This document shows, in pieces, positions 1-64,000 of a stretch of 64,000 bases of DNA. The notes beneath the pieces are model-generated. The model ran no database searches, was not told where the DNA came from, and saw only the letters and a program-made list of their open reading frames with translations. The translations under genes and the position numbers were made by a program. The DNA is from Streptomyces sp. AM 4-1-1. GTDB lineage: Bacteria; Actinomycetota; Actinomycetes; Streptomycetales; Streptomycetaceae. How positions within the stretch are numbered: the stretch's first letter is position 1; each line of letters opens with the position of its first letter. The DNA is taken from contig NZ_CP119145.1 of the NCBI RefSeq assembly GCF_029167625.1, positions 3,782,001-3,846,000 of the forward strand, read 5' to 3'.

Positions 1-82
1 CACCGGCCATTACGAGGCGCTGGTGCCGTTCTTCCGGTCGGCGGCCGAGGCGGGCGACGCGATACTGGTCTGGCTGTCCTAG
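1..82 (+). CDS. 3' end of an unidentified gene
   Basis: Only the last 26 codons are in the window, ending at TAG 80-82. The tail reads ...FFRSAAEAGDAILVWLS. This resembles the C-terminal tail of DUF1877-type small cytosolic proteins, but so short a piece cannot prove the family. It runs in the same direction as the amidase gene that follows after about 140 bases. Confidence 0.5.
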   Translation, partial: TGHYEALVPFFRSAAEAGDAILVWLS

Positions 83-221
83 GAACAGTCCGGGGAGCGG
101 TTCCCGAGCGGTTCCCGAGCAGTCCCGAGCCGTCCCCGGGGGCCGCTGCCGTGGTTCCGGCCGTCACCCGATTGACCCTCTCACCTGCGAAGTCCGGGCG
201 ATTAGGGCGCAGGGTGGCCCT

Positions 222-1043
222 ATGCGGCCCCACCGACTCAGGCCCCATCGAGCCAGGCCCCGCCCAGCCGCCCGGCCCCAGCAAGCCGGGCGCCACGACG
301 CCGGGACCCGTCGAGCCAGGACCCAGCGACTCGCCCTGGGAGCCGTGGCGCTGGCGCTGGCGTTTCTGGTGCTCCGGGACGCCCCGGTGCGGTTCGCGCT
401 GCCCGAGGCGGTCGGCTCCAGTCCCGAACGGCCGCCCGCGGCGCCCGAACCGCGGATCGTCAGCCGGCACGCCTGGCGGGCGGACGAGAGCCTGGTCCGG
501 GAGCGGGCCGTGTACACGGGCGCGGTGAACGCCGTCTTCATCCACCACACCGGGCATCCCAACGGGTACGACTGCGCCGACGTCCCCGACATGCTGCGCG
601 CGATGGAGGTGGAGCACGTCAAGAGCCAGGGGTGGGACGACATCGGCTACAACTTCGTCGTCGACCGGTGCGGCACCATCTACGAAGGCCGGGCGGGCGG
701 CGTGGAGCGTTCCGTGCGGGGTGCGCACACGAAGGGCTTCAACGCGGACAGCGTGGGCATCGCGGCGCTGGGCACCTTCGGGCCCGGGACCAAGGTGCCC
801 CGGCCGCTGCTGGAAGGGATCGCGAAGGTCGCCGCGTGGAAGCTGCGGCCGGGCGCGGACCCGGGCGGCAAGGTGCGCCTGGTGTCGTCGAGCGACGAGA
901 GCAAGTACGACAAGGGCCGCGCGGTCGAGCTGCACGTCATCTCCGGCCACCGGGACAGCTACCAGACCGTGTGCCCGGGGGACGCGCTGTACGACAGGCT
1001 GCCCGAGGTCCGGCAGATGGTCGCGCGGCTGCGGCGACACTGA
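222..1043 (+). CDS. peptidoglycan recognition protein / N-acetylmuramoyl-L-alanine amidase
   Basis: A 273-residue protein of the Amidase_2/PGRP family, expected to cleave the lactyl-amide bond between MurNAc and L-Ala in peptidoglycan. An Arg/Pro-rich N-terminus leads into a hydrophobic segment (about residues 42-58), a likely signal anchor placing the domain outside the membrane. The domain starts near residue 88 (RIVSRHAWRADE). Zinc-ligand candidates are in FIHHTGH (about residue 107), GHRD and VCPGD near the C-terminus. The YNFVVDRCGTIYEGR segment is diagnostic of PGRP folds. The ATG at 222 follows a purine-rich AGGGTGG. The gene stands alone and converges on a secreted-protein gene. Substrate range and partner are not visible. 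Confidence 0.9.
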   Translation: MRPHRLRPHRARPRPAARPQQAGRHDAGTRRARTQRLALGAVALALAFLVLRDAPVRFALPEAVGSSPERPPAAPEPRIVSRHAWRADESLVRERAVYTGAVNAVFIHHTGHPNGYDCADVPDMLRAMEVEHVKSQGWDDIGYNFVVDRCGTIYEGRAGGVERSVRGAHTKGFNADSVGIAALGTFGPGTKVPRPLLEGIAKVAAWKLRPGADPGGKVRLVSSSDESKYDKGRAVELHVISGHRDSYQTVCPGDALYDRLPEVRQMVARLRRH

Positions 1044-1088
1044 GAGAGACTGCCGGCCCCCGGACGAGAAGCCCGACCCGCAGATGCC

Positions 1089-1580
1089 TCAGATGCCCAT
1101 GGATGCCATCTCGACGGCGGACCGGTAGTTCAACGCGGTGGCGACCACGCAGGTGCGGTAGGTGCGGTTGTCCTTGACCGCCAGGAAGTACTCACGGATC
1201 TGCTTGGAGTAGTTGACCAGATATCCCCAGCCCGGGAGGAAGCCGGGCGGCCGGGGGACGAGGGCGAAGGCCTCCGAGCACTTCAGGATCTCGCCCGTCG
1301 CCTGCGACAGCAGGTCCGCCACGTCGCTGTTCATCTCCCAGCCCGCGGCCAGTTCGGGCGTCCAGATGGCGCCCGCGACCTCGCGGAGGTGTGCTTGCTC
1401 CTCCGGGGTCGGGGCGCTCGTGGTGCCGTACGCGATCGAGTGGGCGCCACCGGTCGTGGCCTCATGGACCTGTGGCCGGGCCTGTGCATGGGCTGTCACG
1501 CCGATGGTCAGCGTGGCAGTGGCGGCCGTGAGAGCCACCGCGGCCAGTAAGCGGGATCTCCGTGTCTTCCCTGACGTCAT
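1089..1580 (-). CDS. small secreted protein of unknown function
   Basis: A 163-residue protein with a clear Sec signal peptide: basic MTSGKTRRSR, then an Ala/Leu/Val core, then an AHA-type cleavage site near residue 34. The mature part is about 130 residues with two cysteines (KCSEAF and RTCVVA) that could form a disulfide. I recognise no catalytic motif and no family. It converges on the amidase gene with only 45 bases between the stops, so the two may share a terminator. Expected location is outside the cell. Confidence 0.75.
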   Translation of the reverse strand: MTSGKTRRSRLLAAVALTAATATLTIGVTAHAQARPQVHEATTGGAHSIAYGTTSAPTPEEQAHLREVAGAIWTPELAAGWEMNSDVADLLSQATGEILKCSEAFALVPRPPGFLPGWGYLVNYSKQIREYFLAVKDNRTYRTCVVATALNYRSAVEMASMGI

Positions 1581-2214
1581 GTGTTGCCCCTCCGCTTCGT
1601 GGGCGTGCGTGCCCGGCGCTCACCGGGCACGCAGCAAGCTGACATGTCCCGGCCATCACGTCAATGGCGCCCCCTGGCCGTTCCGGTCCGCGACCCGATC
1701 AGTGCTCCGGGCCGCTGACCCCTCGGCGTCGGTCAGTCCTGGAGCGTGGCGGCGACATCGTAGAAGGTGACGTGTGCGACTACGAGGTGCCTTACAGGCG
1801 TCGTACGAGAAGAGTCGGGCCACCCGGCGGCCGTCGCCCCGCGATTGCCGCGCGTTCGGTGACTCCCGCCGTTCCAGGGGGTGGAGTGGACCCGTCGTCG
1901 AGTGGAACCGGGTCGGCTATTCGTGTCCGTGGATGCCGTACGGGTCCGCATCCGCCCGAACACCTGTTGGCTTGTGGACGTGGAGGGCACAGGGTTCACT
2001 TCAGTCATGGTGAATCCCACGACGGCGCTGGAGGGTTTCTGGCCCTCGCGTCGCGTCCAGGTCTTCGACGGGTTCTGTTCCTAGGCCGTGGCCGGTTGGA
2101 GGCCGTCCGGGCAGCCGGTCGGTCCGCCCCATCGGTCACGGCCTCCGAAGTTCCGTGGACCGCGTTCCCGCGGCCCGCGTACCGGACCTGATCGACAGAC
2201 AGAGGGACACACCC
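1581..2214. other. gene-free stretch upstream of carbonic anhydrase
   Basis: About 630 bases lie between the divergent starts of the secreted-protein gene and the carbonic anhydrase gene. Short open frames exist on both strands, but none has a ribosome-binding site together with plausible protein composition. It presumably holds the two promoters; I see no strong hairpin or repeat. Confidence 0.5.
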
Positions 2215-2703
2215 ATGTCCGTGACCGACGAACTGCTCGCCAACAACGCCGCCTACGCCGCCACCTTCTCCGGCCCCCTGCCGCTGCCCCCTTCCAAGCA
2301 GGTCGCCGTGGTGGCCTGCATGGACGCCCGGCTCGACGTGTACGGGATTCTCGGCCTGAACGCCGGCGAGGCACATGTCATCCGCAACGCGGGCGGGGTG
2401 ATCACCCCGGACGAGATCCGCTCGCTGGCGATCAGCCAACGCCTGCTGGGTACGCGCGAGATCATCCTCATCCACCACACCGACTGCGGCATGCTCACCT
2501 TCACCGACGACGGCTTCAAGGACGAAGTGCAGCGGGAGACCGGCGTCCGGCCGCCCTGGGCCCCCGAGGCGTTCCCCGACCTCGACGCCGATGTCCGCCA
2601 GTCGATCGCCCGCATCGAGGCGGACCCGTTCATCCCGCACAAGGACCGGGTCCGAGGCTTCGTCTTCGACGTGGCCACCGGAAGGCTGAACGAGACGACC
2701 TGA
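2215..2703 (+). CDS. beta-class carbonic anhydrase
   Basis: A 162-residue cytosolic enzyme for CO2 + H2O to bicarbonate + H+. The beta-class zinc motif is visible: Cys and the Asp-Arg dyad in VVACMDARLD (about residue 39), then His and Cys in HHTDCGM (about residues 89-94). RNAGGVITPDEIRSL is also typical of the small actinobacterial beta-CA group. The start is ATG 2215 after GACAGAGGGACACACCC. The frame is open further upstream, but family length supports this ATG. It is monocistronic and lies 271 bases before the lipid operon. Confidence 0.9.
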   Translation: MSVTDELLANNAAYAATFSGPLPLPPSKQVAVVACMDARLDVYGILGLNAGEAHVIRNAGGVITPDEIRSLAISQRLLGTREIILIHHTDCGMLTFTDDGFKDEVQRETGVRPPWAPEAFPDLDADVRQSIARIEADPFIPHKDRVRGFVFDVATGRLNETT

Positions 2704-2974
2704 CCCGGCCGCCCGCCGCGCGAACCATCTCCCCGCGACGCGTCGGACTTCCTCCTCCCCATGGCCCCGCCCCGGTGCTCCACGTGCTTCCGAGGCGGGG
2801 CGCCTCGCTTCCCCGGTTTCCCCCGGCCTCCCGGCCCCGCGCCACACACCTCACCGAACAGACCAATCCCACCCGCCCCCGGCTCCGAATCACCCATGAA
2901 CATCGCGCCCGATCCGACGGGCGCATGCCAGCCGGCACGTCGAGCGCCGGCACGTGAGGGGTGGAGGCGAGGCC

Positions 2975-4237
2975 ATGCCGCTGCGGAGCATCGCGGTCAT
3001 CGGCGGGGGCGTGGCGGGCCTGACCGCTGCCCATGTGCTGCGCCGGGAACACGACGTCACGCTGTACGAGGCCGACGACCGGCTCGGCGGTCACGCGCAC
3101 ACCCACGAACTGCCCACGACCGACGGGCGCGTGGTGCGCGTGGACAGCGGCTTCATCGTGCACAACGAGCGCACCTACCCGATGCTGCTGAGGCTCTTCG
3201 CCGAACTCGGGGTGTCCACCCAGGACTCCGAGATGAGCATGTCGGTGCGGTGCGAGGGCTGTGGGTTGGAGTACGCGGGCGCCCGCGGCCTGTCCGGTCT
3301 CTTCACCGGACGCCGGTCGCTGCGCGGCGCGTATCTGCGGATGCTCGCGGAGGTGCCGCTGTTCCACCGGGCCGCCCGCAGGCTCCTCGCGTCACCGGGC
3401 GGCGAAACCGGCCGTACGCTGGGGCAGTTCCTGAAGAACGGGGGCTACTCGGCCTACTTCGTGAGCCACTTCGTCACCCCACTCGTCTCCGCCGTCTGGT
3501 CCTGCGCACCGGGGACGGCCCTGCGGTATCCGGCCCGCTATCTGTTCCGCTTCCTGGAGCACCACGGTCTGCTGTCGATCAGCGGGTCCCCGCGGTGGAG
3601 GACCGTCACCGGCGGCTCCCGCGAGTACGTCGACCGGATCGCCAAGCAGCTCACCTCCGTACACACCGGAACCCCCGTGCGGCAGGTGCGTCGTCTCGCC
3701 GACCGGGCATCGGTCGTGTGCGCCGACGGTGGTACGAGGGAGTACGCGGCCGTCGTCCTGGCGGTCCACCCCGACCAGGCGCTGCGGATGCTGGCCGACC
3801 CCACCGACGAGGAACGGCGCGTGCTCGGCGCGTTCCGCTACTCCCGTAACCCCACGGTCCTGCACACCGACACCTCGCTGCTGCCACGGGCGGCGGGGGC
3901 GCGGGCGTCCTGGAACTACCTCCTGCCGTCCTGCGGGGCGACGGCGGAAGCCGTGTACGTGAGTTACGACATGAACCGGTTGCAACGCCTGGACACGGCG
4001 GACACCCACGTCGTCACTCTCAACGCCGGCGAACGGGTCGCCCCGGACCGGGTGCTGGCACGCATGGTGTACGAACACCCCGTCTACACGCCCCTGTCGG
4101 TCGCCGCGCAACAGGACCTACCCCGGTTGAACACCGCGCTCACGACGTTCGCCGGGGCCTACCACGGGTGGGGTTTCCACGAGGACGGCTGCCGGTCCGG
4201 GGTCGAGGCGGCGGCCGCACTGGGCGTCCGGTGGTGA
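2975..4237 (+). CDS. FAD-dependent amine-oxidase-like oxidoreductase (lipid operon, first gene)
   Basis: A 420-residue flavoprotein. The Rossmann dinucleotide motif VIGGGVAGLTAAHVL opens the protein, followed by the ribose-binding acidic residue in YEADDRLGGHA; the C-terminus has the usual FAD-closing segment (AYHGWGFHEDG). This desaturase-like family is commonly encoded with DUF1365 and CFA-type methyltransferases and is thought to act on fatty-acyl chains of phospholipids. ATG 2975 was chosen because GGTGGAGGCG sits just upstream; a GTG 21 bases earlier lacks a site. First gene of a six-gene unit with a 53-base gap to DUF1365 and 4-bp overlaps after that. The exact substrate is inferred from context only. 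Confidence 0.85.
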   Translation: MPLRSIAVIGGGVAGLTAAHVLRREHDVTLYEADDRLGGHAHTHELPTTDGRVVRVDSGFIVHNERTYPMLLRLFAELGVSTQDSEMSMSVRCEGCGLEYAGARGLSGLFTGRRSLRGAYLRMLAEVPLFHRAARRLLASPGGETGRTLGQFLKNGGYSAYFVSHFVTPLVSAVWSCAPGTALRYPARYLFRFLEHHGLLSISGSPRWRTVTGGSREYVDRIAKQLTSVHTGTPVRQVRRLADRASVVCADGGTREYAAVVLAVHPDQALRMLADPTDEERRVLGAFRYSRNPTVLHTDTSLLPRAAGARASWNYLLPSCGATAEAVYVSYDMNRLQRLDTADTHVVTLNAGERVAPDRVLARMVYEHPVYTPLSVAAQQDLPRLNTALTTFAGAYHGWGFHEDGCRSGVEAAAALGVRW

Positions 4238-4290
4238 CACCCGCAGGCAGCGGCCCGGCCCTCATCCGTACGAGAGGCGACGGAGGGCCC

Positions 4291-5022
4291 ATGACGGTGG
4301 CCCCCGCCCTCTACGACTGCGTGGTCGCCCACACGCGTACCGAGCCGCTGCGTCACAGTTTCCGGCACCGCACCTACATGTGGCTGGTGGACCTCGATCA
4401 ACTACCCGTACTGCCAAGTGCATTGCGCCCGCTGGCCCGGTTCGTACCGGGCGACCACTTCGGTGGCACCGCGCGATCGATCCGCGCGGGACTCGACGCC
4501 TGGCTGGCGGAGCGCGATGTGACGCTGGACGGCGGACGGGTACTGATGCTGGCACACGCCCGGGTGTTCGGCCATGTCTTCAACCCGCTGTCCCTGTACT
4601 GGTGTCACGACAGGAGCGGGTCCCTCGTCTGCGTGGTGGCCGAGGTGCACAACACGTACGGGCAGCGCCACTGCTATCTGCTGCGGACGGACGCGGTGGG
4701 CGGAGCGGAGGTCGACAAGGACTTCTACGTCTCGCCGTTCTTTCCCGTGGACGGCACCTACCGGATGCGGCTGCCCGTCCCGGGCGAGCGGCTGGATCTG
4801 ACCGTGCAGCTGCGGCGGGGCGAGGAGCGCCCGTTCACCGCGACCGTGCGGGGGACGCACCGCCCCGCCACCGTGCGGCAGTTGCTCGCCGCCACTCTGC
4901 GCCACCCCTGGCCGACGGCGGCGGTGTCCGTCGGTATCCGCCATCACGGCGTACGTCTGCTGCTGCGCGGCCTTCCCGTGCGGCCCCGTCCACCGCACCC
5001 GACGCAAGAAGGCATGAAGTGA
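4291..5022 (+). CDS. DUF1365 family protein
   Basis: A 243-residue protein of the DUF1365 family. Characteristic blocks are present: RHSFRHRTYMWLVDLD near the N-terminus, HARVFGHVFNPLSLYWCHD in the middle, and DKDFYVSPFFPVDGTYRM. The family is soluble and found almost only beside CFA-type methyltransferases and FAD oxidoreductases; its biochemistry is not settled. ATG 4291 follows CGGAGGG. A GTG at the end of the previous gene is possible but would add an atypical tail. The TGA stop overlaps the GTG start of the next gene, so translation is probably coupled. Confidence 0.85.
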   Translation: MTVAPALYDCVVAHTRTEPLRHSFRHRTYMWLVDLDQLPVLPSALRPLARFVPGDHFGGTARSIRAGLDAWLAERDVTLDGGRVLMLAHARVFGHVFNPLSLYWCHDRSGSLVCVVAEVHNTYGQRHCYLLRTDAVGGAEVDKDFYVSPFFPVDGTYRMRLPVPGERLDLTVQLRRGEERPFTATVRGTHRPATVRQLLAATLRHPWPTAAVSVGIRHHGVRLLLRGLPVRPRPPHPTQEGMK

Positions 5023-6566
5023 CTGTCTCGATACCACCGCGCGCCGATCGCGACCGCAACCGCGACCACGAGCACGACCGCGCCGACCGCGACCGCTCCG
5101 AGTGCGACCGCGCCGACCATGACCGCTCCGCGTACGACCATGACCGCTCCGCGTACGACCGCGACCGCTCCGCGTACGACAGCGCCGGGCGGGACCACGC
5201 CGACCGTGAACGCGGCCCTGCCCGCCCCGTCCCCGCACAGCCCATCGCCGGGCGGTGTTCGGACGTTGATCTGCGACCGGGCGCTGATCCGGGACCGGGC
5301 GCTGATCCGCGACCCGCCGCTGATCGACGGCCCGACGCCGAGCTGTGGCCCGACGTCGCCCGGCCGCCGCGTGGCTCCCGGGCCCGTACCAGGATCACCG
5401 AAATCCTGCTGCGTCGAGCCTTCGCCCGGCTGCCCCTGCGGCTGCGGGTGGGGGAGGAGCACGCGACGGGGTACGGCCCCCTGCTGCGAATCCGTGAGCC
5501 CGAGGCGTTCCACCGGCGGATCGGCGTCGGTGGCCTGATCGGGTTCGGTGAGTCGTACATGGCGGGCGAGTGGGAGGCGGACGACCTGGTCGGCGTCCTC
5601 ACCGTGCTCGCCGCCCATGTGGACGAACTGGTTCCGGAGCCGCTGCGGCGGCTGCGCGGGCTGTGGGTACGCCGCCGACCCGACGAGCAGCGCAACACCG
5701 TGTCGGGAGCCCGGGACAACATCCGCCGCCACTACGACCTGTCGAACGACCTGTTCGCATTGTTCCTCGACGGGACCATGTCGTACTCCTCCGCGCTCTT
5801 CTCCGCCTTCCCGGCGACCCCGAGGACGTTCGCCGCCGCCCAGCGCCGCAAGGTGGACCGGCTGCTGGATCTGGCGGACATCGGACCCGGCAGCCGGGTA
5901 CTCGAAATCGGCACCGGCTGGGGCGAGTTGGCGGTACGAGCCGCCGCGCGAGGAGCCCACGTACTGTCCGTGACCCTGTCCGCCGAGCAGCGCTCCCTCG
6001 CTCTGGAGCGGGTACGGCAGGCGGGGGTCGCCGACCGGGTGAGGATCGATCTGTCCGACTACCGCCAGGTGAGCGGGAGTTACGACGCCGTGGTGAGCGT
6101 GGAGATGATCGAGGCGGTCGGGGCCGACTACTGGCCCGTGTACTTCGACACCCTCCGCCGAAGTCTCGCCCCGGGCGGCCGGATCGCGCTGCAGGCGATC
6201 ACCATGCCGCACGAACGGATGCTGGCCACCGCGGAATCCCACACCTGGATCAGCAAGTACGTGTTCCCCGGCGGCCTCATCCCGTCCCGGGAGGCCCTCG
6301 CACGAGAGTCGGCACGCGCCGGACTGCGGATCGTGGCGGACGACGGCTACGGCGAGCACTACGCGGAAACCCTCCGGCTGTGGCGCGAACGCTTCCTCGA
6401 CCGCGCCGACGACGTGGGTGCGCTGGGCTTCGACCACACGTTCCGCCGCATGTGGGAGTTCTACCTGGCGTACTCCGAGGCCGGCTTCCGGTCCCGCTAC
6501 CTCGACGTACGACAGCTGCTGCTGACCGCCGACGACACCACGACAGGACAGGAGAAGGCCCTGTGA
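5019..6566 (+). CDS. CFA-type SAM-dependent fatty-acyl methyltransferase 1, with repetitive N-terminal extension
   Basis: A 515-residue member of the cyclopropane-fatty-acyl-phospholipid synthase family, which transfers a methyl(ene) from SAM to acyl-chain double bonds at the membrane. Landmarks: RRHYDLSNDLFALFLD, the SAM motif VLEIGTGWGELAV, and the family tail WEFYLAYSEAGF. The first ~125 residues are not part of the fold: they are Arg/Asp-rich repeats (RDRSAYDHDRSAYD type), then GADPGPGADPRP repeats, probably disordered. Start GTG 5019 overlaps the previous stop. The SAM motif reads EIGTGWG where the next gene has DVGCGWG, so the two enzymes belong to different subgroups. Confidence 0.85.
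   Translation: MTVSIPPRADRDRNRDHEHDRADRDRSECDRADHDRSAYDHDRSAYDRDRSAYDSAGRDHADRERGPARPVPAQPIAGRCSDVDLRPGADPGPGADPRPAADRRPDAELWPDVARPPRGSRARTRITEILLRRAFARLPLRLRVGEEHATGYGPLLRIREPEAFHRRIGVGGLIGFGESYMAGEWEADDLVGVLTVLAAHVDELVPEPLRRLRGLWVRRRPDEQRNTVSGARDNIRRHYDLSNDLFALFLDGTMSYSSALFSAFPATPRTFAAAQRRKVDRLLDLADIGPGSRVLEIGTGWGELAVRAAARGAHVLSVTLSAEQRSLALERVRQAGVADRVRIDLSDYRQVSGSYDAVVSVEMIEAVGADYWPVYFDTLRRSLAPGGRIALQAITMPHERMLATAESHTWISKYVFPGGLIPSREALARESARAGLRIVADDGYGEHYAETLRLWRERFLDRADDVGALGFDHTFRRMWEFYLAYSEAGFRSRYLDVRQLLLTADDTTTGQEKAL
5115..5177 (+). repeat. three 21-bp tandem repeats encoding an Asp/Arg-rich linker
   Basis: Three contiguous 21-base copies beginning GACCATGACCGCTCC (5115, 5136, 5157) encode DHDRSAY-like heptads inside the N-terminal extension of methyltransferase 1. 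The third copy differs at two bases. The repeat is in frame, so length changes would alter the linker without breaking the enzyme. Confidence 0.85.
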
Positions 6567-8026
6567 CCCCCGTCGCCGCACGGCTGTCCACCCTGATCAC
6601 ACGCCACCTCCAGGGCCCGCTGCCCGTACGGCTGCGGGCCTGGGACGGCAGCGAGACCGGCCCGGCCGACGCACCGGTCGTCGTCGTACGGTCCCGCCGT
6701 GCGCTGCGCCGGCTGCTGTGGAAACCTGGTGAACTCGGCCTTGCCGAGGCGTACATCACGGGCGAACTCGATGTGGAGGGCGACCTTGCCGCCGCTCTGG
6801 GCGCGTTCTGGGGACAGGTGCGCGACCGGGGCACGGACGGCCGGCCCCGGCTCCGCCCGGCAGGTCTGGCCGAGGCCGCCACCATCGCGCTGCGGCTCGG
6901 CGCCCTCGGTCCCCGGCCGCCCGCGCCGCGAGCCGCCCGCGCCGAATTGTCGGGCGCACCGCACAGTGCCGCGCGTGACCGGGCCGCGATCAGCCACCAC
7001 TATGACCTGTCCAACGACTTCTACGCCCTCCTCCTCGACGAGTCGATGGCGTACTCCTGCGGGTACTGGGCCCGGCCCGACGCCCCGGACTACCAACTCA
7101 CCGACGCACAGCGGGACAAGGCCGACCTCGTCTGCCGCAAGCTCGGGCTGACCGAGGGCGCGCGGCTGCTCGACGTCGGCTGCGGCTGGGGCACGCTGAG
7201 CCTGCACGCCGCCCGCGAGTACAAGGCGCGGGTCACCGCGGTGACCCTCTCCCGCGCGCAGCGGGACTTCGTGGCCGAGCGGATCAGGCGCGAAGGACCG
7301 GCCGGCCTGGTGGACGTCGAACTGCGCCACTACCGGGACATCGAGGGAAGTGGGTACGACGCCGTGAGCGCGATCGAGATGGGCGAACATGTCGGGGACG
7401 CCGAATACCCGGCCTTCGCCACCCGGCTGTACCGGCTGCTGCGCCCCCGCGGACGGCTCCTCGTACAGCAGATGTCACGCGGGGCCGACGCACCCGGGGG
7501 CGGGCCGTTCATCGAGACGTACATCGCTCCGGACATGCACATGCGCCCCGTGGGCCGTACCGTCGACCAGTTGGAGACCGCCGGTCTCGAAGTCCGCTCC
7601 GTCGAATCGCTCCGCGAGCACTACGCCCGCACCATCGCTGCCTGGCACCAACGGCTCGAAGCCCGCTGGGACGACGTCGTCGCCCTGGTAGGCGAACCGA
7701 CCGCCCGGGTCTGGCGGCTGTATCTGGTCGGCAGCGAACTGGCCTTCGCCCAGCGGCGGATGGGCGTCGACCAGATCCTCGCGGTACGTACACCACGGGC
7801 GGGCGACGCGGGCCTGCCCGCCACCCCACGGGACTGGTACGGGGACGAGCCCACCGGCCGGCACCCGGCCGCACCGTCCGCCCCGGGCCCGGCCGCACCG
7901 TCCGCCCCGGGCCCGGCCTCGCCGTCCGCACGGGGCCCGGCCGCGCCGTCGGTCCCGGGCCCTGCCTCACCGTCCGCACCGGACCCGGCGACGCCGTCCA
8001 TCCCGGATCAGGCGACGCACCGATGA
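6563..8026 (+). CDS. CFA-type SAM-dependent fatty-acyl methyltransferase 2
   Basis: A 487-residue second CFA-family enzyme. Landmarks are SHHYDLSNDFYALLLDE, the SAM motif LLDVGCGWGTLSLHAA, the family glutamate region AIEMGEHVG, and the tail WRLYLVGSELAFAQ. It matches canonical CFA synthases better than its neighbour. The start GTG 6563 overlaps the upstream stop and has GGAG about ten bases before it. The last ~60 residues are a Pro/Ala/Ser repeat tail, probably unstructured. Having two CFA-type enzymes plus a flavin enzyme and a DUF1295 reductase suggests sequential modification of one acyl chain, such as methylenation followed by reduction; this is inference. Confidence 0.85.
   Translation: MTPVAARLSTLITRHLQGPLPVRLRAWDGSETGPADAPVVVVRSRRALRRLLWKPGELGLAEAYITGELDVEGDLAAALGAFWGQVRDRGTDGRPRLRPAGLAEAATIALRLGALGPRPPAPRAARAELSGAPHSAARDRAAISHHYDLSNDFYALLLDESMAYSCGYWARPDAPDYQLTDAQRDKADLVCRKLGLTEGARLLDVGCGWGTLSLHAAREYKARVTAVTLSRAQRDFVAERIRREGPAGLVDVELRHYRDIEGSGYDAVSAIEMGEHVGDAEYPAFATRLYRLLRPRGRLLVQQMSRGADAPGGGPFIETYIAPDMHMRPVGRTVDQLETAGLEVRSVESLREHYARTIAAWHQRLEARWDDVVALVGEPTARVWRLYLVGSELAFAQRRMGVDQILAVRTPRAGDAGLPATPRDWYGDEPTGRHPAAPSAPGPAAPSAPGPASPSARGPAAPSVPGPASPSAPDPATPSIPDQATHR
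7871..7990 (+). repeat. five 24-bp repeats encoding APSAPGPA units
   Basis: Five head-to-tail 24-base units encode eight-residue Pro/Ala/Ser motifs (APSAPGPA, SPSARGPA and similar) at the C-terminus of methyltransferase 2. Period and frame are kept exactly, so the array is coding and likely variable between strains. Confidence 0.85.
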
Positions 8027-8871
8027 AGGGGTTCCCGTGGTCCGCGTTCGCCGCCAACCTGGCACCGGCGGCCGGTGCCGCGATCGCCGTCATGCTCGTC
8101 GTGTTCGTCGTGGCCACCCTGAAGGGCACGCACCGGCTCGTCGACATCGCCTGGGGCCTCGCCTTCACCGCTGTCGCGGCCGTCACGTACGTCCTGTCCT
8201 CGGGCCACGGGGACGACAGCCGGCGGTTGCTGATCACCGTCGCGACCGCCGTTTGGGGCGTGCGGCTGGCCGCCCACATCGCGTGGCGCGGCAGGGGCCA
8301 CGGCGAAGATCCGCGCTACGAAAGGATGCTCGCGAAGGCTCCGGGGAACCCCACCTGGTACGCCCTGCGCACGGTGTATCTGCTGCAAGGGGCCCTCGTG
8401 TGGCTGGTCTCGCTGCCCGTCCAGGCGGGTCAGTACGTCCAGTCGGCGTGGTACGGGTCCACGCCCGCCGGACCGCTCCTCTGGGCGGGCGTGGCGGTGT
8501 GGGCGGCGGGCCTGGTCTTCGAAACGGTGGGGGACTTCCAGCTCGCCCGGTTCAAGGCCGACCCGGCGCAGCGGGGGCGCATCATGGACCGCGGCCTGTG
8601 GGGCTGGACCCGCCACCCCAACTACTTCGGCGACTTCCTGGTCTGGTGGGGTCTGTTCCTCATGGCGTGCGGTACTTGGCAGTCGGCGGCCGTGGCACTG
8701 GTCTCGCCCGTGGTGATGACCCTGCTGCTGACCCGGGGCAGTGGGAAGCGGCTCCTGGAGAGTCATATGGAGGGGCGTCCTGGGTATTGCGCCTACAGAG
8801 AGCGCACCAGCGGCTTCTTCCCCCGCCCGCCCCGCCATACCTCAGCCCCAGGCCCAGGGAGCACCCCATGA
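8023..8871 (+). CDS. DUF1295 membrane protein (steroid 5-alpha-reductase-like)
   Basis: A 282-residue polytopic membrane protein of the DUF1295 family, related in fold to steroid 5-alpha-reductases and isoprenylcysteine methyltransferases. At least five hydrophobic segments are visible. The family signature GLWGWTRHPNYFGDFLVWWGLFL (quoted in part: RHPNYFGDF) lies near residue 195. Start ATG 8023 overlaps the previous stop. The membrane reductase fold and its place after two acyl-chain methyltransferases make a reductive step on the modified chain likely; direct evidence is lacking. Confidence 0.85.
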   Translation: MKGFPWSAFAANLAPAAGAAIAVMLVVFVVATLKGTHRLVDIAWGLAFTAVAAVTYVLSSGHGDDSRRLLITVATAVWGVRLAAHIAWRGRGHGEDPRYERMLAKAPGNPTWYALRTVYLLQGALVWLVSLPVQAGQYVQSAWYGSTPAGPLLWAGVAVWAAGLVFETVGDFQLARFKADPAQRGRIMDRGLWGWTRHPNYFGDFLVWWGLFLMACGTWQSAAVALVSPVVMTLLLTRGSGKRLLESHMEGRPGYCAYRERTSGFFPRPPRHTSAPGPGSTP

Positions 8872-9518
8872 ATCACCCGGACGCCGCTCACCGAGCGCTG
8901 CGCCTGCGCACCTCGCCGGCCATGCCGCGAACCGCCGCGCTCCTCCTGCACGGCGGTACATCGGAATCCCTGGCCCCACCCTCGGCGCTCAACCTGCCGG
9001 GTGTCCGGATGTGGCCCTTCGGCAGAGCGATCCTGCGGGCCGCGCCGACGGGAGACGTACTGCTGGGGACGGTCCGCTACCGCCACCGGGGCTGGAACGG
9101 CGAACGCACCGATCCCCTGCACGACGCCCACGACGCACTCGACGCCCTGACCGCCCTCACCCCTCCCGTGCCGACGGTCCTGGTGGGCCACTCCATGGGC
9201 GGCCGGGCGGCCCTGCGCGCGGCGGAACACCCGTACGTCACGGGCGTGGTGGCCCTCGCCCCCTGGTGCCCACCCGGAGAGCCGGTGGCGCACCTGCGCG
9301 GCAAGCACGTGATCATCCTGCACGACCCCCGGGACCGCGTCACCAGCGCAGACGAGTCCTGGGACTTCCTCCACCGGGCGGAGCAGGCGGGCGCCCTGAC
9401 CCAGGCCGTTCCCATGCCACGCGGCGGCCACACCATGCTCCGCGACGGCAACTCCTGGCACCGCCTGACCGCTGCCCTGACCCTGGGACTGCTGGCGGAG
9501 CCGAGTCGTCTGGCGTGA
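8868..9518 (+). CDS. alpha/beta-fold hydrolase (last gene of the lipid operon)
   Basis: A 216-residue alpha/beta hydrolase. The oxyanion region LLLHGG is near residue 25, the nucleophile elbow is VGHSMGGRAAL (Ser about residue 107), the acid is probably in ILHDPRDRVT and the His in RGGHTML. Start ATG 8868 overlaps the DUF1295 stop, tying it to the lipid operon. It could act as an esterase or thioesterase on acyl substrates, but the sequence alone does not say which. Confidence 0.8.
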   Translation: MNHPDAAHRALRLRTSPAMPRTAALLLHGGTSESLAPPSALNLPGVRMWPFGRAILRAAPTGDVLLGTVRYRHRGWNGERTDPLHDAHDALDALTALTPPVPTVLVGHSMGGRAALRAAEHPYVTGVVALAPWCPPGEPVAHLRGKHVIILHDPRDRVTSADESWDFLHRAEQAGALTQAVPMPRGGHTMLRDGNSWHRLTAALTLGLLAEPSRLA

Positions 9519-9720
9519 GTGCGTGAAAGCGGGAGCGGAGGTGGGTGCGGGTTCCGTGCCGGAGGTTGGCGCCGACGCCAGGGGTGAACGGGCAGGTGCT
9601 CCCGGAGGAAGCGTACTAACCGCTGCTCGCGGTGCTGATTAGGGCGGCATGTGGGGACTGCGGGACAGGTCGGTCATCGATCTCGAAGCGTCGAGCACCG
9701 AAAACATTACGCGACGGACT

Positions 9721-9957
9721 TTATTGCTTCTTCTTCTCTTGGTTCCAGCCATTCGGCCACCCATTGAGCCTCGGCGAGGAACCCTTGTAGATGCTCGTGA
9801 CTCTCGACCCAGTAATCTCCGCACCCTTTCTGAACTCCGAGTCGTGCGCAACGAGGATCAGATAACTAGGCGGTTTGTCCGGACGTCTCTGTAATTTCAC
9901 GAACCTACCCGCATCCGGTCCCGTTGAGATTCTTCCAATTTTGTCGATCTCAAGCAT
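9721..9957 (-). CDS. small protein downstream of RHS toxin 1, candidate immunity or accessory factor
   Basis: A 78-residue protein from ATG 9957, with a longer open frame to 10044 possible. It is basic at its end (NGWNQEKKKQ). I recognise no family. It lies in a visibly AT-richer block (about 9.65-10.73 kb) that also holds the S1-like gene and the RHS tip. Such blocks usually move as toxin/immunity cassettes, so an immunity role is a reasonable guess. The ribosome-binding site is weak, making start and even reality of the gene uncertain. Confidence 0.5.
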   Translation of the reverse strand: MLEIDKIGRISTGPDAGRFVKLQRRPDKPPSYLILVAHDSEFRKGAEITGSRVTSIYKGSSPRLNGWPNGWNQEKKKQ

Positions 9958-10085
9958 GTGTATCTCTGTATGGCACCAGGAAGGCTCCACCGACCGAATC
10001 GGTTGCCCTCCCGATGACTTCGAACACGGGATGGCGTTGGACAATATTGGAAGCGGTTCGGTGGTTTGTCCATGGACTTAAGCAA

Positions 10086-10382
10086 TCATCGCTCCCCTTG
10101 CCAGAACGGCGAGCCGACCCGGATCCGAATCTGCTGATCTCTGTCGACCAGACTTGCCACTGTGCCTTCAACGGTGTCGCCGACGCCGGGAAGAGATGCC
10201 GCAACATCCCGTCCCGTCCCGTCGGGACGGTACGAGATGACGTCAATGAACCCCTTGATGTCGGGAGTTCCCTCCAATTCCAAGAACGCTCCAAAATCAA
10301 ACCTCGCTCGCACTGTCCCTCGGATTCTGGAACCAACGGGATGACTCTTTTTAGCGTTTTCCCAGGCATTTGAATCGGTCAT
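10086..10382 (-). CDS. S1/OB-fold small protein, candidate immunity protein of RHS toxin 1
   Basis: A 98-residue single-domain protein. The pattern VGSRIRGTVRARFDFGAFLE, then IKGFIDV, then GDTVEGTV and QQIRIRVG is the S1 RNA-binding (OB-fold) layout. ATG 10382 overlaps the TGA of the RHS gene (ATGA), so it is translationally coupled to the toxin tip, the classic position of an immunity gene. It could shield the toxin's target or bind the toxin directly; both are inference. An ordinary S1 regulator is an alternative. Confidence 0.75.
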   Translation of the reverse strand: MTDSNAWENAKKSHPVGSRIRGTVRARFDFGAFLELEGTPDIKGFIDVISYRPDGTGRDVAASLPGVGDTVEGTVASLVDRDQQIRIRVGSPFWQGER

Positions 10383-13300
10383 TTGTGTCGTATCCTCGGG
10401 TATTGGTTAAGGTTTTCCACTACGCTGTTGGGTATTTCAAGCTCTGTCAGTGGCCCTCCTTCGTACGGCCTCTCGTAGCCTGAGTACACGCCATCATAGT
10501 CCTTCCGTGGAATCCTGACCTCGATGATGCCTTCACCGTAATGACGGGCATAAGCCTCTGCGAGTTCCCGTTCCTTCGCGAAATAGACAAGACCATTCAT
10601 GTAAGGGTCGTCCGGGCCGCCGGGAAAATCTCTCTTCAAGTATCCATTAATTTCCTGAAAATTGCCTTGGCCCCTTTGGGGTGCCTTGTAAATGGATTGA
10701 GTTTCTATGTCGTCCGGGCATGCGGGCGCGAGCCCGAGTGGGTCGGACCAGGTATGCGGGTTGTGGACATAGGCGACGGGGTTCGGGGCCGGCGCCAGTC
10801 CCAGCGGGTCGGGGGTGAGGTAGCGGGCCGTTTCCGGGTCGTAGTGGCGGAAGTAGTTGTGGTGGAGGCCGGTTTCGGGGTCGTGGTACTGGCCGGGGAA
10901 GCGGAGTGGGGTGTAGGTGGTGGCTGTGGTGTTCCAGGTGGTGGTGCCCCAGAGGGTGGCCCGGGAGTGCCAGGCACGGGTGCCGTGTTCGTCGATGAGG
11001 TCGGTGGGGGTGCCGATGAGGTCGGTGGCGATGGCGAAGAAGCGCTCATCGATGGTGTGTTGGGGTGTGTCGGCGTCGAGGATGCGTTCGGACTGGGCCA
11101 AGGGGCGTGTGCCGCGGTGGTCCCAGGTCAGGGTGACCGGGTTCGGCAGGTCGGCCGAGGTGGTGGTCTGTTCGCAGAGGGTGGTGCCGTCCCAGGTGAA
11201 GCGGGTTTCCTCGGCGACGGTCACGGTTTCGCCGTCGTGGCTGAGGCGTTGTTTGGCGGTGCGGCGGCCGAGCGGGTCGTAGCGGTAGCGCCAGGTGGTG
11301 CCGTCGGGTGTGGTGACCGAGGTCAGGCGGTCCTCGGCGTCCCAGATGTAGCGCCAGGTATCGGGTTTGCGGGACAGGCGGGTCTTCTGGCGCAGGGTGA
11401 TGCGGCCGAGGGCGTCGTGTTCGTAACGGACGTGTCCGGCGCGGGTGAGGGTGGTGCCGGTGTAGGCACGGGGTCCGGTGGCTTCCTGGCCGGGATGGGC
11501 GGTGGGCCAGGTGGCCGAGGTCTGGTTCCCGGTCGCGTCGTAGGCGTAGTTCTCGGTCCAGTCGGCGGCGGTGACGGTGGTGACGCGGCCGGCCGGGTCG
11601 AGGTCGTAGCGGGTGTGGCCGCGCAGGGTGTCGTCGAGCGCGGTGAGGTGGCCATCGGCGCGGTAGGTGTAGGTGCGGTGGTTGAGGGTGCGGGGTGACC
11701 CGGTACGGGTGTCGGTACGGGGAGTGGTGGCGAGGTGCTGGGTGGCGAGGCGGCCGGTCGCGTCCCAGGTCGAGGTGATGGTGAGCGCGTCACCGAAGGC
11801 GCGCTCCAGTTCGTGTCCGGCCGCGTCGTGGATGAAGCCGACACGGTGGTCGCCGCTGGTGAGGTGGGTGGGCCGCCCCGCGGGGTCGTATCCGTAGGTG
11901 GTGCGGCGTCCGGTGGGAGTGGTCCGGTGGGTGCGCCGGCCGACGGCGTCGTATCCGTAGGTGATGACCTGGCCGTCCACCATCTGGGTCTTGAGCAGTC
12001 CCCGGCGGTCGTACTGGTTGATCAGTTCGCTGTCCGGGCCGGTCGCCTGGACCGGACGTCCGGCCGGATCGTAGGCGTAGTCGGTCGTACGGCCCGCCGC
12101 GTCCTTGCGGATCACCCGGCCGAGGGGATCGCGTACGAGGGCGATCGTCCGTCCCGTGGCGTCGGTACGGGCGGTGACCTGACCAGCCGCGTCCAGGTGG
12201 TACGTGAGGGCGCGTCCGTCGAAGTCCGACTCGGCGACGAGCCGGCCCGCCCGGTCGTAGGTGTAGTCCCAGGTCGCTCCCTGCGGGCCGCGGACCTGAG
12301 TGAGGCGGAGTTCGGCGTCGTGCCGGAATTCGTGGCGCACCCCGTCCGGACCGGTACGGGCCGTGAGCTGGTCGAAGTGTCCGTACTCGAAGGCGCTGAC
12401 CTGGCCGACGGGGTCGGTGTGGGTCAGGCAGTTGCCTTCCCCGTCGTACGTCCATGACTCCGTCGCGCCGTCGGGGCCGGTGCGACGGGACAGATGGCCG
12501 TCGGAGGTCCGGTCGAAGGTGGTGGCCGCGCCGAGTGGGTCGGTGACGCGTAACGGCCGCCCGAGCCCGTCGCGTTCGTAGCGCGTTACCCCGCCGAGCG
12601 GATCGGTCACGGTCCTGGGCAGGCCGGCCGGGTCACAGCGGACCGTGGTCACGGCGCCCAGCGGGTCGGTGACCGAGACGAGCCCGCCGCGGGTGTCGTA
12701 CGCGTACCGGGTGGTGTGTCCGGCCGGATCAGTGACCGCGGTCCGGTTGCCGCGGTCGTCGAACTCCTGCTGCCAACGCGCGCCGTCCGGCCCGGTGAAC
12801 GCGGTGGGCAGGCCGAGGGCGTCGCGTTCCGTGCGCACCTCGCTGCCGTCGGGGCGGACGACGGCGGTCGGTCTGCCGTGTCCGTCGTGGGTGAAGGCGG
12901 TGGTCCGGCCGAGCGGGTCGGTACGGGTGAGCCGGTTGCCGTGGGCGTCGTAGCTGAAGCGGGTGGTGTGGCCGAGCGGGTCCGTGGTGGCCAGCACGCG
13001 GCAGCCGTCGCCGATCAGATGGCGGGTCGCGTGTCCCTCGGCGGTGGTGAGCGTGGTGGTGCGGTAGCCGGTGGTGGGGTCCGGCTCGCCGTATTCCAGG
13101 GCGAGTTGGAAATGGCCTGCCTCGCCGCCCTCGGCGACGACCCGGTCCTGGTCGTCGTAGACGTAGTCGTAGCGGCTGTTGTTGGAGTCGATCCACGCCG
13201 TGATCCGTCGGCGCTCGTCGTACTCAAGGGTCAGGGCCGCGCCGGACGGCCTGGTGACGGTGGTCAGGTTGCCGTCCGTGTACCCGTACGTCATCAGGGG

Positions 13301-15154
13301 GCGGACACGTCCGGCCTCCGTGCCTGATGGCCCCTCGGAAGCGGTCGGCCCTTCCCGTGCCACGGGCCTTTCCAGCAGGGCGAGTTGGGTAACTCGGCCC
13401 TCGGTCACGGTCGGCGTCAGCTCGTACCCGCAGTCGTGCACCACCGCGAGAGGGGTGCCGTCGTCGGTGCGGTCGATGGTGACGGTGTTGCCGTTGCGGT
13501 CGCCGGTCCGGACCAGCCAGGCATCGCCGTCGTCGCCCGGTTCCGTCCCGGGAGGAGCGGCGAAGTGGCGTACGAGGCCGGTGTCCGGGTCGGTGAGGGT
13601 GTAGTCGCCGTTCTCGGCGCGGGCCAGGACGGCGGCGCGGGTGGTGCCGGAGCCGGGGACGCTGGGCAGGCCGGGGACGGGGTGCGGATAGCTGATCAGC
13701 AGGCCGTCGGCCGTGACGTGGATGACCCCGGTGGCGTCCACTTCCAGGCGTTCGTCGACGGTGGACGACCACGACGGGCCGAAGAACCGCCCGGCGGTGT
13801 AGCCGGACTCCACGCGGCGGGTGAACACCAGGGGCAGTACGCCGGGCAGTTCCACGTCGAGCTGCGGGAGGAACATCCGGCCCGACGCCAGGTCGACCGG
13901 ATCGGTGCCGGTGGTGGTGCGCTCGCCGTCGGTCCTGCGGTGCGTGCCCTCCGGTGCGTCGTCGAGCAGGGTACGCGCCCTGCGGGCGCCGGAGGCCAGG
14001 TCCGCCGCCTCCTTCGCCACCCGGACACCCTTGACACTCGCCCCGGCGCCTCCGGTGGCGACGGTCAGCGCCAGATCGGGCAGGAGTCGGCCGAAACCCT
14101 CGCCGGGGTCCTTCATGAAGTCGGTGACCATCTGCCTGCCGGTGCCCCAGGGATCGTTGGCGACCTGGACGAGTCCGGCGGCGGTGTTGTTCAGTGAGAG
14201 CGCGAACTCCGCGGGGTGGGTCAGGTTGTACGGATCGAGAGGGTTGACGCCGCGTACGAACGTGAGCATCCCGGCGGTGCCCTTGAGCAGGCCCCCGCCG
14301 ACATGGGTGTTCACCACCCGAAGCTCCTCCAGACCGTCCGAGGCCTGTTCGGAGTACGACGGCTTGGGCGGCGCGGCGTCCCGCGCCGTCCGTACCGCGC
14401 TGCGGGCGGTCTCGGCGGCGGTGTTGCGCTGCCGCCTGGCCTCGGCGAGCAGTTCCTGTGCTTCCTCCATGCGCGCCTTGCCGGGGTCGGTGAACGCGCC
14501 GGGCTTGGGCGGCAGAGTGGCTGGGTCGCGCTGGTCGGCGGGCTGGGCGTTGTAGCGGTCGGCGGCCTTGTTGTAGGTGCCGACCTGCTCGTTGTACGCG
14601 TCCCTCGCCTCCTCGGACGCCTTGGTCCCGGCCTTCCACGTCTCGATCGCGGTCTGCGCCTGGGCCTGGGCCCATTCCACCGTCCCGGCGAAGGCTTCCA
14701 GGGCCCCGGCCGCCTTCTCGAAGGCGTCGGCGGCCTTGAACCACTTCGGCGGCTCGATCGCCACCGTCGCACGGAAGGCGTCCGCCGCCTGCCCCTTGAT
14801 CGCGGAGGAGTCCAGGCCGCCGAGCCCCTCGCCGACCTGGTCGAACGCGCCCTGCATGACCCGGAGATGGGCTGCCCCGGATCGGATCTTCGACGGACTG
14901 CCGTAGATCAGCTTCGCCTTGTCCTCGGTCTGCCCGAGGTCCATCTCGTCGGCCTCGGCGCCCATCCGGTTGGCGACCGAACGTGACCGTTCGCGTACCC
15001 AGTCCGCGCCCGAGTCCCAGCCGACGTCGTCCAGCCGGTCGGCGGTCCAGTCGCCGGCGTCCTCGACCCGGTTGCCGAGCCATTCCGTACCGGCCTCGAT
15101 CTTGTCCTCGATGACATCGGGAGTGACGTCACGGATCAGGTCACCTATGCCCAC
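10379..15154 (-). CDS. RHS-repeat polymorphic toxin 1
   Basis: A 1591-residue RHS protein. Residues 1-390 are helical, with WXG-like segments (EWAQAQAQTAIETWKAG) suited to ESX/type VII export. A DUF6531-type junction follows (DPVDLASGRMFLPQLDVELP), then many YD repeats (YDPAGR, YDAVGR) forming the RHS shell, closing with TPDPLGLAP and SDPLGLAP. The variable tip is the last ~115 residues (after about 10725) and is AT-richer. It contains NGLVYFAKERELAEAYA and EVRIPRKDYD, vaguely like ADP-ribosyltransferase folds (low confidence). Start GTG 15154 was chosen by alignment with RHS 2 and a GGGGGG site; the frame is open further upstream. Four bases separate it from the partner gene. Confidence 0.9.
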   Translation of the reverse strand: MGIGDLIRDVTPDVIEDKIEAGTEWLGNRVEDAGDWTADRLDDVGWDSGADWVRERSRSVANRMGAEADEMDLGQTEDKAKLIYGSPSKIRSGAAHLRVMQGAFDQVGEGLGGLDSSAIKGQAADAFRATVAIEPPKWFKAADAFEKAAGALEAFAGTVEWAQAQAQTAIETWKAGTKASEEARDAYNEQVGTYNKAADRYNAQPADQRDPATLPPKPGAFTDPGKARMEEAQELLAEARRQRNTAAETARSAVRTARDAAPPKPSYSEQASDGLEELRVVNTHVGGGLLKGTAGMLTFVRGVNPLDPYNLTHPAEFALSLNNTAAGLVQVANDPWGTGRQMVTDFMKDPGEGFGRLLPDLALTVATGGAGASVKGVRVAKEAADLASGARRARTLLDDAPEGTHRRTDGERTTTGTDPVDLASGRMFLPQLDVELPGVLPLVFTRRVESGYTAGRFFGPSWSSTVDERLEVDATGVIHVTADGLLISYPHPVPGLPSVPGSGTTRAAVLARAENGDYTLTDPDTGLVRHFAAPPGTEPGDDGDAWLVRTGDRNGNTVTIDRTDDGTPLAVVHDCGYELTPTVTEGRVTQLALLERPVAREGPTASEGPSGTEAGRVRPLMTYGYTDGNLTTVTRPSGAALTLEYDERRRITAWIDSNNSRYDYVYDDQDRVVAEGGEAGHFQLALEYGEPDPTTGYRTTTLTTAEGHATRHLIGDGCRVLATTDPLGHTTRFSYDAHGNRLTRTDPLGRTTAFTHDGHGRPTAVVRPDGSEVRTERDALGLPTAFTGPDGARWQQEFDDRGNRTAVTDPAGHTTRYAYDTRGGLVSVTDPLGAVTTVRCDPAGLPRTVTDPLGGVTRYERDGLGRPLRVTDPLGAATTFDRTSDGHLSRRTGPDGATESWTYDGEGNCLTHTDPVGQVSAFEYGHFDQLTARTGPDGVRHEFRHDAELRLTQVRGPQGATWDYTYDRAGRLVAESDFDGRALTYHLDAAGQVTARTDATGRTIALVRDPLGRVIRKDAAGRTTDYAYDPAGRPVQATGPDSELINQYDRRGLLKTQMVDGQVITYGYDAVGRRTHRTTPTGRRTTYGYDPAGRPTHLTSGDHRVGFIHDAAGHELERAFGDALTITSTWDATGRLATQHLATTPRTDTRTGSPRTLNHRTYTYRADGHLTALDDTLRGHTRYDLDPAGRVTTVTAADWTENYAYDATGNQTSATWPTAHPGQEATGPRAYTGTTLTRAGHVRYEHDALGRITLRQKTRLSRKPDTWRYIWDAEDRLTSVTTPDGTTWRYRYDPLGRRTAKQRLSHDGETVTVAEETRFTWDGTTLCEQTTTSADLPNPVTLTWDHRGTRPLAQSERILDADTPQHTIDERFFAIATDLIGTPTDLIDEHGTRAWHSRATLWGTTTWNTTATTYTPLRFPGQYHDPETGLHHNYFRHYDPETARYLTPDPLGLAPAPNPVAYVHNPHTWSDPLGLAPACPDDIETQSIYKAPQRGQGNFQEINGYLKRDFPGGPDDPYMNGLVYFAKERELAEAYARHYGEGIIEVRIPRKDYDGVYSGYERPYEGGPLTELEIPNSVVENLNQYPRIRHK

Positions 15155-15158
15155 GGTG

Positions 15159-15809
15159 TCAGTTCCCCCCGTTGCCCTCGTCCGGCTGCCGTTGGGCGCG
15201 CTCCTCGGGGGACGGGCCGAGCGCACCGTCCACGGCACGCTCGAAGTCGTCCTGGTCGACGCCGATGAGAGCGTTCAGCGCGCTCACCCGGCTGCCTCCG
15301 GAGCCCTCGGTCACCACCGACCGCGCGGTGTCCTTCCAGGTCTGCCCGGCCTCGTCGCCCGCCTGCCGGAACGACTCGGTGCTGTAGTCCACATCCAGAT
15401 AGTCCGGCGTGAACACATCACCCCAGCTCTGCTTGACGATCTCGTCCTCGGAGGCGTGCGGATTGCCCACCCCGGCGTTCACCGCGATCTTGAACGCGCC
15501 TTGGACGTACTGGTCCTCCTCCCACACGATCCCCGCCGCCAGCCCCAGCTTCGTGGCGATGGTGTTGGCGTCCTGGACCAGCGCCCGGACTCCCCATTCC
15601 CAGCGCTCGCAGTAGTCCTCGAAGTCCACCGACAGACCGTGGTGCCCGGCCTCCATACCGGTCATCGACAGGTCCGAGAAACCCTTGCCCAGCACCGCAC
15701 CGGTCCCGGTGCCGACCTCACGCAACTCCGCGACCGCGGCCCGCAGTCCCTCGGTGATCCGCTGAACACTCGCCGGATCGACGTGCAGATCCCCCGCTCC
15801 GTCTCCCAT
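15159..15809 (-). CDS. helical ESX/WXG-type partner of RHS toxin 1
   Basis: A 216-residue protein, helix-rich with no signal peptide: LHVDPASVQRITEGLRAAVAE at the start and YCERWEWGVRALVQDANTIA in the middle. This layout matches EspC/WXG100-like proteins that accompany large exported actinobacterial toxins. It ends four bases before the RHS start and its own start overlaps the SseB-like gene (ATGA). A chaperone or co-secreted partner role is inferred from context. The last ~28 codons are also found, as a stump, in front of the second RHS gene. Confidence 0.7.
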   Translation of the reverse strand: MGDGAGDLHVDPASVQRITEGLRAAVAELREVGTGTGAVLGKGFSDLSMTGMEAGHHGLSVDFEDYCERWEWGVRALVQDANTIATKLGLAAGIVWEEDQYVQGAFKIAVNAGVGNPHASEDEIVKQSWGDVFTPDYLDVDYSTESFRQAGDEAGQTWKDTARSVVTEGSGGSRVSALNALIGVDQDDFERAVDGALGPSPEERAQRQPDEGNGGN

Positions 15810-16327
15810 CAGCCCCGCCCCCCGCCCCGCGTATTCGGCTCACTCGGCTCACTCGGTACGTCCGTGTCGACGGCGACGGCGTCGGGCACGATCCCCAACA
15901 CCGGCGGAAACAACATCGACCCGTCCGGATCGGCCACATTGACGGCCACCCCGGCGGGCTCACCCATCGCCGGCACGATCTCGTCCAGCAACCGCGCCCC
16001 ACGCAACACGGCGTACTCCCACGGCCGACGGCCCTCCGTCGGCCGCCCGCTCTCCGCCGGCCGGCCACCTGCCCCCGGTCGGTCGCTCTCCGGCAGTCGA
16101 CCGTTGCCAATCTCCGGCCCGGCCTCATGTGCCCGCGCGAACCGGGCGAGCGCCGCCTCGTCCGTGAACCCGTACACCCAGCGCACCCCGCCCGACGCAG
16201 CGGTCCACAACCTCCCACCGTCCAACGGGACGAGCACCAGCGCCCGCCGTAACTCACCCACCAGCGCCCGTGGATCACCCACTCCCGCCCGCCGCTCGGC
16301 GATCTGCTCCGCAAGCCTCGTACCCAT
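15809..16327 (-). CDS. SseB-family N-terminal-domain protein
   Basis: A 172-residue protein with the SseB N-terminal domain layout: AEQIAERRAGVGDPRALVGE, then LVPLDGGRLWTAASGGVRWVYGFTDEAALARF. SseB-like proteins are cytosolic and often sit beside secreted toxins or secretion genes; a precise function is unknown. ATG 16327 was taken as the start because AAGGGGG precedes it; the frame continues upstream without support. First gene of the four- or five-gene RHS 1 operon. Confidence 0.7.
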   Translation of the reverse strand: MGTRLAEQIAERRAGVGDPRALVGELRRALVLVPLDGGRLWTAASGGVRWVYGFTDEAALARFARAHEAGPEIGNGRLPESDRPGAGGRPAESGRPTEGRRPWEYAVLRGARLLDEIVPAMGEPAGVAVNVADPDGSMLFPPVLGIVPDAVAVDTDVPSEPSEPNTRGGGRG

Positions 16328-16464
16328 CCCGGACCCCCTTCGCCAGGTCTTCCCCCGCCTACCGGTCCAAGCACCGTAGATGCCCGGTCCAAGCCCCGTC
16401 GTACCGGCCCAAGCACGGTGCAACACCTGCCGGTTCCGACGGGAATGGAGGATAATCACGACGC

Positions 16465-17235
16465 ATGGCCATCGATTATCGCAAGCGCCCCAGCACCGAT
16501 CAGGACAAGCGGCTGTCGGTGTCCGTCGGTATCAGTCTGGAAAAGGTCGCCGCCGGCGCTCCCGAACTGGTCAGCCTCTACAAGTCCGCCGCGGTCTCGC
16601 TGGCCAAGCACGACGTCGGTGGGCAGCGTGCCGCCGTGTACCTGGTGCTGGACCGCTCCGGCAGCATGCGCCCGTACTACCGGGACGGTTCCGTGCAGCA
16701 CCTGGCGGAGCAGACGCTCGCCCTGGCGGCCAACCTCGACGACGACGGGGTGGTGCCGGTCGTCTTCTTCTCCACGGGCATCGACGGAACGGCCGAGATC
16801 AGCCTCGACGCCTACCGGGGCCGGATCAACGCGCTCCACGAGTCCATGGGGCACATGGGACGCACCAACTACCACGTCGCGATGCAGGCCGTCATCGACC
16901 ACTACGAGTCCTGCGGGGCCACCGACCCGGCGCTGGTCATCTTCCAGACCGACGGTTCGCCCACCTCCAAGGCCGCCGCCGAGCATGTGCTGTGCACGGC
17001 CGCGAAGTTGCCGATCTTCTGGCAGTTCGTCGGGTTCGGAAACGACGAGTTCCGCTTCCTGCACAAGCTCGACGACCTGCCGGTGCCGGAGCGGCGCGTG
17101 GTCGACAACGCCGGGTTCTTCGCCGCCGGGTGGTCACCGAAGTCACTCTCCGACGGGTACCTCTACGACGAGTTGCTGAACGAGTTCCCGCAGTGGCTGG
17201 TCGCGGCCCGCGCCGCGGGCATCGTCAAGGGCTGA
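16465..17235 (+). CDS. VWA-domain protein (tellurium-resistance type)
   Basis: A 256-residue cytosolic protein with a von Willebrand factor A domain. The metal-site motif DRSGSM is at about residue 64, with the second and third elements in MGRTNYH and QTDGSPT. The N-terminal block VSLEK/LVSLYKSAAVSLAK resembles the TerD-associated proteins of streptomycetes. It is divergent from the SseB-like gene. No ter genes flank it here, so its partner is unknown. Confidence 0.8.
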   Translation: MAIDYRKRPSTDQDKRLSVSVGISLEKVAAGAPELVSLYKSAAVSLAKHDVGGQRAAVYLVLDRSGSMRPYYRDGSVQHLAEQTLALAANLDDDGVVPVVFFSTGIDGTAEISLDAYRGRINALHESMGHMGRTNYHVAMQAVIDHYESCGATDPALVIFQTDGSPTSKAAAEHVLCTAAKLPIFWQFVGFGNDEFRFLHKLDDLPVPERRVVDNAGFFAAGWSPKSLSDGYLYDELLNEFPQWLVAARAAGIVKG

Positions 17236-17250
17236 GGGCCGACCGGCCGG

Positions 17251-17336
17251 GGACGGGACCGCTCAGGGGACAGGGGCCGAGGACGGGACCGGTCAGGGGA
17301 TGGGGACCGATAGCCGAGAACTGAGAACTGAGAACT
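17251..17336. repeat. two 30-bp repeats followed by three 7-bp repeats
   Basis: Two adjacent 30-base units start at 17251 and 17281 (GGACGGGACCG...), differing at a few bases. Three GAGAACT heptamers follow at 17316-17336. They lie between convergent VWA and EF-hand genes and encode nothing recognisable. Confidence 0.7.
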
Positions 17337-17418
17337 GAGGGACGGCACTTCGGCGACCGGGCACCCGCGACCGGCGACGCGGTACGTCGCCGGTTTGCCG
17401 GTCCTTCGACCACGCGCC

Positions 17419-17982
17419 TCAGGCCAGCGGCCCGTAGAGCCAGTTGCCCGCCGCGTCGGCCTCGGGGCTGATGTAGTACTGCCGGATGGCGGCGAGGAGT
17501 TCGTCGACGCTCAGCCTGCCGTTGCCGTTGGCGTCGAGCTTCCGGAACGCGGTGGCCCGGTCGGCGGGTGCCGTACGGAACACCTCCTGCCACGCCTCGA
17601 ACTCCCGCTCGTCCACCTCGCCGTCCCCGTCGGTGTCGAGCAGCGCGCAGACCGCCTCGGCCAGGGGCCGGAACGATGCGTCGAAGCCCTCGGTGGAGGT
17701 GACGAACGCGCCGGTCATGCTCGTGCGGTACTCCTCCGGAGAGAGCTTCCCGTCCCCGTCCAGGTCGGCGACGGCCGAGAGGGCGTCCCAGAAGCGCGTC
17801 ATCCCGTCCATCAGCGCGGTGCCCTTGGGGGAGGTGACGGGCTCACCGAACCTCGACAGCAGCTGGGAGCCCAGGGTGAGCAGGTCGTCCCGGTCGATCG
17901 AACCGTTGTCGTCGGCGTCGAAGTGCCGGAAACAGACATCGATCTTGTGGTGCAGCAGGGGGGTGCCGGAAAGCGTGGTCAT
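17419..17982 (-). CDS. EF-hand calcium-binding protein (calerythrin type)
   Basis: A 187-residue protein with four EF-hand loops: DADDNGSIDRDDL, DLDGDGKLSPEEY, DTDGDGEVDEREF and DANGNGRLSVDEL. Each has Asp at position 1 and an acidic residue or near match at position 12. Length and spacing fit calerythrin-like sarcoplasmic-type proteins known from actinomycetes. There is no signal peptide, so a cytosolic Ca2+ buffer or sensor is expected. The last 12-residue loop ends in Leu, slightly outside consensus. Confidence 0.9.
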   Translation of the reverse strand: MTTLSGTPLLHHKIDVCFRHFDADDNGSIDRDDLLTLGSQLLSRFGEPVTSPKGTALMDGMTRFWDALSAVADLDGDGKLSPEEYRTSMTGAFVTSTEGFDASFRPLAEAVCALLDTDGDGEVDEREFEAWQEVFRTAPADRATAFRKLDANGNGRLSVDELLAAIRQYYISPEADAAGNWLYGPLA

Positions 17983-18000
17983 GGGCGTGCCTCTCTCGTG

Positions 18001-18030
18001 TGCGTGGGTGCGTGGGTGCGTGGGTGCGTG
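18001..18030. repeat. 8-bp microsatellite TGCGTGGG
   Basis: TGCGTGGG is repeated about 3.5 times just upstream of the EF-hand gene start, followed by other TGTG-rich sequence to about 18120. It lies where the promoter of that gene should be, so copy-number change could affect expression. Confidence 0.7.
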
Positions 18031-18174
18031 TGCGCGGTGTGTGTGCGGTGCTCTGCTCGTGCTCGGGCCTGTGTGCCTGTTTGTGTGTGCCTGTGACTGT
18101 GACTGTGCCTCTGCCTGGGTGTGCTCGGATTCGCGCTCGTGCTCGGGCTCGTGGGGACGGCCGGTTCCGGTCCG

Positions 18175-19827
18175 TTATTCGGGGGCGTGGTGGAACCCGG
18201 CGGCGGCGAGGTGGTCGAAGCTCGCCGCCTCGCCGGTGCCGATGCTGATCCCCTGGAGCCGGGTGGTGCGCAGGAAGGGGATGTTGGCCTCGCCGAACAC
18301 CCCGCCGGAGAGTCCCGTACCGCCGATGATGGGGAGGACGGGCAGGGTGCCGATGTGGCTGTCGTTGACCTTCAGCACGCCGCCGTTGGTCACCTCGTCG
18401 GTGAACCGCTCGATGACGTACGGATCACGCGCCCACAGGGAGTTGCGCAGTCCGTACCGGTTCGCATCGACGAAGGCGATGAGGGAGCCCAGCAGTTGAC
18501 GGTCGGCCTCCGTCGCCTCGCCCGGCGCGCTGTCGGGCACGATCACGCACATCAACGGGAAGAACGTCTCCTCGGCAACCGCCCGCATCGCCGCCGCCGT
18601 CCGCAGCCCCCGTACGCGCAGCAGCACCGGTCTGATGAAGGGCCCCCGGAGCGACGGCTCGTCCCGTACGTCGACCAACTCGCCCCCGCAGAGCAGTTCG
18701 GCGCCCCTGGCCACGGCGTCGTCGAGGACGTCCTTGCACTGGGAACGCTTGACCACGGGAGTGAGTACGACATCGGGGTCCTCGGGCGGCCCCACCCGCA
18801 GCGCGGCCACCCGCTCGCATACCAGCTCGGTGAACTCCTCGGCCACCGCCGGGTGGACCAGCGCGAACTTCGGCGCCAGACACAGCTGACCCGACCCCTG
18901 GTACCGCTCCATCGCCGCGTCGGCCGCTCGCGGCAGGTCCGCGTCCCGCCACACCACCAGGGCGTCGTTCCCGGCGAGTTCCATGATGGGTTTCTTGCCG
19001 TGCTCCAGACAGGACCGAGTGAGTTCGGCGCCCTGGGCGGAGCCGCCGAAGAAGAAGATGTCGTCGCAGTCCGGCGAGTTGAGCCACGTCCGCAGCACCG
19101 GCCGCGCCGGCGCGCAGAGCACGCTGAGCGTGCCGGGCGGGGCCCCGTACCGCGTCAGCAGCGGGGCGACCAGATCGTGGAAGAGGTACGCGACGCTCAG
19201 CGGGACCGACGGCGGGGCGTTGACGATCAGCGCGTTTCCCGCCGCCAGCGTCGGGATTCCGGCCAGGGCGGTCAGCAGGGGAGCGTTGCGGGCCGGGTCG
19301 AGGCACACCACTCCGTCCGGCTTGCGCACCAGCCGCACCCGCCGGCCCGCCTGGCTCCCCTCCCACACCATGGCCGCCCGCGCGTGGTCGACGGTGTCCG
19401 GGTGCGTCAGGTTCAGCGCCGCCGACAGGGCCCAGTCGGCCACGCGTACCGGATGTCCCTCGGACACCAGGACCGCGATGAACTCCTCCGCCCGGTCCCG
19501 CAGGAGGTCGTGGAAGGCGCGGACGAAGTCCAGCCGACGCTCCAGCGGCACCCGCGCCCAGGCGGGCTGCGCCGCGCGGGCCGACGAGAGCGCCGCGAGG
19601 GCCTGCGTACCGGTGGACCGGGCCACCTTCCCGGCCAGCCGCGGATCGGTGTGGTCCTCCGGCTGGGCGCGGCAGTGGTCGAGGCGTGCCTTGAGCGCGA
19701 GCACGTCGTACGTCTCGTACAGCGTCGCGCTGCTCCTGGGCCAGTGCACCCAGCCCTCACCGGGCTCGGGCACACCGCCCAGGAGGACGGGGTAGGCGGG
19801 CGGCGTCGCGCCGGGGGAACGGGTCAC
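18175..19827 (-). CDS. aldehyde dehydrogenase family protein
   Basis: A 550-residue NAD(P)-dependent aldehyde dehydrogenase-like enzyme. The general-base region is MELAGNDALVVW (typical ExxGND form), and the nucleophile Cys is in GSGQLCLAPKFAL. The C-terminus has FGEANIPFLRTTRLQG. It is longer than the usual ~480 residues because of an N-terminal extension (to about residue 75). No pathway neighbour points to a substrate. The gene is separated from the sugar-uptake operon by a strong hairpin. Confidence 0.85.
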   Translation of the reverse strand: MTRSPGATPPAYPVLLGGVPEPGEGWVHWPRSSATLYETYDVLALKARLDHCRAQPEDHTDPRLAGKVARSTGTQALAALSSARAAQPAWARVPLERRLDFVRAFHDLLRDRAEEFIAVLVSEGHPVRVADWALSAALNLTHPDTVDHARAAMVWEGSQAGRRVRLVRKPDGVVCLDPARNAPLLTALAGIPTLAAGNALIVNAPPSVPLSVAYLFHDLVAPLLTRYGAPPGTLSVLCAPARPVLRTWLNSPDCDDIFFFGGSAQGAELTRSCLEHGKKPIMELAGNDALVVWRDADLPRAADAAMERYQGSGQLCLAPKFALVHPAVAEEFTELVCERVAALRVGPPEDPDVVLTPVVKRSQCKDVLDDAVARGAELLCGGELVDVRDEPSLRGPFIRPVLLRVRGLRTAAAMRAVAEETFFPLMCVIVPDSAPGEATEADRQLLGSLIAFVDANRYGLRNSLWARDPYVIERFTDEVTNGGVLKVNDSHIGTLPVLPIIGGTGLSGGVFGEANIPFLRTTRLQGISIGTGEAASFDHLAAAGFHHAPE

Positions 19828-19923
19828 GCCCCGAATTGTTCGCGGCCGTCCGCCACTCTCACCCGTCCGGACTGACTTTTACCCTGAACGAGTGGTATTT
19901 CCCCTTGGCCGGATTCGGTCTTG

Positions 19924-19969
19924 CTAAGGGCTGTCCCGCACGCCCCAGGGATTGCGGCACAGCCCTTAG
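19924..19969 (-). terminator. hairpin terminator of the sugar-uptake operon
   Basis: Arms CTAAGGGCTGT (19924-19934) and ACAGCCCTTAG (19959-19969) are perfectly complementary, and the stem can extend inward through CCCGCA/TGCGGC with one mismatch. It lies just past the stop of the oxidoreductase gene on the minus strand. Confidence 0.7.
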
Positions 19970-20034
19970 GCCGGCGCTGACGCGACACCCAAGCACCCGG
20001 GATACGGCCCCGCCGCACGCGTGGGGGCGGGGCG

Positions 20035-21294
20035 TCAGGAAGACACCGGTGCCATCTGCACGACCGTCCGCTCCCGCCGGGCCCGTTCGGCGGCCCAGAC
20101 GACCAGGTGGGACTCCAGGGTCTCGTACGGTCCTGAGCCCACCAGCGACCGGTCCCCACTGGCGACCGCCGCGATGAAGGCGCGCAGGAGTTCGGTGTCG
20201 GCGCCGCCGTGTCCGTCCGCGGCCGACGCCCCGCCGTCCGGGTCCAGGTCGAAGGTGTGCTGGGTGTCGGTGAGGAAGTCGTGCAGCGTGATCCGACGGC
20301 CGTCGCCCTCAAGCGAACCGTGGGTGCCGAAGACCCGGGTCTTGCGGAAGTCGAGGGCCGTGAAGGCGGTCATGGTGAACGAGGCGGTGACCCCGCCCTC
20401 GTACTCCAGGTTCACGACCTGGTGGTCCACCACGTCGTTGTGCCCCGCGTAGACGCAGGCACCGTAGGGGCCCTCCGCGAGTGCGGTGCGCAGACCGGCC
20501 GGGGAGACGTCGTCGGTGAGCACGCCGAGTGGCCACTGCTCGTACACCGGGTCGCCGAGGAAGCGTTCGTAGATGCGGACCGCGGAGTACGCGCAGGCGC
20601 GCTCGACGGGGCAGCTGACGCAGCGGTCCCCGGCACCCTCGGGCTTGTTCTCGGGGCGGAAGTGGTGGAGGCCGCCGAAGGAGGAGACCCGTTCGACGGG
20701 GCGGCCGACGATGTGGCCGAGCCAGTCGATGTCGTGGCTGGACTTGGCCAGCAGCATGGAGGACGACTGGGCCTCGACCGCCCACTTGCCGCGTACGTAG
20801 GAGTGGGCCTGGTGCCACCAGCCGACGGGCTCCAGGTGCTCGACGCTGACGATGTCGCCGATCCGGCGGTCGGTGATCAGCTGCTTCAGCTTCACCGAGT
20901 ACGGGGTGTAGCGCAGGACATGGCAGACGCCGAGCAGGATGTCGTTGCGTACCGCGGCCTCGACGATCCGGCGCGCGTCCTCCTCGGACGGTGCCATCGG
21001 CTTTTCGAGGAGGAGGGCGTACCCGAGATCGGCGAGGGCGACGGCCGGGTCGGCGTGGAGCCGGTCGGGTGTGGCGACGATGGCGGCGTCGGCGAGTTTC
21101 GGCCGGGCGGCGAGCTGTGCCCAGTCGTGGAAGACGTGGTCGTCGGGGAGGCCGAACTCCTCGGCGAGGGCCCCCCTGCGCACGGGATCGGGATCGACCA
21201 CGGCGGTGACGGTCGCGAGTCCCTCGGACACTGCGATGCGCGCGTACGAGGCCCCCCGGGCCCCCGCGCCGACGATCGCCAGAGTGACGGTCAC
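20035..21294 (-). CDS. Gfo/Idh/MocA family oxidoreductase
   Basis: A 419-residue NAD(P)-dependent oxidoreductase, the class acting on sugar or inositol hydroxyls. The Rossmann motif VGAGARGASYARIA opens the protein; LLEKPMAPS is the family EKP motif with the catalytic Lys. A Cys-rich stretch CVSCPVERACAY could bind a metal or be structural. Start GTG 21294 has AAAGGAC upstream. It follows the inner permease after 11 bases and is the last gene of the ABC operon, so it probably converts the imported sugar or a breakdown product. Confidence 0.88.
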   Translation of the reverse strand: MTVTLAIVGAGARGASYARIAVSEGLATVTAVVDPDPVRRGALAEEFGLPDDHVFHDWAQLAARPKLADAAIVATPDRLHADPAVALADLGYALLLEKPMAPSEEDARRIVEAAVRNDILLGVCHVLRYTPYSVKLKQLITDRRIGDIVSVEHLEPVGWWHQAHSYVRGKWAVEAQSSSMLLAKSSHDIDWLGHIVGRPVERVSSFGGLHHFRPENKPEGAGDRCVSCPVERACAYSAVRIYERFLGDPVYEQWPLGVLTDDVSPAGLRTALAEGPYGACVYAGHNDVVDHQVVNLEYEGGVTASFTMTAFTALDFRKTRVFGTHGSLEGDGRRITLHDFLTDTQHTFDLDPDGGASAADGHGGADTELLRAFIAAVASGDRSLVGSGPYETLESHLVVWAAERARRERTVVQMAPVSS

Positions 21295-21305
21295 GGAAAA
21301 GTCCT

Positions 21306-22112
21306 TTACTTGACGGCACCCTGGAGGATGCCCTTGATGAAGTGGCGCTGGAAGAAGAGGTAGAGCAGGACGATCGGCGTGATCACGATGATCGTTCCGG
21401 CGGACAGCAGCGGGATGTTCTTGCCGAACTGCTGGACGAACTTGCCGAGTCCCGAGGGCGCGGTGCGCATCGCCGGGTCCTGGATCAGGACCAGGGCGAG
21501 CAGGAACTGGTTCCAGGCCCACATGAAGTACAGCAGGCCGAGCGTGGTGAGCGCCGGACCGGCCGTCGGCAGCAGCACCTTGGTCAGGGTGCGCCAGCTG
21601 CCCGCCCCGTCGACCGCCGCGGCTTCGGTGATCTCGTGGGGCAGGGACTCGAAGTGTGTGCGCATCCAGTACACGCCGAAGGGCATGAACAGTCCGATCA
21701 GCGGCAGGATCACCGCCCAGTAGCTGTTCAGCAGGCCGACGGTTTGCAGGTCGTAGTAGAGCGGGATGACGATCGCCTCGTACGGCAGCGCCATGCCCAG
21801 CATCAGCGACGCGAACAGGGGGCCCTTGACCCGCAGACGCATGGACGCCAGGCCGTATCCGGCGAGTGTCGCGAGGATCAGCGCGATCGGTACGACGCCG
21901 AGGGCGATCACGGCGCTCGACTTCAGGAGTGAGCCGAAACCCGCGGTGGTCCAGGCGGTGGCGAAGTTCTCCCAGTGGGGATCGGACGGCCAGGCGAGGC
22001 CCGGCGACAGCTCGGTCTGCGGCTGGAGGGCGGCGCTGAAGAGCGCGAGGAAGGGGAAGAGAACCGACGCGGCGGCCAGGAGCAGGATGAGCCGGGGCAG
22101 GTGCTTGGTCAT
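21306..22112 (-). CDS. carbohydrate ABC transporter permease (MalG type)
   Basis: A 268-residue inner-membrane permease with six hydrophobic segments and the EAA loop EAAAVDGAGSWRTLTKVLLP, which docks an ATPase. The C-terminal FFQRHFIKGILQGAVK is typical of MalG-type CUT1 permeases. It starts one base after the upstream permease ends. No ATPase gene is in the operon, so a shared multitasking ATPase such as MsiK is likely, as usual in Streptomyces. Confidence 0.92.
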   Translation of the reverse strand: MTKHLPRLILLLAAASVLFPFLALFSAALQPQTELSPGLAWPSDPHWENFATAWTTAGFGSLLKSSAVIALGVVPIALILATLAGYGLASMRLRVKGPLFASLMLGMALPYEAIVIPLYYDLQTVGLLNSYWAVILPLIGLFMPFGVYWMRTHFESLPHEITEAAAVDGAGSWRTLTKVLLPTAGPALTTLGLLYFMWAWNQFLLALVLIQDPAMRTAPSGLGKFVQQFGKNIPLLSAGTIIVITPIVLLYLFFQRHFIKGILQGAVK

Positions 22113-22113
22113 T

Positions 22114-23058
22114 TCATCGCTCCCGGGTGAGCCTGTTCAGGATGTACATGACCGCGCAGGTGAGCACGGACAGTACGGTGGCGAGGGCGCAGGCGGTGCC
22201 GACGCGACCGGCCGTGAAGACGAGTTGGTAGACCTGGACACCGGGGACCATGGTCGAGTAGCCGGGACCGCCGCCTGTCATGACGTACACGACGTCGAAT
22301 CCCGCGAGGGCGGCGATGACGGTGACGGTGCAGGCGACGCCGATCTCCTTGCGCAGACCGGGCACCGTGATGTGCCAGAACTGCCGTAGCCGGCCCGCTC
22401 CGTCGAGGCCCGCGGCCTCGTAGAGCGACGGGTCGATCTTGCCGATGCCGGAGAGCAGCAGGAGGAAGCACAGGCCGGTGGAGACCCAGGTGCCGATGAG
22501 GCCCACGGTCGGCAGGGCCCAGGTGAAGTCACCGAGCCAGGCGCGTGTGAAGTCGCCGAGGCCGACGGCGCGCATCAGCTGGTTGAGGGGGCCGTCCTCG
22601 CTGTAGATCCACTTCCAGACGACGCCGACGGCGACGAGGGGGAGGACCTGGGGGAGGAAGATGACGGTGCGGATCACCGGCATCGCGCGCCAGGGCACGG
22701 AGGCCACCAGCGCCGCCAGGACGAGTCCCAGGCCCACCGGGATGACGGTGTAGAAGAGGATGAAGACGAAGGCGTGGAGCAGGGCGCTGCGCAGGGCGGG
22801 TTCGCTGAACACCGCGGCGTAGTTGTCGAGTCCGGCCCAGGTGGCGACGCCGATGCCGTTCCAGTTCCAGAACGAGATCCACACGCTGTGCAGCCAGGGT
22901 CCGATGACGAAGGCGGCGTAGAAGACGAAGGCCGGCAGGACGTAGAGGAGGGGAACGAGGCGGTGCCGCCCCGGTCGGGGTGCCGACGGCTTCGGTGCGG
23001 GCACCGGGCGGGCGGCGTCCTGGCCCGCCCGCCCGGCGCCGACGAGCACGTCAGCCAT
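22114..23058 (-). CDS. carbohydrate ABC transporter permease (MalF type)
   Basis: A 314-residue permease with six predicted membrane spans and a proline-rich N-terminal tail. The EAA loop is YEAAGLDGAGRLRQFWHITVP; FLPQVLPLVAVGVVWKWIYS is typical of MalF-type proteins. The first 8 bases overlap the end of the binding-protein gene. It forms the heterodimeric pore with the following permease. Confidence 0.92.
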   Translation of the reverse strand: MADVLVGAGRAGQDAARPVPAPKPSAPRPGRHRLVPLLYVLPAFVFYAAFVIGPWLHSVWISFWNWNGIGVATWAGLDNYAAVFSEPALRSALLHAFVFILFYTVIPVGLGLVLAALVASVPWRAMPVIRTVIFLPQVLPLVAVGVVWKWIYSEDGPLNQLMRAVGLGDFTRAWLGDFTWALPTVGLIGTWVSTGLCFLLLLSGIGKIDPSLYEAAGLDGAGRLRQFWHITVPGLRKEIGVACTVTVIAALAGFDVVYVMTGGGPGYSTMVPGVQVYQLVFTAGRVGTACALATVLSVLTCAVMYILNRLTRER

Positions 23059-24352
23059 GGGTGCCGGCCCATTCGTCCTGGATGGCCTTGACGAACCCGG
23101 AGGTGTCGGTCCTGCCCGCGAGGAGTTCCTGAGTGGTGGCGGTGAGCTTGTCGTTCATGGTGGCGGTGGCGTTGTTGTTGAAGCCGACGAGGCCGTTGTC
23201 GGCGTTGACCTTGGTCCAGGCGGCGACGATGTCGGACATCACCGTGCCTTCCGCGGGCTTGGCCGCGGTGATGTCCGCGGGCATGAAGCCGGCCTTGAAC
23301 TGCTCGGCGGACGCCTCGGGCGAGTGCAGGAAGTCCAGGAAGGCGGCGGCCGCGTCGGGGTGCTTGGTACGGGTGGAGACGGCGTAGGCGACGGACGTGC
23401 CGATGGCGGTGGCCTTCGGGCCGGGGAAGGCGAAGAACCCCGCGTCCTTGCCGAGCTTCTCGCCGATCTTCGCGGCGTCCCAGTTCCCGTCGACGAAGAA
23501 CAGGCCCTCGCCCTTGGCGAACTTGTCGGTCGCGGCCTGGAGGTCGGTGCCGTTGGCACTCGCGGGGAGGTAGCCCTTCTTGGCCCACTCCGCGACCTTG
23601 GTGACGGCGGCCCGGTTGCCCGCGGTGTCGAACGTGGCGCCCTTCTGTCCGAAGGTCCACTTGGCGGCGGCCCCGGCCCCGTCCAGGGACTGGCCGGCGA
23701 GCTGGATCGGGAAGGAGGCGTGGCCCTGGGCGTTGCCCATCTGGAGCGGTGTCTCGCCGGCCTTCTTGGCCTTGGCGAGCGCGGCGTCGAACTCCGTGAG
23801 GGTGGCCGGAGGCGCGGTGATGCCGAGCTGCGCGGCCTTCGCCTTGTTGTAGTAGACGCCGACGAGGGAGAACCCGGCGGGTGCCGCGTAGAGCTTGCCC
23901 TCGCCGAGCGTGGAGCCGTCCGCGCCGACCCGCCACTGGTCGAGCTGGGTGCTCGCGTACGTCTTGTCCCAGCCGTACGCCTTCGCGTAGGGGGAGAGGT
24001 CACGGACGAGGTTGTCCTTGACGGTGGTGCCCACGGAGTTCAGCAGGGCGATGTCCGGTGCCTGGGCGGAGGCGAGGGAGAGGTTCAGGCTCTTGTTGTA
24101 GTCGTCGTAGTTGGTGTCCTGGTAGTTGATGGTCACGTTGGGGTGCTTCGCCTCGAACGCCTTGATGATGGCCTTGACGGCGGCACCCGATTCGGGCGTG
24201 GAGACCAGCGACAGGGTGGCCTCGCCCTCGGGCACTCCGGTCTTGACGGGGCCGGACGAGTCGGCCGGTGCCTCGCTGCCGGCGCCCGGCGAGCAGGAAG
24301 TCGCGGCGAGCACCACGAACACGGTCCCGGCCAGCATTGTTCTGAGCTTCAT
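23051..24352 (-). CDS. sugar-binding lipoprotein of the ABC transporter
   Basis: A 433-residue extracellular solute-binding protein (family 1). The lipobox is LAATSC (Cys about residue 20) after a short signal. Family features include KHPNVTINYQDTNYDDY and the repeated FAKGEGLFFVDGNWDAAKI. ATG 24352 gives a normal signal-peptide length; a start 36 bases upstream is possible. It is the first gene of the uptake operon, divergent from the ROK regulator and preceded by an operator-like motif. Substrate is probably an oligosaccharide released by the GH16 enzyme (inference). Confidence 0.9.
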   Translation of the reverse strand: MKLRTMLAGTVFVVLAATSCSPGAGSEAPADSSGPVKTGVPEGEATLSLVSTPESGAAVKAIIKAFEAKHPNVTINYQDTNYDDYNKSLNLSLASAQAPDIALLNSVGTTVKDNLVRDLSPYAKAYGWDKTYASTQLDQWRVGADGSTLGEGKLYAAPAGFSLVGVYYNKAKAAQLGITAPPATLTEFDAALAKAKKAGETPLQMGNAQGHASFPIQLAGQSLDGAGAAAKWTFGQKGATFDTAGNRAAVTKVAEWAKKGYLPASANGTDLQAATDKFAKGEGLFFVDGNWDAAKIGEKLGKDAGFFAFPGPKATAIGTSVAYAVSTRTKHPDAAAAFLDFLHSPEASAEQFKAGFMPADITAAKPAEGTVMSDIVAAWTKVNADNGLVGFNNNATATMNDKLTATTQELLAGRTDTSGFVKAIQDEWAGTHG

Positions 24353-24430
24353 CGGGTTGATCGCTTTCGGGAAAGGCGCAGGCGCCATGTGGCAGGATGA
24401 CGAGTCGGGAGACTAGCCGTGTCCCCGAGG

Positions 24431-24456
24431 TTTCGTAAGAAAGTTTTCTATCGAAG
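24431..24456. promoter_or_regulatory. operator-like motif between the ABC operon and the ROK gene
   Basis: The 26-base stretch beginning TTTCGTAAGAAAGTTTTC matches 20 of 26 positions with the stretch at 25698 in front of the GH16 gene. It contains TTTC-N4-GAAA dyad symmetry. The position covers the shared promoter region of the divergent transcripts, as expected for the ROK protein's binding site. Confidence 0.6.
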
Positions 24457-24492
24457 TGACTCATGTCATATAACGCCTGTCAAGGGGGGCCG

Positions 24493-25641
24493 ATGAGCGA
24501 CGCGGAGGTTCCGCCGGGCGGGGACCAGAGCTCTCTCAGGCATCTGAACACCAGCCGGGTGCTGCATCTCCTGTACGACGGCGTCCCGTTGACCATCAAC
24601 GCGCTCTCGCGCGTCACCGGCCTCTCGCGGCCGACCGTGCGGGGAATCGTGACGACCCTCCTCGAAGCCGGGCTGCTCAAGCCGGACGGCCAGGACGCGG
24701 TCCGCACGGGAGGCCGTCCCGCCCAGCGCTACGCCTTCGACCGGAGCGCGGGCCGCCTCGCGGGGCTCCGCTTCGACACGGACGGCGTGTGGGCCCGGGT
24801 GACGGACCTCGCCGGGGAGTCGGTCGTGACGGCTCATGTCGTACTGCCCGCCGAGACCACCCCCGGACAGCGCGTCGACGCGGCCGCGGCCCTCGTCCGG
24901 CGGCACCTCCCCTCGCCGGAGACCCCGCTGTGGGCCGTGGGCGCGGGCACTCCCGGAATCGTCGACAGCGCCGGCACCGTGCGGCTGAGCGTCGCCATCC
25001 CCGGATGGACGGGTACGGAGCTGACCCGCGAGCTCGGCGAGCGGCTGGGCTGCCCGGCGGTGACGGCCAAGGACACCAATCTGGCCGCGCTCGCCGAGCA
25101 CCGGATCGGTGCGGCGCAGGGCACCCCCGACATCCTCTACGTGCAGATGGGCGGCCGGCTCGGCGTGGGCGTGCTGGTCGACGGGCTTCCGTTCACGGGG
25201 CGTACCGGGGCGGCCGGCGAGATCGGGCGTCATCCCGAGCTGGGCTGGCAGGACGCTCCGGCGAAGCTCTTCGCGGCGTCCGGGTCGGCGCGCGACAGCG
25301 AGGAGGAGGCGGGGGCGCTGGCCTTCGCCCGCGCCGCGCACGGCGATCCGGAGGCGCGGGCCGCGGTCGACGCCTACGCCCGCACCCTCGCCGACGGCAT
25401 AGGCGCGATGGTGCTGGCCGTCGATCCCCGGCTGATCGTCCTGGGCGGCAGCCTGGCGAGATCGGGCGCCGTGGTGCTCGACCCGATCCGGCGCCGCCTG
25501 GCGGAGATCTGTTACGAGGCTCCGCCGCTCGCCCTGGCGGCACTGGTGGGCGACGTGGTGAGCGTCGGCGGGGTGGAGGCCGCGCGCGATCTGGTCCGCG
25601 CCGGCATGCGGGTGACGGTCGATCAGGTACTGAGTTCCTGA
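24493..25641 (+). CDS. ROK-family transcriptional regulator
   Basis: A 382-residue ROK repressor-type regulator. The winged HTH is residues about 12-70 (LTINALSRVTGLSRPTVRGIV). A sugar-kinase-like domain follows, with AVGAGTPGIVDSAG and GEIGRHPELGW. The usual ROK zinc-site cysteine motif is not evident after GEIGRHP, which points to a regulator rather than a kinase. ATG 24493 was chosen for AAGGGGGG just before it; an ATG 30 bases earlier has no site. Divergent from the binding-protein gene and upstream of the GH16 gene, it probably represses both until a sugar binds. Confidence 0.88.
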   Translation: MSDAEVPPGGDQSSLRHLNTSRVLHLLYDGVPLTINALSRVTGLSRPTVRGIVTTLLEAGLLKPDGQDAVRTGGRPAQRYAFDRSAGRLAGLRFDTDGVWARVTDLAGESVVTAHVVLPAETTPGQRVDAAAALVRRHLPSPETPLWAVGAGTPGIVDSAGTVRLSVAIPGWTGTELTRELGERLGCPAVTAKDTNLAALAEHRIGAAQGTPDILYVQMGGRLGVGVLVDGLPFTGRTGAAGEIGRHPELGWQDAPAKLFAASGSARDSEEEAGALAFARAAHGDPEARAAVDAYARTLADGIGAMVLAVDPRLIVLGGSLARSGAVVLDPIRRRLAEICYEAPPLALAALVGDVVSVGGVEAARDLVRAGMRVTVDQVLSS

Positions 25642-25697
25642 ATTCCTGACGCGGGCATTGACAGCGCCCGGGGGACACCGGCACATTGCGGGCACAC

Positions 25698-25723
25698 TTT
25701 CGAAGGAAAGTTACCTACGGAAG
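25698..25723. promoter_or_regulatory. operator-like motif upstream of the GH16 gene
   Basis: The stretch beginning TTTCGAAGGAAAGTTACC has the perfect dyad CTTTC-GAAG-GAAAG (from 25697) and matches the 24431 motif at 20 of 26 positions. It sits 19 bases before the GH16 start codon, where a bound repressor would block transcription. Confidence 0.6.
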
Positions 25724-25741
25724 ATCCCCTAAGGAGCTCCT

Positions 25742-27031
25742 GTGAGACGCCGTTCTCCGCGGTCCCTGCGGACCCTGCTCACCGGTGCGCTGGCTTCCGC
25801 TCTCTGCCTCATGGGCACCGCCATCGGCGGCCAGAGCGCGCACGCGGCCGACTTCCCGCCAAGTCCGGTCAACAAGACGGGCTACACCCTCGATTTCCAG
25901 GAGGAGTTCAACGGCTCTTCGCTCGACACGGACAAGTGGCTGCCGTACTACCTGCCCCACTGGACCCCGCAGCGGGAGAACGCCAAGGCGCGCTACACCG
26001 TCGCGAACGGTGTGCTCACCGAGCGCCTTGACCCGGACACCCCGGCCTGGAACCCCCAGTACGACGGCACCGTGAAGATCTCCAGCATCCAGACCTTCAA
26101 CCAGGACTGGTGGCACCGCTTCAACTACTCCATGCCGAACGACCATCACGAGCCGCGTTTCGACGGATACTCCACCCAGTACGGCTACTTCGAGACACGG
26201 GCGAAGTTCTCGAACGTCGGCGGCGGAGGCCACCAGGCACTCTGGCTGGTCGGGACCGAGGACACCTCCAGCGCCTCGGCCAACTCCGAGATCGACTTCA
26301 TCGAGACGTTCTTCAGCAAGCCCGACACCTGGCGCATCGCCGCCTACGGGTGGGGCGACCCCAACTTCCTCGGCTCCTGGGACGGCTCCGAGAACGCGGT
26401 GCCCAGCGGAAAGCCGACGGAGGAGTACCACGTCTACGGCATGGAGTGGACTCCGACGGAGCTGAAGTTCTACTACGACAACCAGCTCTTCAAGACCATC
26501 AACGACGCGCCCAACATGCCCATGGGCATGATCCTCGGCCTGTACACCGACGCCGGCTCCGGCCAGCACAACGACGTCTGGCCCAAGTCGTGGAACGTCG
26601 ACTACCTGCGGGTCTGGAAGAAGAACGGCGGCTACCCGCAGACGTACGACCGGTACAAGAACCGCCAGACCGGCCAGTACATGAACATCCAGGGCAACAC
26701 CGGTCAACTGCGGTCCGGCAATGTGCCCGTCACCGATCTGACCTCCCAGTGGGCCCGGGAGACCACCGACGGCCGCTACCGCTACAAGAACCGGGCGACC
26801 GGGGAGTACCTGCACACGGAGGGCGGGACCGGCACCGTGCAGTACGGGACGTTCCCCGCCACCTGGTGGAGCGGCCAGTGGACCGAGGAGAGCGTGGACG
26901 GCCGCATCCGGTTCAAGAACCGCCAGACCGGCCAGTACATGCACACGGAGGGCGCCACCGGATACGTCCAGTACGGCTCCGTGCCGGCGACGTACTGGAC
27001 CAGCCAGTGGACTCGCGAACCCGTCCTCTGA
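25742..27031 (+). CDS. secreted GH16 glycosidase with C-terminal three-repeat carbohydrate-binding module
   Basis: A 429-residue secreted endo-glycosidase. The signal peptide (MRRRSPRSLRTLLTG to AHA) carries several arginines and may be Tat. The GH16 catalytic signature is ANSEIDFIETFF (nucleophile Glu and acid/base Glu of ExDxxE). The C-terminal ~130 residues are three ~43-residue repeats (YKNRQTGQYMNIQG, YKNRATGEYLHTEG, FKNRQTGQYMHTEG), each ending in QW, as in a beta-trefoil binding module. Start GTG 25742 follows AAGGAG. Substrate may be a beta-glucan or galactan; the motif does not decide. Co-regulation with the ABC operon is suggested by the shared operator. Confidence 0.88.
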   Translation: MRRRSPRSLRTLLTGALASALCLMGTAIGGQSAHAADFPPSPVNKTGYTLDFQEEFNGSSLDTDKWLPYYLPHWTPQRENAKARYTVANGVLTERLDPDTPAWNPQYDGTVKISSIQTFNQDWWHRFNYSMPNDHHEPRFDGYSTQYGYFETRAKFSNVGGGGHQALWLVGTEDTSSASANSEIDFIETFFSKPDTWRIAAYGWGDPNFLGSWDGSENAVPSGKPTEEYHVYGMEWTPTELKFYYDNQLFKTINDAPNMPMGMILGLYTDAGSGQHNDVWPKSWNVDYLRVWKKNGGYPQTYDRYKNRQTGQYMNIQGNTGQLRSGNVPVTDLTSQWARETTDGRYRYKNRATGEYLHTEGGTGTVQYGTFPATWWSGQWTEESVDGRIRFKNRQTGQYMHTEGATGYVQYGSVPATYWTSQWTREPVL

Positions 27032-27176
27032 CCGGCGGCCGACCATCCGGCCCCGGATCGCGGGCCGAACTCCCGCCCCCGGGCGGCCCGCTGAGGACCG
27101 GTTCCCTGACCGTCCGCGGAGCCTCGTCCATCCGGGCGCTGGTTGAGACACCGCCCCTGACCGCCTGCTGAACCTC

Positions 27177-27206
27177 CGGGCGCGCCCCCGCCGAGGGGCG
27201 CGCCCG
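27177..27206 (+). terminator. hairpin terminator after GH16
   Basis: Perfect 12-bp stem CGGGCGCGCCCC / GGGGCGCGCCCG with a 6-base loop, followed by a short CTCTTCC run. It separates the GH16 gene from the lipoprotein gene. Confidence 0.75.
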
Positions 27207-27234
27207 CTCTTCCCTCCCCCAGGAGCGAACCCCG

Positions 27235-27963
27235 ATGCGCCAGCCGACAGCCGCCTTCGCCGTCACCCTCACCACTGCCCTGGTCCTTGTGCTGAGCGGC
27301 TGCGATTCCGCACCGGTCGACACCACCGCCAACCCGACCGCCCCGGCACCGGCCACGTCGGACCCGAACGCCCCGGCCCGCACCACACCGGCCCCGGCCG
27401 ACCCGTCCCCTGCCGACCCGTCCCCGCAAGGCGGCCCGCCCACCGGACCGGCGGGCCGATCCCTGTGGACGCTCATCGACGACAAGGGCGCGACCATCGC
27501 GACGCTGCCCGACGACGATGCGGACGTCGTCGCCGTGCGCAAGACCGTCGCCCTGCATTCCGTAACCACCGACAACCGCGACCACCGGTCCATCGCCGAC
27601 AGCACCGAGAACGAGTTCACCTTCTACGCTCCCGAGTTCGTACAGGTACTCAAGGGACAGGGTTACGGCGCACAACTCGCCACCCTCTTCCGCGGCAACC
27701 AACTCACCACGCGGCAGGTGAAGACCGCCTGGTACCGCTCCACGATCTACAAGGACCGGGCGACGGCCAAGGCCGACATGGACACGGTCATCGAGTTCAC
27801 CGCCGCCGCGCCCGGCTACCTGAAGAAGGGGGGCTTCGCGCTGAACACGCCGTACACCCAGCACCGCACGGTCAGCCTTGCCAAGCGGGACGGCCAGTGG
27901 AAGATCACGGCGATCCAGAAGAGTCCCATGGTGAAGGACGCCTCCCGTCCGGCGTCCTCCTGA
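27235..27963 (+). CDS. putative lipoprotein
   Basis: A 242-residue lipoprotein: signal peptide with lipobox LVLSGC (Cys about residue 22), a Pro/Ala/Thr-rich linker to about residue 75, and a compact C-terminal domain with alternating hydrophobics (TEFTAAAPGYLKKGGF). I recognise no enzyme motif; the C-terminal part has an NTF2-like feel but this is weak. AGGAGCG precedes ATG 27235. Expected on the outer face of the membrane. Confidence 0.75.
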   Translation: MRQPTAAFAVTLTTALVLVLSGCDSAPVDTTANPTAPAPATSDPNAPARTTPAPADPSPADPSPQGGPPTGPAGRSLWTLIDDKGATIATLPDDDADVVAVRKTVALHSVTTDNRDHRSIADSTENEFTFYAPEFVQVLKGQGYGAQLATLFRGNQLTTRQVKTAWYRSTIYKDRATAKADMDTVIEFTAAAPGYLKKGGFALNTPYTQHRTVSLAKRDGQWKITAIQKSPMVKDASRPASS

Positions 27964-28091
27964 AGGCGGCCGGTTTCCGCCGGGCGGCGTCCTCCTGAAG
28001 GCAGCCGGTCTTCGGGTGCCCCACATGGCCGACGCCCCGTCGAATGCCCGACAACGACGAATGCCCGACGGCGACGGAAACCCGACGGCGA

Positions 28092-28122
28092 CGAATGCCC
28101 AGGTGTCCGACCTGGGCATTCG
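28092..28122. terminator. bidirectional hairpin terminator
   Basis: Perfect 13-bp stem CGAATGCCCAGGT / ACCTGGGCATTCG around GTCCG, lying between the convergent lipoprotein and streptavidin-like genes. Degenerate copies of GAATGCCCGACGGCGAC lie just before it (28040-28090). Confidence 0.85.
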
Positions 28123-28151
28123 CTCCGGTGGGCGGCGTCGTGCCCGGCGGG

Positions 28152-28709
28152 CTACTTCGCCACGTGGTCCAGCGGATTGGCCGAGTTGACGCCCAGCTTC
28201 TTGGCCTTGGCGATCTCGGCGGCTGTCGGCGGGGTCTTCGTGAACTCGTCGTGGCCGACGTACGTCGACTCCCACTCGTTGGAGCTGACGGTGGCACGGG
28301 TCAGCAGCCACTGGGTGTTGATGTGGGCGCCGGTGCCCCCGAAGAACTGACCGCTCCACGTGGTGTTCGAGTGGGCGTTGCGGTAGCTGTTACGCCAGGA
28401 GACCGTCCAGCCGAGCGTCGTACCGCTGCCGTCGGTGGCGGGAGCGGTGTCGTAGCGGCCGGTCAGCACATAGGTGTTCTCGGCGTTGCCGACGGCCGAG
28501 TTGTACGTTCCGGTCAGGTATCCGCTCGGCGTGGCCTTGACGACCATCGTGGAGCCCAGCTGGTTGTACCACGTACCGGTGATGGCCGAAGTGACGCTCG
28601 GTGGGCTTTCCTTCGGGGTGCTCCGGGACTCCGCCGACGCGGTGGCCGAAAGCGCCACTACGGCAATGAGCGCAGGCGCCGTGAAGGCGACCCGTCGTAA
28701 ATGAGACAT
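28152..28709 (-). CDS. streptavidin-family secreted biotin-binding protein
   Basis: A 185-residue precursor closely matching streptavidin (183 residues) along its whole length. The signal peptide ends around TASAE. The mature beta-barrel starts at [11 protein letters not shown]. All known biotin contacts are present by alignment: Asn23, Ser27, Tyr43, Ser45, Ser88, Thr90, Asp128 and Trp79, Trp92, Trp108, Trp120. The GRYD motif is kept. ATG 28709 has GGGGAG upstream. Extracellular biotin sequestration starves competing bacteria (known for streptavidin). No biotin-antimetabolite genes are adjacent. The C-terminal tail NPLDHVAK differs slightly from streptavidin. Confidence 0.95.
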
Positions 28710-29233
28710 GATGACTCCCCTGTCTGGGAATTCATGGCTGATATGGTCCGAACCGATCTTCGCGTCGGTGTCGGGCGGCCGGCACCAACACTGCGAAAAT
28801 GATCCTGACCCGCACGGAGGCGATCTTTCCGCTGCTATGTGTGATCGTGGAAAATCGCGATCAATCGTGGCCAGGGACTTCCGCACGACGAAGTGTAGCC
28901 GCAGGCGCTGCGATTGTCTGCGAATGCGACTCGACTCGACAACGACTCGGAAATTGCTGCCGGGACCGGCTGTCGCACTCGGATTCCGCTATCGCGCCCA
29001 GCGCCGTGAAAGCGATGATCGTATTTCCGCAAGAGTCATCAGTGAGCCATGATGGCTTGAGTGAGCCGATGGCTCGTTCTTGCGCGTTGAGCTCTTTCGG
29101 CGTGGCCGCTGATCGGATGGCGACGGTAAACGGTCGCGGAGGTTCCATATGCCCTCGCCCCGCCCGGCCCCCGCACTGCCGGCCCCCGCTCCGCCATGCC
29201 GACAACCACGCACCGAGCGCCACCGCGCGGGAC
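28710..29233. other. gene-free stretch upstream of the streptavidin homologue
   Basis: About 520 bases, somewhat AT-richer than its surroundings, with no convincing gene. It should contain the promoter of the streptavidin-like gene. The paired palindromes at 29045-29075 are the only structured feature I see. Confidence 0.5.
29045..29075. promoter_or_regulatory. two adjacent small palindromes
   Basis: AGCCAT-G-ATGGCT (29045-29057) and GAGCC-GAT-GGCTC (29063-29075) lie side by side and share the GCC/GGC dyad. They could be a double operator for a regulator of one of the flanking genes; no function is shown. Confidence 0.3.
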
Positions 29234-29632
29234 TCAGGGCCGGTCGAACCAGGCGAAGGCCGTGATCCGCCAGCCGTCCTCGGTACGGACGAACTGGATG
29301 GTCTTGGTCCCCGCCCCCTCGAACGGCTCACCGTCCAGGACCCCGGACTTGCTGTATTCGCTGAACCGCGACGCGATGTCGCCCGCCATCTCGGTCCGCT
29401 CGGAGGTCTCCCACTCGGAGAACTCGACCAGTCGGCCGTCGGACAGCAGCCGCCGACGGGGCTCGATGAACTCGTCCACGGTGTAGACCGTGAACTCCGG
29501 GGCCGTCTTGACGATCACGCCGCGGGGAAGAACCAGCAGCCTGATCCGGTCCACGTCGGCAGCCTTGCCGCCCCGGTTGTCAAAGGCGCCGAAGAACTCG
29601 GCGGTCACTGTGTCGATCTCGGTCTTGGACAT
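29234..29632 (-). CDS. SnoaL/NTF2-like protein (DUF4440 type)
   Basis: A 132-residue cytosolic protein with the NTF2-like cone-fold pattern: EIDTVTAEFFGAFDNRGG at the N-terminus and TKTIQFVRTEDGWRITAFAWFDRP at the end. These proteins may be enzymes or small-molecule binders; nothing around it points to a pathway. ATG 29632 fits family length; the open frame continues upstream without a ribosome-binding site. Confidence 0.8.
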   Translation of the reverse strand: MSKTEIDTVTAEFFGAFDNRGGKAADVDRIRLLVLPRGVIVKTAPEFTVYTVDEFIEPRRRLLSDGRLVEFSEWETSERTEMAGDIASRFSEYSKSGVLDGEPFEGAGTKTIQFVRTEDGWRITAFAWFDRP

Positions 29633-29972
29633 GGGCGCGACGCTAACACCGAAGAGGCCAGGGGGTGTTCGCCGATACCGTCCGGACGGCCGGAGGCCGG
29701 ACGCGGGCACCTCGTCCCATGGCGGAGCAGCCCGTGATCCGAGGCCGGACGGCCACGGGCGGGGTGCCGGACCGTCGAGCCAGGATCGGCTGACCTTCGT
29801 ACCACCCGTGACCAGCGAACCCACCGCACCGCTCCGATAACATGACCGGACTTACGGCGAGCGCCCCTATCGCCCGCCCTTCACCGGAAGACCACGCTCC
29901 TGACGGGGAGATCATGTCGTCCGGCATGAAGGGTGAGCTATTCAACTGACATCTAACAAATCGGCCAAACAA
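29633..29972. other. divergent promoter region
   Basis: About 340 bases between the SnoaL-like gene and the PAP2 gene. The last ~60 bases (TTCAACTGACATCTAACAAA and following) are noticeably AT-rich and are the likely promoter of the PAP2 gene. No RNA gene or repeat seen. Confidence 0.4.
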
Positions 29973-31334
29973 TTGATACCTACAGTATCGCGGGTGTTTT
30001 CGCGAATAAACCGAAGAGATACGTTCACCGCATGGCGTCAACCACGAACGATGCTGTGGGCCGCGGCGGGTGTGGTGACCCTCGGATTCCTCATCATGCT
30101 GGAGATCGCCGCGCGTCACTACGGCATACCCGGGCCGATCGTCGCCCAGGCGCAGGAAGTGATATTCGCGCCCCAATCCGGCTTCCTGCTGTACGCCAGC
30201 ATGGCGCTGATGACGGTGGTACTCACCTGGCGGCAACGGCTCGTCGCGGCTGCCGTGGCGATCGGCATCGACGTCGTGTTCCTGCTGGTGCGATGGGTGG
30301 CCGATGCCCCAGTGACCGAAGGCCACCCCTTCGGCAACGGCGCGTTGTGGGTGATTCTCGGCTACGCGGTCATCGCCGTCACGCGCCGCACGGGCCGGGA
30401 ACGGGTCCTGTTGCTGAAGGGCGTCGGACTGGGCCTGCTGCTGGTGGCAGGCCGTAAGACCGGCGACACCTGGCTGCTGATCACATCGAAGACGCGCCCG
30501 GCGGTGCTCGACCAGTACGTGGCGACGGCCGACCACGCCCTGGGCGACCCGTCGTGGCTGGTGGGCCGGATCGTCACGGCCACCGGCCCGGTCGGCGCCC
30601 ACTTCCTCGACTCCGTCTACACCCAGCTTCCGGTGGCCGCGGTCGCCGTCGCGCTGTACCAGCTGCGTCACGTGGTGGTCGAGCGCCGCTTCCCGGGCCA
30701 CCACCTGGTGCGCACCTTCCTGGTGATCGGCCTCCTCGGGCCCGCCATCTACATGATCTTCCCGGTGGTCGGGCCGATCTTCGCCTACGGCGCCGAAGGC
30801 GGACACTGGGCGGTGGCCAACCTGTGGCCGAACACGCCGCCCCCGGTCAGTGCCCCGCACCACATGACGTTCGACGAGATCACCCCACGCAACTGCATGC
30901 CCAGCCTGCACACGGCGTGGGCCACCGCGATCTTCATTCATTCCCGCAAGGGCCCGCGCATTCTGCGATTCGCAGGCGCGTTCTGGCTGGTTGCCACGCT
31001 CGCCGCCACGCTGGGATTCGGCTACCACTACGGCGCGGACATCGTCGCCGGGGTGGTCTTCACGGTCACGATCGAGGCAGCTCTGCGCTCACTCGAACGT
31101 GGCTGGGACCGGTCGGGAATCCTGCTGGTCGTCCACGGTGCGACGATTTTCACCGCACTCCTGGTGTCCTATCGCTATCTGTCGACGGAGATGGCCGAAC
31201 ATCCGTGGGTGTTCGGACCGCTTCTCGTTCTGGCGATGGCCTCGGTGATCCACGGCTATGTACGGACCACCGGACTGTGGGAACCGAAGGCCGTGCCGAT
31301 ACGGCAACCGGAACCGCAACCAGAACTGGTCTGA
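29973..31334 (+). CDS. PAP2-superfamily integral membrane phosphatase
   Basis: A ~453-residue membrane protein with about ten hydrophobic segments. The C-terminal half carries PAP2 motifs: RNCMPSLHTAWATA (motif 2, His) and GFGYHYGADIVAG (motif 3, His...Asp), of the Aur1/Ipt1-like PAP2 subgroup. These enzymes dephosphorylate or transfer lipid phosphates on the outer face. The start is unsure: TTG 29973, GTG 29994 and ATG 30051 are all in frame and none has a clear ribosome-binding site. Confidence 0.8.
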   Translation: MIPTVSRVFSRINRRDTFTAWRQPRTMLWAAAGVVTLGFLIMLEIAARHYGIPGPIVAQAQEVIFAPQSGFLLYASMALMTVVLTWRQRLVAAAVAIGIDVVFLLVRWVADAPVTEGHPFGNGALWVILGYAVIAVTRRTGRERVLLLKGVGLGLLLVAGRKTGDTWLLITSKTRPAVLDQYVATADHALGDPSWLVGRIVTATGPVGAHFLDSVYTQLPVAAVAVALYQLRHVVVERRFPGHHLVRTFLVIGLLGPAIYMIFPVVGPIFAYGAEGGHWAVANLWPNTPPPVSAPHHMTFDEITPRNCMPSLHTAWATAIFIHSRKGPRILRFAGAFWLVATLAATLGFGYHYGADIVAGVVFTVTIEAALRSLERGWDRSGILLVVHGATIFTALLVSYRYLSTEMAEHPWVFGPLLVLAMASVIHGYVRTTGLWEPKAVPIRQPEPQPELV

Positions 31335-31544
31335 GTCGTGTCGAATCAGGAGGCGTACGAGTTTCAGACGTGCGACTCATCAATCACGTGACTTCACGTC
31401 GTCGCCGACCGAGAGGCCCCTCGGCGCAGTGCTTCCGACCCCTGATCCCGAGAAGTGATCGCAGTGCCGTATCGCCGGAACGGACGGGCTCGACCGGAGC
31501 CCGTGACGGGACTCCGCTGCCTGAGTCCAGTCCCCACCGATCCT

Positions 31545-31599
31545 GACGAATGCGAGACGAATGCGAGTCAAACGCGAGTCAAACGCGAGACGAATGCGA
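31545..31599. repeat. five 11-bp repeats in helical phase
   Basis: Five contiguous 11-base units: GACGAATGCGA, GACGAATGCGA, GTCAAACGCGA, GTCAAACGCGA, GACGAATGCGA. They lie between convergent PAP2 and DUF4232 genes. The 11-base period repeats sequence on one helix face. Confidence 0.85.
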
Positions 31600-31632
31600 T
31601 GAAGGATTCGTGGTGTCGAACGCGTCTGCGGG

Positions 31633-32331
31633 TCAGCCGCCCTGACCGGCGTTTCCGACCGGGCCGACCCTCACCGGGGAGCCGCCGCCCTCGGTGACGG
31701 GCAGCGTGCCGGCGCCCGGCCATGGGAGGGTGACCGTCTTCGTCTCGTTCGGCGGGGTCACCAGCAGCGCTGTGACACGGACGCCGGAGCCGCCGGAGTC
31801 GTTGATCGGGTAGTTGATGCCGAAGGCCACCGACTGCCCGCTCTTGAGCATGACCGGGTTGGCCCGCTCGCCGGTGCGCTTCGCGGACAGTGTCCCCGCG
31901 CTGGTCCTCAGGTCGACGCCCGCGTACCCGGACATCGCGCAGTCCCGGCCGCCGCCGTTCTTCAGCTGCACCGTGACGGTGCCGTCGGGGTCGCCGGCGA
32001 TGGTGTTGTCCGTCGCCGTGATCTTCAGCTCGTCGGTGCGGCACGTGCCCGCCTTGCCCGCCTTGCCCTTCTCGCCGGGCCCGGACCCGGACCCGGAGGC
32101 CGCGCCCTGCCCGCCGGAGCTGTTGTTCCCGGTGGAGCCCTTCCCACCGCCCTGATCGCCGCCCGTGGTCGACGAGTCGGAGTCGGAGGGGGCGACTGCC
32201 TGGCCGGTCGGAGCGGCGGACGAGGACTTCCGCGCGGCGCCGGAGTCCGTGTCCTGACACGCTGTCACCAGCATGGTGCCGCCGACGAGGACCGCGGAGA
32301 CGAGAAGGGCCTTGCGACGGTTGCCGTACAT
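31633..32331 (-). CDS. DUF4232-domain lipoprotein
   Basis: A 232-residue lipoprotein with lipobox LVTACQD (Cys about residue 25). A long Ser/Gly/Lys-rich linker (about residues 30-95) leads to a C-terminal beta-rich DUF4232 domain starting at CRTDELKITATDN, with the second conserved Cys in GGGRDCAMSGYAGVDL. DUF4232 lipoproteins are common and numerous in streptomycetes; function is unknown. Expected at the outer face of the membrane. Confidence 0.88.
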   Translation of the reverse strand: MYGNRRKALLVSAVLVGGTMLVTACQDTDSGAARKSSSAAPTGQAVAPSDSDSSTTGGDQGGGKGSTGNNSSGGQGAASGSGSGPGEKGKAGKAGTCRTDELKITATDNTIAGDPDGTVTVQLKNGGGRDCAMSGYAGVDLRTSAGTLSAKRTGERANPVMLKSGQSVAFGINYPINDSGGSGVRVTALLVTPPNETKTVTLPWPGAGTLPVTEGGGSPVRVGPVGNAGQGG

Positions 32332-32687
32332 GAAACACCCCTTGGTGACCAGTGGTTGAAGCCGAAGCGGCTCCGGCTTTCCGGTATGTGCCTGATCACT
32401 ATGAAGGGGCGGGGAACCGAAGGGTTACCGGCGTCGTCGTTCCACGACACCGCTGTCGCGGGCCGGTGACATGGTCACGAGGTCACGGGACACGCGCCGA
32501 CGCCCGTGCGGGCGGGGCCGGGCGAACCGGTGCGGCCCCGGGCGCCGTTCGCGGAGCATTGTCCGCGATCTCTTCTGGAAGTGTCCCTGATCGGTAACGG
32601 ACGCACCCCTTGGCCCGTGTGCCTCGTCCTGTCAGATGGTCGCAAGGTGACCGGGACCGGCGAGGGACTGCGAGACAAGGGGCGGAC
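32332..32687. other. divergent promoter region
   Basis: About 355 bases between the divergent DUF4232 lipoprotein and deacetylase genes. I see no gene, repeat or strong hairpin. Promoters for both genes should be here. Confidence 0.4.
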
Positions 32688-33452
32688 ATGGCACGGCACG
32701 GCGGCGGACGGGGCTGGTACGGCAAAGTGGTCGGGGCGGCGCTCGGGGTGACGATGCTCGCCACCGGTGCCTCGGTGTGGTCCGCGCAGGCTGGTTCCGC
32801 GGGCGACTCGGCACCGAGGGCGACCGCGCCGGTCAGTGACATCAAGCAGGTCGCGGAGACCATCGCGCACGCCTCGGAAGAGGGGCCGCGCGGCGTCAAC
32901 CTCACCATCGACGACGGCCCCGACCCCGTGTGGACCCCTCAAGTACTCGACCTGCTGCGCGAATACGGGGTGAAGGCCACGTTCTGCATGGTGGGGACGC
33001 AGGCCCAGGCCCACCCGGACCTCGTGAAGAAGGTGGTCGCGGCCGGGCACCGGCTGTGCGACCACTCGGTGTCGCACAACACCGCCATGGACAAGGATTC
33101 CCAGACCTACCAGTCGCAGCAGATACTCGACGCCGAACGCATGATCACCGAGGCGTCCGGGGGCGTACGGCCGATGTACTACCGGGCGCCGGGCGGAGCC
33201 TTCACCCCGTACAGCCGCAAGCTCGCCGCTTCCCGGGGCATGCGCCCGCTGGGCTGGAACGTGGACACCAAGGACTTCGAGCGCCCGGGTACGGACACCA
33301 TCGTGGCCACCGTCGAGCGGGAGCTGCCCAACGGACCGACACTCCTCTTCCACGACGCGGGCGGCGACCGTACCCAGACCGTCGAGGCCCTGCGCCGCGT
33401 CCTTCCCCGGCTCAAGGAGCAGGGCTACACCTTCGGCTTCCCGGTGCGCTAG
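32688..33452 (+). CDS. polysaccharide deacetylase (NodB domain), secreted
   Basis: A 254-residue exported CE4 deacetylase. A signal sequence spans about residues 10-35. NodB motifs are in order: LTIDDGPDP (catalytic base Asp and metal Asp), HRLCDHSVSHN (metal histidines), YYRAPGG, NVDTKDF and LLFHDAGG. It should remove N-acetyl groups from chitin-like polymer or peptidoglycan outside the cell. ATG 32688 has AAGGGGCGG upstream; the frame continues upstream without a signal peptide. Monocistronic. Confidence 0.92.
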   Translation: MARHGGGRGWYGKVVGAALGVTMLATGASVWSAQAGSAGDSAPRATAPVSDIKQVAETIAHASEEGPRGVNLTIDDGPDPVWTPQVLDLLREYGVKATFCMVGTQAQAHPDLVKKVVAAGHRLCDHSVSHNTAMDKDSQTYQSQQILDAERMITEASGGVRPMYYRAPGGAFTPYSRKLAASRGMRPLGWNVDTKDFERPGTDTIVATVERELPNGPTLLFHDAGGDRTQTVEALRRVLPRLKEQGYTFGFPVR

Positions 33453-33584
33453 GCGTCGCGTCTCGCCACGCCCGCGCGCCCCAACTGCTGACCGGTCGCG
33501 CGAGGCCGGCCGTGCCAGCACCTGAGGAGCGCCGATCCGGACCCTGGGCGGCCGGGCCGGCCGGGCGGCGTGGTGGCCGGGCGT

Positions 33585-34331
33585 CTACTGCGGCGGGTTG
33601 AGCTTGCGGAAGTACGTCCAGCTGGTCTCGTTCGGCTCGCTCCACGTCTCCGGGGCCTGGGCGAACTCCGGGTGCCGGCCGGCGATGTAGGCACGGGTGC
33701 GCTCGGGGACCTCGGCGTACGAGCCGAGCTTGCGGCCCCGGCAGTGGAAGGTGAGCCCGCCGGGCCGCAGGCCGCGTGCCATCCACGGGAGCCAGGGGGA
33801 CATCCGGGACCACGACATGGTGGCCGGGACGCTGGGAGCCGGTCCGGCCAGGTCGGCGCGATCGGCGAAGAACTGGAACAGCTCCAGGGCCTTGTACGTG
33901 TCACCGGCCGAGTGGACGGGGTACTGGGCGACCGGCAGCGGCGAGGGATAGGCGAGCGGGATCTCCAGGCTGAAGCAGACCTGTCCGCCGAGCTCGGTCG
34001 TCGGGATCGGGAAGGGACGCCACTTCTGGTTCGCCGGGTCGTTCCAGACGTGCACCACCGGCAGGTCCTGCCAGGACTCCAGGATCTCGCGGGTGGCGGG
34101 GTCCAGGTAGAACGCGGCCTCACGGGTGAGCAGTTGGTAGGCGTCCGGACCGGCTTCGGCGTCCTGGACCAGGCGGGAGACGTTGAGCCCTTCGAAGCCG
34201 AAGACGCGCTGGTAGGGCTCGTCCGGGCCCCAGGAGTACACGTCTCCGGACCACCAGTACGTGACCTCCTCGCCGTCCAGCGAGGCGCGGGTTCGGGCGA
34301 AGGAGCGGAGCAGCTCTGCGGGTGTCGTCAT
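33585..34331 (-). CDS. DUF1838 family protein
   Basis: A 248-residue protein assigned to DUF1838 from its overall pattern: YWWSGDVYSWGPDEPYQRVFGFEGLNV, then YLDPATREILESWQ and VVHVWNDPANQKW. Function of this family is unknown. ATG 34331 is preceded by no strong site, but upstream codons look non-coding. It converges on the deacetylase gene. Confidence 0.75.
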   Translation of the reverse strand: MTTPAELLRSFARTRASLDGEEVTYWWSGDVYSWGPDEPYQRVFGFEGLNVSRLVQDAEAGPDAYQLLTREAAFYLDPATREILESWQDLPVVHVWNDPANQKWRPFPIPTTELGGQVCFSLEIPLAYPSPLPVAQYPVHSAGDTYKALELFQFFADRADLAGPAPSVPATMSWSRMSPWLPWMARGLRPGGLTFHCRGRKLGSYAEVPERTRAYIAGRHPEFAQAPETWSEPNETSWTYFRKLNPPQ

Positions 34332-34647
34332 ACGGAGTACTCTGCCCGGCCGCCGCCCCGGGCCGGACGGGAATCGCCCCGGCCGGCGGCGGAGGCGACC
34401 GGAAGAAGCCGCTCCCGGGCCGACGGACCCGGCAAGATCCGAAGAGAGCCGAACTGGCCGCGTGCGGGATGCGGGCCACATTCGTTCGATCTCGCGAGGC
34501 GGGACGACGGAGTGAGACCTTCACCCGGGGCATCGCACACCATCGATGGGGGCTGGAGGTGCCCACGGCAGGCGCCGCATATGTGGTCCGGACCATGGGC
34601 AAGGCCCGGGCCCACGGCCAAGGTCTTCATCATGGAGCCCGACAACC
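34332..34647. other. gene-free stretch
   Basis: About 315 bases between the DUF1838 start and the stop of the immunity gene. GC-rich, with no plausible gene or terminator-quality hairpin that I could identify. Confidence 0.4.
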
Positions 34648-35022
34648 CTACTTCTGGTAATGGGACAGGATCGCCGTCCGCTCGTCTTCGTACACCGCGA
34701 TCGCTTGCGGGTCGCCGTCGTAAAAGGCATCCCAGAAACCGGGCGTGTTCCATGATTCCGGACACAAGGAGAAGGAGCCTGATTCGAGCTGAAAATATTT
34801 CCAGGTCGGCGGCAGGGAGTGGGAGACGACGGTGAAGGCCCGGGTGTCGAAGAGGGCGGACTGCCTCAGCCCACCCTCAGTAAATTCGACACGGAAAGAG
34901 GTGGCCACTTTGAAACGTGCGGAAATTTCGAGCACCACGTATTCATGTCCATCGGTGAGTGCGGTGATTCCCTGTAGAGCCTTGGGGTCCGAGACCCTGC
35001 CGGTGTTCACGCGGACGCGCAT
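34648..35022 (-). CDS. candidate immunity protein of RHS toxin 2
   Basis: A 124-residue protein, acidic overall, with an antiparallel-strand feel (HEYVVLEISARFKVATSFRVEF, then SFSLCPESWNTPGFWDAFYDGD). Its ATG lies 6 bases after the RHS 2 stop, and it falls in the AT-richer block with the toxin tip, the normal place for an immunity gene. I do not recognise the family. Confidence 0.7.
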   Translation of the reverse strand: MRVRVNTGRVSDPKALQGITALTDGHEYVVLEISARFKVATSFRVEFTEGGLRQSALFDTRAFTVVSHSLPPTWKYFQLESGSFSLCPESWNTPGFWDAFYDGDPQAIAVYEDERTAILSHYQK

Positions 35023-35028
35023 GCTGAA

Positions 35029-38000
35029 TCATCTCCTGTTCATGATTACCTTGTAATCGTAGTTCAGAACTCGCCCCGTCTCGGGATTGTAATAATAGTG
35101 CACCTGGAAGTCCCCGTAAGGTGACTGATGCGTCCTGGTCGTGTATTTTCCCCAGTCGCTGAGATTGCTTCCGTCCGACGTCATGGCCTCACGCACCGCG
35201 GGGTTGCCGATCTTTTCCCCATCGATCACCCGCCGCGAGTCGGTGATGGCCTCGGGCGTGAGCCGGCCGTTCTCGTTGAAGATCGAGCCCGCCGACTCCC
35301 TGCGCAGCTGTTCGGCGAGCCGCTGCCCCTCGGACGAGCCCGGCACGAAGTTCTCGTTGACGTCCTTGCCCTCCCGGCCCGTGTCGTTCAGACAGCGAGG
35401 AGCCAAGCCCAGGGGGTCGGACCAGGTATGCGGATTGTGCACGTACGTCGATGGGTTGGGCGCCGGAGACAGACCCAGCGGGTCCGGTGTCAGGAAGCGG
35501 GCGGTCTCGGGGTCGTAGTAACGGTGGTGGCTGTGGTGCAGACCGGTCTCGGGGTCGTAGTACTGGCCGGGGAAGCGGAGGGGTGTGTACGCCGTGCTGC
35601 GTCTGGCCCAGGTGGTGGTGCCCCAGAGGGTGGTGCGGGTGTGCCAGGCCAAGGAGCCCGATTCGTCGACGAGCTCCGTGGGTGCGCCGACCAGATTGGT
35701 CACGATGGCGAAGAAGCGTTCGTCCACCGTGCGCTGGGAGCCATCGGCGGAAAGGATTCGTTCGGTCTGGGCCAACGGCCGGAGCCCCTGGTAGTCCCAG
35801 GTGAGAACGACGGGTCGGGGCAGTCCGGTCGCGGTGGTCGTCTGTTCGCAGAGGGTGGTGCCGTCCCAGGTGAAACGGGTCCTCTCGACCACGGTCCGGC
35901 GGTCGCCGCCGAGGCGCTCCTTGGTGACTCGGCGGCCCACCGGGTCGTAGCGGTACCGCCAACAGGTGCCGTCCGGGGTGGTGACCGCGGCCAGGCGGTC
36001 TTCCGTGTCCCACTCGTACCGCCAGGTGTCCGGCTTGCGGGAGAGCCTGGTCCTTTGGCGCAGGATGATGCGGCCGGCGGCGTCGTGCTCGTACCTCGTC
36101 CTCCCAGCACGGGTGATGGTTGTGCCGGTGTGCGAACGGGTGCCGGTGGCTTCGTGACCCGGGTGGGACGAGGGCCAGGAGGCGGCGGTCTGATTGCCGG
36201 CGGCGTCGTAGGCGTACGACTCGTTCCAGTTGGCGGCCGTGACCCGGGTGACGCGGCCGGCGTCGTCCAGGTCGAAGCGGTGGGCCCCGTTCAGGGAGTC
36301 GTCCAGGCCGGTGAGATATCCGTCGGCACGGTAGGTGTAGGAGCGTGAGTTCAGGGTGGCGCGGTCGCGGCCGACAAGATGCTGGGTGCTGAGCCGGCCC
36401 GCCTCGTCCCAGGTGGAGGTGAGGGTGAAGGCGTCACCGACAGCGCGCTCCAGTTCACGGCCGACGGCGTCGTGGGCGAAGGTGATGCGCCTTTCACCGG
36501 CGGTCATTTCGGTGGGACGGCCCGCTGCGTCGTACCCATAGGTGGTGCGCTGGCCGGTGGGAGTGACCCGGCGGGTGCGCCGACCCAGAGCGTCGTACGT
36601 ATACGTGGTGGCGTGGCCGTCCACAAGCTCCGTCTTCACGCGCCCGGCGCGGTCGTACTGGCGGATCAACTCGGTGTCGGGGCCGGTCGCCTGCACCATC
36701 CGTCCCGCGGCGTCGTACGCGTACGTGGTCACCCGGCCGACGACATCCTTGTGGATCACACGGCCGAGTGCGTCGTGAGCATAGGAGATGGTCTCCCCGA
36801 GCGGGGTGACGGAGGCGGTCATCCTCCCGGCCGCGTCGACGGTGTAGCCCACGGTGCGCCCGTCGAAGTCGTTCTCCGAGACCAACCGGCCGGCCCGGTC
36901 GTAAGCGTACGACCAGGTGAGTCCCTGCGGGTTGGTGACCTGAGTGAGGCGCAGCTCCGCGTCGTGCGTGAACTCGTACCGGGACCCGTCGGGATCGGTC
37001 CGGGCCGACAGCAGGTCGAAGTGGGTGTACTCGAAACGGCTGGTTCCGCCGACGGGATCGGTATGGCTGAGTGGGTTGCCCTCACCGTCGTAGGTCCATG
37101 ACTCCACGGCCCCGTCGGGGCCCGTGCGCTCGGAGAGTTCACCGTCCACGGTCCATCGCAGCAGGGTCACGCGTCCCAGAGGGTCGGTGGCGCGTACGGG
37201 ACGGCCCAGCGGGTCCCGGTCGTAGCGGGTGGTGCCCCCGAGCGGGTCGGTGATCTCCAGGGGCAATCCGGCAGGGTCGCAACGGACACCGGTCACGTTC
37301 CCCAGTGCGTCGGTGACCGAGGCGACCCGGCCCGCCGCGTCATAGGTGTAGCGGGTGGTGCTGCCGCCCGGCTCGGTGACCGCGGTGCGGTTGCCGCGGT
37401 CGTCGAACTCCTGGAGGCGTCGGGAGCCGTCCGGCTTCATGAGCGCGGTCACGAGCCCCAACCGGTTCCGGACGACATCCAGTCGGGTGCCGTCCGCCTG
37501 GGTGATCCCGGAAACTCTGCCCTTTTCGTCGTACGAGAACGTGGTGGTGTGCCCCAGCGCGTCAGTGTGCCTCAGCTGGTTCCCGTCGGCGTCGAAGGCG
37601 TGGCGGGTGGTGTTGCCCAACGGGTCCGTGGTGGCCAGGACCCGGCACCCGCCGTCGACGAGATGCCGTGTGGAGCGACCATCGGCGGTGGTGAGGGTAG
37701 TGGTTCGGTTGCCCGTGGACGGATCGGGTTCGTCGTATGCCAGGGTGAGATGGAAGTGACCCGCCTCACCGCCCTCCGCGGCGACCCGGTCCAGGTCGTC
37801 GTAGACGTAGCTGTAGCGGCTGTTGTTGGAATCCATCCAGGTCGTCACCCTGCGGCGATCGTCGTAGACGAAGGTGAGGGCGGCGCCCGACGGTTTGACG
37901 ACGGTGGTGAGGTTGCCGTGCGTGTAGCCGTAGGTGCGCAGAGGATGGGGCGCCTCTGCACCGACGGCCGTGAGCGCTTCCCCGCGGGTCGTGGGGGTGA

Positions 38001-39777
38001 GCAGCGCCAGACCCGTCACGAGCCCGTCCGTCAGCGCCAGTCCCAGGTGGTAGCCAGCCGAGTGCACCAGGGCCGTGGGCGCGCCGTCGTCAGCGCGGTC
38101 GAAGGTGATGGTGTTGCCGTTGCGGTCACCGATCTGCCCGAGCCAGGCATCACCGTCGCCTCCTGGCTCAGCTCCGGACGGTGCGCCGAAATGGCGTACG
38201 AGACCGCTGTCGCGGTCGGTGACCGTGTAGTCGCCCGCCTCGTCGCGGCTGAGAGTGCTGCGTGATGTGCCGGATTCCGGGCGGGTCGGGAGTCCGGGCG
38301 CGGGGTGCGGATAGGTGATCAGCAGTCCGTCGTCGGTGACGTGAATGACGCCGGTGGCGTCGATCTCCAGGCGTTCGTCGACGGTGGAGGACCACGAGGG
38401 GCCGAAGAACCGGCCGGCGGTGTAGCCCGACTCCACCCGGCGGGTGAAGGCCAGGGGCAGCACCCCGGGGAGCACCACGTCGGTCTGGGGCAGGAACATG
38501 CGGCCGGAGGCGAGGTCGACCGGGTCCGTGCCCTCGGTGGTGCGCTCGCCGTCCGGGCGGTTGTGGGTGCCTTCCGGTGCGTCGTCCACGAGTCGGCGGG
38601 CCCGGTTGGCGTCGGAGGCCAGGTCGACGGCGTCCTTCACCACCCGGGCCCCCTTGACGCCCGCCCCCGCGCCGCCGGTCGCCACGGTGAGGGCCACGTC
38701 GGGCAGGACCCGGCCGAACCCTTCGGCCGGGTCCTTCATGAAGTCGGTGACCATCTGCCTGCCGGTGCCCCACGGGTCGTTGGCAACCTGGACGAGTCCG
38801 GCGACGGTGTTGTTGAGCGACAGCGCGTACTCCGCCGGGTGCGTGATGTTGTACGCGTCCAGGGGATTGACGCTGCGCGCGAAGGCCAGGATTCCCGCCG
38901 TGCCCTTGACGGCTCCGCCCGCGATGTGGGTCCGCATCACCTGGTACTCGGCGAGCCCGTCCATGGCCTGTTCGGCGTACCGCGGCTTCTCCGGCGCCGC
39001 GTCCCGCGCCGCGGTCACCGCACGGCGGGCCGTCTCCGCCGCCGTGTTGCGCTGCTTACGCGCCTCCGCGAGCAACTCCTGCGCCTCGTCCGTCCCCGCC
39101 TTGCCCGGATCGCTGAACGCGCCCGGCCTCGGCGGCAGCGCGGCAGGGTCACGCTCGTCGGCGGGCTTGGCGTTGTAGGCATCGACGGCCTTGTTGTACG
39201 TGGACGTCTTCTCGTCGTACGCGTCCCTGGCCTCCTCCGACGCCTTCGTCCCGGCCTTCCACTTGTCGATCGCGGTCTGCGCCTGGCCCTGCGCCCACTC
39301 CACGGTCCCGGCGAACGCGTCCAGCGCGCCCGCCGCCTTCTCGAACGCGTCGGCGGCCTTGAACCACTTCGGCGGCTCGATGGCCACCGACTCCCGGAAC
39401 GCGTCCGCGGCCTGCCCCTTGATCGCGGAGGAATTCAGCCCCTTCAGCCCACTGCCGACCTTGTCCAACGCGCCTTGCAGTCTGCGCAGGTGGGTGGCGG
39501 TGGAACGGATCTTGGAAGGGCTGCCGTAGATCAGCTTCGTCTTGTCCTCGGTCTGCCCGAGGTCCATCTCGTCGACCTCGGCGCCCATCCGGTTCGCCAC
39601 CGAGCGGGACTTCTCGCGGACCCAGTCCGCCCCGGACTCCCAACCGACGTCCTCCAGTCGGCCACCGGTCCAGTTCCCGGCGTCCTCGACCCGGTCACCG
39701 GCCCATTCGACACCGTCCTCGACCGCGTTCTCGACGACGTCGGGAGTGATGTCCCGGACGAAATCCCCGAAGCCCAT
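35029..39777 (-). CDS. RHS-repeat polymorphic toxin 2
   Basis: A 1582-residue paralogue of RHS toxin 1, closely matching it from the first residue (MGFGDFVRDITPDVVENAV) through the helical N-domain, the DPVDLASGRMFLPQTDV junction and the YD-repeat shell to SDPLGLAP. Only the last ~120 residues differ. The tip contains LTPEAITDSRRVIDGEKIGN, DGSNLSDWGKYTT and FQVHYYYNPETGRVLNYDYK; I do not know its fold, though a small nuclease is plausible. ATG 39777 was set by alignment; the open frame continues upstream with unrelated composition. The helper gene found before RHS 1 is missing here except for a stump. Confidence 0.9.
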   Translation of the reverse strand: MGFGDFVRDITPDVVENAVEDGVEWAGDRVEDAGNWTGGRLEDVGWESGADWVREKSRSVANRMGAEVDEMDLGQTEDKTKLIYGSPSKIRSTATHLRRLQGALDKVGSGLKGLNSSAIKGQAADAFRESVAIEPPKWFKAADAFEKAAGALDAFAGTVEWAQGQAQTAIDKWKAGTKASEEARDAYDEKTSTYNKAVDAYNAKPADERDPAALPPRPGAFSDPGKAGTDEAQELLAEARKQRNTAAETARRAVTAARDAAPEKPRYAEQAMDGLAEYQVMRTHIAGGAVKGTAGILAFARSVNPLDAYNITHPAEYALSLNNTVAGLVQVANDPWGTGRQMVTDFMKDPAEGFGRVLPDVALTVATGGAGAGVKGARVVKDAVDLASDANRARRLVDDAPEGTHNRPDGERTTEGTDPVDLASGRMFLPQTDVVLPGVLPLAFTRRVESGYTAGRFFGPSWSSTVDERLEIDATGVIHVTDDGLLITYPHPAPGLPTRPESGTSRSTLSRDEAGDYTVTDRDSGLVRHFGAPSGAEPGGDGDAWLGQIGDRNGNTITFDRADDGAPTALVHSAGYHLGLALTDGLVTGLALLTPTTRGEALTAVGAEAPHPLRTYGYTHGNLTTVVKPSGAALTFVYDDRRRVTTWMDSNNSRYSYVYDDLDRVAAEGGEAGHFHLTLAYDEPDPSTGNRTTTLTTADGRSTRHLVDGGCRVLATTDPLGNTTRHAFDADGNQLRHTDALGHTTTFSYDEKGRVSGITQADGTRLDVVRNRLGLVTALMKPDGSRRLQEFDDRGNRTAVTEPGGSTTRYTYDAAGRVASVTDALGNVTGVRCDPAGLPLEITDPLGGTTRYDRDPLGRPVRATDPLGRVTLLRWTVDGELSERTGPDGAVESWTYDGEGNPLSHTDPVGGTSRFEYTHFDLLSARTDPDGSRYEFTHDAELRLTQVTNPQGLTWSYAYDRAGRLVSENDFDGRTVGYTVDAAGRMTASVTPLGETISYAHDALGRVIHKDVVGRVTTYAYDAAGRMVQATGPDTELIRQYDRAGRVKTELVDGHATTYTYDALGRRTRRVTPTGQRTTYGYDAAGRPTEMTAGERRITFAHDAVGRELERAVGDAFTLTSTWDEAGRLSTQHLVGRDRATLNSRSYTYRADGYLTGLDDSLNGAHRFDLDDAGRVTRVTAANWNESYAYDAAGNQTAASWPSSHPGHEATGTRSHTGTTITRAGRTRYEHDAAGRIILRQRTRLSRKPDTWRYEWDTEDRLAAVTTPDGTCWRYRYDPVGRRVTKERLGGDRRTVVERTRFTWDGTTLCEQTTTATGLPRPVVLTWDYQGLRPLAQTERILSADGSQRTVDERFFAIVTNLVGAPTELVDESGSLAWHTRTTLWGTTTWARRSTAYTPLRFPGQYYDPETGLHHSHHRYYDPETARFLTPDPLGLSPAPNPSTYVHNPHTWSDPLGLAPRCLNDTGREGKDVNENFVPGSSEGQRLAEQLRRESAGSIFNENGRLTPEAITDSRRVIDGEKIGNPAVREAMTSDGSNLSDWGKYTTRTHQSPYGDFQVHYYYNPETGRVLNYDYKVIMNRR

Positions 39778-39789
39778 GTACTCCCATCC

Positions 39790-39881
39790 CCCCGTTGCCC
39801 TACTGCTGTCGTTGCCGGGCCCCTTCCTCGGGCCGGCTCCTCGGGCGAAAGTCCGAACATGTCGTCCACGGACCGGTCGAA
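39790..39881 (-). pseudogene. stump of the RHS partner gene
   Basis: Reading the minus strand from 39881 gives FDRSVDDMFGLSPEEPAR, which aligns with FERAVDGALGPSPEERAQ at the end of the partner gene before RHS 1 (15159-15809). Both continue into GGGCAACGGGGGG just before the RHS start. Upstream of 39881 the similarity stops. So the ancestor of RHS 2 had the partner gene and lost all but its last ~28 codons, or was copied with only that piece. Confidence 0.75.
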
Positions 39882-40094
39882 CGCCCCTGGCCTGCGCCCA
39901 GCAAGTTGCACAACTGCCCTGCCCTGGACCGCTGTTCCCCCGAACACCGGCCCTCCCCGTATCCTTCCAGGTCATTCGTGACGATGCCGGTAGGGGGCCG
40001 GTGCGGCTCCTCGGAGTGAGACGGGGGAGGGAAGGCCCGTCGAGGCGGATGAGCCGTCCCGCGCCCGGATCGAGCGGGCGGGCGGGCGGGCGGA

Positions 40095-40928
40095 TCAGCG
40101 CAGTCCGGCGAAGAGATCGTTCTCGGGTACGGCAGCCCCGGTGGCGTCCTTTACGCGTACGAAGGTCTCCGTGCCCATCAACTCGCCGAACCTCTCCTTG
40201 CCCATCTTGAGGAAGAAGATGTTCTCGCCCTGACTGGCGTGCGCTGCCAGCGCATCGAACTTCTGACCGCTGAACGCCGTGGTGTCCACCCACGTGGTGA
40301 TCTCATCGTCGGGGAGGCCGATCTCGGCCAGCGCGGCGACCTCGGCGGGATCCGGCTCCGGCATGTCCTCCTGGAACTCGCGCATGGTCTCCCCGAACCG
40401 CTGCATCATCGAGCGGGGCATCGTCGTCCAGTACACCTTCGGTGTCAGCGCGGTCATCTCCAGCGCCGCCATCGTGATGCGGTGGGCCTGGATGTGGTCG
40501 GGGTGGCCGTAGAAGCCGTTCTCGTCGTAGGTGACGACCACATCGGGTCGGTAGTGCCGCATGAGTTCCGCAAGGCGGGCGGCGCCTTCCTCCACGGGGG
40601 TCCGCCAGAAGGAACCGGGGGCGTCGTTGCTCGGCCAGCCCGCCATCCCGGAGTCGGCGTAGTCCAGCGTCTCCAGATCGCTGATCTTCAGGGCTTCACA
40701 GCTCGCCCCGAGTTCTTGACGGCGCATCGAGGCGACGGCCGCCGGATCGTGCCCGGGATCGCCCGGCTTGACACCCCCCGGTCCGTCACCGCAACCGCCG
40801 TCGGTGCATGTCACGAGAACCGTGCGGATGCCCTCCGCCGCGTACCGCGCGAGGACCCCTCCGGTTCCGGTGGCCTCGTCGTCGGGGTGGGCGTGTACTG
40901 CCATGAGCGTCAAGGGCCGGCCAGTCAT
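40095..40928 (-). CDS. PIG-L (LmbE-like) zinc-dependent N-deacetylase/amidase
   Basis: A 277-residue cytosolic enzyme of the LmbE/PIG-L family. The zinc motif is MAVHAHPDDEATG (His, Asp, Asp) and the third ligand is in GHPDHIQAH. Relatives in actinomycetes include MshB and Mca of mycothiol metabolism; VVTYDENGFYGHPDH is typical of that branch. ATG 40928 has a strong AGGAGG upstream. Monocistronic. Mycothiol conjugate cleavage is possible but not proven. Confidence 0.88.
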   Translation of the reverse strand: MTGRPLTLMAVHAHPDDEATGTGGVLARYAAEGIRTVLVTCTDGGCGDGPGGVKPGDPGHDPAAVASMRRQELGASCEALKISDLETLDYADSGMAGWPSNDAPGSFWRTPVEEGAARLAELMRHYRPDVVVTYDENGFYGHPDHIQAHRITMAALEMTALTPKVYWTTMPRSMMQRFGETMREFQEDMPEPDPAEVAALAEIGLPDDEITTWVDTTAFSGQKFDALAAHASQGENIFFLKMGKERFGELMGTETFVRVKDATGAAVPENDLFAGLR

Positions 40929-41490
40929 GAAAAACAGTCCTCCTGCAGAACTACGTCTCGCTCCGAGTGCGCGGCGGCGTACCGCGATCCTGGGCCCGGG
41001 TTCTGGCGGGGCGGACGACCTTGTCGTCTCCGTGTTCCCCGCCGGTACGGCACCGGTCCCTCGGTTGCAACCGTGCCGGCCGGACCGGTTGTTCCCGGCG
41101 CGGCCGCTCGGCCTTCCGGACATCGGCGTTTCAACGTGAACGAGGTACCGGCGCGACCCGTACGTCTCAGTGCCACGTCGGACCCGGCGCGACCCGTACG
41201 TCTCAGTGCCACGCCGGGTCCGACCTGGTGACCGCTGTCCACCGCTCCGAAGGGCACGGCTGGCGCACCCGCCTAGCACCGGCTCGTGCAGGACGAATCG
41301 CCGTCGGCAGACGAACCCCTCTCAGGGGTGCCGAACCCGGAGCATGTGGCGCAGGTCCCTGGCTGGAGACGTACGCGCACAGGGACGGACCCGGGTCACG
41401 GAACTTGTCGAGTCGCCTTGAGTTCAAGTGCGGTTGAGGCTTTAGCGTCAAGCCTCCAGTGACCAACGCCTGACGACGGGAGAAGACCCC
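40929..41490. other. gene-free stretch with direct repeats and a relic element end
   Basis: About 560 bases with no credible gene. It contains the 30-bp direct repeats at 41148-41213 and, at 41228-41270, a segment (ACCGCTCCGAAGGGCACGG) resembling the left-end sequence of the tRNA-linked elements. Confidence 0.5.
41148..41224. repeat. 30-bp direct repeat pair with flanking inverted arms
   Basis: CCGGCGCGACCCGTACGTCT and ten following bases occur at 41148-41177 and again at 41184-41213. GTCGGACCCGGC (41177-41188) is the exact inverse of GCCGGGTCCGAC (41213-41224). Purpose unknown. Confidence 0.75.
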
Positions 41491-42324
41491 ATGATCCTCG
41501 TGACCGGGGCCACCGGAAATATTGGACGAGCCCTCGTGAAGGAGCTCCAGGCGTTCGGCGCCGGGCCGCTGAGGGGGCTCACTCGCGACACCGTGCGGGC
41601 CGCGCTTCCGGATGGGGTCGAAGCCGTCGAGGGGGACTTGACCCGGACGGCCTCGTTGAAGCCGGCGCTGGAGGGCGTGCGTTCGCTGTTCCTCGTCTCA
41701 CGCGTGGGCTCGGACGCCGACATCCTCCACGCTGCCGGCCGGGCGGGGGTGGAACACGTGGTGTTGGTGTCGTCCATCACCGTCGAGACTCATCCGCACC
41801 TCGGTCCCGCCGGCGAGAACTCGGCTGTCGAACGCCTGCTCAAGGACAGCGGGATGGCGTGGACGATCCTGCGGCCGACGCAGTTCGCCTCGAACGCGAT
41901 GTGGTGGGCGGAGGTGATCCGCGAACACGGGACGGTCCGCGTGCCCTATGCGGAGGTCGGCCTCCCCACGATCCACCCCGCGGACATAGCGTCGGTGGCC
42001 CGTGCGGCGCTGACCGAGCCCGGCCACCGCGAGCGGACATATGCGCTGACCGGTCCGGAGAGGATCACCGCCCGTCAGCAGGTCGGGGCCATCGCGGCAG
42101 TACTGGGACGGGAGGTGCCCTTCGCCGAGATCGGCCGGCAGGAGGCTCATCGCCAGATGGCCACCTTCCTCGGCGACGAAGCCGCTGACGCGGTGCTCGA
42201 CGTGACCGGCGGCGATGTCAACGAGGAGCTGCTCACAGTGCGTGACACGGTTTCCCGGATCACCGGTTCCCCGGCGAGGACGTTTCATCAATGGGCCTCG
42301 GAGAATGCCGCGGCCTTCGCATGA
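41491..42324 (+). CDS. NmrA-like NAD(P)-binding reductase
   Basis: A 277-residue short-chain-dehydrogenase-related protein. The Rossmann motif LVTGATGNIGRAL opens it; the active-site Tyr/Lys pair of classical SDRs is absent, as in the NmrA/QOR2 group. Conserved ERLLKDSGMAWTILRPTQF and TYALTGPERIT are typical of that group. It may be a quinone reductase or a redox-sensing regulator. A purine-rich site precedes ATG 41491. Monocistronic. Confidence 0.85.
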   Translation: MILVTGATGNIGRALVKELQAFGAGPLRGLTRDTVRAALPDGVEAVEGDLTRTASLKPALEGVRSLFLVSRVGSDADILHAAGRAGVEHVVLVSSITVETHPHLGPAGENSAVERLLKDSGMAWTILRPTQFASNAMWWAEVIREHGTVRVPYAEVGLPTIHPADIASVARAALTEPGHRERTYALTGPERITARQQVGAIAAVLGREVPFAEIGRQEAHRQMATFLGDEAADAVLDVTGGDVNEELLTVRDTVSRITGSPARTFHQWASENAAAFA

Positions 42325-42969
42325 GCCGACGATCCGATACGCACTCACCGTTGGCCGACGGCCGGGCGGCCGGCCGCCTTTCACGCACTGAGGGAGCCGG
42401 CCATGGCGCTGAGGGAGTCCTGAGTCTCTTCGGGAGACGCTGACCTGGAGAACGACCGGCTGCGGCGTCGATGTTCATCGTGGCTGTCAGGACACGAAGG
42501 CGATCTGCACGTTCAGGCTCCGGTAGCCGACTGGAGGGTACGGCCCGCGGTGGAGTCCTGGGGGTGGACGTCATGCTCGGCTCGGTGACCCGGTACTTCC
42601 GATCTCGCCGCAGGATCGCCGCCTGGCGAGTGACGTGGGGACCACCCGACGCTGCGTAGGCATGCCCGCCGCTGCGTCGCCCCGGGGTCGTGCCGCAGCG
42701 GCTTCGTTCGGGCCTTTGCTGACCGCTGTTCGTCGTTTTGACTGGCACGTGGTGGCACGCTCCCCGGGTGGCCGGCTGAGGCGGGTGGTTCGGCTGAGAC
42801 GCGGTGGACGGTTGAGACGCGGATGGCCGGCCGAGACGCGGATGGTCGTCCGAGAGCGGGACCGGCCGGCCGCGGGGCCCGGTACGGCCGCAGGGCCCGG
42901 ACCGTGTGTCGCGCGTGTGTCGCGGTCCGGGCCCTGCCCCGTGCGGTGCCGCCCTGCGGCGGCGGTGCG
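42325..42969. other. gene-free stretch with degenerate repeats
   Basis: About 645 bases with no believable gene. Bases 42796-42851 are three degenerate ~19-bp repeats starting GAGACGCGG. At 42719-42759 a segment TGACCGCTGTT...GGCACG-N4-GGCACG resembles the arm region of the downstream elements. Confidence 0.5.
42796..42851. repeat. three degenerate ~19-bp repeats
   Basis: Units beginning GAGACGCGG start at 42796, 42814 and 42833. The GC-rich context makes this weak; there is no open frame that uses it. Confidence 0.5.
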
Positions 42970-43185
42970 TCAGCTCTGCGCGGTGTCGTCGCCTGCCTGT
43001 CCTGCGTCCTCGGCCGCACCTGCCTTCTCGCGCATCTTGCGCACCAGCTCCGCCTTCTGGTCGGCGGCACTCTTGCGGTCGAGGTTGCGGTGCGGGCCGT
43101 TGTTCTGCCGCTCGGCGCGGGACAGCCTCTTGCGCTGGCCGCCGCCCATGCCCACGGGGTTGTTGATGTTCTTGCTCACGGTCAT
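42970..43185 (-). CDS. DUF6243 small basic protein
   Basis: A 71-residue basic protein with the pattern seen in streptomycete DUF6243 proteins: GMGGGQRKRLSRAERQNNGP, then RKSAADQKAELVRKMREKAG. Cytosolic, no known function. ATG 43185 has GGGAGAA upstream. Confidence 0.8.
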   Translation of the reverse strand: MTVSKNINNPVGMGGGQRKRLSRAERQNNGPHRNLDRKSAADQKAELVRKMREKAGAAEDAGQAGDDTAQS

Positions 43186-43468
43186 GGATTCTCCCGGAAT
43201 GATGTGAAGTGATCTACGGATTCATCGGTGGGGGACGGGTACGGCGACTGGGGGATGTCACGGGCCGCCGGAGAACCCGGCCGGCCCGTCACGAAAGTCC
43301 GGGGTCGAGGCGAGGCCAAGGCAGTCACGACACACGGATGGCACGCGTCAAAGAGATCCAGACAACAAAGAAGCCCCCGGTCCTCCCGGATGTCGAAGCC
43401 CATCGCACCCCTTCAACCGGGGTGTTGCGACAACCAATGGAACTCAAGTCGGCTGTGACCTTTTCATG

Positions 43469-43510
43469 GGGTGGGTGACGAGCATCGAGCTCGCGCTCTG
43501 AGCTTGGGAA
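43469..43510. repeat. degenerate att site (inner copy of the tRNA-Gly 3' half)
   Basis: Matches 38 of 42 positions of the tRNA-Gly 3' segment, ending in the identical CTCGCGCTCTGAGCTTGGGA A. The anticodon-stem 5' half and D-arm are absent, so this is not a gene but an old attachment site. TTTTCATGGGG in front of it matches TTTTTCATGGAG in front of the 44815 copy. Confidence 0.85.
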
Positions 43511-43621
43511 TCAACGGCTCTTGGGCAGTCAAAGTTCCTTTGACCTGCATTTTCGTCTGGGTGGGGCGAGGTTGGCGCGGTCTCTGGGCACTGCTCTTGA
43601 CCGCTGTTGTCCGCTCCGAAG

Positions 43622-43638
43622 GGCACGGATGGGGCACG
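43622..43638. promoter_or_regulatory. putative integrase arm-type sites, inner relic
   Basis: GGCACG-GATGG-GGCACG, two hexamers 11 bases apart. The same spacing occurs at both ends of the outer element. Confidence 0.5.
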
Positions 43639-43698
43639 GTCGTTGAGGTCTGAGCAGCCTGATGTGCATCCTGTTAGCGCATGGTCTCTTTGCAGTCA

Positions 43699-44370
43699 TC
43701 AGTCTTCGTGCGGAGCCTCCTGCTCCTGGAGTCGTTCGCCGATGTCGTCGCCCCATGCCTGTGCCCACTGCCGCAGCCCGGTGATTGCCTGCTCGTCGAG
43801 TCCGTAGGCGGCGAATTCTGTGTCGTCGATCCAGTCGGCTCCACCCAGTCGCGCTTGGAGCTCGCTCAGATCGAAGGAGTCGCGGGCATGGCGCCGTCCG
43901 AGCTCTTCGAGTTCGACGTGACTCCAGTGGTTCGCTGCGGCCTGAACGTCGATCAGGTCTCTGGCGAGCCCGCGGTCGGACAGCGCGCGGACCTTGGTTC
44001 CAACGACATCTTCGAGTGACAGCACCAAGCCGTGCTCGGTGTGCACAGGCGGTCGCCAGAGTGCTTCCTTGAGGATGTCGACTTCGCACTCTTCACGGCT
44101 GGTGGGGTCGGTGACGATCAGGCGCGCGGACAGCGGGTCTGTTTCCAGAGCGCTGACCTGCCACCCGCGCTGCTCCAAGCCGATGCGCACGGCAGTCGCA
44201 ATGTCCTCCATGCGCTCGGGGTTCTCGGTCGCGACGTCGAGGTCCTGGCTGAGCCGGTCGACGAGGCCGTGCGCCTGGACCGCGTAGCCACCGGTAAGCG
44301 CCAGAGGGTATGCACCGCCTACGGCAAGCACGTCTGCAAGCAAGCGACGGTGCAGGTCGGTGAGGTTCAC
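43699..44370 (-). CDS. AbiEii/AbiGii-type nucleotidyltransferase toxin
   Basis: A 223-residue nucleotidyltransferase-fold protein. The core motif is ALTGGYAVQAHGLVDRLSQDLDV (GG...then DxD-type acidic pair DLD), with a further acid in ECEVDILKE. It matches the AbiEii toxin family, which adds nucleotides to RNA acceptors and blocks growth during phage infection. Start GTG 44370 overlaps the upstream stop (GTGA). It lies in a relic element, so it was probably retained as an addiction or defence module. Confidence 0.82.
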   Translation of the reverse strand: MNLTDLHRRLLADVLAVGGAYPLALTGGYAVQAHGLVDRLSQDLDVATENPERMEDIATAVRIGLEQRGWQVSALETDPLSARLIVTDPTSREECEVDILKEALWRPPVHTEHGLVLSLEDVVGTKVRALSDRGLARDLIDVQAAANHWSHVELEELGRRHARDSFDLSELQARLGGADWIDDTEFAAYGLDEQAITGLRQWAQAWGDDIGERLQEQEAPHED

Positions 44371-44714
44371 GCCGCGGCCTGGGCCCTGTGAGCCAACTCG
44401 TCGAAGGAGCGTTCCCAGACTTCACGGACATCACGGCTGATCAGCATGCGCAGTGTGGGCCACAGGCTGATGAGAAGGCCATGATTGAGGTACCGGATCA
44501 GATCGTCATGCTGGCCCTCGGCCAGGACGATGCGGTAGTAGCTCATCCGCAACCGGGGCTGATCGAGGTTGAAAGTGGTCAGTCCCGACCACGCCAGGTG
44601 GAGTGGCAGGCTCACTGTGCCGTGCTCGGGGCCGACGAGCTCGGAGAGCGCTGCGGGTGCGCGCCGGGCAAACTTGGCACGACGGAGATCGGAAAGGCTG
44701 GGCTGTGATGCCAT
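44367..44714 (-). CDS. partner of the AbiEii-type toxin (probable antitoxin)
   Basis: A 115-residue protein beginning MASQPSLSDLRRAKFARRAP, ending four bases inside the toxin gene. Helical, with MSYYRIVLAEGQHDDLIRYLN in the middle. No HTH is obvious. The overlap and order fit an antitoxin preceding its toxin, but I do not recognise the family, so this role is inferred. The open frame extends upstream through the att repeat without a start signal. Confidence 0.65.
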   Translation of the reverse strand: MASQPSLSDLRRAKFARRAPAALSELVGPEHGTVSLPLHLAWSGLTTFNLDQPRLRMSYYRIVLAEGQHDDLIRYLNHGLLISLWPTLRMLISRDVREVWERSFDELAHRAQAAA

Positions 44715-44814
44715 ACCCCGATTATCCAGGGAGGGGCCGCTGGGGGCCGACCGGACGGTGACGAGGTGCTGCATACAAAGAAGCCGCCGGCCGCTGGCCT
44801 GGGGCTTTTTCATG

Positions 44815-44856
44815 GAGCGGGTGACGAGAATCGAACTCGCGCTCTGAGCTTGGGAA
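44815..44856. repeat. att site, left end of the outer element
   Basis: A 42-base perfect copy of the tRNA-Gly(CCC) 3' half (identical to 62990-63031), from the anticodon loop to the 3' end plus one base. After GGGAA the sequences diverge. This is the expected product of integration of an element into the tRNA 3' end. Confidence 0.92.
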
Positions 44857-44967
44857 TCAGCGGTGCTTGGACCGGTGCAGTCGCCTTGACCTGCATGTTT
44901 GACCGGTCCAGGTGAGGTCGGCGAGGTCTCTGGGCGCCGTACTTGACCGCTGATGTCCGCCCCGAAG

Positions 44968-44984
44968 GGCACGGATGAGGCACG
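44968..44984. promoter_or_regulatory. putative integrase arm-type sites, left end
   Basis: GGCACG-GATGA-GGCACG, hexamers 11 bases apart, about 110 bases inside the left att. The mirror-position site at the right end (62911-62927) has the same hexamer and spacing. Confidence 0.5.
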
Positions 44985-45315
44985 GCGACGGGAGGGGCCC
45001 GCGATGCATGTCCAACGTATGCCGGTTATGTGTGACCTGCGAGCCCGATTGCCGACGGTGTGGTGGGTGTTGCGAGCGTATGCCGTCGACCTGGACCGTG
45101 CCCGCCGCGTAGGCGGGTGGAGCGGATTCTGACAGCCGAAGATTCCGGTCGGAGACGAAGATGGCGGAGTCGAAAAGCATCGCTAGTTGCGCAGCAACGA
45201 AGCGTTTAGCGCAATATGGGTCTAACTTCATCACTTAGGTGCAAGTGTGTAAAGTGGCGCCTTCGATCTGCGATCATGCTGTTCTCATATCTATATCGAG
45301 AGGTGCAGGCGAAGC

Positions 45316-46164
45316 ATGATTGATCTCCCGGCTCTGCCTACCGGACCCAAATACATGACGATTAGTCCACATATGGCTGATCTGTGGTTGACCCACTGCA
45401 ACCCGGCGCATAATCGAGTTCTCTCCGACACTGTCTACGAGCGATATGCTAAGGCGATGGCGAACGGGGCTTGGAGGACAACGCACCAGGGTATCGCTTT
45501 CGATAAAAATGGAATGCTGCTTGACGGGCAACATAGGTTGATGGGTATCAAGAACTCAGGCGTGTCAGTTGAGATGCTTGTTATTCCCAACTGTGAGGCG
45601 GAGACGTTCGACGTGCTTGACTCGGGGCATCGTCGGCAAGCGGCTCAGCTACTCAAGATCCCCCACAGAGTTATCGTTGCTGCGGCAGCGCGAATCATCG
45701 GGCAAATGTATCAAATGTGGGATCCTGTAACTCTTTTCGACGGTTTTTACGACACGAAAGCGCCCACCTCGGACATCTTGAGGGCTGTTGCAGCATGGCC
45801 AGAGCTTACGACCATGGCGCCTATTGCTGCAGCGTCATATCGAGCCTCCGGGATTAATCAGCCGACTCACCTAGTGGTTCTCGCTCAAGCGGCACGGACC
45901 GAGCACGCAGAAAAGATCGAAGATTGGGCTAGTGGCCTGATTTCTGGTGCCAATATGGATGCAAAAGACCCTCGCCTCGTACTTAGGAATCGATTTTTCC
46001 GGGATCGTGTAGTTCTTGGGACGAGTGGGGGGCGTCGAGCCTCCTATAATTTGATCGCAAAATCTTGGAATAGCTGGGCACAGGCCAAGCTGCTAGGAAC
46101 TCTTAAGACCCTTGATGGCGAAGGTATTATTCCTGTGGTCGGGACTGAAAAATTCAAACCGTGA
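45316..46164 (+). CDS. ParB/sulfiredoxin-like protein, AT-rich
   Basis: A 282-residue protein with the ParB-like signature NRVLSDTVYERYAKAMANG, then GMLLDGQHRLMGIKNSG, then LDSGHRRQAAQLL. The GQHRL motif is the nucleotide-binding/hydrolysis box of the ParB-like fold. Homologues of this layout occur in phages and mobile elements, often with DNA-modification or replication genes. Base composition is much more AT-rich than the neighbours, indicating recent transfer. GAGAGG precedes ATG 45316. Specific role unknown. Confidence 0.75.
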   Translation: MIDLPALPTGPKYMTISPHMADLWLTHCNPAHNRVLSDTVYERYAKAMANGAWRTTHQGIAFDKNGMLLDGQHRLMGIKNSGVSVEMLVIPNCEAETFDVLDSGHRRQAAQLLKIPHRVIVAAAARIIGQMYQMWDPVTLFDGFYDTKAPTSDILRAVAAWPELTTMAPIAAASYRASGINQPTHLVVLAQAARTEHAEKIEDWASGLISGANMDAKDPRLVLRNRFFRDRVVLGTSGGRRASYNLIAKSWNSWAQAKLLGTLKTLDGEGIIPVVGTEKFKP

Positions 46165-46371
46165 ATCAAGTAGGCGGCTAATTTGAGTCGGTCGCCTCGG
46201 CCGCCGGAGGTGTTTCTCTCTCGATTCATGTATGCAGGCGCGGGGCGGCTGCGGTGAGGTGAGATAGGCATTCCACGTCGCAAAGATGCCGTGTGCCCGG
46301 GTGGGCGACTGACCGGTACTCCCGCGCTTGCGAGAGGCATCGGTGTCAGACCAGCGGCGTACGTTCACAGC

Positions 46372-46899
46372 ATGAACATGGGAGATGCCCCGGGGTGGGC
46401 GGGAGCAGGTCTGGGACTGGCTGCGTTCGTCGTCAGCCTGCGATCGGTGAAGCACGGCAAACGTGCAGCTAACGCTGCCGAAGGCTCGGCCACCGCTGCT
46501 CAGCAGTCGGTGGTGGAGACACGTCGCTCAAGCGATGCGGCGGAACACTCCGCGACAGCCGCAGAAGAGGCTCTTGCCGACCAGCGGCGCGGGGCAGCCG
46601 AGCGGCGCAGGCAAGAGCAAGAGGCCAACCGGCCCCGTGCTGAGTTCCGCATTGAGCACCGCAACAAGGCCGTCTGGGAGCTGATCAATTGCGGGACTGC
46701 CTCTGCCGAGAACGTTCGATGTCTCGACGCACCCGGCGCACGAAACGAATGGCCGGCTGGCCTCTCCATCGCGGCGGGGGACGTGTACCCGTTCATGATG
46801 GCCGGGTCCATGCAGGAACCCATTCCCTCCGTCCTTCGTGTCGTCTGGGAGGGACAGGACGAACCAGTCCTGCTGCGAGTCCCGCCGCGCATCGGTTGA
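46372..46899 (+). CDS. membrane-anchored coiled-coil protein of unknown function
   Basis: A ~175-residue protein: one N-terminal hydrophobic segment (GWAGAGLGLAAFVVSL), a long Ala/Arg/Glu/Gln-rich helix likely to be a coiled coil (about residues 25-85), and a small C-terminal beta-domain (AVWELINCGTASAENVRC). Recurrent in streptomycete accessory regions, function unknown. The start may be ATG 46372 or 46378; no strong site. Confidence 0.65.
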   Translation: MNMGDAPGWAGAGLGLAAFVVSLRSVKHGKRAANAAEGSATAAQQSVVETRRSSDAAEHSATAAEEALADQRRGAAERRRQEQEANRPRAEFRIEHRNKAVWELINCGTASAENVRCLDAPGARNEWPAGLSIAAGDVYPFMMAGSMQEPIPSVLRVVWEGQDEPVLLRVPPRIG

Positions 46900-46903
46900 G
46901 GGC

Positions 46904-46930
46904 GGCCGCACCCCGAAAAGGGGTGCGGCC
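46904..46930. terminator. bidirectional hairpin terminator
   Basis: Perfect 11-bp stem GGCCGCACCCC / GGGGTGCGGCC around GAAAA, between the convergent genes ending at 46899 and 46938. Confidence 0.85.
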
Positions 46931-46937
46931 GGTCGGT

Positions 46938-47294
46938 TCATCCCTGGTTGCCGAGAGGCATGTGCCGGGACTCTCGGCGGATGCGTACGGCGATGGCTTG
47001 AGCCTCTCGTGCTCGGGCAGCGGCTTCGTTCGTTACGTGGGCGGGGAGGGGCTTCGGATCGCCCCGCTCGTCCAGGAGGAACTCGGCCTTGTGCGGCAGG
47101 GGGCGGATCATCACCCCCTCGTAGCAGTCCTGCCACGAGATCGAGTGGCCACTCGGCGGGCAGACGAAGTCCGCGTGGACAGTGGCCAGCAGGTGATGGA
47201 TTGCTTCCGAATCCGGCCCGCCGAGTAGGGCCTCATACGGATCGGGAAGCACGCGGGCGATGAAGTTCGCAGCGCTGACACGGTAGTGACGCAT
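46938..47294 (-). CDS. hypothetical protein
   Basis: A 118-residue protein (MRHYRVSAANFIARVLPDPYE...) with no recognised domain. It is soluble, with a charged C-terminal helix (NEAAARAREAQAIAVRIRRES). It converges on the coiled-coil gene with a good terminator between them, which supports it being real. Confidence 0.6.
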   Translation of the reverse strand: MRHYRVSAANFIARVLPDPYEALLGGPDSEAIHHLLATVHADFVCPPSGHSISWQDCYEGVMIRPLPHKAEFLLDERGDPKPLPAHVTNEAAARAREAQAIAVRIRRESRHMPLGNQG

Positions 47295-47402
47295 GGCATC
47301 TCATTCTTTTGTCGGCCCCGCGCCTTCTCCGCAGTTTACGACGCGGCGCCGACACCGGCCCCCAGCCGGAAAGCTGATCACGTTACCGGCCGGAACTAGT
47401 TC

Positions 47403-48149
47403 TCAACTCGGTCCTGTAACTGCGGCCTTGTCCACCCAGCGGGCCAGGACGCTCAACGCCGCCAGCTGTTCCAGCGCCTCATGTTCGGGCAGCTCCGGCA
47501 GGCCGTCCTCGTGGCTGTTGGGATTACGGATGCCCGCGTAGCAGCCATCGGCGAAGGCCATGGCTCCGCGATGGACGCTGCGGAAGGTGTCTCCGCCGTC
47601 ATCCTCCATCAGGCGAAGGCGGTGCTCACCCTCCTTGGGCGGAGCCAACGAGAAGGCGTTCTGGAAGAGCTTCGTCTCGCTGAGGTCCCGCCGCTGCACC
47701 TTGTTCTGCGTCTCGGCGTTGACCTTCCTCGCCGCGGCGGTAACCGCCTCGCGGAAGTGACTGCTTTGCCATAGTGCCCCCGCCCCCTGCCAGACCCACG
47801 GGTGCATGGTCGCGGCGCTCAGCTGAGGGGCGTTGTCCCCCAGGCGTTCGCTGATTTCTGTATCCCGCTGGAGTGCCGCGTCGGCGCGCTGTGCGGCCTC
47901 CCGGTGCTGGCACCAGCGGTTGATCTCCTCGTTTCGGTCGGACGGGACGTCCGTCTTCCAGTGCGGCAGCACGCGGTCGAGGATCTTCTCCACGACGTGA
48001 GCGCTCGCGACGATGTCTCGCTGTGATCCCCTGTTGGAGAGGCTGCTGCTGAAGATCATCACGCCGGGCGGGTCTGGCAGCCGGTACAGCTCGGTCAGTT
48101 CCAGGAAACGGGCGAGCTCGCCGCGTGCCCAGTGGATGTCGAGAGTCAT
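47403..48149 (-). CDS. TIGR02391 (Ymh) family protein
   Basis: A 248-residue protein. The C-terminal ~130 residues match the TIGR02391/Ymh pattern: TMHPWVWQGAGALWQSSHFREAV, then AFSLAPPKEGEHRLRL and GCYAGIRNPNSHEDG, the last resembling the conserved RNP-(x)-H of HEPN-like folds. These proteins are frequent in defence islands and mobile elements. ATG 48149 overlaps the stop of a degraded acetyltransferase frame (TGATG). Function unknown; RNA-related activity is possible. Confidence 0.7.
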   Translation of the reverse strand: MTLDIHWARGELARFLELTELYRLPDPPGVMIFSSSLSNRGSQRDIVASAHVVEKILDRVLPHWKTDVPSDRNEEINRWCQHREAAQRADAALQRDTEISERLGDNAPQLSAATMHPWVWQGAGALWQSSHFREAVTAAARKVNAETQNKVQRRDLSETKLFQNAFSLAPPKEGEHRLRLMEDDGGDTFRSVHRGAMAFADGCYAGIRNPNSHEDGLPELPEHEALEQLAALSVLARWVDKAAVTGPS

Positions 48150-48450
48150 CACGCCATCATCCACACACCCACCGACACCGAACCCGCTTGGCACGGCCAG
48201 CATCGGGAGACGGCAGTGCTGCACCGCTCGACCAGCACGACCTCGCGCCAGACCCCGTGATGCTGTGTGATGCGCCCACGGGTGCCGATCACCCGGAACC
48301 GGCCCGTTCGTGGACGGTGAGGCTAGCGGCACTCTCGGGGAAGATGCCAGACTGAATGGTCCAGACCCCGGCCGCCTCGGTGGAGTCGATGAGCGTCTTC
48401 AGCAACACGGAGGCGACGCTTTGACCACGGGCGTCGGAATGGACGGGGAC
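48149..48450 (-). pseudogene. frameshifted GNAT acetyltransferase fragment
   Basis: Minus-strand translation gives VHSDARGQSVASVLLKTLI, then AAGVWTIQSGIFPESAASL and HERAG, then, after a one-base loss near 48300, FRVIGTRGRITQHHGVWREV and VLVERC. This is the C-terminal half of a phosphinothricin-acetyltransferase-like GNAT protein. The N-terminal half is missing and the shift breaks the frame. It abuts an MFS fragment on the other strand. Confidence 0.7.
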
Positions 48451-48572
48451 CGGTCGGGGCCCCGCGCCGCGCTGGCCGCGCTCTGCCTGACGCAGATGAC
48501 CGGCTGGGGGGTCGTCTCTTACGCCTTCCCCGTCCTGCTTTCCCGCATCACTAATGACACCGGCTGGTGGGC
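48424..48572 (+). pseudogene. N-terminal fragment of an MFS transporter
   Basis: The plus strand encodes RAALAALCLTQMTGWGVVSY followed by AFPVLLSRITNDTGW, the first transmembrane segment of a drug-type MFS permease. After about 48572 the frame continues only into unrelated sequence. The fragment has lost more than 90% of the transporter. Confidence 0.7.
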
Positions 48573-48701
48573 GACGGGAAGAGGCTGGCTGTTCGTGGCC
48601 GTTCCGTATCGGAACGCCAGGGGCGTCTCAAGCCAGAATGGGCTTGGTGTTCCGGGACGGAGCGGATCCGTCGTTCCCACAGGGAGCATGCCAGGGCCGT
48701 C

Positions 48702-49745
48702 TCAGGCGAACGCCAGCTCTCGGAAGGCGTTGCGGACGTCGGTCAGTGGTTGGCGGTCGCGGGTGTAGTAGAGCTTGTTGGTCAGCAGCACCGCCCATCG
48801 GTCCTGAGCGGGGGAGATCCACATACCGGTGCCGGTGAAGCCGTAGTGGACCCAGACGTCCTGCTCGTCCGTGGTGCCGGGCGCCGGGTGCCAGAACAGG
48901 CCGCGCACCGGTTGGAGGCCGCCGGTCTGCACGGTGAGGGAGTAGGCACTCCACTCCGCGCCGAAGCCGGCTTCGGCGGGGGCTGTGGTGTGGTCGAGCA
49001 TGTAGCGCAGGAAGACGGCCAGGTCGTCGAGGACAGTGAAGACGCCGGCGATACCGCATACGCCGCCGAGGAGCCGGGCGGAGAAGTCGTGGGCGACGCC
49101 CTTGAGGTGGGTGTCGGTGTCCTGGTCGAGTTCGGTGGGAGCACACTTGGCCGCGAGGTCGGCGGGCAGCGGCCCGTACCGGGTGGAGTTCATGCCGAGT
49201 GGGCGCCAAGTCCTTTTCTCGGCCAGCTGGTCGAGCGGTTGATCAGAGAGGTGTTCGGCGAGGTAGCCGAGAATGAGGGCGGCCCGGTCGGTGTACTCGA
49301 CGGCTTCCCCGGGCGGCCGGTTGAGGGCTTCGCGCAGAACCCCGCGACGAATGGCGATGGGATCGCTGCTGTAGAGGTTCTTCAGCTGGGCGCGCAGGGG
49401 CAGACCGGCGGTATGGGTCAGGAGCTGGCGGGCTGTTACGGCGGCGAGGGGGTGACCTGCGGCCTCGTCCCAGAAGGTGCCGAGCGGGGCGTGGAGGTCG
49501 AGGACGCTGTCTTCCCACAGCGCACCGATGGACGCCCAGACCGCGAGGATCTTGGTCAGGCTGGCCGCGTCGAAGACGGTGTCCGGCCGCATCCTCACGT
49601 CGGGTTCATCGGGATTCAAAGCCCCGGCGGCACCAGCCTCCTGGACTCCGCCGGAGTCGCCGACAGCCCACACCGCGCCCGGATAGACCTTGTCGCGGAC
49701 GCCTTCGCTCAGCAGGTTCTCGATCCGGTCGGTGTTGTACGGCAT
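48702..49745 (-). CDS. beta-lactamase-fold serine hydrolase
   Basis: A 347-residue class C beta-lactamase/DD-peptidase-like hydrolase without a signal peptide. The SxxK motif is FDAASLTKILAV (Ser about residue 62), the second motif is YTDRAALILG (YxD form seen in esterase-like members), and the third region is VHYGFTGTGMWISP. It probably acts in the cytosol as an esterase or amidase rather than on beta-lactams. It follows the six-gene operon after 111 bases and could be its last member. Confidence 0.85.
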   Translation of the reverse strand: MPYNTDRIENLLSEGVRDKVYPGAVWAVGDSGGVQEAGAAGALNPDEPDVRMRPDTVFDAASLTKILAVWASIGALWEDSVLDLHAPLGTFWDEAAGHPLAAVTARQLLTHTAGLPLRAQLKNLYSSDPIAIRRGVLREALNRPPGEAVEYTDRAALILGYLAEHLSDQPLDQLAEKRTWRPLGMNSTRYGPLPADLAAKCAPTELDQDTDTHLKGVAHDFSARLLGGVCGIAGVFTVLDDLAVFLRYMLDHTTAPAEAGFGAEWSAYSLTVQTGGLQPVRGLFWHPAPGTTDEQDVWVHYGFTGTGMWISPAQDRWAVLLTNKLYYTRDRQPLTDVRNAFRELAFA

Positions 49746-49856
49746 GGTCTCCCTCTTCGTGTGGGCACCTCGGCGGCCAGCGTAGTGACGTGAGTGGTGC
49801 GGGACGGGCAGCGGCGTGCCGCTGGGATGCAGGGTGCGTTGCCCGGCCCGCTGGTC

Positions 49857-50960
49857 TCAGGTGAGCTGGCGGCCGAGGCTGGCCAGTTCTCGGGCGGTCT
49901 TCGACAGTGGGTAGCGGGCAGCGTTGGCGTATCCGGCCTGCCTGAGGGCCGCGAGGAGTCCACGTTCGATTCGAAAGCGATCCAGGTCCCGGCTGAGCAC
50001 GGAGGGGCGAGTGAAGTCGGCGGTCATACCGGAGCCACCGAGGGCTTCGCTGAGGCCGGGGACCGGCTGGTACAGGACGGGGAGTCCGCAGGCTTGGGCT
50101 TCGAGGGCGACCAGGCCCATGGCCTCCAGGGTCGTGGAGGGCATGACGAGTAGGTCGTGCTCGCCAAACGTTCTCCACAGCTGGGGGCGGCGGAGCCAGC
50201 CGAGATAGCGGGCCCTCACTCCCGCTTGCTGTAGCTGCGGTGCCAACGCCCGGAACTGAGAGCTGGGAGCGGCGATCGACAGTTCGACGCCCTGGAGCGT
50301 GGCCACGCTCCGGATCAGCGCTTCTACGCCCTTCTCAGCGGTAAGTCGACCCGCGTACAACAAGCGGAAGTGGCCCCTGGTCGTGCGTACGGGCTGGGCC
50401 GGCGGCTGAGTGAGGAGGTGGTCGGGGATTCCCCACGGGATGCGGGTGATTTTGCGTCGGTCGGTCTCCGGGGCGAGCTTGAGAAGGTGATCGGCCATCG
50501 CGTTGGTGGGTACGACGATGGCGTCTGCGGCGCGGGCGGTCGCTCGCAGGACCTGGAGCTGCTTGCGGTGGGCTTCGGCGAAGATCAGATCGGTGCCGTG
50601 CACCAATGCGATTCGGGGATGCTTAGGGAAGGCCCGGACCAGCGCTGGTGTCGCCCCGAATGCGAGGTGTTGCAGATGCAGGATTCCGACGTCTGCTGGA
50701 TCTACCGCCCTGACCAGCGTCCGCTGGAGGGTGGCAACGTAGCGCCGGAAGGCATAACCAGTCAGGCACTTGCCCGGCGCCTCCACCAGACCCAGACCTA
50801 CTGGTGCTGTCGGCCTCGGCCCCCTGCCCTCCGGCGCGAGCATGAAGGCTCGGGCGGGCAGGAGCGGATCGCTGCCGGTGTACAGGTCCAGGAAGAGCTC
50901 GACGCTTCCGCCGGGGCTCGGGAACGGCAGGTCGAGGGCCGTGATGATGGTGGGGTTCAC
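49857..50960 (-). CDS. GT4-family glycosyltransferase
   Basis: A 367-residue GT-B glycosyltransferase. The N-domain has FPSPGGSVELFLDLYTG and IALVHGTD; the C-domain has FRLLYAGRLTAEKGVEALIR and the family-4 donor motif VMPSTTLEAMGLVALEAQACG (E-x7-E form). It should transfer a sugar from a nucleotide donor to an unknown acceptor. GTG 50960 overlaps the upstream dCTP-deaminase-like stop (GTGA). It is the last gene of the overlapping operon. Confidence 0.88.
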   Translation of the reverse strand: MNPTIITALDLPFPSPGGSVELFLDLYTGSDPLLPARAFMLAPEGRGPRPTAPVGLGLVEAPGKCLTGYAFRRYVATLQRTLVRAVDPADVGILHLQHLAFGATPALVRAFPKHPRIALVHGTDLIFAEAHRKQLQVLRATARAADAIVVPTNAMADHLLKLAPETDRRKITRIPWGIPDHLLTQPPAQPVRTTRGHFRLLYAGRLTAEKGVEALIRSVATLQGVELSIAAPSSQFRALAPQLQQAGVRARYLGWLRRPQLWRTFGEHDLLVMPSTTLEAMGLVALEAQACGLPVLYQPVPGLSEALGGSGMTADFTRPSVLSRDLDRFRIERGLLAALRQAGYANAARYPLSKTARELASLGRQLT

Positions 50961-51493
50961 GCGGGGCCTCCCGGGTCCTCCTCGTAGAGGCGGGACGTTT
51001 CGATCCCCTGGCTGCTTCGGTATTTGAGGCCGTGGTCCTGGTAGCTGGCCGCAGCGCCCAGGGCCTGGAGGAAGACCAGCTTTCCGAAGGTCATGCGTGG
51101 GTAGACCCAAACCGGTCGGCTGGCGCGGATCTCCAGGGTCCAGCGGATGGCGTGGCCCTGGTGTCCGAGGGGAGCGGAGACGTGGACCCAGATGCCGAGC
51201 GCGCCGATCGTCCGGTTGCCGTTGAGGAACTGCGCGTACGTCTCCGAGCCGGTTCGCTCGTACGTCGTTCCCAGGTAGAGGACCTCGGGCCGCAGCACGT
51301 AGCCGGTGGCGGGGATCGGCGCCTCCTGGAACTCGGTCGGCTTGGCTGCGTCCAAGGAGCCGTCGTGGAAGCGCAGGGTGTCGCCGAGGCTCCAGTCGTA
51401 GGCATTGGGGGACACCCTCTGCGGCTCGTACGGCTCGATGGTGATCTCGCCGGCGGCTCTGGCGGCGGTGATGGCGGGGCCGGTGAGGATCAC
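50957..51493 (-). CDS. dCTP-deaminase-like protein A (SxxGR motif lost, Glu kept)
   Basis: A 178-residue protein of the dCTP deaminase/dUTPase superfamily: VILTGPAITAARAAGEITIEPYEP at the N-terminus and RWTLEIRASRPVWVYPRM in the core. Against the true Dcd ([10 protein letters not shown]) it has NGNRTIGALG, so the phosphate-binding Ser and Arg (E. coli Ser111/Arg115) are replaced by Arg and Ala. The catalytic Glu (TLE) is kept. The C-terminal lid KYRSSQGIETSR resembles KYQGQRGPTPSR. GTG 51493 overlaps the next paralogue's stop. Deamination alone is doubtful. Confidence 0.82.
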   Translation of the reverse strand: MILTGPAITAARAAGEITIEPYEPQRVSPNAYDWSLGDTLRFHDGSLDAAKPTEFQEAPIPATGYVLRPEVLYLGTTYERTGSETYAQFLNGNRTIGALGIWVHVSAPLGHQGHAIRWTLEIRASRPVWVYPRMTFGKLVFLQALGAAASYQDHGLKYRSSQGIETSRLYEEDPGGPA

Positions 51494-52029
51494 GAGGCCA
51501 CCGCCCGTAAGGCGGCGAGGTCGCGCCAGTACGCGGAGGGCTGGGGGCCGGCCGCGGACTGGTACTTGCCCGAGTAGAGCGCCACCGGGCCGACGGACAC
51601 GAAGAACATGATCTGGCCGATTCGCATGCCGGGGTACACGCGCAGGGGTCGTATCGGGGAGAGCATGAGCGTCCACTGGCCGTGGAAGCCGATGTCGCCG
51701 ATGGGGGCGGTGATCTCCACGAACAGGCCGAGGCGGCCTACCGAGGACCGGCCGAAGAGCAGCGGCACGAACGTGTTGGAGCCGACCTCTTCGATGGTGT
51801 GGCCGAGGTAGAGCTGGCCGGGTTGGAGTTCGTAGCCGTCGGACCCGATCTCGATCGGCACGGTGGGATTCGGCTGGTGGGCGTCCAGCGTGTCGGCGGC
51901 GTACGTGAGCAGGGTCCCGCCGGGACGGACGTTGTAGCTGTTCGGGTTGACCTGCGTCGGTTCGAACGGGGAGATGCGGATGCGGCCGTCGGTCGCGGCC
52001 TGGGTGATCTCGGGGCCGGTGAGGATCAT
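51490..52029 (-). CDS. dCTP-deaminase-like protein B (SxxGR kept, catalytic Glu lost)
   Basis: A 179-residue paralogue: MILTGPEITQAATDGRIRIS, then FGRSSVGRLGLFVEITAP, GFHGQWTLMLSPIRP and the lid SGKYQSAAGPQPSAY. The SSxGRxG motif is intact, but the catalytic Glu of TLE is Met (TLM). This is the reverse of the defect in protein A. Both starts and stops overlap their neighbours by four bases. The two may form a mixed trimer, each supplying what the other lacks; alternatively both only bind nucleotides. Confidence 0.82.
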   Translation of the reverse strand: MILTGPEITQAATDGRIRISPFEPTQVNPNSYNVRPGGTLLTYAADTLDAHQPNPTVPIEIGSDGYELQPGQLYLGHTIEEVGSNTFVPLLFGRSSVGRLGLFVEITAPIGDIGFHGQWTLMLSPIRPLRVYPGMRIGQIMFFVSVGPVALYSGKYQSAAGPQPSAYWRDLAALRAVAS

Positions 52030-53240
52030 CGCAAGCCTCCATCGGTGAGCGTGTGCTGCACGGCTTGGCTGAGGGGGATGCCGGCCTGTTGGGTACGGCC
52101 TCCGAGGTACGTCTCGGCCAGATAGCCGGTGGTGAGTACGGTCGGCACGCGGTCGGGCAGGGGCTCGGGGGCGAACACGATCGGGCCGGCTCTCTCCGCG
52201 AGATGGGAGAGGAGGGCCGCCGGGTCTGTGGCGAAGGGCTCGGGCACGCGGGCGTGGACGAGCTGGTTGTTGAAGGGCTCGATGGCCAGGAGCGTTCCCG
52301 TGGTGAGCGTGGTCCCGAGCTGGACTGTGCGGAGGGCCGTTTCGTTGAGTACGACGGCTTCGGCGCCCAGGCCGCTGTGGAGGCGGTTGGAGAGGTCCTG
52401 GAGAAGGGCCCGACGTTCGAGAGGGCGGTTCTCGTGCGGATGCCGGATCGGCCCGAGCGGTGTGCGCAGCTCCTCGCGGACAGTGTCGATGGCTTCTCGT
52501 ACGTGCGTGAGCTCGTCCGGAAGCCCGCCCGCTGCTGGGAAGTCCGCCAGCCGACCTGCCCAGCCGGAGTGCAAGGGCCGCGCGAGTGCGTATCCCGCTG
52601 CCAGCTCGCGTCCCTTGAGGACGAGCGTGTCTCCGACGGGCACCGGCTTCGGACGGTCGCTGTGGCAGTGTCCGGCGAAGACGACGTCCAGGAACGGGCA
52701 GGCGGCGGCCAGCTTGAGGTCCTCGTCGAACCCGGAGTGGCTCAGCACCACCCAGGAGTCCGCCTTGTGGTGATGGGCCAGCATCAGCTCGCGCAGTGCA
52801 CGCACGGGCTCGACGACACGGTGGCCGGCGCGCTGGTCGGGCGGGATGGCGTTGAACGCCTGCGGCCCGATGACGCCCGTGAGGGCGATACGGCGGGTGC
52901 CGATGCGCACCAGGCGGACTTGGTGGAAGAGCGGCTCACCGGTGTCGTCGCCGACGACGTTCGCGCACACGCTGATGTCGTGGAGGGCGGGTTCGAGGTG
53001 GTGGCTCCAGCCGTGATTGCCAGGAACGACGGCGTCGTAGAGACGGAGGAGGACCTCCCTCTCGATCCGTCCCCGGCCGAGCTGGTAGTAACCCGTGCCC
53101 TCGAAGAAGTCCCCGCAGTCGACGATGAGGCTGTCGTGTCTCACGGCGTGCAGGTGCGCGAGCATCGGTGCGGCGTCGTCGAACGTCGAGTGGAAATCGG
53201 TGGTGGCGATGATGCGCTGGAGGCGTCTCGGGGCGGTCAT
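52026..53240 (-). CDS. calcineurin-like 5'-nucleotidase-type phosphoesterase
   Basis: A 404-residue metallophosphatase. Metal motifs: IIATTDFHSTF (DxH), LIVDCGDFFEG (GD), VVPGNHGWS (GNHx), VVLSHSGFDED and FAGHCHSDRP (GHxH). A second domain (after about residue 265) contains VVLNETALRTVQLGT and EPFNNQLV, matching the C-terminal nucleoside-recognition domain of 5'-nucleotidases. No signal peptide, so it is probably intracellular. ATG 53240 overlaps the upstream MurA-like stop. It may remove the phosphate from a modified nucleotide. Confidence 0.88.
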   Translation of the reverse strand: MTAPRRLQRIIATTDFHSTFDDAAPMLAHLHAVRHDSLIVDCGDFFEGTGYYQLGRGRIEREVLLRLYDAVVPGNHGWSHHLEPALHDISVCANVVGDDTGEPLFHQVRLVRIGTRRIALTGVIGPQAFNAIPPDQRAGHRVVEPVRALRELMLAHHHKADSWVVLSHSGFDEDLKLAAACPFLDVVFAGHCHSDRPKPVPVGDTLVLKGRELAAGYALARPLHSGWAGRLADFPAAGGLPDELTHVREAIDTVREELRTPLGPIRHPHENRPLERRALLQDLSNRLHSGLGAEAVVLNETALRTVQLGTTLTTGTLLAIEPFNNQLVHARVPEPFATDPAALLSHLAERAGPIVFAPEPLPDRVPTVLTTGYLAETYLGGRTQQAGIPLSQAVQHTLTDGGLR

Positions 53241-54556
53241 GGGGTGACCTCGCAGATGTCGGCGCCGAGTGCGAGGAGCTTGCCGGGCAGATCGGCGTGG
53301 CCGCGGCGGATCTGGTCGACTCTGCCGAGCGTGGTGACGCCTCGGGCGGTGAGCCCGGCGATCATCAGCGCCGAACCCGTACGGATGTCGGTCGCCTCCA
53401 CCCCGGCGCCCGTCAGGCGCTGCGGTCCGGTGAACCGGCATTCGGTGGTGGACAGTTCGGTGATGACTCCGCCCATGCGGACGAGCTGAGGGATGAGGTT
53501 GCTGTGGCGGCCGGGGTTGATCGGGTCCGAGAAGAAGTGCGTGCCGGGGAATCCCAGGGCGAGGCCGAGGAGTGGTGGCTCGAAGTCGGCGTCGAGGCCG
53601 TTGGGAGCGAGGGAGGCCATGGCCCGGAGCGGCCGACCGGTCGGCTGCATGTCCTGACCTTGCACGACGAGCGCCTCGGCTTCGTAGGCGGTAGGGATGC
53701 CCACCCGGTTCAGCGCCGTGATCAGCGGTGCTATGTCGGAGCCGTGGATACCTTCGACCCGGGCTGTGCCGCCGGTCGCCGCCACGGCACAGGCCAGTGT
53801 CCCGGCCTCGATCTTGTCTCCGGGCACTTTCCAGGCAGGTACGTCCTGCGAAACGGAGGACGGTGCTACGAGGGTGAGGACGCGCTCACCGGCACGGCAC
53901 TCGTAACCGATGGCCTTCAGCGCGTTCACAACGCCGAGGACCTCCGGAGAGAGGTTCGGCTGACCGAGCCGAAGCGGGGTACCGGCGACCACGGCGCGCA
54001 GGATCGCGGCGATCGTCGCCCCGCGTGAGCGAAACGGCAGGACCAACGACACCGTGCCCCGGACCGCCTTGCCGACTTCGACCAGGTACCCGCGATCATC
54101 CACGCGGATCCGGTCGCCGAAGGCTTCGTACACCTTGAAGTGCTGTTCCATGCCACGGTCGCCGATCCGGCACCCGCCGGGCCAGGGGAGCCGGGCCCGG
54201 CCGCACCGGGCGATAAGGGCGGGGACGAGGTAGTACGAAGCACGGATGCTGGACGCGGCCTCACCCAGATCTTCGGGCGTCAGGGTCGTCTCGCCAGGGA
54301 GCACAAGGGTGGTTGGGCCGTCACTGACCGGGTGAGCGGCGGTCCAGCCCGCCTGCCGTAGCAGGTCGAGCAGTGTCCGTACGTCGGAGCTGGCAGGCAC
54401 GTTGTCGAAGCGCACGGGTCGAAGGAGGGCGGCTGCAGCCGCGACGAGCGGGAGCGCGGCATTCTTTGAACCGTCGACCCTCACGGAACCGGTGAGGGGT
54501 CGTCCGGGCCGGATCGCGATGACTTCGGACGTGACTGCGGGGGCACAGGTATTCAC
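53237..54556 (-). CDS. MurA-like enolpyruvyl transferase
   Basis: A 439-residue EPT/RTPC-fold protein related to UDP-GlcNAc 1-carboxyvinyltransferase. The substrate Lys-Asn pair is in RVDGSKNAALPL. The catalytic Cys is in WPGGCRIGDRGMEQH, but MurA's RPVDLH is changed to RGMEQH. The acidic base region is NGLDADFEPPL and a late DQIRRGH matches MurA's Arg region. The changes around the sugar-nucleotide pocket suggest a different acceptor, as in NikO/PolA-type nucleotide enolpyruvyl transferases. GTG 54556 has AGAGGAG upstream and overlaps the HATPase stop. Confidence 0.85.
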   Translation of the reverse strand: MNTCAPAVTSEVIAIRPGRPLTGSVRVDGSKNAALPLVAAAAALLRPVRFDNVPASSDVRTLLDLLRQAGWTAAHPVSDGPTTLVLPGETTLTPEDLGEAASSIRASYYLVPALIARCGRARLPWPGGCRIGDRGMEQHFKVYEAFGDRIRVDDRGYLVEVGKAVRGTVSLVLPFRSRGATIAAILRAVVAGTPLRLGQPNLSPEVLGVVNALKAIGYECRAGERVLTLVAPSSVSQDVPAWKVPGDKIEAGTLACAVAATGGTARVEGIHGSDIAPLITALNRVGIPTAYEAEALVVQGQDMQPTGRPLRAMASLAPNGLDADFEPPLLGLALGFPGTHFFSDPINPGRHSNLIPQLVRMGGVITELSTTECRFTGPQRLTGAGVEATDIRTGSALMIAGLTARGVTTLGRVDQIRRGHADLPGKLLALGADICEVTP

Positions 54557-55005
54557 GTGCAACTCCTCTGCTTAGGAGGGGCCGAGGCGGATACAGCCCC
54601 GGCGGAAGGTGGAACCGCCGCGTCGATCTCGGCCCAGCAGCACTTGCCGGAGTCCGTCGGGGCCGTATCGAAGCGGTCCGCGAGGACGCCGACGAGGAAG
54701 AGGCCGCGTCCGCCCTCGCTGTCCGTGTCCGGCAGCGCCGGCTTCGGCGCAGCGCGGCTCGCGTCGCTGACCTCCACCCGCACAACCCCGCCGGAGAGCT
54801 GAGCCCTGACGCCGATCGGCTGGTGACCGGCATAACGGACTGCGTTCGTGACGAGCTCGCTGACCACCAACTCGACCGTGTCGACGGCTTCCGGCATCGC
54901 GAGCACTGTCGGCCATGCGGCTATGGCCTCCCGCACCCGGTGTCGTGCCACGGGCACGGCAACCGGTGTCGGCGGGAGAGTAAAGGTGAGCTGGTGCGCT
55001 TCCAC
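54553..55005 (-). CDS. HATPase-domain anti-sigma-like ATP-binding protein
   Basis: A 150-residue GHKL-type ATPase, like the many SpoIIAB/RsbW-type proteins of streptomycetes. N-box: VSELVTNAVRYAG; G1 box: RVEVSDASRAA; G2 box: SEGGRGLFLVGVLADRFD. These usually work as small kinases or in signalling with nearby XRE regulators. GTG 55005 is chosen because CTGGAGG lies six bases before it; an ATG 84 bases upstream lacks a site. First gene of the six-gene overlapping operon, divergent from the XRE gene. Confidence 0.85.
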   Translation of the reverse strand: MEAHQLTFTLPPTPVAVPVARHRVREAIAAWPTVLAMPEAVDTVELVVSELVTNAVRYAGHQPIGVRAQLSGGVVRVEVSDASRAAPKPALPDTDSEGGRGLFLVGVLADRFDTAPTDSGKCCWAEIDAAVPPSAGAVSASAPPKQRSCT

Positions 55006-55094
55006 GAGCGGCCTCCAGGAGTCGGTTGCGACCACCCCAAGGAACCGCGCCCACAACGCAGTTCGCGATGCCTCGTGCCCGTACCGCATCGTTT

Positions 55095-55109
55095 ATGCAG
55101 AAGCTGCAT
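55095..55109. promoter_or_regulatory. palindromic operator candidate between divergent genes
   Basis: ATGCAG-AAG-CTGCAT is a perfect 6-bp inverted repeat. It lies between the HATPase start (55005) and the XRE start (55177), where the regulator could control both directions. Confidence 0.45.
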
Positions 55110-55176
55110 GAAGCCCCTGCACCGCTCGCCTACGCTCGTACACGAGGGCATGCTCGGTGAGGACGGAAGGGCATGG

Positions 55177-56460
55177 GTGGCAGACGTGAAGACCGAAGCC
55201 GAGAAGATCGGCGAGGCGATCAAGCACGCCCGCCAGCGCGCCGGCCGCTCGCAGACCGACGTCGCCACCGCCCTGGGCTACCACCAGTCGAAGCTCAGCC
55301 GCCTTGAGAACGGGCGGGGTACGGAAGACACCCGGGTCTTACGCGCAGTCGCAGCCGAACTCGGCATCCCCCTAAGCCTCCTCGGCCTCAGCACTGCCGG
55401 CCCGCCCACAGAACCGACCGACGATCCCGAGACAGAAGACATGCGCCGCCGCACCTTCCTCGCCGGGAGCATCGCCTCCTTCACGGCCCACACCGCACCT
55501 GCCACGGCCGCCCACGCCGACCTCGTCCGCGCCCTCCTCCCCGGCCCCCAGATCACGTCCGCTCAGGCAGGAGCCTCGGACACAGCCACTCTGGAGTCCC
55601 ACGTCGCCGCCGCCCGGCGCCTGTTCTCCATGTGCGACTACGCACAGCTGGAAGCCGTCCTGCCCGACTTGCTCACCGACCTGCGGGAGGCCGCAGCCGA
55701 TCACCGCAACGGGACCGAAGCCTCCGGTCTCCTGGCCACCGCGTATCAGACGTCGACCAGCCTGCTGCTCAAGCAGGGCGACCACGGCAACGCCTGGCTC
55801 GCGGTGGGCCGCGCCCTTTCCGAAGCCGAGCGCTCCGGCGACCCTGTCGTCCTCGCCTCCAGCGTCCGCGTACACGCCCACGTCCTGACCAGAGAAAAAC
55901 ACACCACCCAGGCAGTCACTCTCGTCCGGCACACGGCGGGCCAGCTCGCCGGGGCATACGACCAGCGGTCCCCTCGCTACCTGGCCGCTGTGGGGCTACT
56001 CCTCCTCCGGGGCGTCACAGCCGCCAGCACAGCCGGAGACCGCGCAGCTACACGCGAATTCCTCGACGAAGCCCGGAACGTCGCCCGCTACGTCGCGCTT
56101 GACCAGCCCGACGCCTGGGCGAACTTCAGCCCCACCAATCTCTCCCTTCACGCCGTAAGCGCCGCGGTCGCCTTCGGTGACGCGGGCATCGCCCTGAATA
56201 CCGCAGCGCCCCTCATGCGGCGGCACATCCCCGTCCCAGAACGCCGAGCGGCCCTGTGGGTCGAAGCGGCCCGCGCGTACAACCAGCAGGGCCGCCTCGC
56301 GGAGGGCTACCAAGCTCTCCGCATCGCCGAATCCTGCGCCGCCCAGGACGTACGCCGCCCCGCGGTTCGCGACCTGGTGGTCGACATGGCCGCCCGCGAC
56401 CGGCGACGCACGCTGCCCGAACTCCACCGACTGAGCCGACGACTGGGAGCCCCAGCATGA
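55177..56460 (+). CDS. XRE-family transcriptional regulator with helical repeat domain
   Basis: A 427-residue regulator. The HTH spans about residues 8-65 (IKHARQRAGRSQTDVATALG, then HQSKLSRLENGRGTED). An RRRTFLAG segment near residue 90 is typical of this streptomycete family and is not a signal peptide. The rest is TPR-like helices for ligand or partner sensing. GTG 55177 has GGAAGG upstream; ATG 55150 is an alternative. Its stop overlaps the flavoprotein start. It probably regulates the divergent operon. Confidence 0.88.
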   Translation: MADVKTEAEKIGEAIKHARQRAGRSQTDVATALGYHQSKLSRLENGRGTEDTRVLRAVAAELGIPLSLLGLSTAGPPTEPTDDPETEDMRRRTFLAGSIASFTAHTAPATAAHADLVRALLPGPQITSAQAGASDTATLESHVAAARRLFSMCDYAQLEAVLPDLLTDLREAAADHRNGTEASGLLATAYQTSTSLLLKQGDHGNAWLAVGRALSEAERSGDPVVLASSVRVHAHVLTREKHTTQAVTLVRHTAGQLAGAYDQRSPRYLAAVGLLLLRGVTAASTAGDRAATREFLDEARNVARYVALDQPDAWANFSPTNLSLHAVSAAVAFGDAGIALNTAAPLMRRHIPVPERRAALWVEAARAYNQQGRLAEGYQALRIAESCAAQDVRRPAVRDLVVDMAARDRRRTLPELHRLSRRLGAPA

Positions 56461-56999
56461 CGACACCACCCTTCCTGTACGTCGTCGTCTGCGCAGCCGG
56501 CATCGCGGGCGACGCCCACAAGCTGATCACCGCCGCACAGGACAAGGGCTGGGGCGTCGGGGTCGTAGCCACACCCCAAGGACTCGGCTTCCTCGACGCA
56601 GAAGCGATCGAGACGCAAACGGGCTATCCGATCCGCTCGGCCTGGCGCAGTCCCGGAGACCCGCGTCCGCTGCCGCCCGCCGACGCCATCGCCGTCGCGC
56701 CCGCCACCTTCAACACGATCAACAAATGGACGGCCGGCATCGCCGACACCCTCGCCCTCGGCATCCTGTGCGAGGCATACGGGATGGGCATCCCGACCGC
56801 CGTCCTCCCTTATGTGAACACGGCCATGGCCGCCCACCCGGCATACGGCCGGAGCCTGGAACAGCTCCGGGAGATGGGCGTTCTCATCGGGTCGTACGAG
56901 CCGCACAGGCCGAAGACAGGCGGTGGGGCGGACCGCTTCCGGTGGGGGGAGGCGCTGGAGCTGTTGGAGGGCAAGGTCGCCGATCTTCCCGGAAGGTGA
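56457..56999 (+). CDS. flavoprotein of the phosphopantothenoylcysteine-decarboxylase family
   Basis: A 180-residue flavoprotein (HFCD family). LYVVVCAAGIAGDAHKLI opens it and AVAPATFNTINKWTAGIADTLA is the FMN-binding PAxxNT block. Relatives oxidatively decarboxylate Cys-containing substrates or act as regulators or prenyl-FMN makers. The start ATG overlaps the XRE stop. Together these two genes often accompany HATPase genes in streptomycetes, so a role in the regulatory circuit or in the nucleotide pathway are both possible. Confidence 0.85.
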   Translation: MTTPPFLYVVVCAAGIAGDAHKLITAAQDKGWGVGVVATPQGLGFLDAEAIETQTGYPIRSAWRSPGDPRPLPPADAIAVAPATFNTINKWTAGIADTLALGILCEAYGMGIPTAVLPYVNTAMAAHPAYGRSLEQLREMGVLIGSYEPHRPKTGGGADRFRWGEALELLEGKVADLPGR

Positions 57000-57018
57000 T
57001 CGCCGCTTGGGTCGCTGG

Positions 57019-58728
57019 TCAACGCCGGCGACTGTGTGAGGACGACCGAGCGGCAGTCGGCGTGCTGCCTGTCGGGGGCGGGATCGGAGCGGTAGAACGT
57101 CGGACGGTGCTGCGGGCCATGGCCGCTTGGGCGCGTGAGCTGGGTGTGTGGCGTTGGCCGAGACGGTGGATGCGCCAGGCCAGAGCGCGGGCGGGGTTGC
57201 GGGCGTCGTCGAGGGTGCGTCGGCCGAGGGCTTGTTCGAGGAGTGTGGCCGGGTTGTGGCCCGCTGTCTCGGCTTCGGCGAGGACGGCGGCGAGGGCGTC
57301 CCAAGCGGGGTCGTTCAGGATGCGGTCGGCGTGCTTGGGAGCGGCTTCCTGGAGGTGGCGGGCGTAGCGGTGTGTGGTCTGGGGGCCGGGAACGCGGCGA
57401 GCGAGGGTGTCCAGGAGCGGGACGGCTACCTGCGCGTATGCGGTTTGGAGGTGGACGAGGGCCTGGTGGGCTGCTGCTTCCTGTTGGGCGTGCTGGTGAG
57501 TGTGGTGCCAGTGCCGGGCGAAGGACACGGCGATGAGGACGGCGTCCAGCAGCATCGCTAGCGCGGCCCCGTCGCCTGTGGCGGTGGGGGTGAGCAGGAT
57601 GGTCTGGATGCTGTTGCGGAGCGCGCGGGTGCTGCCGAGGTCGGCGGCGATACGGGAGCGGGTGGCGCGCTCGAAGACGGCGGCTGCCCGTTCGAGTTCC
57701 CGTCGTGCCTGGGAAGGTGCGGTGAGCGGTAGCAGGTCGAGGGCCGCGCCGAGCGCGACGATCTGGCCTTGGGCCGTCTCGGCTCCGCCATGGGTGAGGT
57801 GGTGGGGGATGCGTTCGGTCGCGGCGGTTGCCTGGTGCCATGGATCGGCTGCTCGGGCGGCAGCGTGTTCGGGGCTGGTGGCGGTGAGGCGGTGGCGGAT
57901 CTTGGGCAGGGAGAGGTCACCGGCGAGGGTGGAGCCGGAGAACCAGACCGGTTCGCCGTGTTTGTTGAGGTCGCCGGGCAGGGCGACGCTGTAGCCCAGG
58001 GTGTCTCCGGACGGGCCGGTCTTGGGCCGTACGTTCATGCCGGTGGCTTCGAGCAAGGCGAAGAACTCCGTCTCGCTGGAGGCGGCTGCCACTGCCCGCC
58101 GTACCCGCGTGCGCAAGATCTCGCGGCTCGTGGTCTCCCGGCCTTGCCGTTTGGCCTCGAAGTGTTCCTTGCTGGTGGGGCGTTTGGCGGCGGTGCCGTC
58201 GCCGGGCTTGAGCCGGCGCAGGCCGAAGTCGATCTCGATCTTGCGGGCTTCGCGCTGGACGGCGCGGATGTCGTGGTCGCGGCGGGGGCGGCGGCCGTCC
58301 TGGCGTACGAGGGTGGCGGCGATGTGGATGCGGTCGTCGGCGTGGCGGACGGCGACCCAGCGGCAGGCTTCCTCGTCGCCTTCAGGGGCGAGGCTGGCGG
58401 CGGCCACGATTCGGCGGGCGATGTCCGCCCACTGGGTGTCGGTCAGGATCGGGTCCTCAGGTGCGGCGCGAACGGGGCAGTGCCACAACGTGGTCGCCGG
58501 CGCCTTGTCGCCGAGCATCTTCACGGGCTGGTCGAGCTGTGTGGCGAGCTGGTTCTCGACATCCTTCGGGTTGCGGTGGGGGCTGCGGCCGGGGTCGGGG
58601 GCGAAGCCGTTCCAGGAAGCGACCAGGTGAGGGTCGGTGTGTTCGTTGGCGCTGCCCAGTCCGTAGAGGTAGCTGATGAGGCGGCGTGTGGCGCGGGCGC
58701 CCTTGCCGAGGATGATCTTCGGTATCAC
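57019..58728 (-). CDS. HUH relaxase / mobilization nuclease
   Basis: A 569-residue relaxase. It opens with MIPKIILGKGARATRRLISYL. The metal-binding motif is in CRWVAVRHADDRIHIAATLV (HxDDxxH-type). The N-terminal ~200 residues are the nuclease and the rest is helical. It nicks at the origin of transfer so the element can be moved by a co-resident conjugation system. It follows the MobC-like gene after four bases. No coupling protein is in the element. Confidence 0.85.
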   Translation of the reverse strand: MIPKIILGKGARATRRLISYLYGLGSANEHTDPHLVASWNGFAPDPGRSPHRNPKDVENQLATQLDQPVKMLGDKAPATTLWHCPVRAAPEDPILTDTQWADIARRIVAAASLAPEGDEEACRWVAVRHADDRIHIAATLVRQDGRRPRRDHDIRAVQREARKIEIDFGLRRLKPGDGTAAKRPTSKEHFEAKRQGRETTSREILRTRVRRAVAAASSETEFFALLEATGMNVRPKTGPSGDTLGYSVALPGDLNKHGEPVWFSGSTLAGDLSLPKIRHRLTATSPEHAAARAADPWHQATAATERIPHHLTHGGAETAQGQIVALGAALDLLPLTAPSQARRELERAAAVFERATRSRIAADLGSTRALRNSIQTILLTPTATGDGAALAMLLDAVLIAVSFARHWHHTHQHAQQEAAAHQALVHLQTAYAQVAVPLLDTLARRVPGPQTTHRYARHLQEAAPKHADRILNDPAWDALAAVLAEAETAGHNPATLLEQALGRRTLDDARNPARALAWRIHRLGQRHTPSSRAQAAMARSTVRRSTAPIPPPTGSTPTAARSSSHSRRR

Positions 58729-58732
58729 GTGG

Positions 58733-59314
58733 TCACCGCCCCGAGATCCCCTGGGCGACGGCCGTGTCCACGTCTTCGACCGATGCCTCGATGCGGTCCA
58801 GCAGTCGCGCCACGATGTCCGGCGCGGGCCAGGCGCCGTCCTTGTGGAGGTGCCAGGTGAGCTGGTTGAGGTTGTTGCCGATCAGGCCGAGCTGGCGATT
58901 GGCGGCCATCAGCGCTTTGACCATGGCGCGGTAGTCGGCGACCGCGGCGGTGGGGTCGTCGGAGCGGGCGCCGGCGAGCGAGGTCTCGGCGACGTAGCCA
59001 CCTACCGACATACGGCTGAGGTGAGCGGCCGTCGCGAGGAGGGCGAACTCGTCGTGGCTGTAACGTGGGTGGACGCGCTTCTCGCGCTGCGTGGGTTCGC
59101 GAAGACGGCGGCGCGGCGCGGACGACTGCGTGGCTTCTCCCCGAGTCGGCTCCCCCGGGCCGACCGACACCGGCGCCCCCACAGAGCCGGATACCTCCGC
59201 CCTCCCCAGGGCGGAGGTCGGGTAAGGACTCCTTACCCGACAACTTGCTGCGCTGTTGAGGCCGGTGATCGTCTCCTTCTGGGTGGTGGGGAGTTCGTGG
59301 TGCGGGTCGTGCAT
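58733..59314 (-). CDS. MobC-like relaxosome accessory protein
   Basis: A 193-residue protein with a disordered N-terminus (to about residue 75) and a C-terminal half resembling MobC-type proteins: RVHPRYSHDEFALLATAAHL, then NRQLGLIGNNLNQLTWHLHK. The NxLNQL block is a typical MobC feature. It likely helps the relaxase melt oriT. GGAGAAG precedes ATG 59314. Confidence 0.82.
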   Translation of the reverse strand: MHDPHHELPTTQKETITGLNSAASCRVRSPYPTSALGRAEVSGSVGAPVSVGPGEPTRGEATQSSAPRRRLREPTQREKRVHPRYSHDEFALLATAAHLSRMSVGGYVAETSLAGARSDDPTAAVADYRAMVKALMAANRQLGLIGNNLNQLTWHLHKDGAWPAPDIVARLLDRIEASVEDVDTAVAQGISGR

Positions 59315-59365
59315 GGGTCGCTTCTCCGTGGGGTCATGATGCCGAGGACTCGGCTGTGCGAGGCT

Positions 59366-59408
59366 CCGTGTCCCAGCGCTCGGCAGCACGGGGACACGGG
59401 GTGTGCTG
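59366..59408. repeat. overlapping inverted repeats, candidate oriT
   Basis: CCGTGTCCC (59366) pairs with GGGACACGG (59391), and CAGCAC (59384) pairs with GTGCTG (59403). They lie just upstream of mobC, the usual position for an origin of transfer. They could instead be a terminator of the DUF2637 gene. Confidence 0.35.
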
Positions 59409-59418
59409 AAGGGCGGGT

Positions 59419-60477
59419 TCAGACGGTGCGCGTGGGGGAGGCGGCTTCGTCGAGCGATCCGGCCTCGAAGGCGTTGTCCGTGACGGGTTGGACTTGACCG
59501 GTGTGGTCGGCCTGTAGTTGGTCGCGCAGGAGTCGGGAGGGCTTCTGACCGATCCGCAGTTCGGTACGCAGCCGCACGGCAGTGAGCTGGCCGTCGGGCC
59601 AGTCGGCGGTCAGGAGTCGGGCCCGGCTCAGGAGTTCGGCCGAGATGCCGGTGGGGCCGGTGGTCGACTTGGCGGGGGCGGGGCCCCGAACGGTCGCCCG
59701 GCGCGTGGCGGCTCCGGTCGTCTCCGCTGCTGTGACCGACCTGGGCGGTCGGGTGACGGGGGACGATTCGGATTCCTCGGCCAGCTCCGTCATGGGTGCC
59801 TCGGTGACCTTAGCGGGGGTCGACTCGGGCAGCTGCTCGGGAATCGATGCGGGCTGGTCAGGCGTCGACTGTGAGGTCGGCTCGCCGGCCGACTGGCCGG
59901 AGGCCATTTCGGAGGAGTCGGCCGACTCCTCCGGCTTGTGGTGCAGCACCTTGGCCACGAGCTCCGATCCGAAGTAGATCGATCCGACTGGGAGTGAGGT
60001 TGCCAGCAGGACGAGGGCCCAGTTCGCGTAGTCCAGGTCGGTCAGCCGGCCCCACTGGATCGAGTCGGTGTGCAGGGCCGGTACGAGACCGTGCACGTAG
60101 TTCAGTAGGAGGCTGGCGATCGTGTAGGTCGCCAGGACGCGTAGTGCGAACTTCCGGTCGGCACCGGTCAGCACGAGCGTGGCGGTCAGCGCGAGGGCCA
60201 TGAGCCCGTCGACCACGATCGGGTAGAGCAGGGCGGCGGTGGAGTCGGCGCTGATGGCGCGGGCCACGTCGGACAGTGCGTTCCACGAGACTCGGAAGGC
60301 CATGAGGACGACGGCCACCAGGCCGATGACGAGGGCGATGCCTCCCGTGCGGTTTACGCGACGACTCCCAGCGGGAGCGGGTGCTCGGCGAGCGTCGCCA
60401 AGATTGGCACGCCGCTTGCGGTCGTCGTTCTTGGCGCCGAAGGCGAATCGCGCGATGCCGACGCGGATGCTGCGCAT
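59419..60477 (-). CDS. DUF2637 membrane protein
   Basis: A 352-residue protein. Four hydrophobic segments lie between about residues 45 and 170, starting RTGGIALVIGLVAVVLMAF, matching DUF2637 proteins of actinomycete plasmids and AICEs. A long Ser/Thr/Pro/Glu-rich stretch follows (about 180-290), and the C-terminus resembles a DNA-binding extension (ISAELLSRARLLTADWPDGQ). Probably part of the element's maintenance or transfer functions. ATG 60477 chosen by family start. Confidence 0.8.
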   Translation of the reverse strand: MRSIRVGIARFAFGAKNDDRKRRANLGDARRAPAPAGSRRVNRTGGIALVIGLVAVVLMAFRVSWNALSDVARAISADSTAALLYPIVVDGLMALALTATLVLTGADRKFALRVLATYTIASLLLNYVHGLVPALHTDSIQWGRLTDLDYANWALVLLATSLPVGSIYFGSELVAKVLHHKPEESADSSEMASGQSAGEPTSQSTPDQPASIPEQLPESTPAKVTEAPMTELAEESESSPVTRPPRSVTAAETTGAATRRATVRGPAPAKSTTGPTGISAELLSRARLLTADWPDGQLTAVRLRTELRIGQKPSRLLRDQLQADHTGQVQPVTDNAFEAGSLDEAASPTRTV

Positions 60478-60650
60478 GGCTGCCGGGGTGCTTGGAGCAG
60501 GGGAGTGCAAGGTGGAGAGCTCCAGGGCTGGGTGTGGCTGCCGGTGTGGGCAACCGTGAGCGGTGCGGAGTCGTCCCACCCGTCCCGTCGCTGGTCAGCG
60601 CAGGTACAGGTGGGGCGGTGATGTCGAGTCGACTCGTTGCGGGTCGGTGA

Positions 60651-60682
60651 CTCGTCCCCGCGCTGACCTGCGCGGGGACGAG
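60651..60682 (-). terminator. hairpin terminator
   Basis: Perfect 12-bp stem CTCGTCCCCGCG / CGCGGGGACGAG with an 8-base loop, just past the stop of the DUF3631 fragment on the minus strand. Confidence 0.8.
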
Positions 60683-60701
60683 TGGGACGAGTCGAAGAGG
60701 G

Positions 60702-61412
60702 TCAGGCGCCGGGCTCGGCCGAAAGGGTGGTGACTGCCTCGGGCGGGCAATAGCGGGTCCAGGCGTCGGTGAACTGGGCGCGTGTGAAGCCCTTGGCCTG
60801 GTTGCCACCGGGGAAGCGGCGGTTGGCCGACTTGATGCCGTAGTCCTGGAGCAGGATCTGCAGGCCGCGCGGGGTGAGCCCGTTGGGGCTGTGCTCGGCC
60901 CAGGGCGCTTCCTGGTCCTGGTTGAGGATCTCCAGCAGCCGGCCGGTGCGGATCGTCGGCTGGTCCCCCTCGGAAGCGAAGGCGCGGCGGATGTCGGCGA
61001 GGACGCGGGTCTTCAGGCCGCCGTCCTCGTCGCGCCCGGACTCGTAGTCCGTCATGGCCGTGCACGCGGTACGGGCCAGGACGGGCCAGTGTCCGTCAGC
61101 GAGGTCGGCGACGCTGACCAGCGGTGCCCAGGTGTCGGCTGCGCGGTTATCGACCGGCATCTTCGGCTCCAGGACGAGTGCCTTCTCACGTACGGAGGTC
61201 AGCCAGGCCGCCAGCCGCGTACGGAGTTCGCGTACTGCCAGGTCGTCGCGGCCGTAGCGCCAGGCGCTGACCTTCTCGCTCTCGGCTCGGCGGCGCATGC
61301 GGATGACGACCGACCGGTCCATGATCGTGTCGGGCAGGTCGCCGATTCCGGCGAAGGCAGCCATGGCGAAGGTGTCGAACGACATCGACGCCGACGTACG
61401 CCAGCAGCGCAC
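60702..61412 (-). pseudogene. C-terminal part of a DUF3631 helicase-like gene
   Basis: 236 codons homologous to the C-terminal half of DUF3631 proteins of AICEs and plasmids: MSFDTFAMAAFAGIGDLPDT, then IMDRSVVIRMRRRAESEKV. Full-length relatives have an AAA+/Walker N-terminal region of well over 150 residues. Here the open frame reaches only to 61550 and the extra part is Pro/Ala-rich with no Walker A. So the 5' end has been cut off and joined to a different gene. It may still be translated from GTG 61412. Confidence 0.75.
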
Positions 61413-61550
61413 GGCGGTGCGGGACCCGGGTGAGGGCGGAGCCGCTGCTGTCCACAGGTTTCCGGGTTCGCCCTCGGGTTCTGGCGGAGCTGCGCGGGCG
61501 AGGTGACAGGCACAGGTGGGGGTCCAGAGCGGACCTCCACCTGCTGCTTC

Positions 61551-62717
61551 TCAGCCCCTAAAAGGCGGCTCGGATGCGGGGCCGACAGCCGGGGGTTCCG
61601 CTGCCTCGATCAGCTTGTTGGTCAGTTCGACGGTGGCGAGGTACCACCAGAAGATCCAGTCGAGGAAAGCGTCGCTGTAGTTAGCGAGTTGGTCCGCGCG
61701 ACGGTGACGCAGGCCGAATCTGTTGGCGATTTCGAACAGCGCGCCATCGTCAGGCTTTCCCAGGTCCTCGCGGATCAGGGCGCGGCGCTCCTCCAGGATG
61801 CCGACGGCGGCAACGATGGCCGACCGCTTGCTCTCCAGAGATGCGTCGCGGGCGCGGAAGAGTGCGATGGCGTGCCGGACGCGGTCGGTGACGGCGGGAG
61901 GACTGTCTTTGAGGACATGGTGCACCAGCTGACGACGCGCGTCGTCGGTTATGGCAACAAGCCGCCCCAGGTCCTCACCTTCAGCCGCGAGCTCGTACTC
62001 GATCCCGGCTTCGCGCAGTAGATCGTTGATCTTCGCGCGATAGAGGATTCGGGCCGGTCCGTTGTGGAACTCCGAGTGGTGCCAACCGCAACCGCTATAG
62101 GAGTGGAAGCTCCGGCGTCGGGGACGGCTGACGAGGTCGTGGAAGACCTCGATCAGACCGTAGAAGGTGTCCTCGTCCCAGGTGGCCGGAGCCAGGGGCC
62201 ACAGGTCTGGAATGCCCAGGCGCCGTTCGATCAGCGCGGAGGCGTCGGGTAGGTCGTCCGACCCGTCGACGCACTCCTCGCCGAACTGCTCGACCAGGTA
62301 GCCGTTGTCCGCGAAGTCGGCGACGATCCGTGCGAAGTCACGGCGTGCATCTCGATCGGTGCTCCCGTCGGCAATCAAGCCGCGTCCCTGTCGCTGAGGC
62401 CAGTAAGGCCGGGGCGCGAGCGCGGGCCGTATCTCCGAAGCGCGACTGATGAGCTCCGAGAACCAGTTCTCGCGCGTTCTCGTCAGGGTCCGGCTTTCCC
62501 GCGTGGTGGCCCAGGGATCACGGAAAGCATCGACCTCTCGGAAGTCCGTCACCGCAGTTGACCCGACCATCGCCTCGGTCAGGAGCCACTCCGCACGGTC
62601 CTCCCACTGAGAGGTCGGCGTCCTCAGGATGCGTTCCCCTTCCGATACGAACAGCGATGTCGGCCACACCAGCTCGTAGTTGCTCACATCCACGATCACG
62701 GCGCCATCATCACCCAT
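61551..62717 (-). CDS. unknown protein at the right edge of the element
   Basis: A 388-residue protein of unknown family. N-terminus: VIVDVSNYELVWPTSLFVSE. The C-terminal third is helical with FEIANRFGLRHRRADQLANY and WIFWWYLATVELTNKLIEAA, loosely like HEPN or abortive-infection proteins. It sits next to the att site and in front of a truncated helicase, so it may be late cargo. ATG 62717 was chosen; TTG 62744 is possible. No predicted catalytic motif. Confidence 0.7.
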   Translation of the reverse strand: MGDDGAVIVDVSNYELVWPTSLFVSEGERILRTPTSQWEDRAEWLLTEAMVGSTAVTDFREVDAFRDPWATTRESRTLTRTRENWFSELISRASEIRPALAPRPYWPQRQGRGLIADGSTDRDARRDFARIVADFADNGYLVEQFGEECVDGSDDLPDASALIERRLGIPDLWPLAPATWDEDTFYGLIEVFHDLVSRPRRRSFHSYSGCGWHHSEFHNGPARILYRAKINDLLREAGIEYELAAEGEDLGRLVAITDDARRQLVHHVLKDSPPAVTDRVRHAIALFRARDASLESKRSAIVAAVGILEERRALIREDLGKPDDGALFEIANRFGLRHRRADQLANYSDAFLDWIFWWYLATVELTNKLIEAAEPPAVGPASEPPFRG

Positions 62718-62910
62718 TCGTGCGCAGAGCGGAGCGGGCTCCAAGGGTATGCGTCGGGTCTGCCAGCCTCTGTCGGGACCATGTCGAATTTCCGGCGTGC
62801 AGGCGCAATCCTTCGGTTCGTGAGCGAGCTAGATCAATCTCACTCAGGTTCACGATTCGCGATCAGGGTCTGGATCGGCCTCCATCGTGACGTCGCCCGA
62901 GGTCCCATAT

Positions 62911-62927
62911 GGCACGCGAATGGCACG
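62911..62927. promoter_or_regulatory. putative integrase arm-type sites, right end
   Basis: GGCACG-CGAAT-GGCACG, hexamers 11 bases apart, about 65 bases inside the right att. The same pattern occurs at the left end. Confidence 0.5.
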
Positions 62928-62954
62928 TGGCCACCTGGAGGTCTAGACAACAAC

Positions 62955-62983
62955 GAAGCCCCAGGTCTCCGACCTGGGGCTTC
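62955..62983 (-). terminator. terminator of tRNA-Gly
   Basis: Perfect 12-bp stem GAAGCCCCAGGT / ACCTGGGGCTTC around CTCCG, directly behind the tRNA 3' end on the minus strand. Because an element is integrated here, this hairpin is element-supplied. Confidence 0.8.
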
Positions 62984-62989
62984 ACGAAA

Positions 62990-63031
62990 GAGCGGGTGAC
63001 GAGAATCGAACTCGCGCTCTGAGCTTGGGAA
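62990..63031. repeat. att site, right end (inside tRNA-Gly)
   Basis: The 42 bases covering the tRNA 3' half plus one base, identical to 44815-44856. The crossover must lie within it, keeping the tRNA intact. Confidence 0.92.
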
Positions 63032-63061
63032 GCTCATGTTCTACCATTAAACTACACCCGC
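62991..63061 (-). tRNA. tRNA-Gly(CCC)
   Basis: A 71-base cloverleaf on the minus strand. Acceptor arms are GCGGGTG / CACCCGC with discriminator U. The D-arm has TTTAATGGTAGAA, the anticodon loop is TTCCCAA (anticodon CCC, reading GGG), and the T-arm is GCGAG-TTCGATT-CTCGT with one wobble. CCA is not encoded. It is the integration target of both elements. Confidence 0.95.
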
Positions 63062-63323
63062 CTGACACACCGCATGACCTGTTGTGCATCCTCGCTCACT
63101 CTACCCCATGCCAGACCCCCGGCGTATGCGCCGTGGGGTCTTCGTCCTGTGGGCCGGGTGAGTCGAGGTGGGCGGAGGGCGGGCGTGTCCGGGCGGGTGG
63201 TGGGGGTGCTCGGGGCGGGAGTTGGGGGCGTAACGTGCGGGGTCGGAGTGCCGCCTGGAGTGGCGTCCCGTTCATCCCCTAATGTGGCGCTCTCGTCCAC
63301 GGCTTGGTTGGGGAAGGGACTTG

Positions 63324-63497
63324 ATGGATTCGATGGAGCGCACCGTCGTCCGCTGTGCCGAAGGGCACGTTTTCGCTACCGCTTCGTTCCCGATGCAGCA
63401 GCTCGGGGCCGGGCGGATCGGGCCGGGTCGGCTCATTCGCTGTCCGCGTTGTGCCCGGTTGCGGCACGCGGTGCCCGTGGCGTTCGAGGACCGTTAG
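63324..63497 (+). CDS. small zinc-ribbon-like protein
   Basis: A 57-residue protein (MDSMERTVVRCAEGHVFATA...) with a Cys in RCAEGH and a CPRC pair near the C-terminus, consistent with a zinc ribbon. ATG 63324 follows GGAAGGGA. Small conserved zinc-ribbon genes often sit beside dcd in streptomycetes. Function unknown. Confidence 0.75.
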   Translation: MDSMERTVVRCAEGHVFATASFPMQQLGAGRIGPGRLIRCPRCARLRHAVPVAFEDR

Positions 63498-63547
63498 GCG
63501 GAGCTTCGAGGACCGTTAGGCGGAGCTTCGAGGACCGTTAGGCGGAG
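63485..63547. repeat. 22-bp tandem repeat, 2.9 copies
   Basis: CGAGGACCGTTAGGCGGAGC plus TT is repeated at 63485, 63507 and (partly) 63529. The first copy includes the last codons and stop of the zinc-ribbon gene, so the array grew from its 3' end. Confidence 0.85.
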
Positions 63548-63644
63548 CGGGGCGTACGCGGACGCGAGGTGTACGGCGGGTTCGGTGGAACGCGCGGGGT
63601 GGTCCGGTTGGGGCCGGTCCGCGCGTTCTGCGTATCCTCGGGAC

Positions 63645-64000
63645 GTGCTTCTCTCTGACAAGGACATCCGGGCCGAGATCGACGCCGGGCGGGTTCGCAT
63701 TGATCCGTACGACGCGTCGATGGTGCAGCCCTCGAGCATCGATGTGCGGCTCGACCGCTACTTCCGGGTGTTCGAGAACCACCGCTACCCCCATATCGAT
63801 CCAGCGGTCGAGCAGGTGGACCTGACCCGTACGGTCGAACCGGACGGGGACGAGCCGTTCATCCTCCACCCCGGTGAGTTCGTGCTGGCTTCGACGTACG
63901 AGGTCGTCTCGCTGCCCGACGATCTCGCCTCGCGGCTGGAAGGCAAGAGTTCGCTGGGGCGGCTCGGGCTGGTGACGCACTCGACGGCCGGGTTCATCGA
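63645..64000 (+). CDS. dcd: dCTP deaminase (5' part)
   Basis: The first 118 codons of the housekeeping enzyme that deaminates dCTP to dUTP (or dUMP in bifunctional forms). [20 protein letters not shown] and [15 protein letters not shown] are typical, and the motif [20 protein letters not shown] is complete, with the Ser and Arg that the mobile paralogue A lacks. The catalytic Glu lies beyond the window. GTG 63645 starts the family-length protein. Confidence 0.95.

Follow-up and report, generated by a model that had tools for sequence, protein, structure and literature searches.

What does a bacterial operon do that joins a MurA-like enolpyruvyl transferase to a nucleotidase, two Dcd-fold proteins, a glycosyltransferase and a serine hydrolase? 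Such an operon lies in the window, by which we mean the entire 64,000-nt stretch studied. The initial annotation described six genes with 4-bp junctions, diverging from genes for an XRE regulator and a flavoprotein, and start/stop analysis and Pfam searches bear this out. Five 4-bp overlaps link the HATPase, MurA-like, 5'-nucleotidase-like, DcdB, DcdA and GT4 genes; the serine hydrolase gene lies 111 bp past the GT4 end on the same strand, and the two divergent genes overlap each other by 4 bp. The nine genes of this cassette are as follows.

54553..55089, minus strand: HATPase, RsbW-type; variable regulatory gene, absent from some loci (Pfam HATPase_c_2, 3e-16)
53237..54556, minus strand: MurA-like enolpyruvyl transferase, acceptor site altered; core gene, GTG start (Pfam EPSP_synthase, 4e-35)
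52026..53240, minus strand: 5'-nucleotidase-family metallophosphoesterase, two domains; core gene (Pfam Metallophos, 8e-6)
51490..52029, minus strand: DcdB, Dcd-fold protein; core gene (Pfam DCD, 2e-39)
50957..51493, minus strand: DcdA, Dcd-fold protein; core gene, GTG start (Pfam DCD, 4e-21)
49857..50960, minus strand: GT4-type glycosyltransferase; core gene, GTG start (Pfam Glycos_transf_1, 9e-16)
48702..49745, minus strand: serine hydrolase, beta-lactamase/PBP family; core gene (Pfam Beta-lactamase, 3e-45)
55108..56460, plus strand: XRE-type regulator, start at 55108 or 55150 (Pfam HTH_31, 9e-11); NsdA-like, yet under the NsdA model cut-off (61.3 versus 75 bits)
56457..56999, plus strand: flavoprotein (Pfam Flavoprotein, 4e-12)

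From 54 loci, we set aside 7 that were cut by the fetched stretch and dropped one fragment (L037). The MurA-like, nucleotidase, DcdB, DcdA, GT4 and serine hydrolase genes are all present in 44 of the 46 testable loci, a count in which loci are partly non-independent, as some come from two collections and apparently represent one genome (e.g. L012 and L038). Most core genes are missing from L030 and L036. Two of the seven loci set aside still hold all six. The HATPase, XRE and flavoprotein genes fall outside this core, and the regulators differ between loci. The grouping first proposed, six genes including the HATPase with the hydrolase merely following, therefore holds only in part: the serine hydrolase belongs to the core, which had been missed, and the HATPase does not, nor do the XRE and flavoprotein genes. 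The MurA-like and Dcd-like genes had been predicted to occur together, and they do so throughout: the MurA-like gene is present in 32 of 394 sampled Streptomycetaceae genomes (the window's own included), and all 32 belong to the group of 57 genomes that match DcdA. Because the six core genes recur in 44/46 loci and the MurA-like gene is accompanied by a DcdA match in 32/32 genomes, the operon is not a chance grouping. Across the phylum, window-type MurA was found in 2 of 396 genomes, one of them the window's own. Clustering of 1027 called ORFs from 51 loci, with most clusters judged by eye, yielded no further co-conserved enzyme beyond the cassette; two clusters occur in 22 loci each (the putative relaxase and the MobC-like protein), two in 13 and the others in at most 8. 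No published description of the operon was found in the open-licence literature searched.

The six core enzyme genes move together, accompanied by variable regulators. In the window, the cassette is cargo of an element of ∼18.2 kb integrated at tRNA-Gly(CCC), with the following landmarks.

62990..63061, minus strand: tRNA-Gly(CCC), integration target; positions 31-72 are repeated at 44815-44856
44815..44856, minus strand: 42-bp direct repeat of the tRNA-Gly 3' end, exact and on the same strand as the tRNA; distal element end
57019..58728, minus strand: putative mobilisation relaxase, named by eye with no Pfam match; present in 27/54 loci
58733..59389, minus strand: NikA/MobC-like mobilisation protein (Pfam NikA-like, 1e-8)

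The 42-bp repeat and the adjoining mobilisation genes agree with the mobility originally proposed for the operon. A search for tyrosine integrases of the PF00589 type gave no match within the element. The element also carries a Hypoth_Ymh gene, and an AbiEii-like gene is found close by, outside its boundary.

The two Dcd-fold proteins have complementary defects. DcdA retains the catalytic Glu but no longer has the motif-III Asp or the Ser/Arg of motif II (47/47 orthologs), whereas in DcdB both motif II and the motif-III Asp are intact and Met occupies the position of the catalytic Glu (46/46 orthologs). All of these residues are present in each of three housekeeping Dcd proteins, and the full set is absent from each single Dcd-like chain of the operon. 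Neither DcdB (90.6 bits) nor DcdA (55.7 bits) reaches the TIGR02274 (dCTP deaminase) cut-off of 92.8 bits. That neither chain is catalytically complete had escaped the initial annotation. The reciprocal Asp/Glu split occurs in 44/44 window-type loci and in all 32 other intact pairs fetched (31 tabulated, and L129 by inspection), drawn from enzyme clusters of roughly six further kinds. One caveat here is that these pair counts are not independent events, since the E-members form one side of a single tree branch, in a tree for which the tool warns of long branches and in which L104 and L127 are near-identical. DcdA and DcdB are thus a reciprocal pair, new here, with the two catalytic acids divided between chains. 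Active sites of the Dcd-fold superfamily are described as sitting between subunits (PMC4827122, PMC12524310), with motif III coming from one subunit and motif II from its neighbour. Given this, it follows that the sole site with both sides intact in the window type would combine motif III of DcdA (with its Glu) and motif II of DcdB. A candidate natural DcdB-DcdA fusion was rejected, as the 320-aa 'DcdA' of L013 runs beyond its usual end into unrelated residues.

Elsewhere, Dcd pairs adjoin genes for glycosyltransferases (among them GT4 homologs), P450, and aminoacyl-tRNA-synthetase-like, ATP-grasp-like, nucleotidyltransferase and PPDK-like proteins. The E-type Dcd of one such cluster (L126) was found in 5 of 394 class genomes, all of a single genus. 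For the L128 kind, the genome sample understates the spread, because a protein search with its E-member names Micromonospora, Nocardia, Amycolatopsis, Kineosporia and others among the best 120 of 210 matches; no Pseudomonas name appears among those 120. It is conceivable, at slightly less than an even chance, that DcdA/DcdB and their relatives form a hitherto unrecognised heteromeric branch of the dUTPase/dCTP-deaminase superfamily in which the deaminase Glu and dUTPase Asp of a bifunctional ancestor were split over two obligate subunits. Such a branch would lie at the core of many actinomycete small-molecule pathways, the MurA-like operon being one kind and the phaseolotoxin pair PhtJ/PhtK perhaps another.

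What all the cluster kinds fetched share is the Dcd pair, a pattern that would also fit an unlikely alternative: the nucleotide could be a carrier for another small molecule (e.g. one with unusual phosphorus-nitrogen chemistry), with the Dcd pair acting on the carrier and the nucleotidase or hydrolase freeing the product. Two further observations point the same way. L099 encodes a fusion protein that joins a Q/M-type Dcd domain to PPDK_N and PEP-utiliser domains, and the protein cluster to which it belongs is common to 8 loci. In the phaseolotoxin (argK-tox/pht) cluster, two tandem 'deoxycytidine triphosphate deaminases', phtJ and phtK, are listed with a PPDK-like gene (PMC3927611, Table 2). 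However, this likeness is one of gene annotation. Moreover, the PPDK-like gene present in L099 is absent from the window cassette by Pfam, and the MurA-like enzyme indicates enolpyruvyl transfer instead.

What, then, does the MurA-like protein tell us? It scores 238.3 bits against TIGR01072 (MurA), which has a cut-off of 392.7, and so falls under the MurA model cut-offs. Eight positions that we take to be the MurA catalytic and PEP residues (a Cys/Lys/Arg/Asp set, in presumed MurA numbering) are kept in 59/59 orthologs, except the Asp369 position, kept in 58. On the acceptor side, residues are replaced by the family's own invariant ones across the 59 orthologs and differ from those of the other two MurA relatives encoded in this genome. 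No particular tie to NikO is seen: among PDB matches, NikO (4fqd, 1e-27) is more distant than ordinary MurA (2e-47), a ranking that lends no support to membership of the NikO group.

For the nucleotidase, an AlphaFold2 model (pLDDT 89.5) matches two-domain 5'-nucleotidases, the best being 3ive/3ivd, those solved with cytidine and uridine. The two-domain fold and metal-ligand motifs are present, with one ligand His nearly but not fully invariant. In GT4, both Glu residues of the EX7E motif are nearly invariant (30 orthologs); a search bearing on its substrate gave weak PDB matches only, the best being a tetrahydrobiopterin glucosyltransferase (3e-7). The SxxK, YTD and HYG positions of the serine hydrolase are invariant in 30/30 aligned orthologs, and its best NCBIfam match is PBP4B, at 70.2 bits far under the 385-bit cut-off.

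This last match, the rank of MurA as the closest solved relative of the MurA-like protein, and the frequent role of GT4 enzymes in envelope synthesis could all be taken to indicate cell-envelope modification, in which the MurA-like enzyme would act on UDP-GlcNAc or a relative, GT4 would move a sugar and the hydrolase would be PBP-like. We consider this very unlikely: the acceptor side of the MurA-like protein is unlike that of its relatives in the genome, the cassette lacks a MurB-like gene by Pfam, inspection by eye shows no apparent export signal, and the Dcd pair and nucleotidase would be left unexplained.

The reading we prefer, at about an even chance, is that this compact mobile operon encodes a nucleotide-derived small-molecule pathway built around a two-subunit Dcd-fold enzyme. 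DcdA and DcdB would form one heteromeric, probably trimeric, enzyme acting on a pyrimidine nucleotide or on some intermediate linked to a nucleotide. With PEP as donor, the MurA-like protein may enolpyruvylate a hydroxyl of that compound, a step like the one that NikO/PolA carry out on UMP; removal of the 5'-phosphate would then fall to the 5'-nucleotidase, GT4 could attach a sugar and the serine hydrolase might carry out an acylation or deacylation, giving a small nucleoside-derived metabolite. We infer the order enolpyruvylation, dephosphorylation, glycosylation. The biosynthetic interpretation originally offered is thus partly upheld, by the gene set, mobility, co-occurrence, altered MurA-like acceptor site, nucleotidase fold and presence of Dcd pairs in other biosynthetic-looking clusters; its defence alternative is not supported. 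Several observations count against a pathway. UMP and dUMP are supplied by primary metabolism, so a dedicated Dcd pair is unaccounted for. L130, a decayed window-type operon, retains GT4, the serine hydrolase and a truncated DcdA but has no matches to the MurA-like, nucleotidase and DcdB genes of the upstream core. The MurA-like protein is nearer MurA than NikO, and Pfam reveals neither an exporter nor a radical SAM gene (PolH type, octosyl pathway) among the nine cassette genes.

The defence alternative holds that the Dcd pair and nucleotidase destroy pyrimidine nucleotides upon phage infection. The cassette travels as cargo of a mobile element, folds of the Dcd and nucleotidase types are compatible with such a role, and the Hypoth_Ymh and AbiEii-like genes lie close by. 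Of 165 downstream ORFs, 109 were hand-picked for comparison with PADLOC models, and matches were found to SduA models (up to 3/109 proteins), SduA_C (2) and Cse1 (1), figures that lack a background control. Within the cassette, PADLOC returned no family for 8 of the 9 proteins (the seven minus-strand proteins and the flavoprotein) and HTH-type matches only for XRE. Furthermore, neither Dcd protein has both acids, and the MurA-like, GT4 and serine hydrolase genes would be superfluous for nucleotide depletion. These data argue against a defence function, which we regard as very unlikely.

If the pathway reading is right, paired 'dCTP deaminase' genes, easily taken for housekeeping, flag uncharacterised natural-product-like clusters, and MurA-type chemistry has a new acceptor, encoded on a mobile island. 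For an enzyme with intersubunit sites, the Dcd pair would provide a natural experiment on how catalytic residues become divided over two chains. It would also offer a testable handle on PhtJ/PhtK, whose role is left unexplained in the available sections of the phaseolotoxin review (PMC3927611).

How does the operon compare with known systems? The bifunctional dCTP deaminase:dUTPase of M. tuberculosis (2qxx, 4a6a) is the best PDB sequence match of both DcdB (6e-17) and DcdA (2e-9); in the window, by contrast, there are two paralogs, each without one acid and both under the TIGR02274 cut-off. Housekeeping MurA shares its fold and presumed catalytic residues with the MurA-like protein, which differs in scoring below the MurA cut-offs, in its changed acceptor side and in occurring only with this operon among the loci examined. 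In nikkomycin and polyoxin biosynthesis, NikO/PolA are reported to make 3'-enolpyruvyl-UMP, which PolJ dephosphorylates (PMC5365060). Here too, an enolpyruvyl transferase of the EPSP-synthase/MurA fold and a phosphatase are proposed to act on a pyrimidine nucleotide, although the window enzyme is nearer MurA, the phosphatase has a 5'-nucleotidase fold, and the operon further contains GT4, a serine hydrolase and the two Dcd-fold proteins. The pht cluster of Pseudomonas syringae, in which 14 genes are reported to have been mutated, likewise has an adjacent pair annotated as dCTP deaminases within a small-molecule cluster borne by a horizontally transferred island, a likeness known by annotation (PMC3927611). 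It carries PPDK-like, desaturase, amidinotransferase and ligase genes in place of the MurA-like, nucleotidase and GT4 genes, and the cluster kind of L099-L104, L127 and L128 is closer to it than is the window.

All genes of the operon were found where the initial annotation had placed them, with the 4-bp overlaps it claimed and with Pfam families that agree. Five such start/stop overlaps link the genes from HATPase to GT4, and 111 bp separate GT4 from the serine hydrolase. The XRE and flavoprotein genes, whose names Pfam also supports, lie on the plus strand, divergent from the operon, with a 4-bp overlap between the two.

Genes of the operon in the window (Pfam supports each family name)
55089-54553, minus strand: HATPase
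54556-53237, minus strand: MurA-like protein
53240-52026, minus strand: 5'-nucleotidase-like protein
52029-51490, minus strand: DcdB
51493-50957, minus strand: DcdA
50960-49857, minus strand: GT4
49745-48702, minus strand: serine hydrolase

A scan of genome contigs with the MurA-like protein as query gave 33 loci. The gene is present in 32 of 394 family genomes (E ≤ 1e-60) and in 2 of 396 genomes sampled from the phylum, each count including the window's own genome; all nine genes occur on one plasmid record, from Streptomyces sp. NBC_00161. Among 54 loci examined, 46 extend 6 kb or more past the MurA-like gene on its downstream side, seven are cut by the fetched stretch, and the fragment L037 was dropped. 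Conserved co-occurrence of the MurA-like gene with both Dcd-like genes, proposed earlier as a check, is borne out: the core six (MurA-like, nucleotidase, DcdB, DcdA, GT4 and serine hydrolase) are together in 44 of these 46 loci, L030 and L036 being the exceptions. HATPase, XRE and flavoprotein are all found in 31 of the 46 and XRE plus flavoprotein in 3, with none above 60 bits in 12. Clustering placed a different XRE-like protein in eight of those 12 and a 76-aa protein in six; divergent operon copies (L070-L082) carry these other regulators, which we take to be of the XRE/DUF397 type. In L130, a decayed window-type operon, what is left is a truncated DcdA together with GT4 and serine hydrolase.

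An exact, same-strand copy of the 3' 42 bp of a tRNA-Gly(CCC) gene (62990-63061) stands at 44815-44856, and hence the operon is carried by an integrated element of ∼18.2 kb. This repeat, together with a NikA-like match for the neighbor of a putative relaxase, agrees with the earlier claim that the operon is mobile. The relaxase was identified by eye and matches no Pfam family; 27 of 54 loci carry it. A tRNA gene is present in 9 of 38 loci scanned, and a tRNA 3'-end repeat in 4 of 10 stretches tested (the window and nine loci), namely the window, L007 (tRNA-Arg), L028 (tRNA-Lys) and L071 (tRNA-Gly). No tyrosine integrase was matched within the ∼18.2-kb element; a 397-aa protein that matches no Pfam family (61551-62744) adjoins the tRNA-Gly gene, where an integrase might be expected. 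A 21-bp copy of part of the repeat lies ∼1.3 kb beyond the 42-bp copy (43490-43510) and may be a trace of another integration event. The element also carries a Hypoth_Ymh gene (47403-48332), and an AbiEii-like gene (43699-44370) lies just outside it. In sister loci L067, L069 and L071, the operon adjoins tRNA-Gly(CCC) and a second dcd gene of housekeeping type.

The two Dcd-fold proteins of the operon divide a pair of acidic residues between them. The three housekeeping Dcd proteins compared have both the motif-III Asp and a Glu (3/3), the latter being essential in E. coli Dcd. DcdB keeps the Asp along with the motif-II Ser and Arg, and Met replaces Glu (46/46); DcdA keeps the Glu, but its Asp is replaced by His and the Ser and Arg of motif II are gone (47/47). 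This reciprocal pattern is seen in all 44 window-type loci with full-length DcdA and DcdB. By inference from these residues, the interface between DcdA motif III and DcdB motif II would be the only one intact on both sides in the window type. PMC5519681 deals with the tuberculosis dUTPase, whose D83 we take to be this motif-III Asp.

The partition extends beyond the window type. DcdA is matched (E ≤ 1e-18) in 57 of 394 family genomes, made up of all 32 that carry the MurA-like gene plus 25 others. Exactly two Dcd domains occur in each of 31 places of other kinds, and in every one, one Dcd has Glu and no Asp (replaced by His in 22, Asn in 5, Gln in 4) and its partner keeps Asp, with Glu replaced by Gln (22) or Met (9). 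L129, fetched later, has the same partition by inspection. The motif-II Arg is kept in 16/31 E-members (those with Glu) versus 31/31 Q/M members (those with Asp), and Glu is invariant in another sample of 35 E-type proteins. An 81-row maximum-likelihood tree, which includes 8 of the 44 window-type pairs and drew a long-branch warning from the tool, has a branch (99/96) that separates all 39 E-members from the Q/M members and housekeeping Dcd. This topology suggests a single old split after which both partners were retained, which is evidence for joint function, but it also means that the pair counts are not independent.

Neighborhoods of other Dcd pairs (Pfam or NCBIfam on representatives; remaining loci from protein clustering)
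L109-L112: GT4; argininosuccinate-synthase-like, ATP-grasp-like and ROK proteins (families from L110)
L113-L115: GT4; P450 cluster; HAD-phosphatase-like (L113); methyltransferase (by eye)
L107, L118, L119, L126: homologs of the window nucleotidase (121-174 bits) and GT4 (185-217 bits); WbqC in L107
L108, L117, L120, L121: cytidine-deaminase-like and nucleotidyltransferase proteins (families from L120)
L097, L105, L106, L122, L124: P450 and LysRS-like class II synthetase (families from L124); methyltransferase in L097 and L124
L099-L104, L127, L128: Q/M-type Dcd fused to PPDK_N and PEP-utiliser domains (domains from L099)

These contexts look biosynthetic. The last group also has Phosphodiest in 7/8 loci, DUF6001 in 4/8, and Aminotran_3 and fatty-acid-desaturase clusters in 3/8 (Pfam on L128 and L099). 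An HMM of the window-type MurA had no match in the 32 stretches with other Dcd pairs. Beside their Dcd pairs, L124 encodes a LysRS-like class II aminoacyl-tRNA-synthetase-related protein (10060-12207), next to the P450, and L116 a single protein with P-loop and cytidine-deaminase-like domains (6561-7628). A search with the L128 E-member has several actinomycete families among the matches listed.

The MurA-like protein scores 238 bits against TIGR01072, below the cut-off of 392.7, and the same genome encodes two further MurA relatives. What we take to be the catalytic and PEP-binding positions of E. coli MurA are kept: Lys22, Asn23, Arg91, Cys115, Arg120, Asp305, Arg371 and Arg397 in 59/59 aligned orthologs, and Asp369 in 58/59. 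Segments that presumably contact the usual UDP-sugar acceptor have been replaced: Gly takes the position of the Pro in the loop following Arg120 (59/59), and an RSRG motif sits in the place of PSVG in one of the two relatives. The acceptor has probably changed. No special link to NikO is seen: MurA supplies the nearest solved chains (2e-47, versus 1e-27 for NikO).

The phosphoesterase keeps its metal-ligand motifs across 36 aligned sequences, one His being nearly, not fully, invariant. Its AlphaFold2 model (mean pLDDT 89.5) best matches the cytidine- and uridine-containing structures of an E. coli 5'-nucleotidase (3ive, 3ivd; E 7e-25, 2e-24; TMq 0.75-0.77), followed by SoxB, UshA and CD73. In alignments of 30 sequences each, the SxxK, YTD and HYG positions of the serine hydrolase are invariant, and both Glu of the GT4 EX7E motif nearly so.

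Our best reading is a mobile small-molecule pathway around a putative two-subunit Dcd-fold enzyme. A pyrimidine nucleotide would be the substrate of the Dcd pair; the MurA-like enzyme would add enolpyruvyl, the nucleotidase would take off the 5'-phosphate, and GT4 and the serine hydrolase would decorate the product. The main rival is that the nucleotide serves only as a carrier; roles in defence or in the cell wall are weaker readings. The folds are known; the gene arrangement, and above all the reciprocal Dcd pair across several cluster kinds, appear new. No description of the operon or of the paired partition was found in the open-licence literature searched.

NikO/PolA with PolJ offer a precedent for the middle steps of the proposed pathway, enolpyruvyl transfer followed by dephosphorylation (PMC5365060); the NikO product is 3'-enolpyruvyl-UMP. 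By listed gene names, the Dcd-PPDK clusters (L099-L104, L127, L128) resemble the phaseolotoxin gene set. Table 2 of PMC3927611 shows phtJ and phtK as neighbors, each annotated as a deoxycytidine triphosphate deaminase, with phtL (PPDK) adjoining them and desaturases and an ornithine aminotransferase nearby. That review reports 14 mutated pht genes, 11 giving Tox- strains and three low producers. We predict that PhtJ and PhtK share the residue partition of these pairs.
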